This document shows positions 1 through 50,313 of a stretch of DNA of 50,313 bases, piece by piece (position 1 is the stretch's first letter; every line of letters starts with the position of its first letter). Under the pieces are notes generated by a model. That model worked only from the letters and a program-made list of their open reading frames with translations. It made no database searches and had not been told where the DNA came from. A program made the translations under genes and the position numbers. The stretch is from Magnetococcales bacterium. GTDB taxonomy: Bacteria > Pseudomonadota > Magnetococcia > Magnetococcales > UBA8363. Where the stretch lies: NCBI GenBank assembly GCA_015228815.1, contig JADGCV010000032.1, forward strand, positions 1-50,313. The letters are read 5' to 3'.

Positions 1-3
1 AAG

Positions 4-77
4 GGGCGCGTGGAAAAACAAAGTCAAAAACAAAACCCTGGGGGCAATCCCCCAGACCCCTTTTTTCTTTCAATAAT
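4..77 (-). repeat. Dispersed hairpin repeat, copy 1
   Basis: It contains a perfect 7-bp stem, CTGGGGG-caat-CCCCCAG, followed by CCCCTTTTTTCTTTCAATAAT. The same unit recurs at 10204-10260, 40572-40598 (partial) and 50048-50137. It lies just after the 3' end of the minus-strand histidine kinase, in the same orientation relative to its gene as copy 4 has to the chemoreceptor. It may therefore act as a transcription terminator as well as being a REP-like repeat. The stem and the copies are seen directly; the terminator role is inference. Confidence 0.7.
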
Positions 78-95
78 GCAAACCCAGGGCGCGTC

Positions 96-2147
96 TCAGG
101 GTTCCGGCAAAGGGATGTCCATATGAACCGACATCCCTTTGCCGGGAGAACTCTGACACACAATGGTCCCCCCCAACGTCTGGGTCACCAGATTGTAAAC
201 GATATGCATCCCCAAACCACTGCCGCCAAGATCACGGCGCGTCGTGAAAAAAGGTTCGAAAATTCGATTCCTCGTCTCCTCGTCCATTCCCTTGCCATCA
301 TCACGATAAATAAAATGCAACCGCTTTTCCACAGAGGAAATCTCCATGGTGATCCGCCCAGGCCGGTCGGGATCGAAAGCATGGATCCGGGAATTGTTGA
401 CCAGATTGATCACAATCTGCGAAAACGCCCCAGGATGGCTGCGTACCTCCAGGCTGTCGTCGCAAATCACAAAAACAGTCAACTTTGAATTCTTCAGATG
501 ATGATGCAACGTCAAAACCGACGATTCCACATATTCCCGTACCTTGAAAAGCCTCGGTTTTTCACTCGACTGATCGACCGCCACCGCCTTGAAACTGCGT
601 ACCAGATCGGCGGCCCGTTCCAGATTGACGCGAATCAAACGCGCCAACCGTGTCGTGGAGGCCAAATACTCCTTCAACTCCTCTTCCGATACCCCTTCAC
701 GCTGCAACATGCGCTCGAACTCCAGGGTTCGATCCTCCAACTCGGAAGAGGCCGTCACGCCGATGCCGACCGGAGTGTTGATCTCATGCGCCACCCCGGC
801 CACCATACCCCCAAGTCCCGCCATCCGTTCCGATTGCACCAGCTCGGAATACAGCCGCTTTTCCTCGGAAATGTCGGCGATCATTCTCACATACGAAGGT
901 CTTCCCTCCATGACCATCGGATTGACCGCCAGACGAATCGGAAACACCGAACCATCCTTGCCTTTCCCCTCCGCTTCGAAAACCCTCCTCCCCGAGAACC
1001 GATCCCCTCCCTTTTCCAAGACATCGACGACTTCCCCCTGACGCCGCAAACGCATCCCGTCTTGTATCAGGGACCCCACCTCGCGTCCCACGATCTCCTC
1101 GCGTCGGTAGCCAAAAAGTTCTTCCGCCGCCGCATTGAAAACCCGGATGTTTTCCTGATCATCGGTGACGATGATGCCAAACGGGGCGCTTTCGATGATC
1201 GTCCGTTCCAATTGCACAACCTCCTCGAACAGACGTTTTTCCTCCGACATGTCCACGACCATGGCAATGAACATGGACCCCTCTTCACCATCCATGCGAC
1301 TGAAGGCCAAACGAATGGGAAACACCTCGCCATTCTGGCGCAATCCCTCAAGATCGAAAGGAATTTGACCGATCAACTGAAGATTTTCCGCCATGGAACA
1401 ACAGCGAACGACATCCTCGGAAAAGGTGCGCAGAGGAACGGGGACCAATTCGATGGCCTCCCGACCGACGATCTCCTCCTTGCGGTAGCCAAACATTTTT
1501 TCCGCCGTGGCATTGAAAAGTCGGACAACACCTTTTTTGTCCACGGTCAGAATGCCACAGGGGGTGTTTTCGACGACCATGTGCCACATCATGCAGCCGC
1601 GACGCATCCGGCGATCCAGCGCCATCCGTTTCAAGGCCCCGGCGGTCACACAGGCAATGGCTTCGAGAAAATGGAAACACTCCCGATCGCTCTCGGCCCC
1701 GTCATGGACATAAAGAACAAAAACCCCTTCGATCCGATCATCGACCCGGATCGGCACATTGTAATGTCCATGCGGTTTCATTCCGGGATAAACGATTTCA
1801 TGATCATGGTCGATCCGCGAGGAAAACAGGATTGTCCCACGCATTGCCGCCTTGCCGCAAAGACAATGACCGAAAGGAACCCGGGCACACAAAGACTTCT
1901 GTTCCTCGGGCATGTTGCGCTGGGCCGTCAAAATCAGTTCCCGCCGCTCTTCATCCACCAGAAAAGCCGCACCCCGATCCATGGCCCCGAGAAAGGAAAA
2001 ATGGGGAAACAGGTTCAACGCCTTTTCCAGAAGTTCCACCGGATCATGCGCGGCAAAAGATTGTTTGAGAAACGCATTGATCCCTTTCAGAATCTCAACT
2101 TCCTGACACAACCGATCCATCTCGGTGGGCGGGCTGGAACGCTTCAT
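96..2147 (-). CDS. GAF-PAS-PAS sensor histidine kinase
   Basis: Cytoplasmic sensor kinase of 683 aa that should phosphorylate a response regulator, probably one encoded just upstream in the same operon. Order: short N-terminal helix, GAF domain (about 30-180), two PAS domains (about 190-310 and 315-435, each with an F-GYR-EEI-G motif), HisKA with phospho-acceptor His454 in VAHEINTP, and a HATPase with N box NLVNNSRIHAF and G boxes DDGKGMD and GGSGLGM. No membrane segment is visible. The GAF carries a CLCGKA...YPGMKPHGHY signature that is shared with the diguanylate cyclase at 17842. I chose the ATG at 2147 because a GGGGG ribosome-binding site lies about 7 nt upstream; a GTG at 2180 is the alternative. 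It is the last gene of the pilus-type operon. The kinase call is firm; the signal is unknown. Confidence 0.9.
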   Translation of the reverse strand: MKRSSPPTEMDRLCQEVEILKGINAFLKQSFAAHDPVELLEKALNLFPHFSFLGAMDRGAAFLVDEERRELILTAQRNMPEEQKSLCARVPFGHCLCGKAAMRGTILFSSRIDHDHEIVYPGMKPHGHYNVPIRVDDRIEGVFVLYVHDGAESDRECFHFLEAIACVTAGALKRMALDRRMRRGCMMWHMVVENTPCGILTVDKKGVVRLFNATAEKMFGYRKEEIVGREAIELVPVPLRTFSEDVVRCCSMAENLQLIGQIPFDLEGLRQNGEVFPIRLAFSRMDGEEGSMFIAMVVDMSEEKRLFEEVVQLERTIIESAPFGIIVTDDQENIRVFNAAAEELFGYRREEIVGREVGSLIQDGMRLRRQGEVVDVLEKGGDRFSGRRVFEAEGKGKDGSVFPIRLAVNPMVMEGRPSYVRMIADISEEKRLYSELVQSERMAGLGGMVAGVAHEINTPVGIGVTASSELEDRTLEFERMLQREGVSEEELKEYLASTTRLARLIRVNLERAADLVRSFKAVAVDQSSEKPRLFKVREYVESSVLTLHHHLKNSKLTVFVICDDSLEVRSHPGAFSQIVINLVNNSRIHAFDPDRPGRITMEISSVEKRLHFIYRDDGKGMDEETRNRIFEPFFTTRRDLGGSGLGMHIVYNLVTQTLGGTIVCQSSPGKGMSVHMDIPLPEP

Positions 2148-2222
2148 GGGACGACCCCCGTTCTTTTCGAAATCCTTCACATTTCATGATCCAGCGATCA
2201 TCCAACATCCTGTTCCGGAACA

Positions 2223-2996
2223 TCAAACAGACCCCACCTCCAACATGATCCACTTTTCCTGTCCCTTCGTGTCGCTGATCAACCGGCCCGATAGCAGAAC
2301 GGGAAAAGATTTTCCCGAAGGAAGGTTCACTCTTTTCGGAACAGCCAACGGTTTTTCATGCGCCAGGATATCTTCCAGCAATTGTCCCACATCCCGATCC
2401 TGAAACAAGATGCCCACCGGCTGGTCGCGCAATCCCGGAGTGGGACGACCGACCAGCCGTACCGCCGCCGGATTCATGTAGCGGATCGGCCCAAGCGGCG
2501 TCGGAGCGCACAGGATCACCCCGATGCCGAGCGAGGTGACGATTTCCTGAAAGGCCCACAGGCTTTCATTCAGATTGCCCACCTGCTTTTCCAGCACCTG
2601 TTCCCGCTCGCGAAAAGCGCGTAACCGGGCCGATTCCTCCAGCCCCTTGCCGACCACGGCGATCAGTTCATCCAATACATAAGGCTTGCGCAGATAGACA
2701 TCGGCGCCGGCTTCCAACCCCTCCGGCAGCCCGCCATCCCTCCCGGTCAACATGATGATGTAGGTCGCCGCAAGTTCATGCTTCCCGCGCAGTGCGCGAC
2801 ACGCATCGATGCCATTCATGACCGGCATCATGATGTCGAGAATGACGACCTCGGGATGGTATCGTTCGGCCATCCGGACTGCCGCCTGTCCATTGTCCGC
2901 CTCCAGGATCGCATCCTCGCCAAACATTCTTCCAAGCTGCCTTCTCAATGGAACGCGAATCTCCTGGGCATTGTCGTCGGCAATCAAAATCTTCAT
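2223..2996 (-). CDS. Response regulator with C-terminal PAS-like domain
   Basis: Protein of 257 aa. The receiver domain (about 1-120) has acidic pocket DD at 7-8, phospho-acceptor Asp54 in VILDIMMPVMNG and the conserved Lys in YLRKPY. A short coiled linker (about 125-145) is followed by a PAS-like domain (about 145-255) that contains a YMNPAAVRLVGRP stretch. It has no DNA-binding, GGDEF, EAL or kinase domain, so the output is probably protein-protein signalling or a phospho-relay step. Its ATG overlaps the stop of the upstream hybrid kinase by 4 bp (ATGA), which implies translational coupling. A histidine kinase follows, so the three genes are likely one signalling unit. Confidence 0.9.
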   Translation of the reverse strand: MKILIADDNAQEIRVPLRRQLGRMFGEDAILEADNGQAAVRMAERYHPEVVILDIMMPVMNGIDACRALRGKHELAATYIIMLTGRDGGLPEGLEAGADVYLRKPYVLDELIAVVGKGLEESARLRAFREREQVLEKQVGNLNESLWAFQEIVTSLGIGVILCAPTPLGPIRYMNPAAVRLVGRPTPGLRDQPVGILFQDRDVGQLLEDILAHEKPLAVPKRVNLPSGKSFPVLLSGRLISDTKGQEKWIMLEVGSV

Positions 2997-4336
2997 GATC
3001 CCTTCCCTTCCATCGACACCCGGGGGAGCCAGAAGGTGAACACGCTCCCCTTGCCCAACTCACTTTCCACCTTGATGTCACCCCCCTGCCGGCGAACCAG
3101 TTCCCGGGTGATCGGCAACCCCAGGCCGGTGCCACCCGCCCGCCGGGTGGAGGCGTTATCCACCTGCTCGAACGGTTGAAAAATCACCTCGAATTTATCC
3201 CTGGGAATGCCGATCCCCGTATCGGCAATCCTGAAACCGATCCGGGACGACTCTCCGAGAAGGGTCAACCCGATCCCCCCCTGCACGGTAAACTTGAGGG
3301 CGTTCCCCAACAGATTGAACAGAATTTGTTTGAAACGTTTTTCATCCGCCAGAATCACCGCCTCCCCGTCCCCAAGGTCCACCGTCAACGACAGGCCCCT
3401 CTTCTCCACCATCGGAGACACGATGGCAACCACATCCCCGATCACCCCGGAGACCGACAGCGGCACGGGATCGATGAGCAATTTACCGGCCTCGATCCGG
3501 GCAAAATCAAGGATGTCCTCGATCAATCCCAGAAGATGCTCCACCGACTTCAATCCCTGGGCCGCAATCTCCCCGACCTCCGCCCCGACCTCGCGCAACG
3601 CCTCGGAAAACCGGGCCGTCACAACCGAGTCATCGAGGGATTCGATCAGTGACTGAAGTTTCCGGACACCGGAAAACAAATGAAACTGGGTGGTGAATTC
3701 CTCGAACGGCCCTTTGGTCCCCTGCAACGGCGTCCGCAACTCATGGCTCATCATGTGCAAAAAATTGGTCTTGGCCTGACTTGCCGCATCGGCGGCCTGG
3801 CGCAGTTCATGCTCGCGCTGGCGCGCTTCGTCAAGGGCGCACATGTCCCGATGGGCACGAAGAGCCACCTTGATCGCCGTCTTCAAACGCCGGCTCGTCA
3901 GGTCCGATTTTTCGAGAAAATTGTTGATATCGTATTCCTCGAAGATTTTCTCTTCCGGAAACTGGCCCGCCTGCCCCGTCCGCAGCAGAATGCGCACTCT
4001 TCTGTTGCCCAGCTCCTCCCGGATGAATCGGACGACATCCAGTCCCGACGTGTTGCTCTCCATGATCACATCCAGGAGAACCGCCGCCGCGTCCCCATGG
4101 ATCCGCAGCAATTGGATCGCCTCCTCCCCCGAATATCCCGAAACCAATTGCAGGGGACGCTTCTCGAAGGTAAAATCGCGCAACACCTCCTCGGTAAGAA
4201 AGTGGATGTGGCGATCGTCATCGACGACGATGATTTTCCATGGTTCCCCCAAAGGTTCCACGGGTTGCTGCCGGTGCGTGGGTTTGGTCTTGAAAACCAT
4301 CCGCTTCTTGCCTGTTTCAATGTTTCCTTCTTCCAT
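2993..4336 (-). CDS. Receiver-histidine kinase (REC-HisKA-HATPase)
   Basis: Hybrid of 447 aa with the receiver at the N terminus. REC is at about 35-165, with Asp pocket VVDDD and likely phospho-acceptor Asp89 in LLDVIME. A helical linker leads to HisKA, with His198 in MMSHELRTPLQ, and a HATPase with NLLGNALKF, DTGIGIP and GGTGLGL motifs. The REC-first arrangement means kinase activity is probably gated by phosphorylation from another kinase. I chose the ATG at 4336 because GGGGAG lies about 9 nt upstream; a GTG at 4387 would overlap the stop of the ATPase gene. It sits between the pilus ATPase and the response regulator in one co-directional unit. The family is certain; partners are inferred from neighbours. 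Confidence 0.9.
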   Translation of the reverse strand: MEEGNIETGKKRMVFKTKPTHRQQPVEPLGEPWKIIVVDDDRHIHFLTEEVLRDFTFEKRPLQLVSGYSGEEAIQLLRIHGDAAAVLLDVIMESNTSGLDVVRFIREELGNRRVRILLRTGQAGQFPEEKIFEEYDINNFLEKSDLTSRRLKTAIKVALRAHRDMCALDEARQREHELRQAADAASQAKTNFLHMMSHELRTPLQGTKGPFEEFTTQFHLFSGVRKLQSLIESLDDSVVTARFSEALREVGAEVGEIAAQGLKSVEHLLGLIEDILDFARIEAGKLLIDPVPLSVSGVIGDVVAIVSPMVEKRGLSLTVDLGDGEAVILADEKRFKQILFNLLGNALKFTVQGGIGLTLLGESSRIGFRIADTGIGIPRDKFEVIFQPFEQVDNASTRRAGGTGLGLPITRELVRRQGGDIKVESELGKGSVFTFWLPRVSMEGKGS

Positions 4337-4383
4337 GGTCTTGACTCCCCAGGGTGTTGGATGACACCATGCCTCGGTCCTTT

Positions 4384-6150
4384 TCACGAACCGGAAGGTC
4401 TGACGGCCCCCGCCGCATGAATCGTCCCGCCGATCGATCCGACCCGTTGGGTCAGATCGACCACCCGTGACACCTCTCCAATATCGGTACTGCCATTCAG
4501 CACGCAGCGGATGCCGTCGTCCGCCAGCGATTGAAACCCCTTGGTCCGGGCCACCCGCTCCATATCCCGAATGGATGCTGAATGAACGATCATTTCATCC
4601 AGTTCCTCATCAAAACGCAACACCTCGATGAGCGCCAACCGCCCCCTGTACCCCTGATGATCGCACTTTTGACAACCCACGGGGGAATAAATCGTCACAT
4701 CCCCGTCTTCCCGATCGTCGCGATCCAGGGCGAGCAGACGCCGTTCGACCGCGGAGGGGCGATGGAGACGGCGGCAGTGCGGGCAGAGGCGGCGGACCAG
4801 ACGTTGCCCCAATACGCCGATCAGGTTGCCCGACAACAAATCCTTGGGAACCCCGATGTCGAGCAAACGGCCAATCGCCTTGATCGCGGAATTGGCGTGG
4901 ACGGTCGAATAGACCTGATGACCGGTCATGGCCGCCCGCATGGCCATTTCCGCGGTTTCCCGATCCCTGATCTCCCCGACGAGAATGACATCGGGATCCT
5001 GCCGCAACATTGCCCGAACCCCATCGGCAAATCCCATCCGGGTCGCGGGATTGACCTGCGACTGCCGAATCTGCTGGAGGGGATATTCCACCGGATCCTC
5101 AAGGGTCATGATGTTGATCGATTCGCTGTTGATGGAATCCAACATCGAATAAAGGGTCGTCGTCTTGCCGCTTCCGGTCGGACCGGTGACAAGGATCATC
5201 CCCTCGGGCCGGGCCATCATCAACTTGAGGCTTCCGAGGGATTCATCGGTAAAGCCCATCGACGCCAACGGCATGATCCCCTTTTGCCGGTCAAGGATAC
5301 GCAACACAATGTTTTCACCAAACGTCACTGCCATGCACGAGACACGAAAATCAATGGGACGGCCAAACAATTGCATGGAGATATGACCATCCTGCGGCGC
5401 ACGGGTTTCGGCAATGTTGAGCCCCGCCATGACCTTGATGCGCACCGTGATCATCGATTGATATTTGCCATGGAGGCTGCGAGTCTGGCGCATCACGCCA
5501 TCGATGCGGTAACGGATGCGTAAAAAACGTTCCTCGGGCTCGAAGTGAATGTCGGAGGCGCCCCGCTTGACGGCGTCGGACAACAGTGCATCGACCAGAC
5601 GCACCAGGGGTTGGCTGTATTCGTTGCCGAATCCGGCAAGGCTCGCCTGATCCACCTCCCCCGTTTCCATCTCCCGGAGGATCCCCTCCACCGACCATTC
5701 GAACCCGAAGAACTGATCGATGGCATGATCAAGCTCGACATCGCCCGCAAGCAGAGTGGTGATGCGGACATCCTCCCCCAACAACGAACGCATCTGATCC
5801 AATGCCACAACGTTGAACGTATTGGACATGGCAACGGTCAGATGATGTTCGCTCCGATCATAGGAAATCGGCAGCATGCGCACCCGCTTGGCGAACTCCT
5901 TGTTCACCAGCCGCACTGCCTCCGCATCCACCACCACCTGCGACAAATCGACGCTCCGCTGCCCCAGGGCTTCCCCCAGAAGGTCGCGCATCATCCCTTC
6001 GGAGACAAACCCCATCTCCACCAGGACCTTGCCCAAGGGTTTTTCCTGCCGTTGCTGCTCGGTCAGGGCGATGCGCAACTGATCGGCGCTGATCACCCCC
6101 TTGCGGGTCAATAGCGTCCCGAGCATCTCCCTGGATCGTTCACCATTCAT
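4384..6150 (-). CDS. mshE: GspE/PilB/MshE-family assembly ATPase
   Basis: Cytoplasmic hexameric ATPase of 588 aa that would power pilin or pseudopilin assembly. An N-terminal MshEN-type domain (about 10-150, with KPLGKVLVEMGF) is of the kind that can bind c-di-GMP in MshE. The catalytic part has GASDIHFEP, Walker A GPTGSGKTT at about 323-331, an Asp box in LEDPVEYPL, Walker B with VGEIRDRETAEMA and a C-terminal CPHC...CQKC zinc module. The ATG at 6150 has a strong GGAGG 7 nt upstream; an ATG at 6192 that overlaps the TPR gene is possible. Secretin and TPR genes lie upstream, as in MSHA systems. The gene name is by family and context and could equally be a gspE paralogue. Confidence 0.9.
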   Translation of the reverse strand: MNGERSREMLGTLLTRKGVISADQLRIALTEQQRQEKPLGKVLVEMGFVSEGMMRDLLGEALGQRSVDLSQVVVDAEAVRLVNKEFAKRVRMLPISYDRSEHHLTVAMSNTFNVVALDQMRSLLGEDVRITTLLAGDVELDHAIDQFFGFEWSVEGILREMETGEVDQASLAGFGNEYSQPLVRLVDALLSDAVKRGASDIHFEPEERFLRIRYRIDGVMRQTRSLHGKYQSMITVRIKVMAGLNIAETRAPQDGHISMQLFGRPIDFRVSCMAVTFGENIVLRILDRQKGIMPLASMGFTDESLGSLKLMMARPEGMILVTGPTGSGKTTTLYSMLDSINSESINIMTLEDPVEYPLQQIRQSQVNPATRMGFADGVRAMLRQDPDVILVGEIRDRETAEMAMRAAMTGHQVYSTVHANSAIKAIGRLLDIGVPKDLLSGNLIGVLGQRLVRRLCPHCRRLHRPSAVERRLLALDRDDREDGDVTIYSPVGCQKCDHQGYRGRLALIEVLRFDEELDEMIVHSASIRDMERVARTKGFQSLADDGIRCVLNGSTDIGEVSRVVDLTQRVGSIGGTIHAAGAVRPSGS

Positions 6151-6188
6151 CGCCGCCCCTCCCCCCACGTCGCCGTCCCGGAAGTCGA

Positions 6189-8132
6189 TCATCGCATGGG
6201 ATTTTCCGCCGCTTCGGCCCTTGCCTCGGGAAGGTCCTCCCGCTTCATGGCCAAGGCCGCGATCCTTTTTTCCACCGCCGCCACATCAAACCCACCCGGT
6301 TGTCGCGCTGCCAGCTCCAGGGCCTTGCGGTAGTAGTTCAAGGCAGACGCCCTCTGCCCCAGGTGATCCAGACTCACGGCAAGATTGAAGACATAATCGG
6401 GATTGTCACCCCCGCCCGCCATCGCGTTGAAAAAGGCCTCCTGCGCCGCCCCCCAGCGCTTCTGACCCGCATACAACGTTCCCAGGCTGAAATGAAGATG
6501 ATGGGCATCGGGTTCCCGTTGCAGGATGGCCTTGATCACCGACTCGCTTCCTGACGGATCATGGTCGGAACGGATCCCCGTCAATCCCGCCAATGCCACC
6601 GTGTTGCCAGGATCCAGACGCAACAGTTCCAGGTAATATCCCGCCGCATCCCGCAACCGTCCCCGCCGGATCATGACCGCTGCCATCCCCGCCAGGGCAT
6701 CCTTGTTTTCCCCATCGCGCGCGAGAAGTTCCCGGTAGCCCCGGGCCGCCTCATCGACCTGTCCCCGCTCGAAGGTTTCACGCAGGCGCATCAGACGCAA
6801 CACCTCCTTTTTCTGTTCATCCCCCGAAGACACAGACATCGATGCGCCTGGAGATTCCCGTTCCAGCCACTGCCCTCGCCGCTGGCGATCGGTATGTTCC
6901 GCCACATCCACCGCCCCAGGCATCTCGGCAACCGGAACAGAACCCATTACCTCAGTCGCCAATCCAGCTGGGGTCTCCCCGGAAATGGCCGCGATCGATG
7001 GTTGGGACACATCAAGGGGCAGCGCCGCCGGGCTTGATGATGGCGCCGGCGCAGCCCCCCCCGAAGGAGGTGGCGCAACCATGGGCGCTGAAACCACCGT
7101 CGATGCCAGTGGAAGTGCCCCTGGCGGTGACACAACCGGCAACACCCCTCCCGTCGGTCCGGATGGCGGCAGGGAAACCGATGCCCCATCCACCCTCCCC
7201 AAAGCCGGCCCCCCGACCGGTCGTACAACGAGGGTGTTCCAGTAGACCACTCCACCCAGCGCCAACCCACCGAGAATCATTGCGGAAAACCCGGCCATCG
7301 GAAGCCAGCCGCGCCGAAAGGAAACCGGTCGAAAGGAACCCGCATCCCGCAATTTTCGCGCATTTTCCGGTGATCCGCCGCGCACGGCAGGGGAGGAAAA
7401 ACTTTGGCCTCCGGCCATGTCGGCGGCAACCGCGGATACAGCCAAACCCGCGGGACCGACCGATGTGGCGGAATCGACACGCGCAGAGGATGCGGCAAGA
7501 CCATCAGGACCAATGGACACGGCGGGATCAACAAGACCAACGGACGCGGTCGGGCCAACAGGACCGACACCATGGCCGGCGGATCCCGTCGGGGCCGCGG
7601 AGGCGACAGGAGTGACAGGGACTGCCTGTGCAGCCATGGACGCCGCCGCGGGCCGCATGTCACGAGAGGATCCGGCCTGGGGCCCTTCTCCCGCAAACCC
7701 CATTTCCCGCCCCTCGTGGATTCCCGGATCCAGTTGAAAAACCAGTGCGGCAACGTCCCCTGTCTCCGACTCGGACCCGGGCTGGCAATTTTTTGCCATC
7801 GATGGATCCCAGGAACCCGATGTGTCGTGGCTGTCCCCGACCCAGGGTTCTTCCCGAGAACGCTTCCAGGGAATCGATTCAATCTGCCGTCCCCCCACTT
7901 CGAAGGGGATGGTTTCCAGGGGTTCGTTCCGGGCCATCGCGGGAAAGGGGACTGCCTCCGCCGACACTTCCGGTTCCCCGGCGGCATCCTGACGGGCCAG
8001 CATCGAAGGGGTTCCGGAGTTTACCCCCCCGTCCCGACGGGATGAAAACGACCCATCATGACCATCCCCCTCCAGGTCCCGTTGGCCCCGGTTGCGTTCC
8101 GCCACCTCCAGAGCCCGCAGCAACATGCTCAT
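6189..8132 (-). CDS. MshN-like TPR inner-membrane protein
   Basis: Protein of about 647 aa between the secretin and ATPase genes, the position of MshN-type proteins in MSHA clusters. A long proline/alanine/glycine-rich N-terminal region includes five tandem 9-residue units of the VGPxGxxxS type (DNA 7434-7568). One membrane segment follows at about 265-290 (near GGLALGGVVYW), then a second Pro/Ala/Ser-rich stretch, then C-terminal TPR repeats (about 450-630, including DAAGYYLELLRLDPGN). The topology suggests a cytoplasmic low-complexity arm and a periplasmic TPR scaffold. The GTG at 8138 and the ATGs at 8132 and 8126 are all possible starts; 8132 has a purine-rich site upstream. TPR and membrane calls are firm; the MshN assignment rests on context. 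Confidence 0.75.
   Translation of the reverse strand: MSMLLRALEVAERNRGQRDLEGDGHDGSFSSRRDGGVNSGTPSMLARQDAAGEPEVSAEAVPFPAMARNEPLETIPFEVGGRQIESIPWKRSREEPWVGDSHDTSGSWDPSMAKNCQPGSESETGDVAALVFQLDPGIHEGREMGFAGEGPQAGSSRDMRPAAASMAAQAVPVTPVASAAPTGSAGHGVGPVGPTASVGLVDPAVSIGPDGLAASSARVDSATSVGPAGLAVSAVAADMAGGQSFSSPAVRGGSPENARKLRDAGSFRPVSFRRGWLPMAGFSAMILGGLALGGVVYWNTLVVRPVGGPALGRVDGASVSLPPSGPTGGVLPVVSPPGALPLASTVVSAPMVAPPPSGGAAPAPSSSPAALPLDVSQPSIAAISGETPAGLATEVMGSVPVAEMPGAVDVAEHTDRQRRGQWLERESPGASMSVSSGDEQKKEVLRLMRLRETFERGQVDEAARGYRELLARDGENKDALAGMAAVMIRRGRLRDAAGYYLELLRLDPGNTVALAGLTGIRSDHDPSGSESVIKAILQREPDAHHLHFSLGTLYAGQKRWGAAQEAFFNAMAGGGDNPDYVFNLAVSLDHLGQRASALNYYRKALELAARQPGGFDVAAVEKRIAALAMKREDLPEARAEAAENPMR
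7434..7568 (-). repeat. Five tandem 27-bp units encoding a 9-residue repeat
   Basis: Read on the minus strand this codes for VGPVGPTAS, VGLVDPAVS, IGPDGLAAS, SARVDSATS and VGPAGLAVS, five in-frame 9-aa units inside the MshN-like protein. The units have diverged, so they are unlikely to slip readily, but they show past tandem expansion of a disordered linker. Confidence 0.7.
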
Positions 8133-8168
8133 GGCCACCCCTCTCCCGGTTCATCCTTTTTCCCAGAC

Positions 8169-9968
8169 TCACTCCAATGCCGGCATCGAACCTTTTCCCG
8201 CCGGCGCCTGCTCCACGGAAAACCGGATCGAATCCTGCCGTTGTCTCATGGTGTCCGGAGTCATGACGGTCGGCCTGATGAAGATGGCCATTTCCGTCTT
8301 GCTCCGCGTTCGTTCGCTGGCGCCAAACAAGGGTTCGACAAACGGCAGATCACGCAACCCCGGCAGCCCCGTCTTTCTGGACTCGGCAAAATCCTTCATC
8401 AACCCCCCGAGGACGACCACCTGGCCCGTCCCCACCCGCAACACCGAATCCATTTCCCGCACCTGGAACAGGGGATAGGCATTGCCATCGGGACCGATGA
8501 AGTCACTGATCTTCTGGGACAGAACGGGACGGACATGCAGAGAGACGATTCCGGAACGTTCGACATTCGGGGTCACCGACAGGATCAGCCCTTCCAGGGC
8601 CTCCTTTTTGACGAAGGTTGTCTTTCCCTTCTTCTTGACGGTGTTGCTTGTATCCGATTCGGTGGTTGTCTCCTCGAATTTCGTTTCGAAATAGATGTGT
8701 TGATCGCCAACCTTCATGACCGCCGTCTGATTGTTGAGCGCCATCACCTTCGGGCTTGACAGCACCGTCACATCACCGAACTCGTCGAGCATCCGGAGGG
8801 ACACCCCGATGACGTTGCTCTTGTCGCCCCCGGTCTTGAACTGATGACCCACCCCCACGAACGGCTGCCGGCCACTGCCACCAAACGTCCGGGTCAATCC
8901 ACCCGCATCCAGCAAATCCATCACCCGAGTCTCGCCACCGCTCACGACCGTCTCGCCCACCTCCACCCGCGTCCCCGTCTCCCCGCCCGTCACACGACTC
9001 CAGTCCACCCCATGAATATGGTACTCGTTGAGCTTGATCTCGACGACCGTGGCCTCGATCAAGACCTGCTGTTGCGCCGTGGCGACGATCATGTCGAGAA
9101 ATTCCTGAATCCGCCGCTGTTGACCGCGGGTCGCGAAGACCGACACGACCCCGGTCCCCTTGTGGATCACCAACGACTCGTCCCCTTCCTTTTTCTTTTC
9201 CTCTTCCGGATCATTCCCGCCATCCTTGCTCCGCCCCCGTTCACCAGGAACCGACACCTCCGGGGTCGGATCAACCGGTGGTCGCGTCAGCGCATCGCTG
9301 GCGCCACCCTTGTTTCTCTTGGCGCGATCGGCGTTGTCCACCTGGATGATCTTGCGGATCCCCTCGGAAATCGGCTCCCAGAAATCCATTTCAAGTTTTG
9401 CCGTGATGCCGGCGCTTCCCGCGCTCGCCCCCTCCTCGCCCCCGCCCTGCTCCAGACTGAGATTCATCTCCGAGGACGATTCGCGCTTCATGTTGAGATA
9501 ATCAACCTTGTAGGTATGCCAATAGGGACGATCGGGCCGGATGACAAGGTTTGTTCCCTTGAGGTCGTAAACCATATCCACCTGACGGGACAGGCGCTCC
9601 AGAACGACCGTCAATGGTTGATCGACCGCATTGAGGGTCACCCGTCCCGAAATATCGGGATGAATATCGGCGGTGATGCGGGAATTGCGCACCAGCGTGA
9701 ACAGGACCTCGCGTACCGGGACATCGAAGACGACGATGGTGTAGCGTTCCTCGGGAGGAGCGGGCGGGGGAATTCGCGGGGTCGCCTGGACAATCCGGGG
9801 AATATCCGCCTCGGTCCCCTGGCGCGGGTCCGATTGCGGATGAAGATGCGCGGATGAAACCGGAAGTCCCGGATTTCGACAGCCGGTCATCATGAACAGC
9901 GCCAGAACAAAGGCAACGCGCCGGGTTCGCCTCCGAAGTCCGCCCTGGATCCCAATCCCCTCGACCAT
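8169..9968 (-). CDS. mshL: MshL-type secretin lipoprotein
   Basis: Outer-membrane secretin of about 599 aa. A lipoprotein signal (VAFVLALFMMTGC, lipobox Cys at about 31) is followed by a Pro-rich linker, a secretin/TonB short N-terminal domain (about 90-155), a charged low-complexity insert with DPEEEKKKEGDES, an N1-like domain and the C-terminal secretin core ending in the VLRVGTGQVVVLGGL region. The secretin forms the gated outer-membrane ring through which the pilus passes. It is the first gene of the run secretin - TPR - ATPase - signalling genes. The start at 9968 has GGA about 6 nt upstream; ATG 9974 and a further in-frame start at 10076 would only extend the leader. MshL is preferred to GspD or PilQ because of the neighbours and the lipoprotein signal. 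Confidence 0.85.
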   Translation of the reverse strand: MVEGIGIQGGLRRRTRRVAFVLALFMMTGCRNPGLPVSSAHLHPQSDPRQGTEADIPRIVQATPRIPPPAPPEERYTIVVFDVPVREVLFTLVRNSRITADIHPDISGRVTLNAVDQPLTVVLERLSRQVDMVYDLKGTNLVIRPDRPYWHTYKVDYLNMKRESSSEMNLSLEQGGGEEGASAGSAGITAKLEMDFWEPISEGIRKIIQVDNADRAKRNKGGASDALTRPPVDPTPEVSVPGERGRSKDGGNDPEEEKKKEGDESLVIHKGTGVVSVFATRGQQRRIQEFLDMIVATAQQQVLIEATVVEIKLNEYHIHGVDWSRVTGGETGTRVEVGETVVSGGETRVMDLLDAGGLTRTFGGSGRQPFVGVGHQFKTGGDKSNVIGVSLRMLDEFGDVTVLSSPKVMALNNQTAVMKVGDQHIYFETKFEETTTESDTSNTVKKKGKTTFVKKEALEGLILSVTPNVERSGIVSLHVRPVLSQKISDFIGPDGNAYPLFQVREMDSVLRVGTGQVVVLGGLMKDFAESRKTGLPGLRDLPFVEPLFGASERTRSKTEMAIFIRPTVMTPDTMRQRQDSIRFSVEQAPAGKGSMPALE

Positions 9969-10490
9969 GATCATTCCAGAATCCCCGACACGTCCCATCC
10001 CCAAACCCGATTCCGGAATCCCCCCATTCGGCCCGGCAACAGGCCTCCCCCACTGCGACATGCCGTCGGTCCGCAAACAAAACCGCCATCACCCCATCAT
10101 CATCACAGATCCCACCCCTGGAAATCCACGGGAAAACTTTCTGTTGGCACTCAGGTTGACCAAAGACTTTGCGTAACTCCCCAGGTGCCCCCTCCGGTTC
10201 GAGATTATTGAAAGAAAAAGGGGGCTGGGGGATTGCCCCCAGGATTTTGATTTTGTTTTGTCAGGGGAGAATGGCAATGGACTGCCTTTCCGTGTCGATT
10301 CGCGGAAAGGCAACCCCATCGCAATCCGGAGACGGTTTCAGAGCCTGGGATGGGTTGAATTTTCTTGACCGCGAAAAAAAAGCAACACAACCCGGTCCGA
10401 AAACAGACCGAAGAAAGGGTATCAATAAAAAAACGGGAAAGGGATCGATCGCCAGGAATCAAGCCTGGTTTCGGATACTCCCGACCCCTG
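9969..10490. other. Intergenic region between secretin and rpsU
   Basis: About 520 bases without a gene that I can support. It holds the leader of the secretin operon, the dispersed repeat at 10204-10260 and an AT-richer stretch at 10360-10450. Short open frames here show no recognisable protein. Confidence 0.6.
10204..10260 (+). repeat. Dispersed hairpin repeat, copy 2
   Basis: It reads ATTATTGAAAGAAAAAGGGGG, then the perfect stem CTGGGGG-attg-CCCCCAG, then a T-rich tail GGATTTTGATTTTGTTTTG. Unlike copies 1, 3 and 4 it is not placed after the 3' end of a gene in the matching direction, so this copy behaves as a dispersed element and not only as a terminator. Confidence 0.7.
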
Positions 10491-10691
10491 CTACACGCCT
10501 GCGGTCACGGCGCGGCGGATCTTCTTGCGCAGACGGCGGACTGCCTCGGCCTTCTTTCTTCTTTTCTTCTCGGAGGGTTTTTCAAAAAACTTCCGCTTCT
10601 TCATCTCCCGGAACATACCTTCGCGGATCATCTTTTTCTTAAGGACTCGAATGGCTTGATCCACATTGTTTTCGTAAACATCAATCCTCAC
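10491..10691 (-). CDS. rpsU: 30S ribosomal protein S21
   Basis: Protein of 66 aa that matches bacterial S21 in length and character: an N-terminal [16 protein letters not shown] segment, the [20 protein letters not shown] basic core and an Arg/Lys-rich tail. S21 joins the 30S subunit near the anti-Shine-Dalgarno end of 16S rRNA. The start is a GTG at 10691 with a near-perfect AAAGGAGTGA ribosome-binding site about 9 nt upstream. It stands alone here, without the dnaG/rpoD neighbours common elsewhere. Confidence 0.93.
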
Positions 10692-10872
10692 GAAACATCA
10701 CTCCTTTTCATCATTGATGATTGGCTCATCCATCAGCTTATGGCAGCTTTGGCGGGATGATGGTTTGGCGGAACAAAAAGCCGGGATGCTAGCTGTTTTC
10801 CACGAGGATTTCAAGCACGATCGCACATGCGACATCCTTCCCCCCCTCCAGAAAGGGAAGGATCCCGGAACA

Positions 10873-11388
10873 CTACCTCTGATCGTCACGGCGGGGATGA
10901 AACTGAAGAGGAACCACCCTGTTTTCCATTGCCCGCCCCGCCGGACCCGCGAGAATGGTCCGGACGACCGGCATTTCCTCCCCCCGCAGCCGCCCCTCGA
11001 ATCGCTTCAACCCGAAAAAGAATGCCAGCATCAGGGCCAAGCCCATCGCCCCGCCCACCCCCTCGGCGGTGGCCAGGGGAATGCCAAACGCAAGCGCCAG
11101 GGCACGAAAGAGAATACCGCCGACGAAAAGGGCGATGACCGGAACGACATAAACCAGAAACGAGGCCCGCAGAAAATAACGTTCGGAAATTTCCAGAAGC
11201 ACCCGGTCGCCGACTTCGGCGCCGGCCAGGTTTTGCGCCTCCAGACGAATCTCTTTTTTTCCGGCCCCCAGGGACAGTGTCGTGCAGGCCCCTTCTTGAT
11301 GGCAGGAACCGCAACTCCCCTGACGTTGACCCACGACGACCACCCGGTCTCCCTCCGCGGCGACGACGATTACCTCTTCTCGAATCAT
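10873..11388 (-). CDS. rseC: RseC/SoxR-reducing-system family membrane protein
   Basis: Inner-membrane protein of 171 aa. The N-terminal cytoplasmic part carries a Cys cluster (GSCGSCHQEGACTT), as RseC/RsxC-associated proteins do. Two hydrophobic segments lie at about 75-97 and 103-125. RseC-family proteins are linked to the sigma-E operon and to reduction of SoxR. The ATG at 11388 has AAAGGAA 6 nt upstream. It follows the anti-sigma and rpoE genes in the same direction, the classical operon order minus rseB. The family call is good; the exact role in this organism is unknown. Confidence 0.85.
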   Translation of the reverse strand: MIREEVIVVAAEGDRVVVVGQRQGSCGSCHQEGACTTLSLGAGKKEIRLEAQNLAGAEVGDRVLLEISERYFLRASFLVYVVPVIALFVGGILFRALALAFGIPLATAEGVGGAMGLALMLAFFFGLKRFEGRLRGEEMPVVRTILAGPAGRAMENRVVPLQFHPRRDDQR

Positions 11389-11413
11389 GGGCGTTTCCTT
11401 TGCCGCCATCCCT

Positions 11414-11725
11414 TCAGAAAACCTGCCCACTCCAGGGAAACAAACACAACAACAAAGTAAAACCGATTTTTTTCAAAAACGCCATCATCCCTCTGGACGG
11501 CGGTCCGATCCGTTCATTGCTGATGGCGCTCATGACCGAGTTGGTCAGGTCTTCCGGATGGCATAACATGAACCGGTCGCCCACCCCCCCCTTGATCGTC
11601 GCCATCCGATCCAAGGTGCGACAACAATGATCGCAGACAAGGAGATGTTCCGTCACCGAATTGACGATAATCCCATCCAGTTCACCGTCGAGAAAAGCGG
11701 AGACAAGCTCAGGATTGCACCCCAT
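11414..11725 (-). CDS. Compact zinc-finger-type anti-sigma factor (RseA-like)
   Basis: Protein of 103 aa directly after the rpoE gene. The N-terminal half starts NPELVSAFLDGELD, typical of anti-sigma domains, followed by HLLVCDHCC, which supplies the His-x3-Cys-x2-Cys motif of zinc anti-sigma factors. A single hydrophobic segment sits at the very C terminus (about 82-100), so almost nothing would reach the periplasm. It probably binds and restrains the sigma factor. The ATG at 11725 has GGAAGGG upstream. It is about half the length of E. coli RseA and lacks a periplasmic sensory domain; rseB is also absent. Function is inferred from motif and position. Confidence 0.8.
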   Translation of the reverse strand: MGCNPELVSAFLDGELDGIIVNSVTEHLLVCDHCCRTLDRMATIKGGVGDRFMLCHPEDLTNSVMSAISNERIGPPSRGMMAFLKKIGFTLLLCLFPWSGQVF

Positions 11726-11825
11726 GATCACCCTTCCGATAAACGAGTTCCGATGGTTCCGAATCGGTATCTGTTAACGATATACACGAACGGATCATGA
11801 AATGGCAAGCGATTCTTCCCTTGTT

Positions 11826-12395
11826 TCATGTGGAAGATGGTCCCATGTATTTTTGCATGCGATCGATGATCTCCTGCCGCGCCCGGTAGATGCGCGAGCG
11901 TACCGTACCGATGGGACAATCGAGGGACCGGGCGATTTCCTCGTAGGAGTAACCGTTGACGTCGCGCATGATGATGACCGACTTCATGGAATCGGAAAGA
12001 GTGTTCAAGGCGTTTTCCAGATTCCTGAGCATTTCGTCACGCAGGACGAGTTTTTCAGGGGTATTGTTGTCGCGCAACTGCGGCGCCACCAGTTCAACGT
12101 CGTCGATATCGTTCTCCAAAGGGGCCCTGGAGGCGGCGATCTGGTGATTCTTGGTCGTATTGACGGCGATGCGATAGAGCCAGGTGTAGAACGCGGAATC
12201 GCCGCGAAAATGATTCAGGGCACGATAGGCCTTGATGAAGGTTTCCTGGGTCAGATCCCGCACCTTGTCGGGATCACGGACCGAACGGGCGATGACGGAG
12301 GCGATTTTTCCCTGATAGCGCCGCACAAGGAGTTCAAAGGCCTTCTGATCGCCCTTGATCGTCCGCTCCACAAGAATTTTATCACCTTCGCTCAC
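11826..12395 (-). CDS. rpoE: ECF sigma factor RpoE
   Basis: Group 4 sigma factor of 189 aa. Region 2 (about 10-85, with DLTQETFIKAYRAL and FYTWLYRIAVNT) binds the -10 element and core polymerase; region 4 (about 125-180, with YEEIARSLDCPIGTVRSRI) binds the -35 element. The sequence follows the RpoE/ECF02 pattern closely. The start is a GTG at 12395 with a weak ribosome-binding site. It leads an operon with the anti-sigma and rseC genes and is divergent from nadB, 111 bp away, as in E. coli. It should direct the envelope-stress regulon. Confidence 0.93.
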   Translation of the reverse strand: MSEGDKILVERTIKGDQKAFELLVRRYQGKIASVIARSVRDPDKVRDLTQETFIKAYRALNHFRGDSAFYTWLYRIAVNTTKNHQIAASRAPLENDIDDVELVAPQLRDNNTPEKLVLRDEMLRNLENALNTLSDSMKSVIIMRDVNGYSYEEIARSLDCPIGTVRSRIYRARQEIIDRMQKYMGPSST

Positions 12396-12506
12396 GTTGG
12401 CAGCCTGGGTCGAAACGTTGATCGATTGGACAGGATGGATGCAAAAAAATTCCGAACCATGATAATGTAAGAGGCGAATGAAAGCAAAAAACTTTTGTAA
12501 ACAATT

Positions 12507-14183
12507 ATGGCGCCACCTTCAACCACAAAGCCGCGACCTGCCATGGAATCCACCCAGAACAAACCGCACAAGCAAAACGACCGGATCATCACCGATTTCC
12601 TGGTCATCGGAGGAGGCGTCGCCGGTCTGGATCTGTCCCTGCGCCTGGCGCAACTGGGCACGGTGCAGTTGCTCACCAAGACCGAAGCGGAGGAATCCAA
12701 CAGCAGCCATGCCCAGGGCGGCATCGCCGCGGTTCTGGATTCGGAGGACCGGTTCGAGCATCACATCGACGATACCCTGCTCGCAGGCGCGGGGTTGTGC
12801 CATCGGGATACCGTGCGTCTGGTGGTGGAAAACGGCGCCCGGTCCATCCATCGCCTGATCGAACTGGGTGTCCCCTTCACCCGCACCCCCGAGGGCCCCT
12901 GTCATCTGACGCGGGAAGGGGGACATTCCAATCGGCGCGTGGTTCACTTTGCCGATGCCACCGGAAAGGCGGTCGTGCAAACCCTCCTTGAACGGGTCCA
13001 GCAGCATCCCAACATACAACTGTTGCAAAATCATCTGGCCATCGATCTGATCACGTCGCACAAGACCGGGCGCTTCGCCCCCGATCAGGCCAATCGCTGC
13101 CTCGGCTGCTACAGCCTCGATCTGAACAACGACCGGGTCATCACCCAACAGGCCCGGTTCACCACTCTGGCCACCGGAGGAGCGGGAAAGGTGTACCTCT
13201 ACACCTCCAACCCCGACATCGCCACCGGTGACGGAATCGCCATGGCCTATCGAGCGGGTTGCCGGGTGGCCAATATGGAATTCATCCAGTTCCACCCCAC
13301 CTGCCTGTTCCACCCCAAGGCCAAATCCTTTCTCATCTCCGAAGCGGTCCGCGGCGAGGGCGGCATCCTGGTCCTGGCGGACGGCGACCGGTTCATGGAA
13401 CGGCACCATCCACGCCGGGAACTGGCGCCCCGCGACATCGTCGCCCGCGCCATCGATTTTGAAATGAAAAGAACCGGCGACGATTGCGTCTTTCTCGACA
13501 TCACCGCCAAGGGGGAATCCTTCATCCGCGAACATTTTCCCAACATTCACGCCAAATGCCTCGATCTGGGCATCGACATGGTGCGGGAACCGATCCCCGT
13601 CGTACCCGCGGCGCACTACACCTGCGGCGGTGTCCTGACCAACCTCGATGGCACCACCGACATCGAAAACCTGTTCGCCGTCGGCGAGGTCAGCCATACC
13701 GGACTGCATGGCGCCAACCGTCTTGCCTCCAACAGCCTTCTGGAATGCCTTGTCTTTTCCGAGGCAGTCGCGCAAACCATCAAGGGCAGACTCGATCCGG
13801 GAGATTGCGCCCATCGCATTCCCCTGCCCCCCTGGGACAACTTCGATACCCATATGTGCGAGGAGGCGGTCCTCATCTCGCACAACTGGGACGAAATCCG
13901 GCGCTTCATGAGCAACTACGTCGGCATCGTCCGTTCCGATTCCCGCCTTGCCCGAGCGCGGCGGCGCATCGAACTGTTGCAACAGGAAATCAACGAATAT
14001 TACTGGAACTGCCGCATCACCCGCGATCTTCTGGAGCTGCGCAACATCGCGCTCGTGGCGTCACTCATCATCCGCAGTGCCATCCATCGCAAGGAAAGCC
14101 GTGGTCTGCACTTCAACACCAATCATCCCAAACGCGACGATGACCAGTGGGCCAAGGATTCCATCCTTCCCATTCATGAATGA
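12507..14183 (+). CDS. nadB: L-aspartate oxidase
   Basis: FAD enzyme that oxidises L-aspartate to iminoaspartate, the first step of NAD synthesis from aspartate. It is 558 aa, the usual length plus a short N-terminal extension. Visible motifs: dinucleotide fold VIGGGVAGL at about 33-41, SSHAQGGIAAV, HPTCLFHPK, SEAVRGEGG, ELAPRDIVARAID with the active-site Arg, AAHYTCGGV and GLHGANRLASNSLLE near the FAD. ATG 12507 lacks a clear ribosome-binding site; ATG 12543 is an alternative. The divergent rpoE-nadB arrangement is conserved in many proteobacteria. The nadD gene later in this window serves the same pathway. Confidence 0.95.
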   Translation: MAPPSTTKPRPAMESTQNKPHKQNDRIITDFLVIGGGVAGLDLSLRLAQLGTVQLLTKTEAEESNSSHAQGGIAAVLDSEDRFEHHIDDTLLAGAGLCHRDTVRLVVENGARSIHRLIELGVPFTRTPEGPCHLTREGGHSNRRVVHFADATGKAVVQTLLERVQQHPNIQLLQNHLAIDLITSHKTGRFAPDQANRCLGCYSLDLNNDRVITQQARFTTLATGGAGKVYLYTSNPDIATGDGIAMAYRAGCRVANMEFIQFHPTCLFHPKAKSFLISEAVRGEGGILVLADGDRFMERHHPRRELAPRDIVARAIDFEMKRTGDDCVFLDITAKGESFIREHFPNIHAKCLDLGIDMVREPIPVVPAAHYTCGGVLTNLDGTTDIENLFAVGEVSHTGLHGANRLASNSLLECLVFSEAVAQTIKGRLDPGDCAHRIPLPPWDNFDTHMCEEAVLISHNWDEIRRFMSNYVGIVRSDSRLARARRRIELLQQEINEYYWNCRITRDLLELRNIALVASLIIRSAIHRKESRGLHFNTNHPKRDDDQWAKDSILPIHE

Positions 14184-14218
14184 TGCCACCCGATCCCCCC
14201 ATTCCAGGGAGTTTGCCC

Positions 14219-14524
14219 ATGGAACATTCATCCCCGACCACGCCGTGCCGCACCCTCGTCATCTCGGGCCGCGTCCAGGGTGTCTGGTACCGCGCCTCCA
14301 CCCAGAGGAAGGCCCAGGAACTGGGACTTTCCGGCTGGGTCGAAAACCAGCCCGACGGCACCGTCCTGGTCCTTGTCTCGGGCCCCCACCCCAAAGTCGA
14401 GGCCCTGATCGACTGGTGCCGCCAGGGTCCCCCCGGGGCACGGGTCGAACGGGTCGAAATCGGGGAATGCCCCGAACCCGCCGCACACCAGGCAACGGAT
14501 GGATTCGTGATCCGGCGCCGATAA
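14219..14524 (+). CDS. acyP: Acylphosphatase
   Basis: Small enzyme of 101 aa that hydrolyses carboxyl-phosphate bonds such as acetyl-phosphate. It has the family signature VQGVWYRAST, with the catalytic Arg, and GWVENQPDGTV, with the catalytic Asn. The ATG at 14219 has AGGGAG 7 nt upstream; an earlier ATG at 14180 overlaps the nadB stop. It sits 35 bp after nadB and is probably cotranscribed. Confidence 0.93.
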   Translation: MEHSSPTTPCRTLVISGRVQGVWYRASTQRKAQELGLSGWVENQPDGTVLVLVSGPHPKVEALIDWCRQGPPGARVERVEIGECPEPAAHQATDGFVIRRR

Positions 14525-14568
14525 CCTGTCATCCCGCCCGTTCGGCATTGTGTCACTTGGGACCTCCG

Positions 14569-15696
14569 ATGATCCAGATTCTCCCCTCCGCCGATTATGA
14601 ACTCTACCTCGGTCGCAACCGCCTCCCCGAGGAAGAGGTATTGATCCAACCCACCGAACGTCTCTTGGGCATGTATGAAGACCTTGGTCTGCGGACGACC
14701 TTGTTTTGCGATGTCGCCTGCATCTGGCGCTACCGCGAATGGGGACGGGAGGCGTTTGCCGCACGCATGGAACGGCAAATGATCGAGGCCGTGCAGCGAG
14801 GTCATGATGTCCAGGCGCACCTTCATCCCCATTGGTTGACGACGGAATGGAGCGATGAAGGATATCGATTTCCCCCGGAACACTATCTTCTGGGAACCCT
14901 GGAGGACGATTGGGACCGATGCCTGATTCGGGTCGAAAACCTGGCACGACGCGCGATCGATCATCTGGAACGGCTGCTGCGACCGGTCGATCCCGACTAC
15001 CGGTGCATCGCCTTTCGCGCCGGCGGCTACGGGTTGCAACCGCGTGACCGGATGGTCCTCGCCGCTCTGATCCAGGCCGGTTTTGCCATCGATTCGAGCA
15101 TCATACCCGGATTGATCCTCCGTTCCGCCCCCCATCAGGTCGATTTTTCCCATACCCCGCAACGGGCCAATTATTGGCTCGGCCCCCGGGATGGCATCCT
15201 CAAACCCGCCCACGACGGGGAAGGACTCCTGGAAATTCCCATCCCCTCGATTCACTTGTCCCCCTGGAAAGGATGGTTTCTCAATATTCCCGAAGCCTTG
15301 CGCCAGGGATGGAGCATCCTTGCGAAAAAAGATCCGGACACGCCCCGGGGAGACCCGTGCGGCGCCACGGGAACGACCGCCGCCACGACCACCGCCTCCC
15401 GATGGCGTCGCGCCTACTGGCGCACCCGCGCCATGGCCAACACCCGCTTTCACCGCCTGGAGGCGGGGACCAGCCTCCGCATCCTCAAGGCAACGTTCGA
15501 TGGCTACCTCGACCGCTTCGCCGATGGCGAGGTCCTTCTTTCCATCAATTGTCATCCCAAGGGAATGACCCCGCGACATTACACGGTCCTGCGGCAATTC
15601 CATCAATGGACCCAACGCCACCCCACCCGCGAGGTCTCCGCCCTCACCTTCCAGGAGGCATGGAAGCGACGGATCCATGCCATCACCAAACCATGA
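14569..15696 (+). CDS. NodB-fold polysaccharide deacetylase-like protein
   Basis: Soluble protein of 375 aa starting at ATG 14569. Early PSADYELYLGRNRL and LRTTLFCDVACIW, then DVQAHLHPHW (the His-x-His-x-His metal-site type) and a CIAFRAGGYG motif, match the WbmS-like branch of divergent polysaccharide deacetylases seen in O-antigen and capsule loci. No signal peptide is visible, so action on a cytoplasmic nucleotide- or lipid-linked sugar is more likely than on secreted polymer. The longer open frame upstream overlaps nadB and acyP and is not real. A Thr/Ala-rich insert (CGATGTTAATTT) is probably a loop. Family confidence is moderate and the substrate is unknown. Confidence 0.7.
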   Translation: MIQILPSADYELYLGRNRLPEEEVLIQPTERLLGMYEDLGLRTTLFCDVACIWRYREWGREAFAARMERQMIEAVQRGHDVQAHLHPHWLTTEWSDEGYRFPPEHYLLGTLEDDWDRCLIRVENLARRAIDHLERLLRPVDPDYRCIAFRAGGYGLQPRDRMVLAALIQAGFAIDSSIIPGLILRSAPHQVDFSHTPQRANYWLGPRDGILKPAHDGEGLLEIPIPSIHLSPWKGWFLNIPEALRQGWSILAKKDPDTPRGDPCGATGTTAATTTASRWRRAYWRTRAMANTRFHRLEAGTSLRILKATFDGYLDRFADGEVLLSINCHPKGMTPRHYTVLRQFHQWTQRHPTREVSALTFQEAWKRRIHAITKP

Positions 15697-15790
15697 CCCA
15701 CCCCTCTGTCACGAATCCGGGTCATCTCCATGGGAACGAAAACACGATTTTTCAAAATTTTCACAACATACCACAGAAAGCCCACGCCCC

Positions 15791-16930
15791 ATGAAACCCA
15801 TCATGATCATTGGTTCCGGCCTGGCCGGTTACGGACTGCTTCGGGAACTGCACAATCGCCAATGTCCGGTTCCCCGTCTTCTGATCACCGCCGATGGCGG
15901 CGAATCCTATTCCAAACCGATGCTTTCCACCGCCCTGGGCCAGAACAGAACCCCCGCCGATCTGGTCATGGACGCGGCATCGGCGATGGCCGGGGAACTT
16001 CATGCCGACATCCTGACCCACACCCGGGTCCGGGAAATCGACAGCGACGGTCATCGTGTCATTCTGGATTCGGGCGAGGAACGTTCCTACGATAAACTGG
16101 TCCTGGCCGTGGGATCGAGTCCCATTCGCCTCCCCATGACGGGTGACGGGGCCCAGGAGGTCCTGTCGATCAACACTCTGGACGATTACATCCACTTCCG
16201 CCAGCGCCTGGCCCATGCCAAAAGCGTTGCCATCATCGGTCCGGGTCTCATCGGGTCGGAGTTTGCCAACGACCTGTTGCTGTCGCAACGCAAGGTCGCC
16301 ATCATCGGCCCCGACCCCTGGCCCATCAGCACCCTGGTCCCGCAAGCCGCCGGAGAAGCGGTTGCCAGGGCCCTGGCGGCACAAGGGGCGACGTGGCACC
16401 TGGGGACGTTCAACGGCCCCATCGAAAAAACCGCCTCGGGGTATCGTACCGTATTGAAGAATGGAGAAACCGTGGCGGTCGATCTCGTCGTTTCGGCGGT
16501 CGGGATCCGTCCGGAAATTCAATTGGCCCAGGCCTCGGGTTTGAAGACCAACCGGGGCATCCTGACCGACAAGACACTGCGGACCAGTCATCCCGATATT
16601 TTCGCCGTCGGCGACTGCGCCGAGGTCGATGGACGGAATCTTCCCTTCGTCCAACCCCTGATGATCGGCGTCCGCGCCCTGGCCGCGACGTTGATGGGGC
16701 ACCCCCAGGAGATTCACTATCCGGCCATGCCGGTCCTGATCAAAACGACGCTCCACCCGGTCGTCACCCTGCCCCCGTCATCCAGGGAGGGATCATGGAC
16801 CTTCACGGGGACTGCCGAAACAGGAATCGAGGGTCGATTCTTCGATCCCAACGGCAAGCTGGCAGGATTCGTTCTCACCGGCGACAGAACCCCCGAAAAA
16901 GCAACGCTCATGACAGCCTTGGCTTCATGA
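15791..16930 (+). CDS. Rubredoxin-NAD+ reductase-like FAD oxidoreductase
   Basis: Pyridine-nucleotide-disulfide-type flavoprotein of 379 aa. FAD-binding MIIGSGLAGYGLLREL is at the N terminus, the central NAD-binding motif is AIIGPGLIGSEFA, and the second FAD motif is in DIFAVGDCAE. A Lys in SYSKPMLSTAL fits the rubredoxin or nitric-oxide-rubredoxin reductase branch, and no redox Cys pair is present. It would pass electrons from NAD(P)H to rubredoxin for oxygen, peroxide or NO detoxification or for alkane oxidation. ATG 15791 is chosen because FAD-binding begins immediately. No rubredoxin gene is adjacent, so the partner is unknown. Confidence 0.85.
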   Translation: MKPIMIIGSGLAGYGLLRELHNRQCPVPRLLITADGGESYSKPMLSTALGQNRTPADLVMDAASAMAGELHADILTHTRVREIDSDGHRVILDSGEERSYDKLVLAVGSSPIRLPMTGDGAQEVLSINTLDDYIHFRQRLAHAKSVAIIGPGLIGSEFANDLLLSQRKVAIIGPDPWPISTLVPQAAGEAVARALAAQGATWHLGTFNGPIEKTASGYRTVLKNGETVAVDLVVSAVGIRPEIQLAQASGLKTNRGILTDKTLRTSHPDIFAVGDCAEVDGRNLPFVQPLMIGVRALAATLMGHPQEIHYPAMPVLIKTTLHPVVTLPPSSREGSWTFTGTAETGIEGRFFDPNGKLAGFVLTGDRTPEKATLMTALAS

Positions 16931-16986
16931 GCGCGGATCGAACTTTTTTTTCGGTAATGCACGTTTTCTTGCAGGATTCTCACGAC

Positions 16987-17016
16987 CCGGTTCCGGGGGG
17001 CCTCCCCCGGAACCGG
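16987..17016. terminator. Strong hairpin between convergent genes
   Basis: A perfect 13-bp inverted repeat, CCGGTTCCGGGGG with loop GCCT and its complement, lies between the flavoprotein gene (plus, ends 16930) and a small minus-strand gene that ends at 17067. Neither side has a clear T-run, so it may be a bidirectional transcript-end stem and not a textbook intrinsic terminator. Confidence 0.5.
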
Positions 17017-17066
17017 CATGGTCTCGCCATGATGGTCACGGACGGTCTTTCTGCTCGCCCGACCGG

Positions 17067-17300
17067 TCACATCATCGATATTTTTCGATCCTGACCACTG
17101 ATCCGCTCCAACAACCGCTCCAACTCGCAGGCCAGTTTGGAGTTCATATCAATGTGCCGGGAATAAACCTGTTGCATCAGAAACTCCGCCTTGACCCGGT
17201 TTTCCGTGTACTCGCTGAACAATCCTTCCCTGAGATCGCTCTTCATGGGTCCTGACTCCCAAAGGTCCTTTGTGACTGCTTGATAAGTTTCGACGGCCAT
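17067..17300 (-). CDS. Small hypothetical protein
   Basis: Predicted 77-aa soluble, helical, charged protein starting MAVETYQAVTKDLW, with a Glu/Lys/Arg-rich amphipathic middle (FSEYTENRVKAEFLMQQV). No family was recognised. The ATG is preceded by GGTGAAAAAA, a plausible but weak ribosome-binding site. No competing gene lies on the other strand. Codon use looks ordinary. It could be a small regulatory or adaptor protein, but nothing in the sequence identifies it. Confidence 0.45.
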   Translation of the reverse strand: MAVETYQAVTKDLWESGPMKSDLREGLFSEYTENRVKAEFLMQQVYSRHIDMNSKLACELERLLERISGQDRKISMM

Positions 17301-17841
17301 TTTTTTTCACCTTTTGTCTACAACTGTCCACTTGAATGGATCTTTACCCCATGCCGTAATTGTTAGCAAAAATCAGACCACGTTTTTGGCTCCAGATGTC
17401 AATCTCCGGTCACGGCAGAGGAAGGGGTTTTTCCTGGAACATCAGCGCCTCGGTGGCGTCGATGTCCCCATGGGTCCACGGGCCGCGTAAAAAGTTCCCT
17501 GAAAATAATTCATGAATACCGCCAGAAAACCATCACCTGTCGAAAATCCGTCACCCATCTTTCTCCTTGAACCCGGAGCGGGAACCCCAATCGATGACCC
17601 GTTTCAAGGCTCGATGCCTGTTTCCAAGGCAAGACGTCACACGATACGCCCCACCGGTCCCGCCAAGACCGTTTATCGACCATGAATTTTCTTTGGAAAC
17701 AGAAAAGGATCAAGGTATCATCCCGATTCATCTTCCCAATTGTCATCCGACCCTGGCCATTTCGGTTCAAGTCTTGAATACATTATCCATCCGAATTCCT
17801 CTTTCAGTCTTCAACCTTTCGGATCCGGCGACACGCGCATC
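17301..17841. other. Gene-poor stretch before the diguanylate cyclase
   Basis: About 540 bases in which I see no supported gene. Two overlapping short open frames (17567-17845 plus and 17510-17770 minus) have no recognisable motif or ribosome-binding site. The region probably holds the promoters of the small minus-strand gene and of the diguanylate cyclase. Confidence 0.5.
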
Positions 17842-19713
17842 ATGAATTCTCTTTCACTGCTGGCGATTCCCGCCATACTTGTCCCCGCCATGATTCTGTT
17901 GTGGCAGATGGTGCGCGAGCGCAACCGACTCAAGAAAAACATCCAGGATCTGCAACTCGCCCAGGAAATTGCCTTCATGGGCAACTGGGACTGGGATTTG
18001 ACAACCGATTCGGTCACCGCGACCAACCGCCTGGGCCGCATTTTCGGGGTTGACCATCCCGGCACCGGCACCGGCGACGGCCTGATCACCCAGGCCATTC
18101 ATCCCGGAGACCGGATCGACGTGATGCAGTGCCGTCGCCAGGCGCGACAGGACCCCCGCGGACAATGGTCCATCCGCTACCGCGTCCTCCGTCCCGATGG
18201 CGCGGTGCGCATGGTCCGGGAACATGGGCGAACCCTCACCGACAACCGCAATCAGCCGGTCCGCCTCCTGGCCACCGTCGCCGATGTCACCCACATCTAC
18301 GACATGGAAAAGCGGGAGGAACGGGTCATCCAATCACAAATCGCCCTGAGTGCGTTGCTGGAAACCGGCCTCGAACCCTTGAGCCTGGAAAAACAACTTC
18401 AGGTTGCCATGCACATCATTCTGACCGTGCCATGGCTGTCGGTGAAATATCAGGGATCGATTTTTCTGTTGGATGAGGTCTCCGGGGACCTTGTTCTTTT
18501 TTCCCAGGTTGGTTTGTCCCCGGAACAGGTGGCCACCTGCACCCGGGTCAAACCCGGCTTTTGTCTGTGCGGTCGGGCCGTGCTCCAGAGGGAAATCGTC
18601 TTCGCCTCCCAAATCGATAAACGTCACGATTGCATCTATCCGGGAATGGAGCCACACGGTCATTATTGTGTCCCCATTCTGCTGCGCAGCCAGTTGCTGG
18701 GAGTGCTCAATCTGTACGTCCCCCACGGCTACGAGAAAAACCGCGAGGAAGACGCCTTTCTGACAACGATCGGCAAAACACTCGCGGGATTGATCGATCA
18801 TCGCCGTACCGAGGCCAAATTGCGCAACGAACAGGAGTTCATCGCCACCGTCCTCAAAACGGCCCCTTCCCTGGTGGTGGTGCTTGACGCGGGCGGAGAG
18901 ATCATACTGTTCAATCATGCCTGTCAATCATTGACCGGATACACCGAAAGGGAGGTCATTGGTCAAAAAATCTGGGATTTTCTGGTGCCGGAGAACGAGG
19001 TCGAGTCCCTGGTTGCCCTGGTTCGAGGACTGGCCCCTGGGGAACGTCCGATCGATCATGAAGGTCACTGGCTGACCCGGCAAGGCGATCCCCACCTGAT
19101 CGCCTGGTCCTGTACCGCGATCGCCTCGGGAAGGGATGGCCACCTGCACATCATCGCCACCGGCGTCGATATTTCGGAAAAGCGGCAGGTGGAGCAACGC
19201 CTGCAATTTCTCGCCAGCCACGATCCATTGACGGGACTGCCCAACCGGATGCAGTTCATGGAGCACCTGACCATCGGCATTGCCCAGGCCAGAAGATCAC
19301 ACCGGCATCTGGCGGTGGTTTTTCTGGATCTGGACCGGTTCAAATCGGTCAACGATACCCTGGGTCACGAGGTTGGCGACCGGTTGTTGACCAGTGCGGC
19401 GCAACGCATTCGCAGCTGTGTCCGGGAGATGGATGTCGTCGCCCGCCTGGGGGGCGACGAATTCACCGTGCTCATGACCGGTCTGGCCGACATCGAACCC
19501 ATTGCCGCCATCGCCCACAAAATCGTCTACCATCTTCAGCAACCTTTTGAAATCGGCCCCCATCGCTGCCAGATCGGCACCAGTATCGGCATCAGCCTGT
19601 TCCCCGACCACGGAGAGGATCCCCAGGTCCTGCTGAAAAAGGCGGATATGGCGATGTATCGGGTCAAGGACGAGGGACGGAACAATTTTAAAATTTGGGA
19701 CGAGGGATGTTGA
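17842..19713 (+). CDS. Membrane-anchored PAS-GAF-PAS diguanylate cyclase
   Basis: Protein of 623 aa that should make c-di-GMP from two GTP. An N-terminal membrane segment (about 5-22) precedes PAS1 (about 35-150), a GAF domain (about 170-325) with FCLCGRAV and YPGMEPHGHY, PAS2 (about 335-450) and a C-terminal GGDEF domain (about 460-620). The active site reads RLGGDEF intact. An inhibitory RxxD site (REMD) lies five residues before it, so product inhibition is expected. There is no EAL domain. ATG 17842 was chosen because it begins directly with the membrane anchor. The GAF is closely related to that of the histidine kinase at 96-2147, which suggests a shared signal. c-di-GMP could feed the MshEN domain of the pilus ATPase, but that is inference. 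Confidence 0.92.
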   Translation: MNSLSLLAIPAILVPAMILLWQMVRERNRLKKNIQDLQLAQEIAFMGNWDWDLTTDSVTATNRLGRIFGVDHPGTGTGDGLITQAIHPGDRIDVMQCRRQARQDPRGQWSIRYRVLRPDGAVRMVREHGRTLTDNRNQPVRLLATVADVTHIYDMEKREERVIQSQIALSALLETGLEPLSLEKQLQVAMHIILTVPWLSVKYQGSIFLLDEVSGDLVLFSQVGLSPEQVATCTRVKPGFCLCGRAVLQREIVFASQIDKRHDCIYPGMEPHGHYCVPILLRSQLLGVLNLYVPHGYEKNREEDAFLTTIGKTLAGLIDHRRTEAKLRNEQEFIATVLKTAPSLVVVLDAGGEIILFNHACQSLTGYTEREVIGQKIWDFLVPENEVESLVALVRGLAPGERPIDHEGHWLTRQGDPHLIAWSCTAIASGRDGHLHIIATGVDISEKRQVEQRLQFLASHDPLTGLPNRMQFMEHLTIGIAQARRSHRHLAVVFLDLDRFKSVNDTLGHEVGDRLLTSAAQRIRSCVREMDVVARLGGDEFTVLMTGLADIEPIAAIAHKIVYHLQQPFEIGPHRCQIGTSIGISLFPDHGEDPQVLLKKADMAMYRVKDEGRNNFKIWDEGC

Positions 19714-19787
19714 TCAGAAAAGCCGTTCGCCATTGCCAAACAGACCGTCTCGTTGGATTGATCCGCCGCGAACCGGAACCCGCCTGC
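19714..19787 (-). pseudogene. Composite scar: ccdA 3' end fused to a fragment of the glycosyltransferase gene
   Basis: Positions 19714-19757 match 22979-23022, the 3' end of ccdA, with about five mismatches in 44. They run directly into 19759-19787, which is identical over 29 bases to 23397-23425, inside the glycosyltransferase/NeuA-like gene. Both pieces keep the order and orientation they have on the right side of the island, but the intervening ~370 bases are missing. This is a non-coding remnant of a duplication and deletion event that brackets the sigma-54/MCP island. Confidence 0.8.
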
Positions 19788-19795
19788 TGCGTCAA

Positions 19796-21289
19796 CTATT
19801 CAAGACGAATCCCCAGTTGAGTCATCCACCGCCACAATGTAACCCGGTTGATTCCCAGGATCGCCGCGGCTTGTTTGATATGCCAATCGGTTTGATCCAG
19901 AGCCTTGATGACTCTTTCTCTTCTTCTGGTCACGGATTTTCCAGATAAACATTTTTCCATGCCGGTATCCGGAAGCACCGCAGTGACCGCACCATGCGCC
20001 CTTGCCATCATGTCCATGGGTTCTTGCTGAAACAAGGTATCAGGTATATCGGAAAGATCAATGAGTTCATTTTTTGAAAACAACACACCATATTCGATGA
20101 CATGCTCCAATTCGCGCACATTTCCAGGCCAATGATATTCCAGTAACTTCCTCATTAAACCATGCGTTATTCCGATAATGTTCCTGCTGAATCTATGATT
20201 GAAATTATTTATAAAATGGTATATAAGATCGATAATATCATCTTTGCGATGACGTAATGGTGGTGTTGCAATTTCCAATATCTTGATACGATAGTAAAGG
20301 TCGGTTCGAAACGATTTATCACGGACAAGCCTGGACAAATCTTGATTGGTCGCGGCCATCACCCGTACATCAACCTTTACCAACCGAGACCCACCTACTG
20401 GAAAAAAACATCCATCCTGTAATACTCTCAACAATTGCGCTTGTGTTTCCATTGGCATCTCGGCAATTTCATCAAGAAAAAGGGTCCCATGATCTGCCTG
20501 TTTGAAAAAGCCTTGATAATTTGATATGGCCCCTGTAAAGGATCCCCTGATATGCCCAAACATTTGGCTTTCAAAGAGTCCCTGTGGAATCGCAGCGCAG
20601 TTTATGGCGATAAATTGTTGTTGATTGCGACTGCTCATTTCATGTATTGCTCTGGCAACAAGTTCCTTTCCAGTTCCAGTCTCACCAGTAATCAATACAA
20701 TGGAATCAACTCCGGATGCTACCAGAATTTTATTATAAACATCCTGAATTGGTTTTGATGAACCGACCATATTAATTACACCATGTTCCTGTAATCTCAC
20801 AGGTCCAATATACGGCTTCGAATATTGCGGCAGTTCGCTACTCGCAAACGCACAGGTATCCTGTTGACACGTTTCCTGCGACTCATGAAGTTCTGTCGTC
20901 CTCTGTGTGATCTCCCGCATCATAACAACTATTCCAGATGGCCTTCCAAGATAATCTTGAGCATGAATTATTCCACAGGAAACTATTCTCTGCGTGTTAT
21001 CGATGAATAATCTTTCAATACTTCTTGATATTTTTTTATTCCCGATTTGCATCTTCTTTACATAATCCATCATGCGATCATATAAAACTGGCTGAATATC
21101 TCGCAATGAGATTCCGTTTTCCGCACGATCAATTTTTAGAAGTTCACAAGACAGAATATTATTCGCAATGATCATACCATCATAATTCAGTACGATCATT
21201 GCTTCCTCCACCAATTGCATCAAATCATCCAGATCAACATAAAGAGATTGTCGTTTATCAAATAGTGCATTTCCGTCAGGCATGTTCAT
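19796..21289 (-). CDS. Sigma-54-dependent transcriptional activator (PAS-AAA+-Fis)
   Basis: Enhancer-binding protein of 497 aa. It has an N-terminal PAS-like sensor (about 15-125), a central AAA+ domain (about 165-400) with Walker A GETGTGKE, FESQMFGHIRGSFTGA, Walker B TLFLDEIAEMP and Arg fingers in SFRTDLYYRI, and a C-terminal Fis helix-turn-helix (IKQAAAILGINRVTLWRWM). It should remodel sigma-54 polymerase. The sigma-54 contact loop is GSFTGA instead of the usual GAFTGA. There is no receiver domain, so the signal probably enters through PAS. The ATG at 21289 has AAAGGA upstream; an earlier TTG at 21340 would run into the phased repeats. It looks AT-rich compared with its neighbours and is divergent from the MCP gene it may control. 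Confidence 0.92.
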   Translation of the reverse strand: MNMPDGNALFDKRQSLYVDLDDLMQLVEEAMIVLNYDGMIIANNILSCELLKIDRAENGISLRDIQPVLYDRMMDYVKKMQIGNKKISRSIERLFIDNTQRIVSCGIIHAQDYLGRPSGIVVMMREITQRTTELHESQETCQQDTCAFASSELPQYSKPYIGPVRLQEHGVINMVGSSKPIQDVYNKILVASGVDSIVLITGETGTGKELVARAIHEMSSRNQQQFIAINCAAIPQGLFESQMFGHIRGSFTGAISNYQGFFKQADHGTLFLDEIAEMPMETQAQLLRVLQDGCFFPVGGSRLVKVDVRVMAATNQDLSRLVRDKSFRTDLYYRIKILEIATPPLRHRKDDIIDLIYHFINNFNHRFSRNIIGITHGLMRKLLEYHWPGNVRELEHVIEYGVLFSKNELIDLSDIPDTLFQQEPMDMMARAHGAVTAVLPDTGMEKCLSGKSVTRRRERVIKALDQTDWHIKQAAAILGINRVTLWRWMTQLGIRLE

Positions 21290-21340
21290 TATTATTTCCT
21301 TTGCATTTCTTATCAAGACGATTTCTGTTACATGAAACAA

Positions 21341-21388
21341 CGTGCAACTATTCGCAACTATTTGAAACTACTTGCAACTACCGCAACA
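21341..21388. repeat. Four and a half 10-bp-phased GCAACTA repeats (putative upstream activator sites)
   Basis: Consecutive 10-base blocks read cgtGCAACTA, ttcGCAACTA, tttGAAACTA, cttGCAACTA and ccGCAACATG. The spacing is almost one helical turn, so copies face the same side of the DNA. They lie about 90-135 bp upstream of the -24/-12 promoter, where enhancer-binding proteins normally bind. Confidence 0.75.
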
Positions 21389-21475
21389 TGATTCACAAAC
21401 AATCATTCGCAGAAACTGTCTTATGTAACATCATGATAATATTAAATATTTTCAATATAAATCATCTTAGAAAAT

Positions 21476-21491
21476 AGGCCCGAAAATTGCT
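21476..21491 (+). promoter_or_regulatory. Sigma-54 (-24/-12) promoter for the MCP gene
   Basis: AGGCCCGAAAATTGCT fits the TGGCAC-N5-TTGCW consensus, with the invariant GG and GC separated by exactly 10 bases. The expected start point is about 12 bases downstream, near 21502, giving a leader of about 130 bases before the MCP start at 21635. Confidence 0.75.
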
Positions 21492-21634
21492 TACATACTC
21501 ACACGAAAGCAAAATTAGTACCATTCGTCAGATGAATAACAATTCGTTTCAGAGACTCCAATAAATTGTATTAATTTATTCAACTTTCGCTGCAAATTTA
21601 TATCTTTGCATCGACAAACAAGGAAAAGAAACTA

Positions 21635-22660
21635 ATGGATTTCGTCAGGCACCAGTCAACCAAACAAAATACAGCAGCCATTCAGATGGCAAATGTTTTA
21701 ACCACGACGTTGGATCCCGAGGTATCAGCGGAACGCAATGCAGAATGCCAACGTCGCGTGACTCATGACGTATCGCGGCAACATCAGGAGGTTCATCAAA
21801 AAGCCACGGAAGACACCCGATTGTCCTGCGGTATTTCCTTTGCGTTTGATGCAGCCATACAGTTGAGAAAGGCCATGGACCAGATTGCCGCAAGAGCGCA
21901 GGAGGCGGATAGCACCATCAAGCGCAGCATGGAATCCATGGAAAAGATTTCCATCAATCTCGCCAGAACAGCTGAAAAGTCATTGGCTTCCAGAAAAAAA
22001 ACAGAAATGCTGCAAAACCTGATCGTAACGGCAAGTACGAATATCGCTACCATGAGCGCTAATATGGAAGCATCGGATCGTCAGTCTGAATCGGGCGAGA
22101 TGATTGCAGAGATGGAAAAACACGCGGCGAATATAGGAAAAATAGTCCAGACAGTGGGCCACATTGCTGACCAGAGCAATCTTCTGGTATTGAATTCGGC
22201 GATTGAAGCTGCCTCCAGGGCATGCCTGCACGGCAGAGGCTTCGCAGTTGTAGCGGATGAAGTGCATTCTCTGGCCGAGGCCGCGGAAAAGAATGCCTCA
22301 AGTATCCAGAAGTTGGTCAAGACCACTCAGGAACAGGCCAGGTTTGTCATCACCGAGATTCTCATGGCAACAAAAGCAGCCCAAGGTGCGGTAGGAAAGG
22401 GCGGAGTAGTGGCTGATGCTACCGCCGAATGTCAGAAAACCATCGAAGCAGTGAAACAACAAAGTCTTTCCCTATGCCAAAACAAAATGGCTGCCCAGCA
22501 ACTAGAAAAAATGGCGGAAACCATGAAATACAGTGCTGATGTTAGCAAAAGCGCCGAGGAATTGGCATCGGTCGCGGTCGAAGAGATCAACAAGGCCGCC
22601 AACCAGATCATTGCAGCCGTCGAACAAATCAACCGGAGTAGTGACAGACGGGAAAAATAA
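21635..22660 (+). CDS. Soluble methyl-accepting chemotaxis-like protein
   Basis: Protein of 341 aa without any membrane segment. A helical N-terminal part leads to an MCP signalling hairpin with LLVLNSAIEAA and [19 protein letters not shown], then a return helix ending KAANQIIAAVEQINRSS. The tip departs from the usual pattern: EAAS for EAAR, and EVHSL where most receptors have EVR-L, the Arg being part of the CheW-contact region. It could be a cytoplasmic receptor or an MCP-like signalling component outside the main array. AAGGAAAAG lies just before the ATG. A sigma-54 promoter precedes it, and its 3' end overlaps ccdB tail-to-tail by 32 bp. Confidence 0.88.
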   Translation: MDFVRHQSTKQNTAAIQMANVLTTTLDPEVSAERNAECQRRVTHDVSRQHQEVHQKATEDTRLSCGISFAFDAAIQLRKAMDQIAARAQEADSTIKRSMESMEKISINLARTAEKSLASRKKTEMLQNLIVTASTNIATMSANMEASDRQSESGEMIAEMEKHAANIGKIVQTVGHIADQSNLLVLNSAIEAASRACLHGRGFAVVADEVHSLAEAAEKNASSIQKLVKTTQEQARFVITEILMATKAAQGAVGKGGVVADATAECQKTIEAVKQQSLSLCQNKMAAQQLEKMAETMKYSADVSKSAEELASVAVEEINKAANQIIAAVEQINRSSDRREK

Positions 22661-22979
22661 TTCTGAAATCCAGGATACCGGTGAAAAGCAGATCCACGGC
22701 GGCAATGATCTCATGACGCATGGTACCCAATGAACCTGCCACCTGTTTCAGTTCTGAATGCCGGACAGCGGCCATTTCCGCCGTGGAAAGGAAAAATGTT
22801 CCACCACTCAATTCAACGGTTGGATTGAGAATCCGGATGAGTGGCGTATCCGGACGAACCGGATAAAGCGGAACGACCACCCGGGTTTTCAAGATCTGAA
22901 GCAGATCACTCTGTACCTCTACCAGAAAAGCCACTTGGCTGCCGGACTTGCGGTATTCGTACAAGTCGAATTGAGCCAT
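22629..22979 (-). CDS. ccdB: CcdB-family toxin with C-terminal extension
   Basis: Type II toxin of 116 aa that, in the family, poisons DNA gyrase. It matches CcdB throughout: N-terminal FDLYEYRKSG, FLVEVQSDLLQ, RVVVPLYPV, LSTAEMAAVRHSEL and a final AAVDLLFTGI helix. Normal CcdB proteins end at about this point (Trp-Gly-Ile in F plasmid), but here 14 more residues (LDFRIIFPVCHYSG) follow. They are encoded by DNA that overlaps the 3' end of the MCP gene. Its ATG overlaps the ccdA stop by 4 bp. The extension suggests that the native stop was lost at the island boundary, which may weaken the toxin. Confidence 0.88.
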   Translation of the reverse strand: MAQFDLYEYRKSGSQVAFLVEVQSDLLQILKTRVVVPLYPVRPDTPLIRILNPTVELSGGTFFLSTAEMAAVRHSELKQVAGSLGTMRHEIIAAVDLLFTGILDFRIIFPVCHYSG

Positions 22980-23227
22980 CAGAAAAGCCGTTCGCTATCG
23001 CCAAACAGACCATCCCGTTCGATGCGTTGGTTGTAAACCTCCATTGCGGATCGATTTTCCTCCTGCCAGGCTTGCCGTTTGCGATCAGCGATGATCTGGA
23101 CAAGATGCTTCTCCAACTCCTGGGAGATGTTGATCTTCAGTGCCTTGGCCTGGGTCGCCAGTGTGCTGTTGATGCGCACGTTGAGAGGACGCTTTGGCGC
23201 GAGTGGATCGAACAGCAGCATTTCCAT
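22979..23227 (-). CDS. ccdA: CcdA-family antitoxin
   Basis: Antitoxin of 82 aa. The N-terminal ribbon-helix-helix region (KRPLNVRINSTLATQAKAL) would bind operator DNA and the C-terminal part (YNQRIERDGLFGDSERLF) would wrap CcdB. It is translationally coupled to ccdB through ATGA. ATG 23227 or ATG 23221 may be the start; a TTG at 23242 with AGGAG 9 nt upstream is also credible. A palindromic operator overlaps its promoter. A second, fragmentary copy of its 3' end lies at 19714-19757. Family assignment is firm because both genes fit together. Confidence 0.9.
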   Translation of the reverse strand: MEMLLFDPLAPKRPLNVRINSTLATQAKALKINISQELEKHLVQIIADRKRQAWQEENRSAMEVYNQRIERDGLFGDSERLF

Positions 23228-23257
23228 GATCGCTGACTCCAAGATGTTTGTCTCCTA

Positions 23258-23295
23258 TGCGTACATATTGTACGCACAATCTGCCTACAAAGCAA
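23258..23295 (-). promoter_or_regulatory. ccdAB promoter with palindromic operator
   Basis: Reading the minus strand, -35 TTGCTT (23290-23295) and -10 TACAAT (23267-23272) are 17 bp apart. A perfect 8-bp inverted repeat TGCGTACA-tat-TGTACGCA at 23258-23276 overlaps the -10, as expected for autorepression by CcdA or CcdAB. Confidence 0.75.
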
Positions 23296-23322
23296 CATCC
23301 GGGGTGATTCAGGCCCAGCATC

Positions 23323-24720
23323 CTACCCATTATCGACACAGGCGCCGATGACCGGTTCAGCAAAGAAATCACCCCCGTGGCGCAACAGGATTTCGATGAT
23401 CCGCCGCGAACCGGAACCCGCCTGCCGCAACGTATGCATGATCTCCTGGACCGGAAGAATACCGACCCGATCTCCGACCAGATGACCCGAACGGATCACA
23501 GCCGCGGCGCTGACGCACCCCAAGCCATACAGGGCGCGATACATCGGTTCCTTTTTCTGCCGCGACATGAGCCCTTCTCCCACCTGGACATAGGCGTCGG
23601 CTTCGTTTCTTCTCCAGATATTGCTGTATTCGACAAAGGCGGGAAACACCGTGTCAAGCCCCTTGAACTGGGCGTCACGGATCAATTCGTCGAAAAGTCC
23701 TGCCGGACGGAACGGATAGAGGCAGTCGGCCAGAAGGATTGCCTCGGGATAGATCCCCTTCCGTTCAATTTCCCCCAGACAATAACGCATCACATCCTCG
23801 ATGCTGCGGTCGGGCGCGGCCAGTTCCGGCGGTCTGGGGATAAAATCCAACCCACGGTTTTTGGCCCGGTCGCGTACCGAATCAGCCTCGGAGAACAGAT
23901 GGACCGATTTAAGGTATTTGGACTGCTGAAATTCGTCCAACAATCGTTCCAAAAGATCGACCCCCGCCACGACCGGGGCCGGTCCCCTGAGCGGGGCGAT
24001 GGCGGCAATGTGACAACGCTCCGGGAGCAGTGATTCGGGGAGGCTCCCCGCCCCCTCCCGATCCACCGAGGCAATGATGGAAACCACCCCCCGGGCACGC
24101 CTGGGGTCGTTTCCCTGGTGCAATCCATGATGATGGTAGACCGCCGCGTCCGGCTCGTAGACCAGACGGTAGCCCGCCTCGATCATCGCCTTGCCCCACA
24201 CCCGGTCCTCGATGTTGGTCAAGGTTTCGTCGAAAGGGACCCGCTCCCACAAGTCCCGACGCAACATGCTGTTGGCGTTATGAAAAAAATAATCCTTGAT
24301 CTGAACCCGGCGATCGAGGCCAAACACGGTCATCAGGTCGCGTTTGTCCAGATCACCCGTGAACGCCACCGGCAATTGCCGTCCATAAACCCCGGCCACC
24401 CGTTCATCATCGAAGTTTTTCAACAGGGTAGAGAGCCAACGTGAATCCCTGGGGACACAATGGGCGGACAGGCAGACGATGAAACGCCCGTTTCCCGCCC
24501 GGATCCCCTCGTTCAGAGAAAGCCCGGGAAGATATTTGGCCAAAGCGATGATTTTCGCCGGATGAAACCGTTTGGCCACGGCAACCGTATGGTCGGTGCT
24601 GGCATTGTCCACGATGATGACTTCCCAATCCCGGAACTCCTGGGCGGCGATGGCCGCCAGACAGTGGGAAATCCAGCGTTCCTCGTTGAACGTGCGGACG
24701 ATGATGGAGATTTCGGCCAT
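23323..24720 (-). CDS. Family 2 glycosyltransferase fused to a NeuA-like domain
   Basis: Protein of 465 aa. The N-terminal half is a GT-A glycosyltransferase: MAEISIIVRTFNEERW, VDNASTDHT and the later NIEDRVWGKAM region. The C-terminal half (about 240-460) resembles CMP-sugar (NeuA/cytidylyltransferase) proteins in the LLADCLYPFRPAGLFDEL and GLGCVSAAAVIRS segments, but the usual nucleotide-binding R-G-G-S-K signature is replaced by APLRGPAPV. The fusion could activate and transfer an acidic sugar, or the second domain may have lost catalysis. It follows neuB with 9 bp between them. A 29-base segment near its 3' end is duplicated at 19759-19787. Confidence 0.75.
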   Translation of the reverse strand: MAEISIIVRTFNEERWISHCLAAIAAQEFRDWEVIIVDNASTDHTVAVAKRFHPAKIIALAKYLPGLSLNEGIRAGNGRFIVCLSAHCVPRDSRWLSTLLKNFDDERVAGVYGRQLPVAFTGDLDKRDLMTVFGLDRRVQIKDYFFHNANSMLRRDLWERVPFDETLTNIEDRVWGKAMIEAGYRLVYEPDAAVYHHHGLHQGNDPRRARGVVSIIASVDREGAGSLPESLLPERCHIAAIAPLRGPAPVVAGVDLLERLLDEFQQSKYLKSVHLFSEADSVRDRAKNRGLDFIPRPPELAAPDRSIEDVMRYCLGEIERKGIYPEAILLADCLYPFRPAGLFDELIRDAQFKGLDTVFPAFVEYSNIWRRNEADAYVQVGEGLMSRQKKEPMYRALYGLGCVSAAAVIRSGHLVGDRVGILPVQEIMHTLRQAGSGSRRIIEILLRHGGDFFAEPVIGACVDNG

Positions 24721-24729
24721 GAGGGCAAT

Positions 24730-25767
24730 CTATTCGAACATGTCCGGGGTGACCAGGACATCGGCGGCAATCTCACGGGTCACCGCCCGGCCAAAATAAC
24801 GCCCGGCATCCTTGGGAGGAATTCCGGTTCCCGGATTGCGCCAGGTGATCATCGCCTGGGTCAGAACCGTCCCCGGTGAAAGCGATTGTGTCGTGGCCAT
24901 GGAGACATGGTATTTGTCACGGGTGATTTTCTCCTGGGCCGAGACCCTTTTGTCACCGCTGCCAAACATGGTCTCGATGGCGCGAATATCCTTCACCATG
25001 CGGATCAACCGATCAGGCTCCAGGGAAAGTTTGTGGTCGAAACCGGGCAGGCCCGCATCCAGGGTGATATGACGTTCGACGATGGCCGCCCCCATCGCAA
25101 CCGCCGTCAGGGTTGGCAGCGTCCCCAATTCATGTCCCGAATAACCGACCACAAGATTGTAGCGTTGGCGCAGAATGTCCATCAGGGACAGGTTGCATTG
25201 ATCCAACGGGGTCGGATAGCTCGACACACAGTGAAGCAGCGCCAGAGGGGTCTGATTCTTCTTGAAAATCGCCACCGCCCGGTCGATTTCCTCCCATTCC
25301 GCCATGCCGGTGGAAAGGATCGTCGGTTTCCCGAGCGCCGCCAGGACCTCGAGCAATCCCAGATTGGTCAGGCTGTGACTGGCAAGTTTGTACCCCGCCA
25401 CTCCCAGGCGTTCAAGAAAATCGACTGCCTCCGCGTCAAACGCGGTACACAGAAAATCGATCCCCTTGCCGGCGCAGTAGTCCTTGATTTGCACGTAGTC
25501 GTCCCAACCGAATTCAAGGTGCTCGCGAATCTGGCGGTAGGTCGTGCCAAACTCGGGAAAACGGTTGTCCGGCGCGTCGAGGACTTCACGTACCGCCAGA
25601 CGGTCCACGGTCCGTTTCTGAAACTTGACCGCATCGGCCCCCGCCACCACCGCCACATCGATCAGGGCCTTGGCCATGTCGAGGGAACCATTGTGATTGA
25701 GGCCTGCTTCGGCGATCACATAAACGTGCCCGGAAGCGCGGTATCGGGAAAAAACATCAGCCAGCAT
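24730..25767 (-). CDS. neuB: NeuB-family sialic/nonulosonic acid synthase
   Basis: Enzyme of 345 aa that condenses phosphoenolpyruvate with an N-acyl-hexosamine to make a nine-carbon acidic sugar. The TIM barrel shows VIAEAGLNHNGSLDMAKAL, DAVKFQKRT, CTAFDAEAVDFL, ILSTGMAEWEEI, LLHCVSSYPTPL and VVGYSGHELG. A C-terminal SAF (antifreeze-like) domain (about 285-345) ends in the RNPGTGIPP region. ATG 25767 has AAGG about 10 nt upstream. Whether the product is sialic, legionaminic or another acid cannot be read from the sequence. Its neighbours, the transferase/NeuA-like fusion and the dehydrogenase, form a compact three-gene set. Confidence 0.93.
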   Translation of the reverse strand: MLADVFSRYRASGHVYVIAEAGLNHNGSLDMAKALIDVAVVAGADAVKFQKRTVDRLAVREVLDAPDNRFPEFGTTYRQIREHLEFGWDDYVQIKDYCAGKGIDFLCTAFDAEAVDFLERLGVAGYKLASHSLTNLGLLEVLAALGKPTILSTGMAEWEEIDRAVAIFKKNQTPLALLHCVSSYPTPLDQCNLSLMDILRQRYNLVVGYSGHELGTLPTLTAVAMGAAIVERHITLDAGLPGFDHKLSLEPDRLIRMVKDIRAIETMFGSGDKRVSAQEKITRDKYHVSMATTQSLSPGTVLTQAMITWRNPGTGIPPKDAGRYFGRAVTREIAADVLVTPDMFE

Positions 25768-25821
25768 GGATGGGTAACCTTAAGAGAAGGAGAGAAGGCG
25801 TGTGTGGAAAAAAACATCGTA

Positions 25822-26799
25822 TCATCGGGAATTTCTGGCCAGAAAGAAACGACGCAATAAATCCGCCGCATGACCATAGGCAATCTCCTGTCCCTCCCGG
25901 GTCATGCCACCGATATGAGGGGTGACGATCACCCTTGGACTGGTCCTGGCATAACGCAATAACCGATTGCCCTCCTTGTTGCGAACCTCATCGGCGATGA
26001 CATCGGTCGCCAATCCCGCCTCGGGATGGCCCTCCAGAAAGGCAATGAGATCATCCTCGACAACCAGATCGCCACGGGCCGTGTTGACCAGAAGCACCGT
26101 CCCCTTCATGCGCGAAAACCAACGCCTGTCCACCATGCCGACGGTCTCCGGAGTGGCATGGACATGGAGGGCAATGACATCCGATTCCCGCAGGAGCACA
26201 TCGAGATCGGTCTGAATCAGTTGCGAATCCGTCACCGTCTTGTAGGGATCATGAACCAACACCCGCGCCCCGAACGCCTTGCAATAGCGGGAAAACATCC
26301 CCCCGAGCCGACCATACCCCACCACCCCGATCGTCAGATGATCCACCTGCCGGCCAATGAACCGGGTATAATCCCATTCGCCACGCTTGACCGATTCGAA
26401 GGACTGCGGCACATGCCTAAGCCCCGCCAGCATCAGAGCAAACGCATGCTCGGCGGTGGAAGAAATGCGGTCGATGAACGAACGCTCCTCGGTCAACGAA
26501 ATGATCGGCAGCGATCGACGGGCCGCCTCGACCTTGTCGATATGAATCGTCCCCGTGGACGCAGTGCAGATCACCTGAAGATCCCCACCCGCCGCCATCA
26601 CCTCATGACCGATGAAAACATCCGACTTGTTGGGATTGGTAAAGATCGCCTGGCAGCCGGGAATCCTTGCCACCACCTCCTCCTGACTCGGATGGTCCAT
26701 ATAGGTGATGGCGCCGAAGGACTCCAGAATCTCCGGCACACCACGAATATGACGCACGGGGGTGATGACAAGAACCCGGGGATGAAGGGAAGCGGACAT
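25822..26799 (-). CDS. D-isomer-specific 2-hydroxyacid dehydrogenase
   Basis: NAD(P)-dependent dehydrogenase of 325 aa in the 3-phosphoglycerate dehydrogenase superfamily. It has dinucleotide motif GVVGYGRLG, LVNTARGDLVV with the catalytic Arg and VTPHIGGMT with the catalytic His. It lacks the C-terminal ACT domain of SerA. The start was set at ATG 26799, where homology begins. It precedes neuB in the same direction and may supply or oxidise a sugar-acid intermediate of that pathway. The family is certain; substrate and role in glycan synthesis are inferred. Confidence 0.85.
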   Translation of the reverse strand: MSASLHPRVLVITPVRHIRGVPEILESFGAITYMDHPSQEEVVARIPGCQAIFTNPNKSDVFIGHEVMAAGGDLQVICTASTGTIHIDKVEAARRSLPIISLTEERSFIDRISSTAEHAFALMLAGLRHVPQSFESVKRGEWDYTRFIGRQVDHLTIGVVGYGRLGGMFSRYCKAFGARVLVHDPYKTVTDSQLIQTDLDVLLRESDVIALHVHATPETVGMVDRRWFSRMKGTVLLVNTARGDLVVEDDLIAFLEGHPEAGLATDVIADEVRNKEGNRLLRYARTSPRVIVTPHIGGMTREGQEIAYGHAADLLRRFFLARNSR

Positions 26800-26913
26800 T
26801 CCGTGACAATCCTTGGTGTTGATCAGTCGGCGCATGCGGCGAATGGATCCTACCATCGTTCCCGTGATGGATCACGGTCTGGAATGGAAACACACCATTT
26901 TTTCAAATCAAGT

Positions 26914-29664
26914 TCATCGGACTCCGGCAAACTGCAACACGTTTTCCGCCTCGCGGGTCATCCCCCTGGCAAGCAACAGTTCCACATAATCGGCACGAAG
27001 ACGGGCATCATCGGATTGTTCCCGCATCAACGCCTCGTATCCCTTCAAGGCTTCCGACCAGCGGCCAATCCGCTGATACATGCGCACCCAGGCGACGCGA
27101 ACCGTATAGGGTGGATTTTCTATTTTTCCAATACGCGCCAACGCCTTGAGATAGAAAGGCTTCGCCTTTTCCACCATCCCCAGGGATCGATAGACCTCCG
27201 CCAGATAGAAGAAGGGTTCATAATTGTCGTCGAACCGTGCCAGATAACGGCCAAGGTATCCCACGACGTTCTCCCATTCCCCGGCATAGAATGCCATGTA
27301 TCCCAGACGTTTCAAGGCCGTCTTGTCCTCCGGATCGATTTCGAGGATTTTCTGGTAGATCTTTCCCGCAGGTTTTGGAAGATTTTTTTCCTCGGCCAAT
27401 TTGGCCAGAGAATGCAACCGTTGGATGGACATGGTGGCGTGCATCTCATCGGCCAGGAGTTCCTCCATTCGTTCACTGTTTCCCTCCCAGGCCAAAGCAC
27501 GAATGATGGCATCCATCAGAGGAGGATTCTGCCCCGGTGCAGGCAAACGGGAACTGGCAATCAAAAGCCCCTGTCGCGCCGCGCCAACGCCTGTCAGGAT
27601 GTCAAGCCATCCTCCAAGATTCTGGTCGCTGGCCCGTTCCGCCCGGTCAAGCAACCAACGCAACCCCTCCGGGCCGGGCCTGGGCCCCAGGACATACAAA
27701 ACCTGGGCGACTTCCGGACTCTCTGGCGGGGCATCATGCACCGAATCGAGAACGGCCCGGGTCCCCATGTTGCGCTCTCCCGTTTCCAAGGCAAGCATTC
27801 CATATTCCCGCCGCGCCTCGGGGGTCATATCGCTCCAGGGAGTGTCGAGCCGGGAACGAAGGATACCCATCACCTCCTTGCGCACCGGCTGTCGGGTCCG
27901 CCAGGCAGCAATCACCACCTCCTCATAAAAACGGATGCCCACGTCATCCAACCATGGACGAATCGGTTTCAACCGCTCCAGGGCCGCCATCGGTCGTTCG
28001 CGCACCAGATCAAGCCTGGCCGAAAGGATGGTCCGGTCTCGCCATTCGCGGCCATTGACGCTCATGGGATTGTCCAGAGGTTGTCCCAGGAGCCGCGTCA
28101 ACCCCGCCTCGGCCAGGCGCAATTGCCGGGTATCCAGGGCATGGTTGACGACATCGGTCAAAAACGGATTGGTCAGACTGGATTGCCCGGCCAACCAGGC
28201 CAAGCACCCCTCCTGACGATCTCCCAGGCGCACCGTCAGGATGAACCAGGACTCCTCGACCGCCCTTCCCGGACGCTCGCGGCGCAGTTGCTCGAAAAAC
28301 CGTACCCCCCCCGCCACATCCCCCGACTGGATGAAATAACCCGCGATCTCCCGATAGACCCCGTCCCTGGCATTGGCATCCCGGGCCAGAGCCATCAGGA
28401 TCTCCCCCCCCTCCGCGGTCCGGCCAAGGCGCAACAAGAGCGAAGCCAGACGCAAACGCCACTCCGGTTCCAAATCCCTCTTCCGCCCCCGTTCCAGCCA
28501 TTCCTGAAACGTTTCCAGGGTGGAACCGGCCCGCAAATGCAGTTCCGCCGCCAGTACGGGATATCCTTCGAGAAACTTCCGTTCCAGAACCTGCAATACC
28601 CTCCGTGCGGAAAAGCCACCGCCATCAATCAGGACCGACTCCCCCATCACCAACTGCAACCAGTAGGGGCGTTCCCCTTCCGGCAACGAGGAAATGACCC
28701 GGACCGCCATGCCAAACCGGCGCAGCCGCACCGCCAACTCCGACAACAACGCCACCCCCGCGAGCGGCAATTTTCCCTTGAGGTACAAATCTTCGACGAT
28801 CGGAAGCGCCAACGCACCCCGTCCCGTCGCTGCCGCCACCTGCCCCCACTGCAACAGGATCTCCATCGAATCGGGCATCAGCCGGCGCAAATCCTCGACC
28901 CACAACCACGCCAGATCCCCGCCCCCTCCCTGACGCAACAGTTCGGTCACCACGGCAATCCCTTCCCTGCCAGCGCCGACTCCCTGTCGTCCAAGCCAAT
29001 CCCGCGCCTCCGCCAGGGCCTCATCCTTCCGCCCCAGATTGAGCAGGGCATACACCAGCATCTGCAAGGTTTCCGCGTCCATGCCACCGGAAGTCTTCCC
29101 CTTCAATTCAAGCAGCACCGCCACCGTCCGTTCGAATTCCCCCCCCGCCATCAACAAACGCGCCTGATCGCGATAACCCGCAACATGGCGCGGAAAACGG
29201 CGCCGCATCTCTTCGAGGATCCGGACCTGCCGGGCGATGTCGCCGGAAAAACTGTACAGATTGGCCAACTGTTGCAAAACCTCCATGGTCGGTTCCAGTC
29301 GGTGCAGAATCTCCAGATTTTCCAGATAATCCATCGGCCTTTGCGCGTATTGGTACAGTTTTCCCAGTTCCTTGCGGGCCTCCAGATGCTCGGGAACCTT
29401 GTCGAGAAACTTTTCCAGAACGAGAATTGCCTGTTCCACCTGTCCATTCTGAAGGTACAGGGTGGACAAGGGCATGATGGCCGAAACCGGCAATTCCCGT
29501 CCCCCTTCCATCTGTTGTTCGAACAATTCCAAAGCCTTGGCGTAATCCTGATCGCGCAGGTGCATCAGCGCGAGGGTCTCCACCGAGGGCAACAACAGAT
29601 AGCCCAGGGAAATCCCCACCAGACTCAAAACCATCCCCATGAAATAATAACGAATCATTCCCAT
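26914..29664 (-). CDS. Large TPR-repeat protein with N-terminal membrane anchor
   Basis: Protein of about 916 aa. One membrane segment lies near the start (about 9-26, MVLSLVGISLGYLLL), and the rest is built of degenerate tetratricopeptide repeats, for example YAKALELFEQQMEGG and AIMPLSTLYLQNGQVEQAILVL near the N terminus and WSEALKGYEALMREQ near the C terminus. It ends with a TPR, with no beta-barrel. The arrangement is like the TPR part of exopolysaccharide export proteins such as PelB, and PelA-like genes lie 8-11 kb away, but the link is weak. ATG 29664 places the membrane segment at the N terminus; ATG 29793 is an alternative. It lies 115 bp upstream of the dehydrogenase gene and is co-directional. 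Confidence 0.75.
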   Translation of the reverse strand: MGMIRYYFMGMVLSLVGISLGYLLLPSVETLALMHLRDQDYAKALELFEQQMEGGRELPVSAIMPLSTLYLQNGQVEQAILVLEKFLDKVPEHLEARKELGKLYQYAQRPMDYLENLEILHRLEPTMEVLQQLANLYSFSGDIARQVRILEEMRRRFPRHVAGYRDQARLLMAGGEFERTVAVLLELKGKTSGGMDAETLQMLVYALLNLGRKDEALAEARDWLGRQGVGAGREGIAVVTELLRQGGGGDLAWLWVEDLRRLMPDSMEILLQWGQVAAATGRGALALPIVEDLYLKGKLPLAGVALLSELAVRLRRFGMAVRVISSLPEGERPYWLQLVMGESVLIDGGGFSARRVLQVLERKFLEGYPVLAAELHLRAGSTLETFQEWLERGRKRDLEPEWRLRLASLLLRLGRTAEGGEILMALARDANARDGVYREIAGYFIQSGDVAGGVRFFEQLRRERPGRAVEESWFILTVRLGDRQEGCLAWLAGQSSLTNPFLTDVVNHALDTRQLRLAEAGLTRLLGQPLDNPMSVNGREWRDRTILSARLDLVRERPMAALERLKPIRPWLDDVGIRFYEEVVIAAWRTRQPVRKEVMGILRSRLDTPWSDMTPEARREYGMLALETGERNMGTRAVLDSVHDAPPESPEVAQVLYVLGPRPGPEGLRWLLDRAERASDQNLGGWLDILTGVGAARQGLLIASSRLPAPGQNPPLMDAIIRALAWEGNSERMEELLADEMHATMSIQRLHSLAKLAEEKNLPKPAGKIYQKILEIDPEDKTALKRLGYMAFYAGEWENVVGYLGRYLARFDDNYEPFFYLAEVYRSLGMVEKAKPFYLKALARIGKIENPPYTVRVAWVRMYQRIGRWSEALKGYEALMREQSDDARLRADYVELLLARGMTREAENVLQFAGVR

Positions 29665-30005
29665 CCACCAATCCGGGTCGATACGACAGGACCACCGTCC
29701 TGAAAAACACCATGCAATCGCATCGGATCGTTTCGTCCCTTTCTTCACTCGATTGTTTGCTGTCGCGGCAATAAACACAATCCTGTTTGTCATTGACTTT
29801 AATTAATAAATATCATTCATAAATTGCAGACATGTTACCATCATCAAGACACGAGACTTTTATCAATTATTTTTTTAATGTTACAATGTGACATTAAATG
29901 ACAGTAAACATTCAATTCTCCTCGAACTTGATGTTGCTTTTCCAGAATTCATCTTTTATTATTAATATTCGTTGGTATCAATTTAGAAAAAAAATGGACA
30001 GTTCC
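29665..30005. other. AT-rich divergent intergenic region
   Basis: About 340 bases between the TPR gene (minus) and a response regulator (plus). It is AT-rich from about 29790 on, with TTAATTAATAAAT and ATTATTTTTTTAATGTTAC tracts, so divergent promoters are likely, but no single promoter stands out. Confidence 0.5.
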
Positions 30006-30530
30006 ATGAAAACGATCCTCTGCATCGATGATGACGTCGTTCTGTTGCCGTTATACCGGAAAATACTGGAGAACAAAGGATTCCGTGTGATGACGGCGGA
30101 TAACGGCGTGACCGGACTGGCGCTGCTGCATCACCAGAGGATCGATCTGTTGGTCACCGACATCCTCATGCCCGACATGGATGGAATGCAGATCATGCTC
30201 GCCATCCGCGGAATGAAACCCAGACCGCGGATTCTCGCCATCAGCGGTGGCGGTCAATACCTCGAAGGGGAAACGCTGCTCGAAATCGCCCAAACCATGG
30301 GGGCCAACGAAACCCTGGAAAAACCCTTCACGGCGGATGAACTGTTCGCCGCGATCCGGAAAATTAAATTCGACGACGATCCGGGTACGCAGGAGGTCGG
30401 AAAAACATCCGATCCCACCCATGGCACCCCCATGACCCTTCATGGCCGGGAAGATCATGAGAATACGGTGATCGGACCGCTACCCGCACGCAACCCCACC
30501 ACCACATCCATGACGCCATTGCCCCGATGA
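30006..30530 (+). CDS. Single-domain response regulator
   Basis: Protein of 174 aa. The receiver domain fills about 1-120: acidic pocket in LCIDDDVVLLPLY, phospho-acceptor in LLVTDILMPDMDGMQ, Ser in LAISGGGQ and Lys in TLEKPFTADEL. A 50-residue tail rich in Thr, Pro and His has no known output domain. Single-domain regulators of this type often work in chemotaxis or phosphorelays. ATG 30006 is chosen because the domain starts at once; ATG 29994 adds four residues. It has no kinase gene beside it. Confidence 0.88.
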   Translation: MKTILCIDDDVVLLPLYRKILENKGFRVMTADNGVTGLALLHHQRIDLLVTDILMPDMDGMQIMLAIRGMKPRPRILAISGGGQYLEGETLLEIAQTMGANETLEKPFTADELFAAIRKIKFDDDPGTQEVGKTSDPTHGTPMTLHGREDHENTVIGPLPARNPTTTSMTPLPR

Positions 30531-30769
30531 GAAGAAAACATCAGGAGCCTGTCGGAATATCTTGAAGAAAATCAGGATCGCATCCATTATGAAACCGACC
30601 GTGAGGCCGGTGATCCGATCGGATGTGGTGGTTTCGAGTCTTCCCACAAGTCCGTTGGCCACACCTGCGATGAAACAGCCTGGGGCATAATGGCTGTCCG
30701 ACACGGTTTGTTGACAAACGGGAAACGCTCCCGTGCAACAATGATTCTTGATGGTTGGAAGGCGCGGAT

Positions 30770-31015
30770 ATGACACGGGAAGAGATGCTGAAACGGTTGA
30801 TTCCAATCATCCGGGAGGTGTTCGACGATGAAGATTTCGAGCCTACATTGGAAACCCGGCCATCGGAGGTGGAAACCTGGGATAGCCTGAGCAACATTCG
30901 GCTGTTCCTGGCCGTAGAAAAGGCATTTTCCTTCCGTTTCGATACCGCGGAAATCGGCAGCGTCGAAAACGTCGGAGAATTCGTGGACCGGGTGCTGGCA
31001 AAACGCGCCTCGTGA
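30770..31015 (+). CDS. Acyl carrier protein
   Basis: Carrier protein of 81 aa. The four-helix pattern contains TWDSLSNIRL, where Ser39 of the DSL motif is the expected phosphopantetheine attachment site; a second half rich in acidic residues follows (DTAEIGSVENVGEFVDRVL). It is not the fatty-acid AcpP by sequence and lies 37 bp before an FkbH-type gene, so it is probably a dedicated carrier for that enzyme. ATG 30770 has GGAAGG 7 nt upstream. It is the first gene of the candidate acyl-transfer system described in the findings. Confidence 0.9.
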   Translation: MTREEMLKRLIPIIREVFDDEDFEPTLETRPSEVETWDSLSNIRLFLAVEKAFSFRFDTAEIGSVENVGEFVDRVLAKRAS

Positions 31016-31052
31016 CCGTTCGGAAGGGGCCAGACCGGAAAACCCAGCATCA

Positions 31053-33011
31053 ATGGGCCCCATCCACGGTCGGGACGGTCCATCCAACCCCCTCAAGAAT
31101 GCCATGAACCACCTTCGTCTCGAAACGCTGCCGTGGCTTCTGCCCGCACCCGGTGATTTTTCCAAACGGTGCAAGGATGCCTTGTTGGTCCCGGCAGTCG
31201 AACAGGCCGAACGATTTCGTGAACTTGCCGGTTACGCCCTGGATCTGGATGCCTTGACCCGGCTGGCCCGGAGTCTTCGCAAGGCCCGGGCTTCGCGAAA
31301 CGCCGAAACCGATTCGGTCATTCGGCTCGGGCTCCTCGGCAACGCCACGACGGGCCTGTTGGTGGATGCCATCGAGTCCACCGCTTGGCGCTACGGGTTG
31401 GACCTGGAGGTGGTCGCGGCGGACTTCGGACAGGTCGAACAGGCGGTGATGGATCCAGACGCCCCCCTGATCCAGGCCCCCCCCGAGGTGGTACTCCTGG
31501 CCCTGGACCATCGTGGACTCGGATTCCCGATGGATTTCAAGGATCAGGATTCGTCCATGCACGGGGAGGATGTCTGCGGACGCGCGTTGGCGCGAATCAA
31601 TGAGATACGCAGGCGCCTTCACGAGGCAGGTTCCTCCACGGTGATCGTCCAGAACGTCCCCTTTCCCGCCGAAACCCTGTTCGGCGCCCTCGACCTGCGA
31701 ATCGGCACCACCCTGCGCAGCCGGATCGACCGATTCAACCGGATGCTCCTGGAAGCATTGGACGACGGGGCCGACCTGTTGCTGGACGTAGCGGGACTGG
31801 CCTCCTCCCTGGGCCTGGACCGCTGGCATGATCCAGTGCTCTGGAATCAGGGTAAAATACCCTTTTGCCTGGAATTCGTTCCGCTGTATGCGGACCATCT
31901 CCTTCGCCTGCTGGCCGCGCTCAAAGGAAAATCCCGAAAATGCCTGGTGCTGGATCTGGATCATACCCTCTGGGGCGGCGTGATCGGCGAAGACGGCATG
32001 GACGGTATCGTCCTGGGCGAGGGTACGCCCCTCGGCGAGGCCTATCTGGCGGTACAACGCATGGCCTTGAATCTCTCCAGGCGTGGCGTGGTTCTGGCAG
32101 TCTGCTCCAAGAATACCTTGGAGGTGGCCAAACAACCGTTTCAGTCCCATCCGGAAATGCTGCTCACCCTGGAGGACGTGGCGATTTTCATGGCAAACTG
32201 GCAGGAGAAGGCCGACAATCTGCAAGCCATGGCAACGCAACTGAATCTGGGTCTGGACGCCTTCGTGTTTCTGGACGACAACCCCGTGGAACGGGCAGGG
32301 ATGAGAAACCGGCTTCCCATGGTAGCCGTGCCGGAATTGCCGGCGGATCCCTCCCACTATCCCAGAATCGTTCTGGGCGCCGGATATTTCGAGGCGGTAC
32401 ATTTTACCAGAGACGATCGGCAGAGGACCGCCCAGTACCGGGCCAATACCGAACGCGCACAACAGCAAAGCCGGTTTCAAAACCTCGATGCCTTCCTGGT
32501 ATCCCTGGAGATGAAGCTCGCCTGGGGACACTTCGACCCCATCCATCGTGGCCGGATTACCCAGTTGGTCAACAAAACCAATCAATTCAATCTCACGACT
32601 AAACGTTACACAGAATCCCAGATCGAGGCCATGGCTTCCGATAAAAACAGGTTCTGTCTTCAGGCGCGGCTGACAGACCGCCATGGCGACAACGGAATAA
32701 TTACCGTAGTTGTCGTCGAGAAACGGAAAAAGTGCTGGGTGGTGGATTCCTGGTTGATGAGCTGCCGCGTTATGAACCGCCGGGTGGAGGATGCGGTGTT
32801 CCACATCCTGGTGGAGCAGGCAAGGCGCTTGGGAGCTGAACTCATCGAAGGTCGGTTCGTTCCGACCGGGCGCAACCAGCCGGTGGAAAACCACTACCAG
32901 CGATTGGGATTCAAACCGGTGTCCAGGGAGGGTGAGACAAGCGTATGGCACTTTTCGGTCCATACCCATAAAGAAACCATCCTGCCCATGTCCATCACGG
33001 GGCCCGGTTGA
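31053..33011 (+). CDS. FkbH-type HAD-IIIC enzyme
   Basis: Protein of 652 aa. The N-terminal part (about 90-250) resembles the SGNH-like domain that precedes many FkbH proteins. The HAD domain holds the motif LDLDHTLWGGVIGEDG at about 299-314, with VLAVCSKN and FLDDNPVERAGM as later motifs, and the C-terminal part (about 560-640) is a GNAT-like domain (GRFVPTGRNQPVENHY). FkbH enzymes take 1,3-bisphosphoglycerate, remove phosphate and load a glyceryl group on an acyl carrier protein. The carrier gene lies just upstream, which supports that reaction here. An ATG at 31104 is an alternative start. The product could feed the MBOAT enzyme nearby. Confidence 0.9.
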   Translation: MGPIHGRDGPSNPLKNAMNHLRLETLPWLLPAPGDFSKRCKDALLVPAVEQAERFRELAGYALDLDALTRLARSLRKARASRNAETDSVIRLGLLGNATTGLLVDAIESTAWRYGLDLEVVAADFGQVEQAVMDPDAPLIQAPPEVVLLALDHRGLGFPMDFKDQDSSMHGEDVCGRALARINEIRRRLHEAGSSTVIVQNVPFPAETLFGALDLRIGTTLRSRIDRFNRMLLEALDDGADLLLDVAGLASSLGLDRWHDPVLWNQGKIPFCLEFVPLYADHLLRLLAALKGKSRKCLVLDLDHTLWGGVIGEDGMDGIVLGEGTPLGEAYLAVQRMALNLSRRGVVLAVCSKNTLEVAKQPFQSHPEMLLTLEDVAIFMANWQEKADNLQAMATQLNLGLDAFVFLDDNPVERAGMRNRLPMVAVPELPADPSHYPRIVLGAGYFEAVHFTRDDRQRTAQYRANTERAQQQSRFQNLDAFLVSLEMKLAWGHFDPIHRGRITQLVNKTNQFNLTTKRYTESQIEAMASDKNRFCLQARLTDRHGDNGIITVVVVEKRKKCWVVDSWLMSCRVMNRRVEDAVFHILVEQARRLGAELIEGRFVPTGRNQPVENHYQRLGFKPVSREGETSVWHFSVHTHKETILPMSITGPG

Positions 33012-33013
33012 TC

Positions 33014-34462
33014 ATGACATCCAACCGATTTGTCATCGATTCTTCGGCAAGTCGGGCGTTTGCCGTCCTGTCCGGTGATTTCAATCCCATCCATCTGGAT
33101 CCTCTGTCCGCCCGCAGGATGAAATTTGGCCGGACCATCGTCCACGGCATGCATCTTTGTCTTCAGACGTTGGAGCTTGGTTTGGCAGACGGGGTGTCGT
33201 CGGTGCGACCCGTTGCCATGAAAGTGAGTTTCTCCAGGCCCGTCTACCATGGACAGACGGTATTGCTTGAAGAAAAGCCCGGGAAAGGCCGACGGCGGTG
33301 GACTCTTTCATCGGAAGAGGGAACGGCTTGCACGGTGACGCTCAAACTGTCCGGAAAGGATGCGGCTTTGCATCCGGGGACAGCCATGGACGGAATCGTG
33401 GATACCCCCTGGCCGGGAATCGACTGCACCGTGCAAAATCCTTGCGAGGTGGTTGGACTTGCCGGAATCCTCGAACCGTGCCTGGATCAAGACGGTCTTA
33501 CCCGGATGTTCCCGGTCCTCGCCCGCCGTCTGCCCCATTCGATCATCGTCTCCCTGCTGGCCGCCACCCGGATTGTCGGCATGATCTGCCCTGGATACCA
33601 CTCCCTGTTTTCAGGTTGTTCCCTGGATTTCTCCGACAACGCGCAAATCCGATCGGAACTGGCTTATCGCGTCGAACACTGGGATGAACGTACCGACATG
33701 GTAACCATCGCACTTTCGGGTCTGGGCGTGCAGGGAACCCTGGAGACCTTCTTCCGTTCGGCGTCCGTGAACCAGACCACGATGGATGTGGTGCGGAGGA
33801 TGGTGGCGGCGGATGCTTTCGCGGACTGGAACGCCCTGGTGGCAGGAGGTTCCCGGGGATTGGGCGAGGTGACGGGAAAAATCATCGCCGCCGGAGGCGG
33901 GCGCTGCTGCCTCACCTATGGACAGGGGGCTCTGGACGCACAACATGTGTGCAAGGAAATCACTGCCGCCGGGGGGCGGTGCGGCACGCACCATCTGGAC
34001 ATTCTCAAGCGCGACACATGGACCTCCGTCCTGGAATGTGGTCCGTTCAGTCATCTGTTCTATTTCGCCTCGCCGCCGATTCTTTTCAACACATGGGGAA
34101 ACTGGCGGGAAGATCTCTATCGGCGCTACGTCGATTTTTATCAGGATGCCTTTCGGGAAATCATCGATTTTCTGCTTGATGCCGAACCACGGAAACCAAA
34201 GCCTCTCGGTATCTTTTATCCCTCCACGGTGTTTCTCGATACCCCGGAACCCGGAGCGGACGAATACATCAAGGCCAAAGAGGGAGGCGAGCGGTTGTGC
34301 GATCAATTGAAACAAAGGCACGGAGACCTGCTTGACATCCACTGTCCGCGGCTGCCCAGGATGCTGACGGATCAAACCGCGTCGGACGCCGCACCGACCC
34401 AGGATCCCTTGAAGGTAATGCTCGGCCAACTGTCGGCCATGGCCGGGAAAATCTCGCGGTGA
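33014..34462 (+). CDS. MaoC-like dehydratase fused to an SDR reductase
   Basis: Protein of 482 aa. The N-terminal hotdog domain (about 1-120) contains AVLSGDFNPIHLD and GRTIVHGMHL, the (R)-hydratase MaoC signature. A less clear middle part follows. The C-terminal half (about 275-480) looks like a short-chain dehydrogenase: AGGSRGLGE dinucleotide loop, Ser in FYPSTVFLD and YIKAK, giving the Ser...Tyr-x3-Lys catalytic set. It would add or remove water and reduce or oxidise a beta position on a carrier-bound acyl group. ATG 33014 lies 2 bp after the FkbH stop, so the genes are coupled. A fused hydratase/ketoreductase beside FkbH and ACP is unusual; the substrate is unknown. Confidence 0.75.
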   Translation: MTSNRFVIDSSASRAFAVLSGDFNPIHLDPLSARRMKFGRTIVHGMHLCLQTLELGLADGVSSVRPVAMKVSFSRPVYHGQTVLLEEKPGKGRRRWTLSSEEGTACTVTLKLSGKDAALHPGTAMDGIVDTPWPGIDCTVQNPCEVVGLAGILEPCLDQDGLTRMFPVLARRLPHSIIVSLLAATRIVGMICPGYHSLFSGCSLDFSDNAQIRSELAYRVEHWDERTDMVTIALSGLGVQGTLETFFRSASVNQTTMDVVRRMVAADAFADWNALVAGGSRGLGEVTGKIIAAGGGRCCLTYGQGALDAQHVCKEITAAGGRCGTHHLDILKRDTWTSVLECGPFSHLFYFASPPILFNTWGNWREDLYRRYVDFYQDAFREIIDFLLDAEPRKPKPLGIFYPSTVFLDTPEPGADEYIKAKEGGERLCDQLKQRHGDLLDIHCPRLPRMLTDQTASDAAPTQDPLKVMLGQLSAMAGKISR

Positions 34463-34492
34463 AAATAGTGACGAAAAAAAGGGGGCCAACCA

Positions 34493-35527
34493 CTATTTTA
34501 TACGTATCGCGGTGTCGTTGGTAACGGACTCAAGGTCTGCTCTTGTGAGGTGTCGCAGATGGGGCAGCAGCTCCCGGGCGGTGTCTCTGGAAAACCGTCG
34601 GGCTTCCTCTCCGGGCATATGGAAGCCATCCACCGAACGGTAGCCTCCGAGGTCACTGTCAAGCCAGATGCCTCCAGCCCGGATAAACGCGGAAGAAAAG
34701 GCATTCTGGTCAAATCCGGAAACCTCATCGGCAATGGCGGAGAGAGAAGGGGCCAGTGGCATGCGAATGCCGAAAACCCGGAAACCTTCTCCGCTCCAAC
34801 GTCGAACGAAGGTGAAGACATCCTCCATGACCCTGGGCGAAACACGCAACGCTACAGCTTTATATTTATTGATGTAATCCTCTCTGGAAATGTCATCCGT
34901 CTCTTTCAGGGTCTGGTATTCCCACCATCCGGTATCATCATGAAGAATGACCTTGGCAGGCAGTTCCTTCGTCGTTGATTTTGGTTCATGTCGTTTGTGC
35001 CAAGCGCTGTGAAGCAGGGCAAAGGAGGTAGGCAGGAAATAATCGAATCCACCCGTATACCGAATCAGCATCAAATCGCCGAAAGAGACATTTTTGAAGG
35101 GGAGATAATAACGTTCATTGTAGACATCGGCCTCCGTCAAAGTGTTTGGTGTGAATCCCAGAAGGATGGCCCGAACTTTCGAAGTTGGATTCACCTGCTT
35201 TTCCGTGGCGCTCAGCAGGACCGGGTTCATGGAGAGGGCGGGAAAGCCGAAATTATAGATGGAAATCCCCGGCAACACGGTCTCCATGTCCCTGGGGGAA
35301 AAATCGGTGGACACTGGAGAGTTGCCGAAAATGACCAGGTCATGCAGCCTGGTGTTGTTGGCTTTGAGGGTGAAATGGCGATTGTAGCTTTCCGATTTGT
35401 TGCTGACGCCCCTGTTATTGACCGGCAGCAGGTCGGTGTCCTCCACCACCAGGATCATGGCCAGAAGATAGAAAAGGACTCTGGCGGTTGGTTCGTGCAA
35501 CCAGTCGATGATCTGGTCTTTCCGCAT
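34493..35527 (-). CDS. Membrane-anchored SGNH-like protein, MBOAT partner
   Basis: Protein of 344 aa with one N-terminal hydrophobic segment (about 15-30) and an extracytoplasmic domain. LVIFGNSPVSTDFSP gives a nucleophile-type Gly-Asn-Ser, and VDGFHMPGEEA near the end gives the Asp-x-x-His pair, as in SGNH/GDSL-like acyltransferase partners such as AlgX, AlgJ or DltD. ATG 35527 has GGAG 7 nt upstream. It follows the MBOAT gene by 30 bp. It probably accepts the acyl group exported by the MBOAT protein and places it on a surface polymer. The SGNH call is moderate because overall similarity is low. Confidence 0.65.
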   Translation of the reverse strand: MRKDQIIDWLHEPTARVLFYLLAMILVVEDTDLLPVNNRGVSNKSESYNRHFTLKANNTRLHDLVIFGNSPVSTDFSPRDMETVLPGISIYNFGFPALSMNPVLLSATEKQVNPTSKVRAILLGFTPNTLTEADVYNERYYLPFKNVSFGDLMLIRYTGGFDYFLPTSFALLHSAWHKRHEPKSTTKELPAKVILHDDTGWWEYQTLKETDDISREDYINKYKAVALRVSPRVMEDVFTFVRRWSGEGFRVFGIRMPLAPSLSAIADEVSGFDQNAFSSAFIRAGGIWLDSDLGGYRSVDGFHMPGEEARRFSRDTARELLPHLRHLTRADLESVTNDTAIRIK

Positions 35528-35557
35528 TGACCTGCTCCAAAAGGCGCCGGATTCGGG

Positions 35558-37027
35558 TTAAAACTGAAAATAGATGAACTCCGCCCCGCTGCCACGCAAA
35601 TAAATGGCGATAATGGCCATCAAGGCCACAACCATCGGTCCACCCAGGAAACCACCCATGGCACTGCTGCCCATCTTCCTGTCCAGACCGGTAAACATAT
35701 AGAGTTCCCGCAGCAGCACCGTACCGATCAACAGGCTGATCACGCCGAAATCCCGGATGGAAAGGAACTCCCCCAACCCAAGGCTCAAGCCGTTGTGAAA
35801 GGTCAACATGCGGAACAGAATTTCGCCCAGTTGGCTCAAGGATTGCGCCCGGAAAATGGTCATGGCGACGATGACCTGGAAGAAGGTCAGCAGCCAAGCG
35901 ATCCATCGCCCCAAAAACAGCTTTTTCATGCGCATGGGCCAGCGGGTAACGATTTCGATGTGCAGGTAGAGGCCGTGAAGAGCGCCCCAAAGGATGAAAT
36001 GCCAGGCGGCGCCGTGCCACAGGCCAGAGAGCAACATGGTGATCCACAGATAGACGATCATCCGTTGCTGACCGAGCTGTCCGCCCGTCTCCCGCAACTG
36101 GTCGATTTTCTTTCGGACCATGCCATGAAAGATGTAATCCCGGAACCAGGAGGTCAGCGAAATGTGCCATCGATCCCAGAACTCCTGGATGGAGGTGGCG
36201 ATGTAGGGATGGTTGAAGTTGATCTGCATGTCATAGCCCATCCATTTGGCCAGACCCCGGGCGATGTCGCTGTAGCCGCTGAAATCGCAATAGATTTGAA
36301 TGGTGAAGGCCAGGGCGATCAACCACCAGTAGATGCCACTGCCGGAAACCACCGGATCGGCGAAGGCTGTCGCCACGAACATTGCAAGGTTGTCGGCGAT
36401 GACCACCTTCTTGAAATAACCATGCACCACCAAAACCATCCCCTCCCATCGGGCCTCACGGGTGATGGGTCGCGCCGTCAGCAATTGTGGCAGCATGTCC
36501 CTGGCCCGGATGATCGGACCGGCCACCAGTTGCGGAAACAAGGAAAGGTAGGCAAAAAAGTGCAGAACGCTGCGGGTCGGTTTCAGTTGTCCGTTGTACA
36601 CATCGATGGTGTAGCTCATGGACTGAAAGGTATAGAAGCTGATCCCCAAGGGAAGAATCAGCATGAACTCCGGTGTATGTACCGTCCCATCAAGCGACAT
36701 TCCGAACAGGTCGGCGATCGACTCCATGTTCTCCATGAAAAATCCATAGTATTTAAAACTGAACAGAATACCCAGGTTCCCAACCAGAGAGAATGCGAGA
36801 AATGACCGCCGCGCCCTTGGATAGCGGTCCATGCCCAAGGCAGCGAAGAAGTCGATCAATCCACTGACGAGAAGGAGGGAGAGAAACCGGTAATCCCACC
36901 AGCCATAAAAAAAGAAGGAGGCGCAAACGAGGAACAGCCAGCGCATGGTGCGATATGGTCGGATGAATGGCCACAAGAGGATGAAGGCAAGGAAGAAAAG
37001 GATGAAGATTTTGGAGTTGAAAAGCAT
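35558..37027 (-). CDS. MBOAT O-acyltransferase (AlgI/DltB type)
   Basis: Integral membrane protein of 489 aa with about 10-12 hydrophobic segments. Family motifs are LPLGISFYTFQSMSY, YCDFSGYSDIARGLA, NFNHPYIATSIQEFWDRWHI and LLSGLWHGAAWHF, the last two holding the conserved His residues. DltB-type members take an acyl group from a carrier protein in the cytoplasm and pass it across the membrane; AlgI acetylates alginate with a partner. The acyl carrier and FkbH genes lie on the opposite strand 3 kb away, and the SGNH-like gene follows directly. The ATG at 37027 begins the first helix. Confidence 0.93.
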   Translation of the reverse strand: MLFNSKIFILFFLAFILLWPFIRPYRTMRWLFLVCASFFFYGWWDYRFLSLLLVSGLIDFFAALGMDRYPRARRSFLAFSLVGNLGILFSFKYYGFFMENMESIADLFGMSLDGTVHTPEFMLILPLGISFYTFQSMSYTIDVYNGQLKPTRSVLHFFAYLSLFPQLVAGPIIRARDMLPQLLTARPITREARWEGMVLVVHGYFKKVVIADNLAMFVATAFADPVVSGSGIYWWLIALAFTIQIYCDFSGYSDIARGLAKWMGYDMQINFNHPYIATSIQEFWDRWHISLTSWFRDYIFHGMVRKKIDQLRETGGQLGQQRMIVYLWITMLLSGLWHGAAWHFILWGALHGLYLHIEIVTRWPMRMKKLFLGRWIAWLLTFFQVIVAMTIFRAQSLSQLGEILFRMLTFHNGLSLGLGEFLSIRDFGVISLLIGTVLLRELYMFTGLDRKMGSSAMGGFLGGPMVVALMAIIAIYLRGSGAEFIYFQF

Positions 37028-37360
37028 TATTGGGCGATGCTCGCTTCAAAGAGAAAAATTTTTCGTCGGCATCGCTCCATGGCCGTGGGGGACACCGGAG
37101 AATTCATGGGGACATGGCGACCATGTTTGAATATACATCAGTCGGCGAATCATCTCAAAGAGGTGATCTGGTCATCGACGCGCGGAACGGATTTTCGAGC
37201 ATAACGCAACACACTCACTTGCGATCACCTTCTTCTTCCAATGGTTATCACATCGATGTCCCCTCCGGCCCTGCATTGCCTTTTTTGGTTCGGGAGGGTT
37301 TGCATTTGTCTCCCGGGCAGGGCATTCTCTGGGGAAACGTCCGCATTTCAGACACGAGCC
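37028..37360. other. Divergent intergenic region between MBOAT and PelA-like genes
   Basis: About 330 bases with no supported gene. An 8-bp inverted pair AGGTGATC...GATCACCT, about 60 bases apart (near 37155 and 37217), could be a regulatory site, but this is weak. Confidence 0.4.
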
Positions 37361-38212
37361 ATGAGAATCCGTTTGTTTCGATCGATCCTGTCCACAATCG
37401 CCCTGGCAATCTTTTTTCTCGGGGGGGCCGCCGTGGTCCGTGCCGAATCCTGGGTAGTCTACTATTCCGACCAGGAGCCTGATACGCGCTTCGAATCCTA
37501 TTCGCTGATCGTTTTCGACAGCCTCTATCATCCGCCACTGGAACGGCTCAAGGAACGGGGAAAGATGATTCTGGGCTATCTGAGCCTGGGCGAAGTGGAA
37601 GACCATCGAGATCATTTCCAGACGGTCAAGGAGATGGACCTTCTGTTGATGGAAAACGAAGACTGGCCGGGCAGCTTCTTTGTCGATGTCCGCAAGCCGG
37701 CATGGACCGCCATGGTGATCGAATCATTGATTCCGCAACTGTTGCAGAAGGGTTTTCATGGATTGTTTCTCGACACCATGGACAATCCGGGTCATCTGGA
37801 AGACCTCGACGCCAAACGATACCGGGGCATGCGCCAGGGGGGAATCGACTTGATCAAGGCGATCCGGCGAAATTTTCCCGACATCCCGATCATGATCAAT
37901 CGCTCTTTCGACCTTCTGGACCGGGTCCTTTATGATGTGGACATGGTCCTGGCCGAATCGATCCGCAGCCTTCCCGACCCCTCCACCAAAAGCCATCGCC
38001 TGACCGACAACGCCGAATACGAAGCGACCGCCACCCGCCTGCGCCGCCTCAAGGAGATCCGACCCCGGCTGGAATTGTACTCCCTGGACTATTGGGATCC
38101 CGACGACCCCAAGGGACAGGCAGCGATCTATCGCCAGCAGCGGGAACATGGATTCAATCCCTACGTTTCCACCATCGAATTGAACCGGGTCATCCCCGAA
38201 CCCGCCCCATGA
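37361..38212 (+). CDS. PelA-like glycoside hydrolase (GH114/GH166 type)
   Basis: Secreted or periplasmic protein of 283 aa. A signal peptide (about 1-27, FRSILSTIALAIFFLGGAA) precedes a TIM-barrel hydrolase with SWVVYYSDQEP, LGYLSLGEVEDHR, GLFLDTMDNPGHL and MVLAESIRS; the last two match the acidic catalytic positions of the PelA N-terminal hydrolase. Pel polysaccharide is rich in galactosamine, and such enzymes cut it. In the usual PelA this domain is fused to a deacetylase; here the deacetylase is the next gene, with a 4-bp ATGA overlap. ATG 37361 was chosen because the signal peptide starts there. Confidence 0.8.
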   Translation: MRIRLFRSILSTIALAIFFLGGAAVVRAESWVVYYSDQEPDTRFESYSLIVFDSLYHPPLERLKERGKMILGYLSLGEVEDHRDHFQTVKEMDLLLMENEDWPGSFFVDVRKPAWTAMVIESLIPQLLQKGFHGLFLDTMDNPGHLEDLDAKRYRGMRQGGIDLIKAIRRNFPDIPIMINRSFDLLDRVLYDVDMVLAESIRSLPDPSTKSHRLTDNAEYEATATRLRRLKEIRPRLELYSLDYWDPDDPKGQAAIYRQQREHGFNPYVSTIELNRVIPEPAP

Positions 38213-40564
38213 TACGATTGCCCCTTTTGCTGCTGGCGTTGTTTCTTTTCCCCCTCGCTGGAAAATGCGCCGAGGAACCCACGGCGGTTGAAATACCCCG
38301 GGTTATCCTCTCCTTTTTCGACTCGAAAAAAACCAATGGTCAGGCCTGGTTCAGCAATACCCACAAATACGCCGAACTGCCGCTCAATCATCTGGGTCTG
38401 GTCGTCCGCTATCAGGACATCCACCAACCCCTGCCCGATCCCAATACCCTTGACGATGTCCGCGGCGTCCTCTGGTGGGAGGACAACCAGCAACTAGCCA
38501 ATCCCGTCGTTTTTCTCGAATGGGCCATAACCATCATGAACGTGGGCAAACGATTTGTCCTGATGGGCCCCCCCCCCCTGGTCCGCGGATCTCAAGGGAG
38601 TTGCCACTCCTGTAACGCCCATGGAAAAATTTTGGCGAACGCTGGGATTTGGTTTTCAGGACCAATGGGTCTCCTTTACCCATGATCTGGAAATCGCTTA
38701 CAAGAATCCCGAAATGATTGGTTTTGAACGTCCTTTGCCGCAACATTTTCCCGGATATCTGCAAATTCTTCCCGGTTCCCCCGATGCCACGGCCCATCTC
38801 AAGGTGCGCCACGGCATGAAGGGCGGTACGGAAAACATCCTGGTGGCAACCACTCCTCGCGGCGGTTTCGTCCCTCCTGATTTTTCGCTGTTCTTTTCCA
38901 GAAATCCCAACGAGGATCGTGATTTCGCTCAGTGGATCATCAATCCCTTCGAATTTTTCCGCCATGCGTTCGCCACCGATGATCTTCCCAAACCCGATGC
39001 CAGCACGTTGTCGAACCGGAGGATCTACTACAGCCATATCGACGGCGACGGGCTGCGCAATCTGACCGAAGTTCGCCCCTATCGCGACAAGGGATTGACC
39101 GCCGCCGAGGTTATTCTCGAAGAGGCAATCCAGGGCTACCCCGAACTTCCCGTGACGATCGCCCCGGTCGTCGGCGACATCGATCCACAATGGTTTGGAT
39201 CGCGCAAATTCATGGAGATTACCGAAAAACTGCTTGCCCCACCACAGGTCGAGGCAGGCAACCATACGTTAAGCCATCCGTTGGATTGGGGGTTCTTCGA
39301 GCACTTCGATCCGGCCCGGGAGCTGCCCTACCTCAAGAATTATCCCACCCCCGCGGATGAAGGCACCTCCAATCGATTGTTGGATGCCCTCGGCTTCAAG
39401 AGGAAGAAAAAGACGGTCTCGATCGATACCTCTCTTTGGCGCAACATTCCGGTCCGTGTCGATGACCCCGAGAAAAACGATCAACCAGAGAAAAAGACAC
39501 GTTACAACGATTACAAGACACCCCGTGCCTATGCCATCAAGCCTTTCAATCTTCATGATGAACTTCAGGGGGCAAACCGCACCATTGAACAGTTATTGCC
39601 TCCGGGAAAGAAGGTCAAACTGTTGCAATGGTCGGGAAATACCCTGCCCTTCGAACGGGCCCTGCGCGAATCCCGTCTTCTCGGGATGAAAAACATCAAC
39701 GGCGGCGATACCCGTTTCGATTCCGAATATCCTTCGGTGGCCTGGGTGGCACCATTGGGGCGAACGGTCGGGAAGGAATGGCAATGTTACGCCTCCGCCA
39801 GCAACGAAAACACCTATACGAGCCTCTGGACCGATCATTTCTTTGGTTTCAAGCATCTGGTGCAAACCATCAAGAACACCGAATCGCCCCGACGTTTGAT
39901 TCCATTCAATCTTTATTATCATTTTTATTCCGGGGAAAAACTGGCGAGCATCAACGCCCTCAAGTATAACCTTGATTACGCCCGTTCCCTGCCCTTGGCG
40001 CCGGTCGCCGCAAGTTTTTACGCCTCGGTGGCGGAAGGGGCGATCCATGCACGGTTGTTCCGGCTCCCCTCCGGGGCCGTGGAAATCCGTGATCGCGGCG
40101 ATCTGCAAACGCTGCGTCTGGATCGCGCCGTGCTCAAACAGGTCGATCTGTCCCAATCGACGGGGGTCATCGGTCAACGCCATTATCAGGGGAGCCTGTA
40201 TATCGCCCTGGATGGCCAGGTTGCCACTCCCAGGATCATGATCGTCCCCTACGACACCCCCGCCAGGCCCCCCCCTTCCCCACACCCCTACCTGATCGAA
40301 GGACGGTGGCGCCTTTCCGGGCTGTCCCGGGGCGACACCCAGGGATCCTTCACAGTTTACGCCCAGGGGTTCGGCAAGGGAGAGATGACCTGGCAGGTGC
40401 CGGAGGAGGGCGACTACCACATCGAAACGTTCGATCAAAATGGCAAATCCCTGGATCGGATCGAGGTTCGTACCGGGGCCGAGGATGGGCTGTTGCGTTT
40501 TGTCCTGCCAACGCCGGCGTTGGAGGAAATTCGGATCGTCGTGGCGCGAAAGACTGGAACATAG
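38209..40564 (+). CDS. PelA-like RecA-like/deacetylase protein, frameshifted at a C11 tract
   Basis: The start ATG at 38209 overlaps the hydrolase stop. A signal peptide (MIRLPLLLLALFLFPLAG) is followed by a segment like the middle domain of PelA (VLWWEDNQQL, GKRFVLMGPPP). A run of 11 C at 38568-38578 then puts translation out of frame, and the first product would end at 38685. Removing one C joins it to the long downstream frame (to 40564) with no gap, as GPPPWSADLKG and so on, giving about 784 aa. The downstream part has deacetylase motifs YYSHIDGDG and GNHTLSHPLDW. Either the tract is phase-variable or the assembly has a homopolymer error. The enzyme would deacetylate an amino-sugar exopolysaccharide. 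Confidence 0.8.
38568..38578 (+). repeat. C11 homopolymer inside the deacetylase gene
   Basis: Eleven consecutive C bases, the site where the reading frame changes from the upstream to the downstream part. Ten or thirteen C would be in frame. Such tracts slip readily during replication. Confidence 0.85.
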
Positions 40565-40571
40565 GTAACGG

Positions 40572-40598
40572 CCCAGACCCCTTTTTTCTTTCAATAAT
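40572..40598 (+). repeat. Dispersed repeat, copy 3 (partial)
   Basis: CCCAGACCCCTTTTTTCTTTCAATAAT, the right half of the dispersed hairpin repeat, without the left arm of the stem. It lies 7 bases after the deacetylase stop, so it may have been a terminator that was truncated. Confidence 0.7.
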
Positions 40599-40760
40599 CC
40601 CGAACCGAGGGGGAGATACCTGGGCGACGACCGGGTTGCGCCGGTATGGAAGATGACGGATAATTCGCATGAACTGGGTCTGGAACAGGTTGCTGTCGCT
40701 CCAAATGATTGAAAACCCTGGCCCAAATCCATGCCATCCAAGCCAACGAAAGGAACGATG

Positions 40761-42023
40761 ATGGATCCGGTCGGGGATATGATCCAAATGGGACAACAGG
40801 CGCGCCAGGCGGCACGTCTTCTGACACGGGCCTCGGGGATGGCGAAGAATGCCGCCCTGAACGCAATGGCGGAAGGATTGAGGAGCCAGTCCGGCCCGTT
40901 GAAACGGGAAAACGACCGGGACCTTCAGGCCGCTCGGGAAAAAGGACTTTCGGCGGCCATGCTCGATCGCCTCCATCTGACCGATGCCCGGATCGAGGCC
41001 ATGGCCACGGGAATCACCCAGGTCGCGGCCCTTGAAGATCCGGTCGGCGAAATCACCGAAATGAAGCCACGACCCAACGGTCTGATGGTCGGACGGATGC
41101 GGGTCCCCCTGGGGGTGATCGGCGTCATCTACGAATCGCGTCCCAACGTCACTGCCGATGCCGCCGCCTTGTCGGTCAAATCGGGCAACGCCATCATCCT
41201 TCGCGGTGGATCGGAGGCGATTCATTCCAACCGGGCCATCGTAGCGCTGCTGGCTGCCGGATTGATCAAGGCCGGACTGCCGCCGCATGCGATCCAGTTC
41301 ATCGATACCGCCGACCGCGCCGCCGTCGGCACCCTGCTGTCCATGAACCGGTATGTCGATGTCATCATCCCCAGAGGGGGAAAGGGATTGATCGAACGGG
41401 TCATGGCCGAATCCCGCATTCCAGTCATCAAACATCTGGATGGCATCTGCCATACCTACATCGACGAAGAGGCGGATCGCGACATGGCAATCGCCCTGAC
41501 CCTCAATGGCAAAATGCAGCGAACGGGGGTCTGCAACGCCACCGAAACCCTTCTGGTTCACGCAAGCCTCGCCGATTCGTTTCTCCCCGAGGTCGGCGCG
41601 AAACTCAAGGAAGCGGGATGCGTCATGCGTTGCTGCGCCGAATCCCTGAAACGACTGGCCCCACTGGGTGGAGTCCCGGCGACGGAAGAGGATTGGGATA
41701 CGGAATATCTCGATGCGATTCTTTCCATCCGGGTGGTTGAGGATCTGGAAGAGGCGATGGATCACATCGAACACCATGGTTCGCAACATACCGAGACCAT
41801 CGTCACCCGCAATCATGACCGCGCCATGCGGTTTTTGCGCGAGGTCGATTCCTCGTCGGTCATGGTGAACGCCTCGACCCGATTCAGCGACGGGTTCGAA
41901 TATGGCCTGGGGGCGGAGATGGGTATTTCCACCGACAAGCTTCATGTACGCGGTCCGGTGGGGCTCGAAGGGCTGACAACCTTGAAATACATCGTCCTGG
42001 GCACGGGACAGACCCGCGGATGA
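40761..42023 (+). CDS. proA: Gamma-glutamyl phosphate reductase
   Basis: NADPH enzyme of 420 aa that makes glutamate-5-semialdehyde, the second step of proline synthesis. It has VPLGVIGVIYESRPNVT, GGSEAIHSNRAI, IIPRGGKGLI, the catalytic Cys in MQRTGVCNATETLL and NASTRFSDGFEYGLGAEMG. It has the standard length. The ATG at 40761 lies 6 nt after AAGGA; ATG 40758 is nearly as good. It overlaps nadD by 4 bp, in the common proA-nadD-rsfS-rlmH order. The proB partner is not in this window. Confidence 0.95.
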   Translation: MDPVGDMIQMGQQARQAARLLTRASGMAKNAALNAMAEGLRSQSGPLKRENDRDLQAAREKGLSAAMLDRLHLTDARIEAMATGITQVAALEDPVGEITEMKPRPNGLMVGRMRVPLGVIGVIYESRPNVTADAAALSVKSGNAIILRGGSEAIHSNRAIVALLAAGLIKAGLPPHAIQFIDTADRAAVGTLLSMNRYVDVIIPRGGKGLIERVMAESRIPVIKHLDGICHTYIDEEADRDMAIALTLNGKMQRTGVCNATETLLVHASLADSFLPEVGAKLKEAGCVMRCCAESLKRLAPLGGVPATEEDWDTEYLDAILSIRVVEDLEEAMDHIEHHGSQHTETIVTRNHDRAMRFLREVDSSSVMVNASTRFSDGFEYGLGAEMGISTDKLHVRGPVGLEGLTTLKYIVLGTGQTRG

Positions 42024-42670
42024 GTCGGCGGGTGGGAATTTTCGGCGGGGCGTTCAATCCACCGCATCTGGGTCATCTGCGGGCGGCCCTGGAAGTGCTG
42101 GAAACCCTGAACCTGGAAAAAGTGCTGCTGGTCCCTTCCGGACGGCATCCGTTCAAGGGAGAGGATCTTCTGGCACCGCCACACCATCGAATGGCGATGA
42201 CCGGGCTGGCTTGCACGGGGGTCCCGGGCCTGGAAGCCTGCGACATCGAGGTGACACGGTCCGGGGTCGCCTACACCATCGACACCCTGTCCGACCTCGC
42301 ACTCCGGCATCCGGGGGTGGATCCGGTGTTTCTCATGGGCAGCGATCTGATCGACGAGTTGCACCTGTGGAAGTCATGGCAGCGGCTTCTCGACATTGCC
42401 CATGTGTGCCTCATGACCCGTCCAGGAGGCTCGGGGACCCATGATGACGGTCCGGCCATGGAATGGCTGCAGCGGCACGAATGCCGCGATCTGGAACTGT
42501 TTGCCCGGGATCATCCGCGCCGATTTGGTTATGTCCGGGTTTCCATTCCGCCCCTGGCGATCAGTTCCTCGGAGATTCGTCGCCGTATTCGTTCGGGGCG
42601 ATCGATCCGCTTTTTGACAACCGACCAGGTCGTGGACTATATCGACCATCACCGTTTGTACCGCGATTGA
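42020..42670 (+). CDS. nadD: Nicotinate-nucleotide adenylyltransferase
   Basis: Enzyme of 216 aa that joins nicotinate mononucleotide and ATP to give deamido-NAD. It has the nucleotidyltransferase motif GIFGGAFNPPHLGHL at about 6-20, LVPSGRHPFK and C-terminal ISSSEIRRRIRSGRSI. The start ATG overlaps the proA stop. With nadB it gives this window two steps of NAD synthesis. Confidence 0.94.
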   Translation: MSRRVGIFGGAFNPPHLGHLRAALEVLETLNLEKVLLVPSGRHPFKGEDLLAPPHHRMAMTGLACTGVPGLEACDIEVTRSGVAYTIDTLSDLALRHPGVDPVFLMGSDLIDELHLWKSWQRLLDIAHVCLMTRPGGSGTHDDGPAMEWLQRHECRDLELFARDHPRRFGYVRVSIPPLAISSSEIRRRIRSGRSIRFLTTDQVVDYIDHHRLYRD

Positions 42671-42772
42671 TCGGGAAACCCGCATCGATCCGGCCCACAT
42701 GGATCCAGCGAGCCGCGGCAATCGCCATGAACTGGCTGGCGCCATTCACCAGGCGCAATTTTGGGGAGTGAC

Positions 42773-43150
42773 ATGGACAGTGAATCGTTGATCGATGTTC
42801 TGAAACAGGGGCTGGATGAAAAAAAAGGAGATGACATTCGAATCATCGATCTGCGTACTCGTGCCTTGTTCGCCGATTTCTTCGTTCTGGTAACGGGTAC
42901 CTCCAGGACCCATGTCGCCGCCTTGGCCCGGGAGGTCGATCGGCTCGCGAGCCTCCACAAGATCGATGTGTTGGGCTGCGAAGGATTGGGCGAAGCGAGC
43001 TGGGTCCTGATGGACCTGGGGGACGTGGTGGTCCATCTGTTTCAGCGTCAGACCCGCACCTTTTTCAATCTTGAAAAATTGTGGAGTCCGCAAACCATAA
43101 TGATCTCCCATCCGGAAACCGCTTCCCTGGCCACCGGTACGGAAAGATGA
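42773..43150 (+). CDS. rsfS: Ribosomal silencing factor RsfS
   Basis: Protein of 125 aa of the Iojap/RsfS family, which binds ribosomal protein L14 and blocks subunit joining under starvation. Motifs: DIRIIDLRTRALFADFFVL, TGTSRTHVAALAREV and SWVLMDLGDVVVHLF. The ATG at 42773 has GGGGAG 4-5 nt upstream. It overlaps rlmH by 4 bp. Confidence 0.94.
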   Translation: MDSESLIDVLKQGLDEKKGDDIRIIDLRTRALFADFFVLVTGTSRTHVAALAREVDRLASLHKIDVLGCEGLGEASWVLMDLGDVVVHLFQRQTRTFFNLEKLWSPQTIMISHPETASLATGTER

Positions 43151-43623
43151 GGGTTACGGTCGTGGCGGTGGGGCGGGGCATGGACCCGGCCATCGCCCAT
43201 CTGGCCAGGGACTACCAGGGACGGTTACGGCGCATGCTGCCGGTCGAATTGTTGGAAGTGGCAGAAGAACGCCGACCACCGGGACAGCCGGGCCGCAAGG
43301 AAGAGGCCATGGCGCGAGAGGCCAAACGGATTGCAAGCCGCATTCCCGACGGGGCGATGGTGGTCCCCTTGGACAGCGGCGGCACCCCCCTCTCCTCCCT
43401 GGAATTGTCCCAGCGTCTGCAACAATCCATGGAGAACCAAGTCCGGGAACTCACCTTTGTGATCGGGGGGCCGGATGGTTTGGACCGAACGCTTCTGGAA
43501 GATCGACATTGGATCCTCTCCCTGGGACCCATGACCTATCCCCACATGCTGGTGCGGGTTTTGTTGCTGGAACAGCTCTATCGCGCCATGAGCATCCTCA
43601 AGGGAATCCCCTACCATCGGTGA
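43147..43623 (+). CDS. rlmH: 23S rRNA pseudouridine-1915 N3-methyltransferase
   Basis: SPOUT methyltransferase of 158 aa that methylates pseudouridine 1915 of 23S rRNA. It has MVVPLDSGGTPLSSLELSQ, FVIGGPDGLD and the C-terminal knot with LSLGPMTYPHMLVRVLLLEQ and YRAMSILKGIPYHR, all canonical. The start overlaps the rsfS stop (ATGA) with GGAAAG upstream. It is convergent with the polyprenyl synthase gene. Confidence 0.96.
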   Translation: MRVTVVAVGRGMDPAIAHLARDYQGRLRRMLPVELLEVAEERRPPGQPGRKEEAMAREAKRIASRIPDGAMVVPLDSGGTPLSSLELSQRLQQSMENQVRELTFVIGGPDGLDRTLLEDRHWILSLGPMTYPHMLVRVLLLEQLYRAMSILKGIPYHR

Positions 43624-43644
43624 ACCGGTTTCCGGCGTGTCGTG

Positions 43645-44637
43645 TCAGTGGTGGCGTTCGACCGAAAAGGTTGCCAGTTTGACGAGGGCGTCGCGTTCCC
43701 TGGAAGGGGGAAACCGGGAGGCTGCCGTCACGGCCGCTTCGGCAAGGTCACGGGCGCGATTCATGGCATAGTCAAGGGAACCCCGCTGGCGAACCAGTTG
43801 AATGGCCCGTTCCAGGCTTCCTTCGGGTTGACTCCTGTTTTCGATGCACAGACTCCAGAAACGTCGTTCCTCTTCGGAACCATGATGGAAGGCGTGAATC
43901 AGGGGCAGGGTAATCTTTCCCTCCTGGAAATCATCGCCGATCCCCTTCCCCAGGGTTTCCCGGGTGGCGGAATAATCAAGGGTATCGTCGATGACCTGAT
44001 AGGCCTGACCCAGGAGCTGACCATAGAGGGCCAGGTTTTCTTCCTCTTCGGCGGAGCGGTTGTTGAGAACGGCGCCGATACGCACGGCGGCGGCAAAAAG
44101 GGTGGCGGTCTTCCGGGCGACCACTTCCATATACTGGGCTTCGCTGGTGGCCAGGTTGTTGCTTGCCAAAAGCTGCATCACCTCTCCTTCGGAGATGATG
44201 GCGCAGGCATCGGCAATCATCTTGAGGATGCGCAGGTCGCCGTGTTCGACAAGCATCTGAAAGGCGCGAGAGAAGAGAAAATCGCCAACGAGAACCGGGG
44301 CCTTGCTGCCCCAGACGGCGTTGGCGGTCTGTTTTCCCCGGCGGGTCAGGGATTCATCCACCACGTCGTCATGGAGCAAGGTCGCGGTATGGATGAATTC
44401 GACGACCGCGGCCAGAACGTGATGTCCCTTTCCGGAATAGCCGAACATGCGGGTCGTCAGAAGGGTCAGGATGGGGCGCAGGCGTTTGCCACCGCTGTTG
44501 ATCAGGTGAGACCCCAGTTCGGGAATCAGGGGAACCTGGGAATCGAGCCGGTCACGGATGACGCGGTTGGTGGCATCCAGGTCGGGGCCAATGATGCCAC
44601 GAAGATGGTCGAGCACCGATTGATCTTTATTGCGCAT
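43645..44637 (-). CDS. ispB: Octaprenyl-diphosphate synthase-like polyprenyl synthetase
   Basis: Trans-prenyltransferase that builds the side chain of ubiquinone. It has SGGKRLRPILTLL, the first Asp-rich motif LLHDDVVDES, GDFLFSRAFQML and the second Asp-rich motif VIDDTLDYSA. I set the start at ATG 44637 (330 aa) because it aligns with the E. coli IspB start. In-frame ATG 44742 and an earlier start at 44811 would add 35-58 poorly conserved residues. Chain length cannot be judged from sequence alone. Confidence 0.92.
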   Translation of the reverse strand: MRNKDQSVLDHLRGIIGPDLDATNRVIRDRLDSQVPLIPELGSHLINSGGKRLRPILTLLTTRMFGYSGKGHHVLAAVVEFIHTATLLHDDVVDESLTRRGKQTANAVWGSKAPVLVGDFLFSRAFQMLVEHGDLRILKMIADACAIISEGEVMQLLASNNLATSEAQYMEVVARKTATLFAAAVRIGAVLNNRSAEEEENLALYGQLLGQAYQVIDDTLDYSATRETLGKGIGDDFQEGKITLPLIHAFHHGSEEERRFWSLCIENRSQPEGSLERAIQLVRQRGSLDYAMNRARDLAEAAVTAASRFPPSRERDALVKLATFSVERHH

Positions 44638-45049
44638 CGAATGGCCCGACTGGTCCGATTGATCGGGATTTCGCGGGGGCACCGAGGTCTCTGGCTGGAC
44701 GAAGGCATCCATCGAGGGAAAAGTCCGTGGGGCGGTTTTCATCGTTGATTGAAAGGGGACCGTTGGCGGCGATGGCCTCGCCTTATGACGGTGCGTTTGC
44801 AGCGATGACATCGCCTTCGACGGTGCATTCGCCTTGAATTGCGGCAGAATATGTCGATGTTGGCCTTGTCGTCAAGTGTTCATTCATTCATCGGAACCGG
44901 TAATCCGAAAAACGTTTTTGTCGCGGGAATCGACCGGGGATGGCGGCCCGGCAGGCAGAGAATCGGGCCTGGGCATGGATGGCATGAGCGGGGCGAAGGA
45001 GCCTTGGGCGTGGATCAATGTCTGGCGTTTGCGGGCGTGAGGTGGGATC

Positions 45050-45673
45050 ATGGGAATGGTGGCACCGGGTTTGGCAGGAGTGGGCCATGTGCGGTTGGCT
45101 TCCGCATCCGAACGTCGGCTCATGCTGTTGCGTCAGTTGGGACTGGAACCGGAGGTCATGGCGGTGGACATCGATGAATCGCCACATCCCGGAGAGAACC
45201 CGGTCGCGTATTGCCTGAGAATGGCGCGGACGAAGGCCTCGACGGGACATGGACCCGGAATCGGTCTTTGCCTGGGGGCCGACACCGTGGTCATTCGCGA
45301 TGGGGAAATCCTGGGCAAGCCACGCGACGCGGACGAGGCACGTCGGCATCTTCTCGGCTTGTCCGGGAGGGCGCATCGGGTGGCGACCGCCGTCGCGGTG
45401 GCGGCAGGAAGGGGCCCGTCGATACAAAGCGCGGTGGCGGTCACGGATGTATGGTTCAAGGTGTTGACCCTCGGGGAAATCGAAGCCTATCTGGCATCGG
45501 GGGAATCGATGGACAAGGCGGGGTCCTATGGCATTCAGGGGTTGGGCGCCTTCATGGTGACACGCATCGAGGGTTCCTATACGGGGGTTGTCGGATTGCC
45601 ACTGTTCGAAACCGTGTCCCTGTTGCGCTGGGGAGCACATCTGTATCGACTGGAGGGAGACGCCGGGGGGTGA
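45050..45673 (+). CDS. maf: Maf-family nucleotide pyrophosphatase
   Basis: Protein of 207 aa related to Maf/YhdE, which hydrolyse non-canonical nucleoside triphosphates. Motifs: LASASERRLMLL at the N terminus, GADTVVIRDGEILGKP with the catalytic Asp, LSGRAHRVATAV and DKAGSYGIQGLG. The ATG at 45050 has GAGGTGG upstream. It is followed at 53 bp by the methyltransferase gene. Confidence 0.93.
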   Translation: MGMVAPGLAGVGHVRLASASERRLMLLRQLGLEPEVMAVDIDESPHPGENPVAYCLRMARTKASTGHGPGIGLCLGADTVVIRDGEILGKPRDADEARRHLLGLSGRAHRVATAVAVAAGRGPSIQSAVAVTDVWFKVLTLGEIEAYLASGESMDKAGSYGIQGLGAFMVTRIEGSYTGVVGLPLFETVSLLRWGAHLYRLEGDAGG

Positions 45674-45726
45674 TGGCGGCGTCGTGACGGGTTCATGGTT
45701 CGAGAAAAGCATGAAGGGGAGTGTTC

Positions 45727-46566
45727 ATGGTTCGGTCCTTGAAGAAGGCCCTGCGGCCTGTTCTGGAACGGTTGGGAATGTTGACTCCTTATGATCCTCC
45801 CAACTATCGCGAGGTGATCTTCGCGGCGTTGACACGATTGCATCCCCATCTGCGGGGGCAAAGGGTCCTGGAGATCGGACCCAAGGATGGCAAGGATTCC
45901 CGACGACTGGCGGGCCTGGGACCCAAATCCCTGGTGATGATGGACATCCCCGCCGAATACACACAGAATGTCATCTCGACCCGGGTCACGCCGCGAGAAC
46001 AGCTTCCTTCCTGGTTCCAGGAAATCGAGCTGGCGGACAAATCCTATATCGAAGGCAACATCCTGTACCTTCCCCGGGAAAAACTCGCCGAGTTGGGGGT
46101 GTTCGACCTGATCTGGTGTACCGGGGTTCTGTACCACAATCCGGAACCGTTGCGTTTTCTCAAACGTCTGTTTCATCTGCTTGCACCGGGGGGAACGCTG
46201 ATTCTGGAAACGTCCCTGACGCGGCATCCACTGTTGCGCCATTTGAATTGCGTCGAAATCCTGTGGCCCAAGTCCCAACGGTGCCTTCGGGTCGGAGAGG
46301 ACGACAACCTGTTGATTCCCAGCCGGGTCGTTCCCGATACCCGAATGTCGCTTTCGATACAAAGCAACGTCTCCCATCTTCCCTCGCGCATGGCCGTCTT
46401 GAGCTGGTTGGAAATGGTGGGTTTTACCGACATCGATGAAATTCCCATCCCGATTCCCGAGTATGCCCGGTTTGCATTGTCCGCGCGCAAGGGGGAGACG
46501 AAAGGATATACCTACAGCAACCGAGGTCCCCACCCTTCCCCCTATTGTATTGGGGATTCGTTATGA
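45727..46566 (+). CDS. Class I SAM-dependent methyltransferase
   Basis: Soluble protein of 279 aa. Rossmann motif I is RVLEIGPKDGKDSRRL at about 49-64, motif II is in VMMDIPAEY and the strand-4 motif is FDLIWCTGVLYHNP. The pattern resembles the DUF1698/CmoB-like branch, but the tRNA-binding part of CmoB is missing. Substrate unknown; glycan or small-molecule methylation is possible given the surface-glycan genes. ATG 45727 has AAGGGGAG 5-6 nt upstream; GTG 45721 is a worse choice. Confidence 0.8.
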   Translation: MVRSLKKALRPVLERLGMLTPYDPPNYREVIFAALTRLHPHLRGQRVLEIGPKDGKDSRRLAGLGPKSLVMMDIPAEYTQNVISTRVTPREQLPSWFQEIELADKSYIEGNILYLPREKLAELGVFDLIWCTGVLYHNPEPLRFLKRLFHLLAPGGTLILETSLTRHPLLRHLNCVEILWPKSQRCLRVGEDDNLLIPSRVVPDTRMSLSIQSNVSHLPSRMAVLSWLEMVGFTDIDEIPIPIPEYARFALSARKGETKGYTYSNRGPHPSPYCIGDSL

Positions 46567-46610
46567 TATAGGATCATTGCGCGTGCCGGTACCGGCCCTC
46601 CCCTGGCGGC

Positions 46611-48026
46611 GTGAGGATGATCTTGAAGACCATTGAAAAAAAGATTGTCATCAGAGCGGGGGAACGGCATTGCCCCTGGTCGTATCGTGCGGTCATCAAG
46701 CCGATCCTGATTTTTTTCCTGGGATTTGGATTGTTCGCCACGACGGCGGGATGCGGCGGCGGGGGAACGACGACGGGCGAAACGGAACAGTCCACCGGGG
46801 ATACCATCACTTCCGAGGATTCTTCCTGGACGACCGTTGAAAAAAACGAGTTCGTCCTTGCCCGGATGCGGGAATGGTATCTGTGGTACGAATCCATTCC
46901 ATCCCATCTCAAGGGGAGCGATTTCGATTCTCCCGAGGCGGTCCTGGAGGCGGCCCGCGACCAGGACCGGGACCCGTGGAGTTACATTACCTCCCTGGCG
47001 GACATGACGGCGCGACTTTCGACCGGGGAGTTCACCGGAATCGGCATCCGTACCCGGCAGGATGAGGCGGGGCAGTTGTGGATCACCCAGGTCTTTTCCG
47101 ACTCTCCCGCCGCGACGGCAGGATTGAAACGTGGCGACCAGATCCAAAGCATCAACGGTCGGACCCCGGCACAGATCACTGCCGATGACGGCTGGGACAC
47201 CGCCTTCGGCGCCGATGCCGCCGGGGTCGTCGTCGCATTGGCGATCCTGCGCCAGCCATCGGCGAATCTTTCCTTTTCCGTGACCAAGACGACCTTCATC
47301 GTCGATTCGGTGCATGATCGCAAGGTCATCGACCAGGGATCGACCCGGATCGCCTACCTCGCCTACGATTCGTTCACCAATGCCTCGTACTCCTCCCTCC
47401 TGAATGCGTTTTCCTATTTCAAGGCGATGAGCGTTTCCGAAATGGTCCTGGATCTGCGCTACAATTCGGGAGGTCTGGTCAACATGGCGGCCCTTGTCGC
47501 AAGTTTCTTGCGGGATGCCTCCAACGAAGACGTTTTTGCCATTCTGCAATACAACAATCGCCATTCCGATGACAATGGCACATTGAATTATACCCGCCTT
47601 TCGACGGACCTGAATCTTTCGCGCGTGTTCGTGATCAGTTCATCCACCACCTGTTCCGCCAGCGAAATGCTCATCCAGGGGCTCAAACCATTTTTGACCG
47701 TGGTTCAGGTCGGCACCACCACCTGCGGCAAACCGGTGGGAATGGATGTGGTTTCCTTCGATGATCAGGTCCTGGCCGCCGTGACGTTTCGCATCGTCAA
47801 CGCCAATGGAGAATCGGATTATTTCGATGGCTTGACCCCCACATGCATCGCCGACGATGATCTTTCCCGCGATTTTGGCGATACCGCCGAATCCTCCCTG
47901 GCCTCGGCCCTCTCCTTCATCAAGAATGGCGCCTGTCCGGTTTCCAGCAAACGTCGCCTGCCCATGCGTCGTTTCGTAGCCCGGCCCGCAAATCTTCCCG
48001 ACTCGGGGCGGGAAGGAATGTGGTGA
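46611..48026 (+). CDS. S41-family C-terminal processing protease lipoprotein with PDZ
   Basis: Protein of 471 aa with a lipoprotein signal (ILIFFLGFGLFATTAGC, Cys at about 46) preceded by a long basic N-terminal tail, so the mature protein is anchored in an envelope membrane. A Thr/Gly-rich linker precedes the N-terminal helical part, a PDZ domain (about 135-215, TGIGIRTRQ and GLKRGDQIQSING) and the S41 core: VLDLRYNSGGLVN, nucleophile Ser in STTCSASEMLIQGL and general-base Lys in TTTCGKPVGM. The likely role is cutting exported or misfolded proteins. GTG 46611 or ATG 46617 can be the start. Confidence 0.88.
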   Translation: MRMILKTIEKKIVIRAGERHCPWSYRAVIKPILIFFLGFGLFATTAGCGGGGTTTGETEQSTGDTITSEDSSWTTVEKNEFVLARMREWYLWYESIPSHLKGSDFDSPEAVLEAARDQDRDPWSYITSLADMTARLSTGEFTGIGIRTRQDEAGQLWITQVFSDSPAATAGLKRGDQIQSINGRTPAQITADDGWDTAFGADAAGVVVALAILRQPSANLSFSVTKTTFIVDSVHDRKVIDQGSTRIAYLAYDSFTNASYSSLLNAFSYFKAMSVSEMVLDLRYNSGGLVNMAALVASFLRDASNEDVFAILQYNNRHSDDNGTLNYTRLSTDLNLSRVFVISSSTTCSASEMLIQGLKPFLTVVQVGTTTCGKPVGMDVVSFDDQVLAAVTFRIVNANGESDYFDGLTPTCIADDDLSRDFGDTAESSLASALSFIKNGACPVSSKRRLPMRRFVARPANLPDSGREGMW

Positions 48027-48212
48027 TCATTGCCACCGGGTGATTCTCCAATGAAGAAAGGGGAGAATTTTTTAATAACAAATTAAAATTGTTAAAAAAG
48101 AATCTGGACTGTCTGTCATGGTTGGGAAAAGAAAATTGTATCAATTTTTTCTATCGGCAAATGGCTGGCAAACGCAATTTGAATATGGTAAAATTCCCAA
48201 CTGAATGACAAA
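48027..48212. other. AT-rich intergenic region before the chemoreceptor
   Basis: Contains an imperfect AT inverted repeat around 48070-48102 (TTTTTTAATAACAA with a complementary TTGTTAAAAAA), possibly a terminator of the protease gene, and AT-rich promoter-like DNA before the MCP. Confidence 0.4.
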
Positions 48213-50024
48213 ATGGGAAAGATTACGCCATTGCCGATGAAACGAAGTGGGGATTGGGAAATGATGGGAAGATTGTTGGGTAAAATGCGGTTTCGGACGT
48301 TGATCGTCCTTGTTTTCACCATTTCCTACAGTGTTTTTATCGGGGTGATCACCTTGAATTTCATGTCCATCGGTGAGGTCCGGGACATGGGCCGTCGGTT
48401 GCTCCAGGGTCCGATCGAGCAGCGAATCTTCTGGCAGGATATTGTGTTGGGGGTGGAGAAGGGGGAAGGTTTGCGCCGTCAGTTCCGCCTGGACCCCAGG
48501 GAGGAAACGGTGCAGCGGATGGAACGGTTGCTTGACGGAATTGGCGCTTCCTTGAGCGGACAGGTGTCGTTGGGCGACGCGAGCGCCGGGACGATGTTGA
48601 CGGAATTGAACGAATACCGAAAGGAATTCCTGGAACTGGTCCACACCCGGACCATGTTGGACCAGTCACGCCAGCAGTTGGTCAAACGGCGGGAGGCGGT
48701 GGAGACCATCATCTACGAGGCGGACAATCCTGGTTTGGAGAAAGCGCTGGAAGAATTCATCATCGTCGAGATGACGTTTTTTGCCGACATGGCGGCGGAA
48801 GCGAAGGTCAAGGGGGTTCGGGTGATGTTGGACCGGCTGCAACGGGATGGGGCCTCGATCAAGAGCGAGAAGGGGCGCAGCGGTCTGGTGCAGGCGATTG
48901 CGGGTTATCGAAAGGAGTTCGACGATTTTATCGACTTTCAAACCCGTATGCTGACCCGGTCGGAGAGTTTGCGATACATCGCGGAAAAAATGGTGGGCGA
49001 TGTCAACCAGAGGACGGAGGTGGCGCGCGCGGGGGCGGAAACGGCGTCCCAGGCCACGGACGACAAGGCGCGGCAGGCGCGGATGACGGCGTTGATCTGG
49101 ACGGGGATCGGGATTCTGGTTTCCCTTCTGATGGCGTTCGTGTTTGAACGGAGGATCAACCGTCAATTGGGCGGGGATCCGAATGAACTGGCAACCATTG
49201 TATCGCATGTCGCCGATGGCAATCTGGTGGATGCGGTACTCAATACCTGCGAGGGCAATTCGGGGGTCATGTGTGATTTGCGTGGGATGTCGGTCCATTT
49301 GCGTTCGACGGTCCAGGAAATCCGGTCCATAGCGGAGGATGTCGAATCGGGGGTGCGGGACATGACGGCCAACACGAGGATTTTGACCGATGGCGCCGTT
49401 GCCCAGGCGACGGCCATCGAGGAGACTTCCGCGGGGATGGAGGAGGTGACGACGCTCGTCCGGACCAACAGCGACAATGCCCGTCAGACGGAGGAAAAGG
49501 CCAACCATGCGGCCATCGAGGCCCAGGAGAGCGGAGCGGCGGTGGCCCGGGCGGTGGTGGCGATGCGTGACATCGCGGGACGGGTTTCGATCATCCAGGA
49601 GATTGCCCGGATGACCAATCTGTTGGCGTTGAACGCGGCGATCGAAGCGGCGCGGGCGGGTGAACATGGACGGGGGTTCGCGGTGGTTTCCGCGGAGGTG
49701 CGAAAGCTGGCGCAGCGCAGTCAGATTGCCGCCGGAGAGATCGATGCTCTGGCGACATCGAGTCTGGAAGTCGCGGAGGATGCGGGCAATCGTATTCAGC
49801 GGCTTTTGCCGACGATTCTGGCGACCGTGGAAGAAGTTCGTGGCATGGCGGCGGCGGGAAGCCATCAGGAGTCGCAAATCGGGCAGATCGATCATGGGAT
49901 CAAAACGTTGGAAGGGGTGATCATGGAAAACCGGGCCGCGACCGAAAAAATTGCCGCCACGGCGGAACTCCTGGCGCAAAAGGCGGCGCAGCTTCCCGAG
50001 GAGTTGTCTTTCTTTCGGGTATGA
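48213..50024 (+). CDS. Transmembrane methyl-accepting chemotaxis protein
   Basis: Chemoreceptor of 603 aa. TM1 (about 27-47) is followed by a helical-bundle periplasmic domain (about 50-285, with [14 protein letters not shown] and QIDFQTRML-like coil segments), TM2 (about 293-313), a HAMP-like linker with [19 protein letters not shown] and a long signalling hairpin. The tip has the canonical [19 protein letters not shown] and [13 protein letters not shown] sequence, unlike the soluble MCP at 21635. It ends EELSFFRV with no CheR-binding pentapeptide. ATG 48213 is chosen; the downstream ATG at 48237 is possible. It senses an unknown periplasmic signal. Confidence 0.93.
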
Positions 50025-50047
50025 GACAAATTCAAAATTCGGGTTTA

Positions 50048-50137
50048 ATTATTGAAAGAAAAAAGGGGTCTGGGGGATTGCCCCCAGGGTTTTGATTTTG
50101 TTTTTGACTTTGATTTTGATTTTGTTTTTCACGCGCC
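50048..50137 (+). repeat. Dispersed hairpin repeat, copy 4
   Basis: ATTATTGAAAGAAAAAAGGGG, then stem CTGGGGG-attg-CCCCCAG (50070-50087), then a T-rich tail with repeated TTTTGATTTTG, ending in CACGCGCC. It follows the MCP gene by 24 bases and can act as its terminator. The long T-rich tail and the CACGCGCC end also match copy 1 in reverse complement. Confidence 0.75.
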
Positions 50138-50149
50138 ATTTCACCCGAA

Positions 50150-50313
50150 GCGGTTTCTCGCGTGGTTTTTGCGAGAAACCGCGCAGGCGCGCGCCTTGGT
50201 CCGGATCTTTTCGCGGTTTTTGCGAAAAGATCCGGACGCATTGCAAGTTTTCATGCAAGGCGTTTGTCCTTCAGCGCCCGAAACGCGCAGAAGGACACAC
50301 CAAGGCGCGCGCC
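50150..50313. repeat. Cluster of nested perfect palindromes at the right edge
   Basis: Four stems in 164 bases: 12 bp (50150-50161 with 50171-50182), 16 bp (50199-50214 with 50222-50237), 8 bp (50265-50272 with 50290-50297) and an outer 15-bp pair, GGCGCGCGCCTTGGT at 50186-50200 with its complement at 50299-50313. The first two share a loop of the GGTTTTT type. The cluster continues the dispersed repeat and reaches the window end, so it may be longer. Confidence 0.8.

Follow-up and report, generated by a model that had tools for sequence, protein, structure and literature searches.

An FkbH-loaded carrier protein probably feeds a Dlt-like surface acylation system in a Magnetococcales bacterium

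The question raised by this locus is whether a dedicated acyl carrier protein (ACP), an FkbH-type loading enzyme and a MaoC-SDR fusion work together with a neighbouring MBOAT and its SGNH-like partner, as a Dlt-like system in which FkbH stands in for DltA. An earlier interpretation, made from the DNA letters without database searches (the sequence-only reading), had placed the five genes in the window, i.e. the entire stretch of 50,313 nucleotides that we analysed, and this stretch belongs to a genome of 4.2 Mb that is 99% complete. We located all five genes at 30770-37027 with their catalytic residues kept (Table 1). The ACP, FkbH and MaoC-SDR genes form one tight plus-strand operon, in which the FkbH and MaoC-SDR reading frames overlap by 4 bases. 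The SGNH and MBOAT genes constitute a minus-strand pair that converges on this operon, the stop codons of the two halves being 30 bases apart. Gene content, catalytic residues, folds, co-occurrence and shuttle motifs were established directly, and on these we consider it quite likely that the five genes have a joint function, and probable that they make up a carrier-protein-fed surface acylation system.

Table 1. Positions, strands and key residues of the features in the five-gene locus
Feature	Position	Strand	Residues
Dedicated ACP (proposed DltC role)	30770..31015	+	phosphopantetheine Ser39 at 30884-30886
FkbH loader	31053..33011	+	HAD D301/D303, C571 (32763-32765)
MaoC-SDR fusion	33008..34462	+	predicted double-hotdog dehydratase D24, H29; predicted ketoreductase S406, Y420, K424
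SGNH-type membrane-anchored acyltransferase (proposed DltD/AlgJ/PatB role)	34493..35527	-	S70, D300, H303
MBOAT (proposed DltB/PatA/AlgI role)	35558..37027	-	catalytic His338 in SGLWHG
C-terminal acyl-shuttle motif FIYFQF of MBOAT (Tyr486)	35561..35578	-	

With regard to the loading half, the ACP gave weak matches to family models, and its Ser39 lies within a phosphopantetheine motif, ETWDSL, that is unchanged in six relatives. An alternative start of this gene, a TTG 15 bases upstream, is possible. The FkbH protein matched TIGR01686 with 308 bits (cut-off 147; E 9e-92) and also PF21211, and its HAD residues D301/D303 and C571 are invariant in 52 relatives. A domain above cut-off, conserved HAD and Cys residues and an ACP partner, the attributes of an FkbH glyceryl loader, are all present. 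FkbH proteins are known chiefly as members of polyketide and nonribosomal peptide pathways (PMC7489565, PMC8949500), and glyceryl-ACP is the product ascribed to FkbH-like enzymes (PMC7489565). By analogy with its family, the window enzyme would use 1,3-bisphosphoglycerate as its substrate and produce glyceryl-S-ACP.

The third gene of the operon encodes a MaoC part matching PF01575 (E 8e-16) followed by an SDR half. Its predicted model (pLDDT 88) displays two hotdog-like halves and then a Rossmann reductase, and resembles SDR reductases as well as, among the top matches, the DH-ER-KR region of a polyketide synthase. D24 and H29 of the MaoC part and S406, Y420 and K424 of the SDR part are invariant in 14 sequences, so that the hotdog D/H motif and the SDR S-Y-K residues of a DH-KR protein are both found, together with a glycine-rich cofactor motif. 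As judged by sequence and model, the fusion is a putative dehydratase joined to a ketoreductase. The two parts are encoded by separate, unfused genes in locus L159 from a genome of the same genus (G006). An apparent fusion of MaoC to FkbH in another locus (L164) was rejected, since the MaoC ORF (6563-7111) is in a different frame and hence represents a separate gene upstream of FkbH.

No ketosynthase was found among the window genes scanned, and the substrate of the fusion is therefore most simply the group loaded by FkbH. The likeliest chemistry in the window would thus convert glyceryl-ACP to pyruvyl-ACP and then to lactyl-ACP. A similar dehydration and reduction logic has reportedly been proposed for the loading module of bryostatin (BryA), which is said to share the set of FkbH, DH, KR and ACP; in the open-access texts searched, no paper gave a precedent that links FkbH to lactyl, lactate or bryostatin. 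The sequence-only reading held that glyceryl is loaded and perhaps modified. As the fusion is a putative dehydratase-ketoreductase, lactyl is likelier than plain glyceryl in the window, and plain glyceryl as the final group seems improbable. On chemical grounds we would give about even chances that lactyl is the group transferred.

The MBOAT matched PF03062 and scored 152 bits with the DltB model TIGR04091, which is below the cut-off of 375, and DltB was its nearest relative among solved structures. Its partner gave no match in a Pfam search. We nevertheless assign it to the SGNH type because, when 14 MBOAT-linked partners are aligned, just four columns are invariant, namely the Gly and Ser (GxS) and the Asp and His (DxxH) of its GNS...DGFH pattern, and because DltD was the top match to its predicted fold, at a TM of about 0.38 for a model of moderate quality (pLDDT 71). 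In the PatA and Dlt systems, the Tyr that carries the acyl group belongs to an FxYxxF motif at the C-terminus of the MBOAT or of the microprotein DltX. PatA acetylates the Tyr at its own C-terminus for subsequent use by PatB, and D-Ala passes from the carrier DltC to DltB (PMC12148441). The window MBOAT terminates in EFIYFQF, and the residues associated with MBOAT-SGNH polymer acylation are all in place (H338 and Y486 in FxYxxF for the MBOAT; S70, D300 and H303 for the SGNH protein). In an alignment of 32 MBOATs, a few of them without FkbH nearby, His338 is invariant and the Tyr motif is kept in 28, of which 27 end in [FI]xYxxF and one in YVYFQF.

The four MBOATs without the motif (in L057, L071, L159 and L162) all belong to FkbH clusters, and near each lies a small same-strand ORF with a single hydrophobic helix and a motif-like end (VIAYQQF, PFVYQGL, SLVYREF and GLVYKNM, respectively). 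When 1.9 Mb were scanned in six frames with a strict pattern, 21 matches came up, of which 18 were ends of MBOATs and the other three were the ORFs named first above. Since the pattern was picked after viewing these loci, this number gauges how rare such ORFs are elsewhere rather than serving as a blind test. The fourth ORF required a looser pattern and is a weaker case. In L159 the stop of the predicted microprotein overlaps an ATG in the MBOAT frame, and in L071 the predicted ORF lies about 1.2 kb past the MBOAT. By their sequences, these predicted ORFs would encode DltX-like microproteins with a single transmembrane segment.

We examined the association between the genes at several levels, and it is evident that the set is not a chance association. 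Across 48 Magnetococcales genomes, there were 86 MBOAT and 77 FkbH matches, which formed 18 pairs within 6 kb, as compared to about 0.5 expected under uniform placement with contig breaks and relatedness ignored. The MaoC-SDR family was traced in public genomes by an alignment-query scan, as a single-sequence query gave no match. FkbH was nearby in 31 of its 40 loci outside Magnetococcales (26 of 29 where the stretch was at least 15 kb) and an MBOAT lay within the examined stretch in 11 of the 40, whereas about 1% would be expected for each from the Magnetococcales densities. On an FkbH tree, the MBOAT label needed 10 changes, whereas shuffled labels needed 17 (none of 500 shuffles was as low), and the well-supported branches force at least six changes; the tree was built quickly, some of its branches are long, and near-copies favour clustering. 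The tree nevertheless argues for FkbH-MBOAT linkage having arisen repeatedly rather than as one inherited accident.

The sequence-only reading had proposed searching other genomes for the five-gene set and for conservation of its order. Co-occurrence was indeed found in several phyla, but it is the linkage that is repeated, while the gene order varies between loci. Complete or near-complete sets were obtained in L022, L026, L031, L045, L050 and L057, with all five parts present in the Paraburkholderia, Granulicella and Phaeospirillum clusters, and the SGNH assignments in L026, L031 and L050 being weak from Pfam alone. L022 (genome G038), with about 40-60% identity to the window genes, has the order ACP-FkbH-MaoC-SDR-MBOAT-SGNH. 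Its SGNH gene looks broken, but the sequence there contains N, and we do not take this as loss of the gene. The order is FkbH-MaoC-SDR-MBOAT-SGNH-like-ACP in L031, from a same-genus genome, FkbH-ACP-MBOAT-SGNH-GT87-MaoC-SDR in Paraburkholderia fynbosensis (L045), ACP-FkbH-SGNH-MBOAT-MaoC-SDR in Granulicella (L050) and MaoC-SDR-ACP-FkbH-SGNH-MBOAT in Phaeospirillum (L057). In L159, FkbH, ACP, the predicted microprotein and MBOAT are followed by the separate MaoC and SDR genes.

In the mechanism that we propose, FkbH would dephosphorylate the acyl group of 1,3-bisphosphoglycerate and load it onto the ACP, which would give glyceryl-S-ACP. Dehydration by the MaoC part would then lead to enol-pyruvyl and hence pyruvyl-S-ACP, which the SDR part would reduce to lactyl-S-ACP. 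The MBOAT would take the acyl group from the cytoplasmic ACP and pass it by way of its pore to Tyr486 in the C-terminal FIYFQF tail. Ser70 of the SGNH protein would receive the group from there, and the SGNH protein would esterify a periplasmic or surface polysaccharide. We infer the loading substrate, the order of the reactions, the lactyl product, the ACP as MBOAT donor and the polysaccharide acceptor.

The same machine could also transfer plain D-glyceryl, with MaoC-SDR acting on another acyl-ACP or in a side reaction, which we consider unlikely. Compact SGNH-MBOAT-ACP-FkbH operons without MaoC-SDR do exist (L149-L151, and L152, where the contig end falls inside the MBOAT); for these, plain glyceryl would fit. 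Two genomes (G032 and G034) are also without any match to the fusion, although they are just 82% and 65% complete. However, in the window MaoC-SDR sits inside the loader's own operon and overlaps FkbH, the family as a whole has FkbH nearby in most loci (31 of 40, see above), and, with no ketosynthase among the window genes scanned, no alternative acyl-ACP substrate is in sight.

It is decidedly unlikely that the two halves are unrelated neighbours, i.e. an acetyl-CoA-fed MBOAT-SGNH pair for O-acetylation beside a separate FkbH-ACP-MaoC-SDR operon serving a cytoplasmic acyltransferase or a small molecule. The halves are convergent in the window rather than a single operon, but all five genes are on one strand in L022 and FkbH-MBOAT linkage is repeated. 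The MBOAT-SGNH pairs most closely related to that of the window besides L022, in L160 (58/49% identical) and L161 (50/30%), are in line with this alternative, as FkbH and ACP were not found near them; acyl-CoA, or a carrier whose gene lies elsewhere, may therefore also serve the window MBOAT lineage. On the other hand, the ACP directly adjoins the MBOAT in L045, L149-L151, L155 and L159, and the operons of L149-L151 tie it to the MBOAT even where the fusion is missing. The loader set also adjoins AAC(3)-like or AT3 acyltransferases rather than an MBOAT in L036-L038 and L060 and thus looks like a general acyl-ACP module. MaoC-SDR, which was unfamiliar in such a set to the sequence-only reading, is not confined to this locus but is a broad family that is usually FkbH-adjacent and is also found with other acyltransferases. 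Finally, a polyketide or nonribosomal peptide assembly starting from the FkbH-loaded unit is hardly credible, for although FkbH proteins are mostly known from such pathways, the partners here are membrane acyltransferases, and no ketosynthase, acyltransferase, condensation or adenylation domain was found among the window genes scanned.

Returning to the carrier-fed acylation system, its Dlt-like logic of carrier, loader, MBOAT and SGNH protein, as first put forward by the sequence-only reading, is strongly supported by co-occurrence across phyla, the Tyr shuttle motif, the DltX-like ORFs where that motif is missing, DltD as top match to the moderate SGNH model and the lack of a DltA above the family cut-off in the genome. 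Like Dlt (DltA, DltC, DltB, DltX and DltD), the locus has a dedicated carrier protein, an MBOAT that is nearest to DltB among solved structures, an SGNH-type protein whose model, of moderate quality, is nearest to DltD, and an acyl-Tyr shuttle motif, and some related loci also have the separate DltX-like microprotein ORF. It differs in that the loader is FkbH instead of the adenylating DltA. No protein of the same genome was over the DltA family cut-off (best score 82 bits versus 560), and none was found among the window genes scanned. The acyl group should moreover derive from glycolysis, probably reworked on the carrier, the shuttle motif of the window belongs to the MBOAT with separate microprotein ORFs only in the four loci mentioned, and the host is of the Gram-negative type. 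From its sequence, the locus thus appears to work like Dlt and not to be a Dlt member, since DltA is missing, the window contains no separate DltX and the DltB score is below threshold.

The MBOAT with its C-terminal FxYxxF tail and SGNH partner also resembles PatA/PatB and AlgI/AlgJ/AlgX, in which the donor is acetyl-CoA and there is no carrier protein (PMC12148441), whereas here an ACP and a loader are linked. The combination of FkbH with a stand-alone ACP is shared with the glyceryl-ACP pathways for tetronates and methoxymalonyl-ACP (PMC7489565), but the free-standing enzymes here seem to feed membrane acyltransferases rather than a polyketide line. We regard the locus as an acylation system of the MBOAT-SGNH kind that includes a carrier as well as a new branch for loading and tailoring. 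A 2025 study described the non-Dlt MBOAT-SGNH pathways as having neither a carrier protein nor a DltX-like microprotein (PMC12148441), and the present loci appear to contradict both statements. We found no description of such a system in the open-access full text searched, a scope that most subscription journals fall outside. There is probably a third donor route for surface polymers, besides those from acetyl-CoA and from an amino acid, in which an FkbH-loaded glycolytic intermediate, optionally converted to lactyl, is delivered by an MBOAT-SGNH pair, in some lineages with DltX-like microproteins. If so, acylation of the cell envelope would be coupled directly to glycolytic flux, FkbH would have a role beyond antibiotic synthesis, and lactyl or glyceryl would become a testable acyl group for many MBOAT clusters that are so far unexplained. 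The route would be spread across several phyla and predicts O-lactyl or O-glyceryl surface polymers.

As for the acceptor, PelA-like parts adjoin the five-gene set (37241-40564). Pel is a candidate acceptor polymer as a guess, because this flank was not seen in L022 or L160. A recognised PelA was not found in the pel-type cluster on contig C7, which contains PelG and a PelF-like glycosyltransferase.

The MBOAT of each locus carrying a predicted DltX-like microprotein (see the table) is without the C-terminal Tyr motif, the proposed acyl shuttle.

With regard to Pel, a candidate acceptor, one part of the PelA-like gene pair in the window corresponds to PelA's later region (match to 9cgy with E 4e-56), and the second gene seems to contain a frameshift near 38560-38620. 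No pelA was recognised within the pel-type cluster of L170, on contig C7 of genome G000. Elsewhere in the window, the group containing the NeuB-type synthase is maybe a nonulosonic acid module.

The B12-binding radical SAM proteins adjoin the SGNH-MBOAT-ACP-FkbH operon of loci L149, L151 and L152; methylation of either the glycan or the acyl group is a possible role for them.

FkbH matches also lie within open frames of approximately 2600-2770 residues (G033:C17, G027:C13, G043:C111, G029:C45 and G007:C2, as genome:contig), which are likely polyketide or peptide synthases. In loci L036, L037, L038 and L060, most of which also contain the ACP, MaoC-SDR and FkbH have no MBOAT as neighbour but two other acyltransferases, one an AAC(3)-like N-acyltransferase and the other of the AT3 type.

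Coordinates of features in the window and the compared loci
Locus	Position	Strand	Feature
L159	8628-8750		Predicted DltX-like one-TM microprotein
L057	13621-13740		Predicted DltX-like one-TM microprotein
L071	15840-15998		Predicted DltX-like one-TM microprotein
L162	1699-1824		Predicted DltX-like one-TM microprotein
Window	37241-40564	+	PelA-like functions split over two genes (GH114/PelA hydrolase part, later-PelA-region part)
L170	9417-18108		Pel-type cluster: PelG, PelF-like glycosyltransferase, cNMP- and GAF-domain proteins
L149	5785-7392		B12-binding radical SAM protein
L151	3245-4846		B12-binding radical SAM protein
L151	10342-11886		B12-binding radical SAM protein
L152	2462-4039		B12-binding radical SAM protein
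Window	23323-26856	-	Adjoining NeuB-type synthase, glycosyltransferase 2 fused to nucleotidyltransferase-like part, 2-hydroxyacid dehydrogenase
Window	4384-10076	-	Gene run: type II/IV secretion ATPase, TPR protein, secretin
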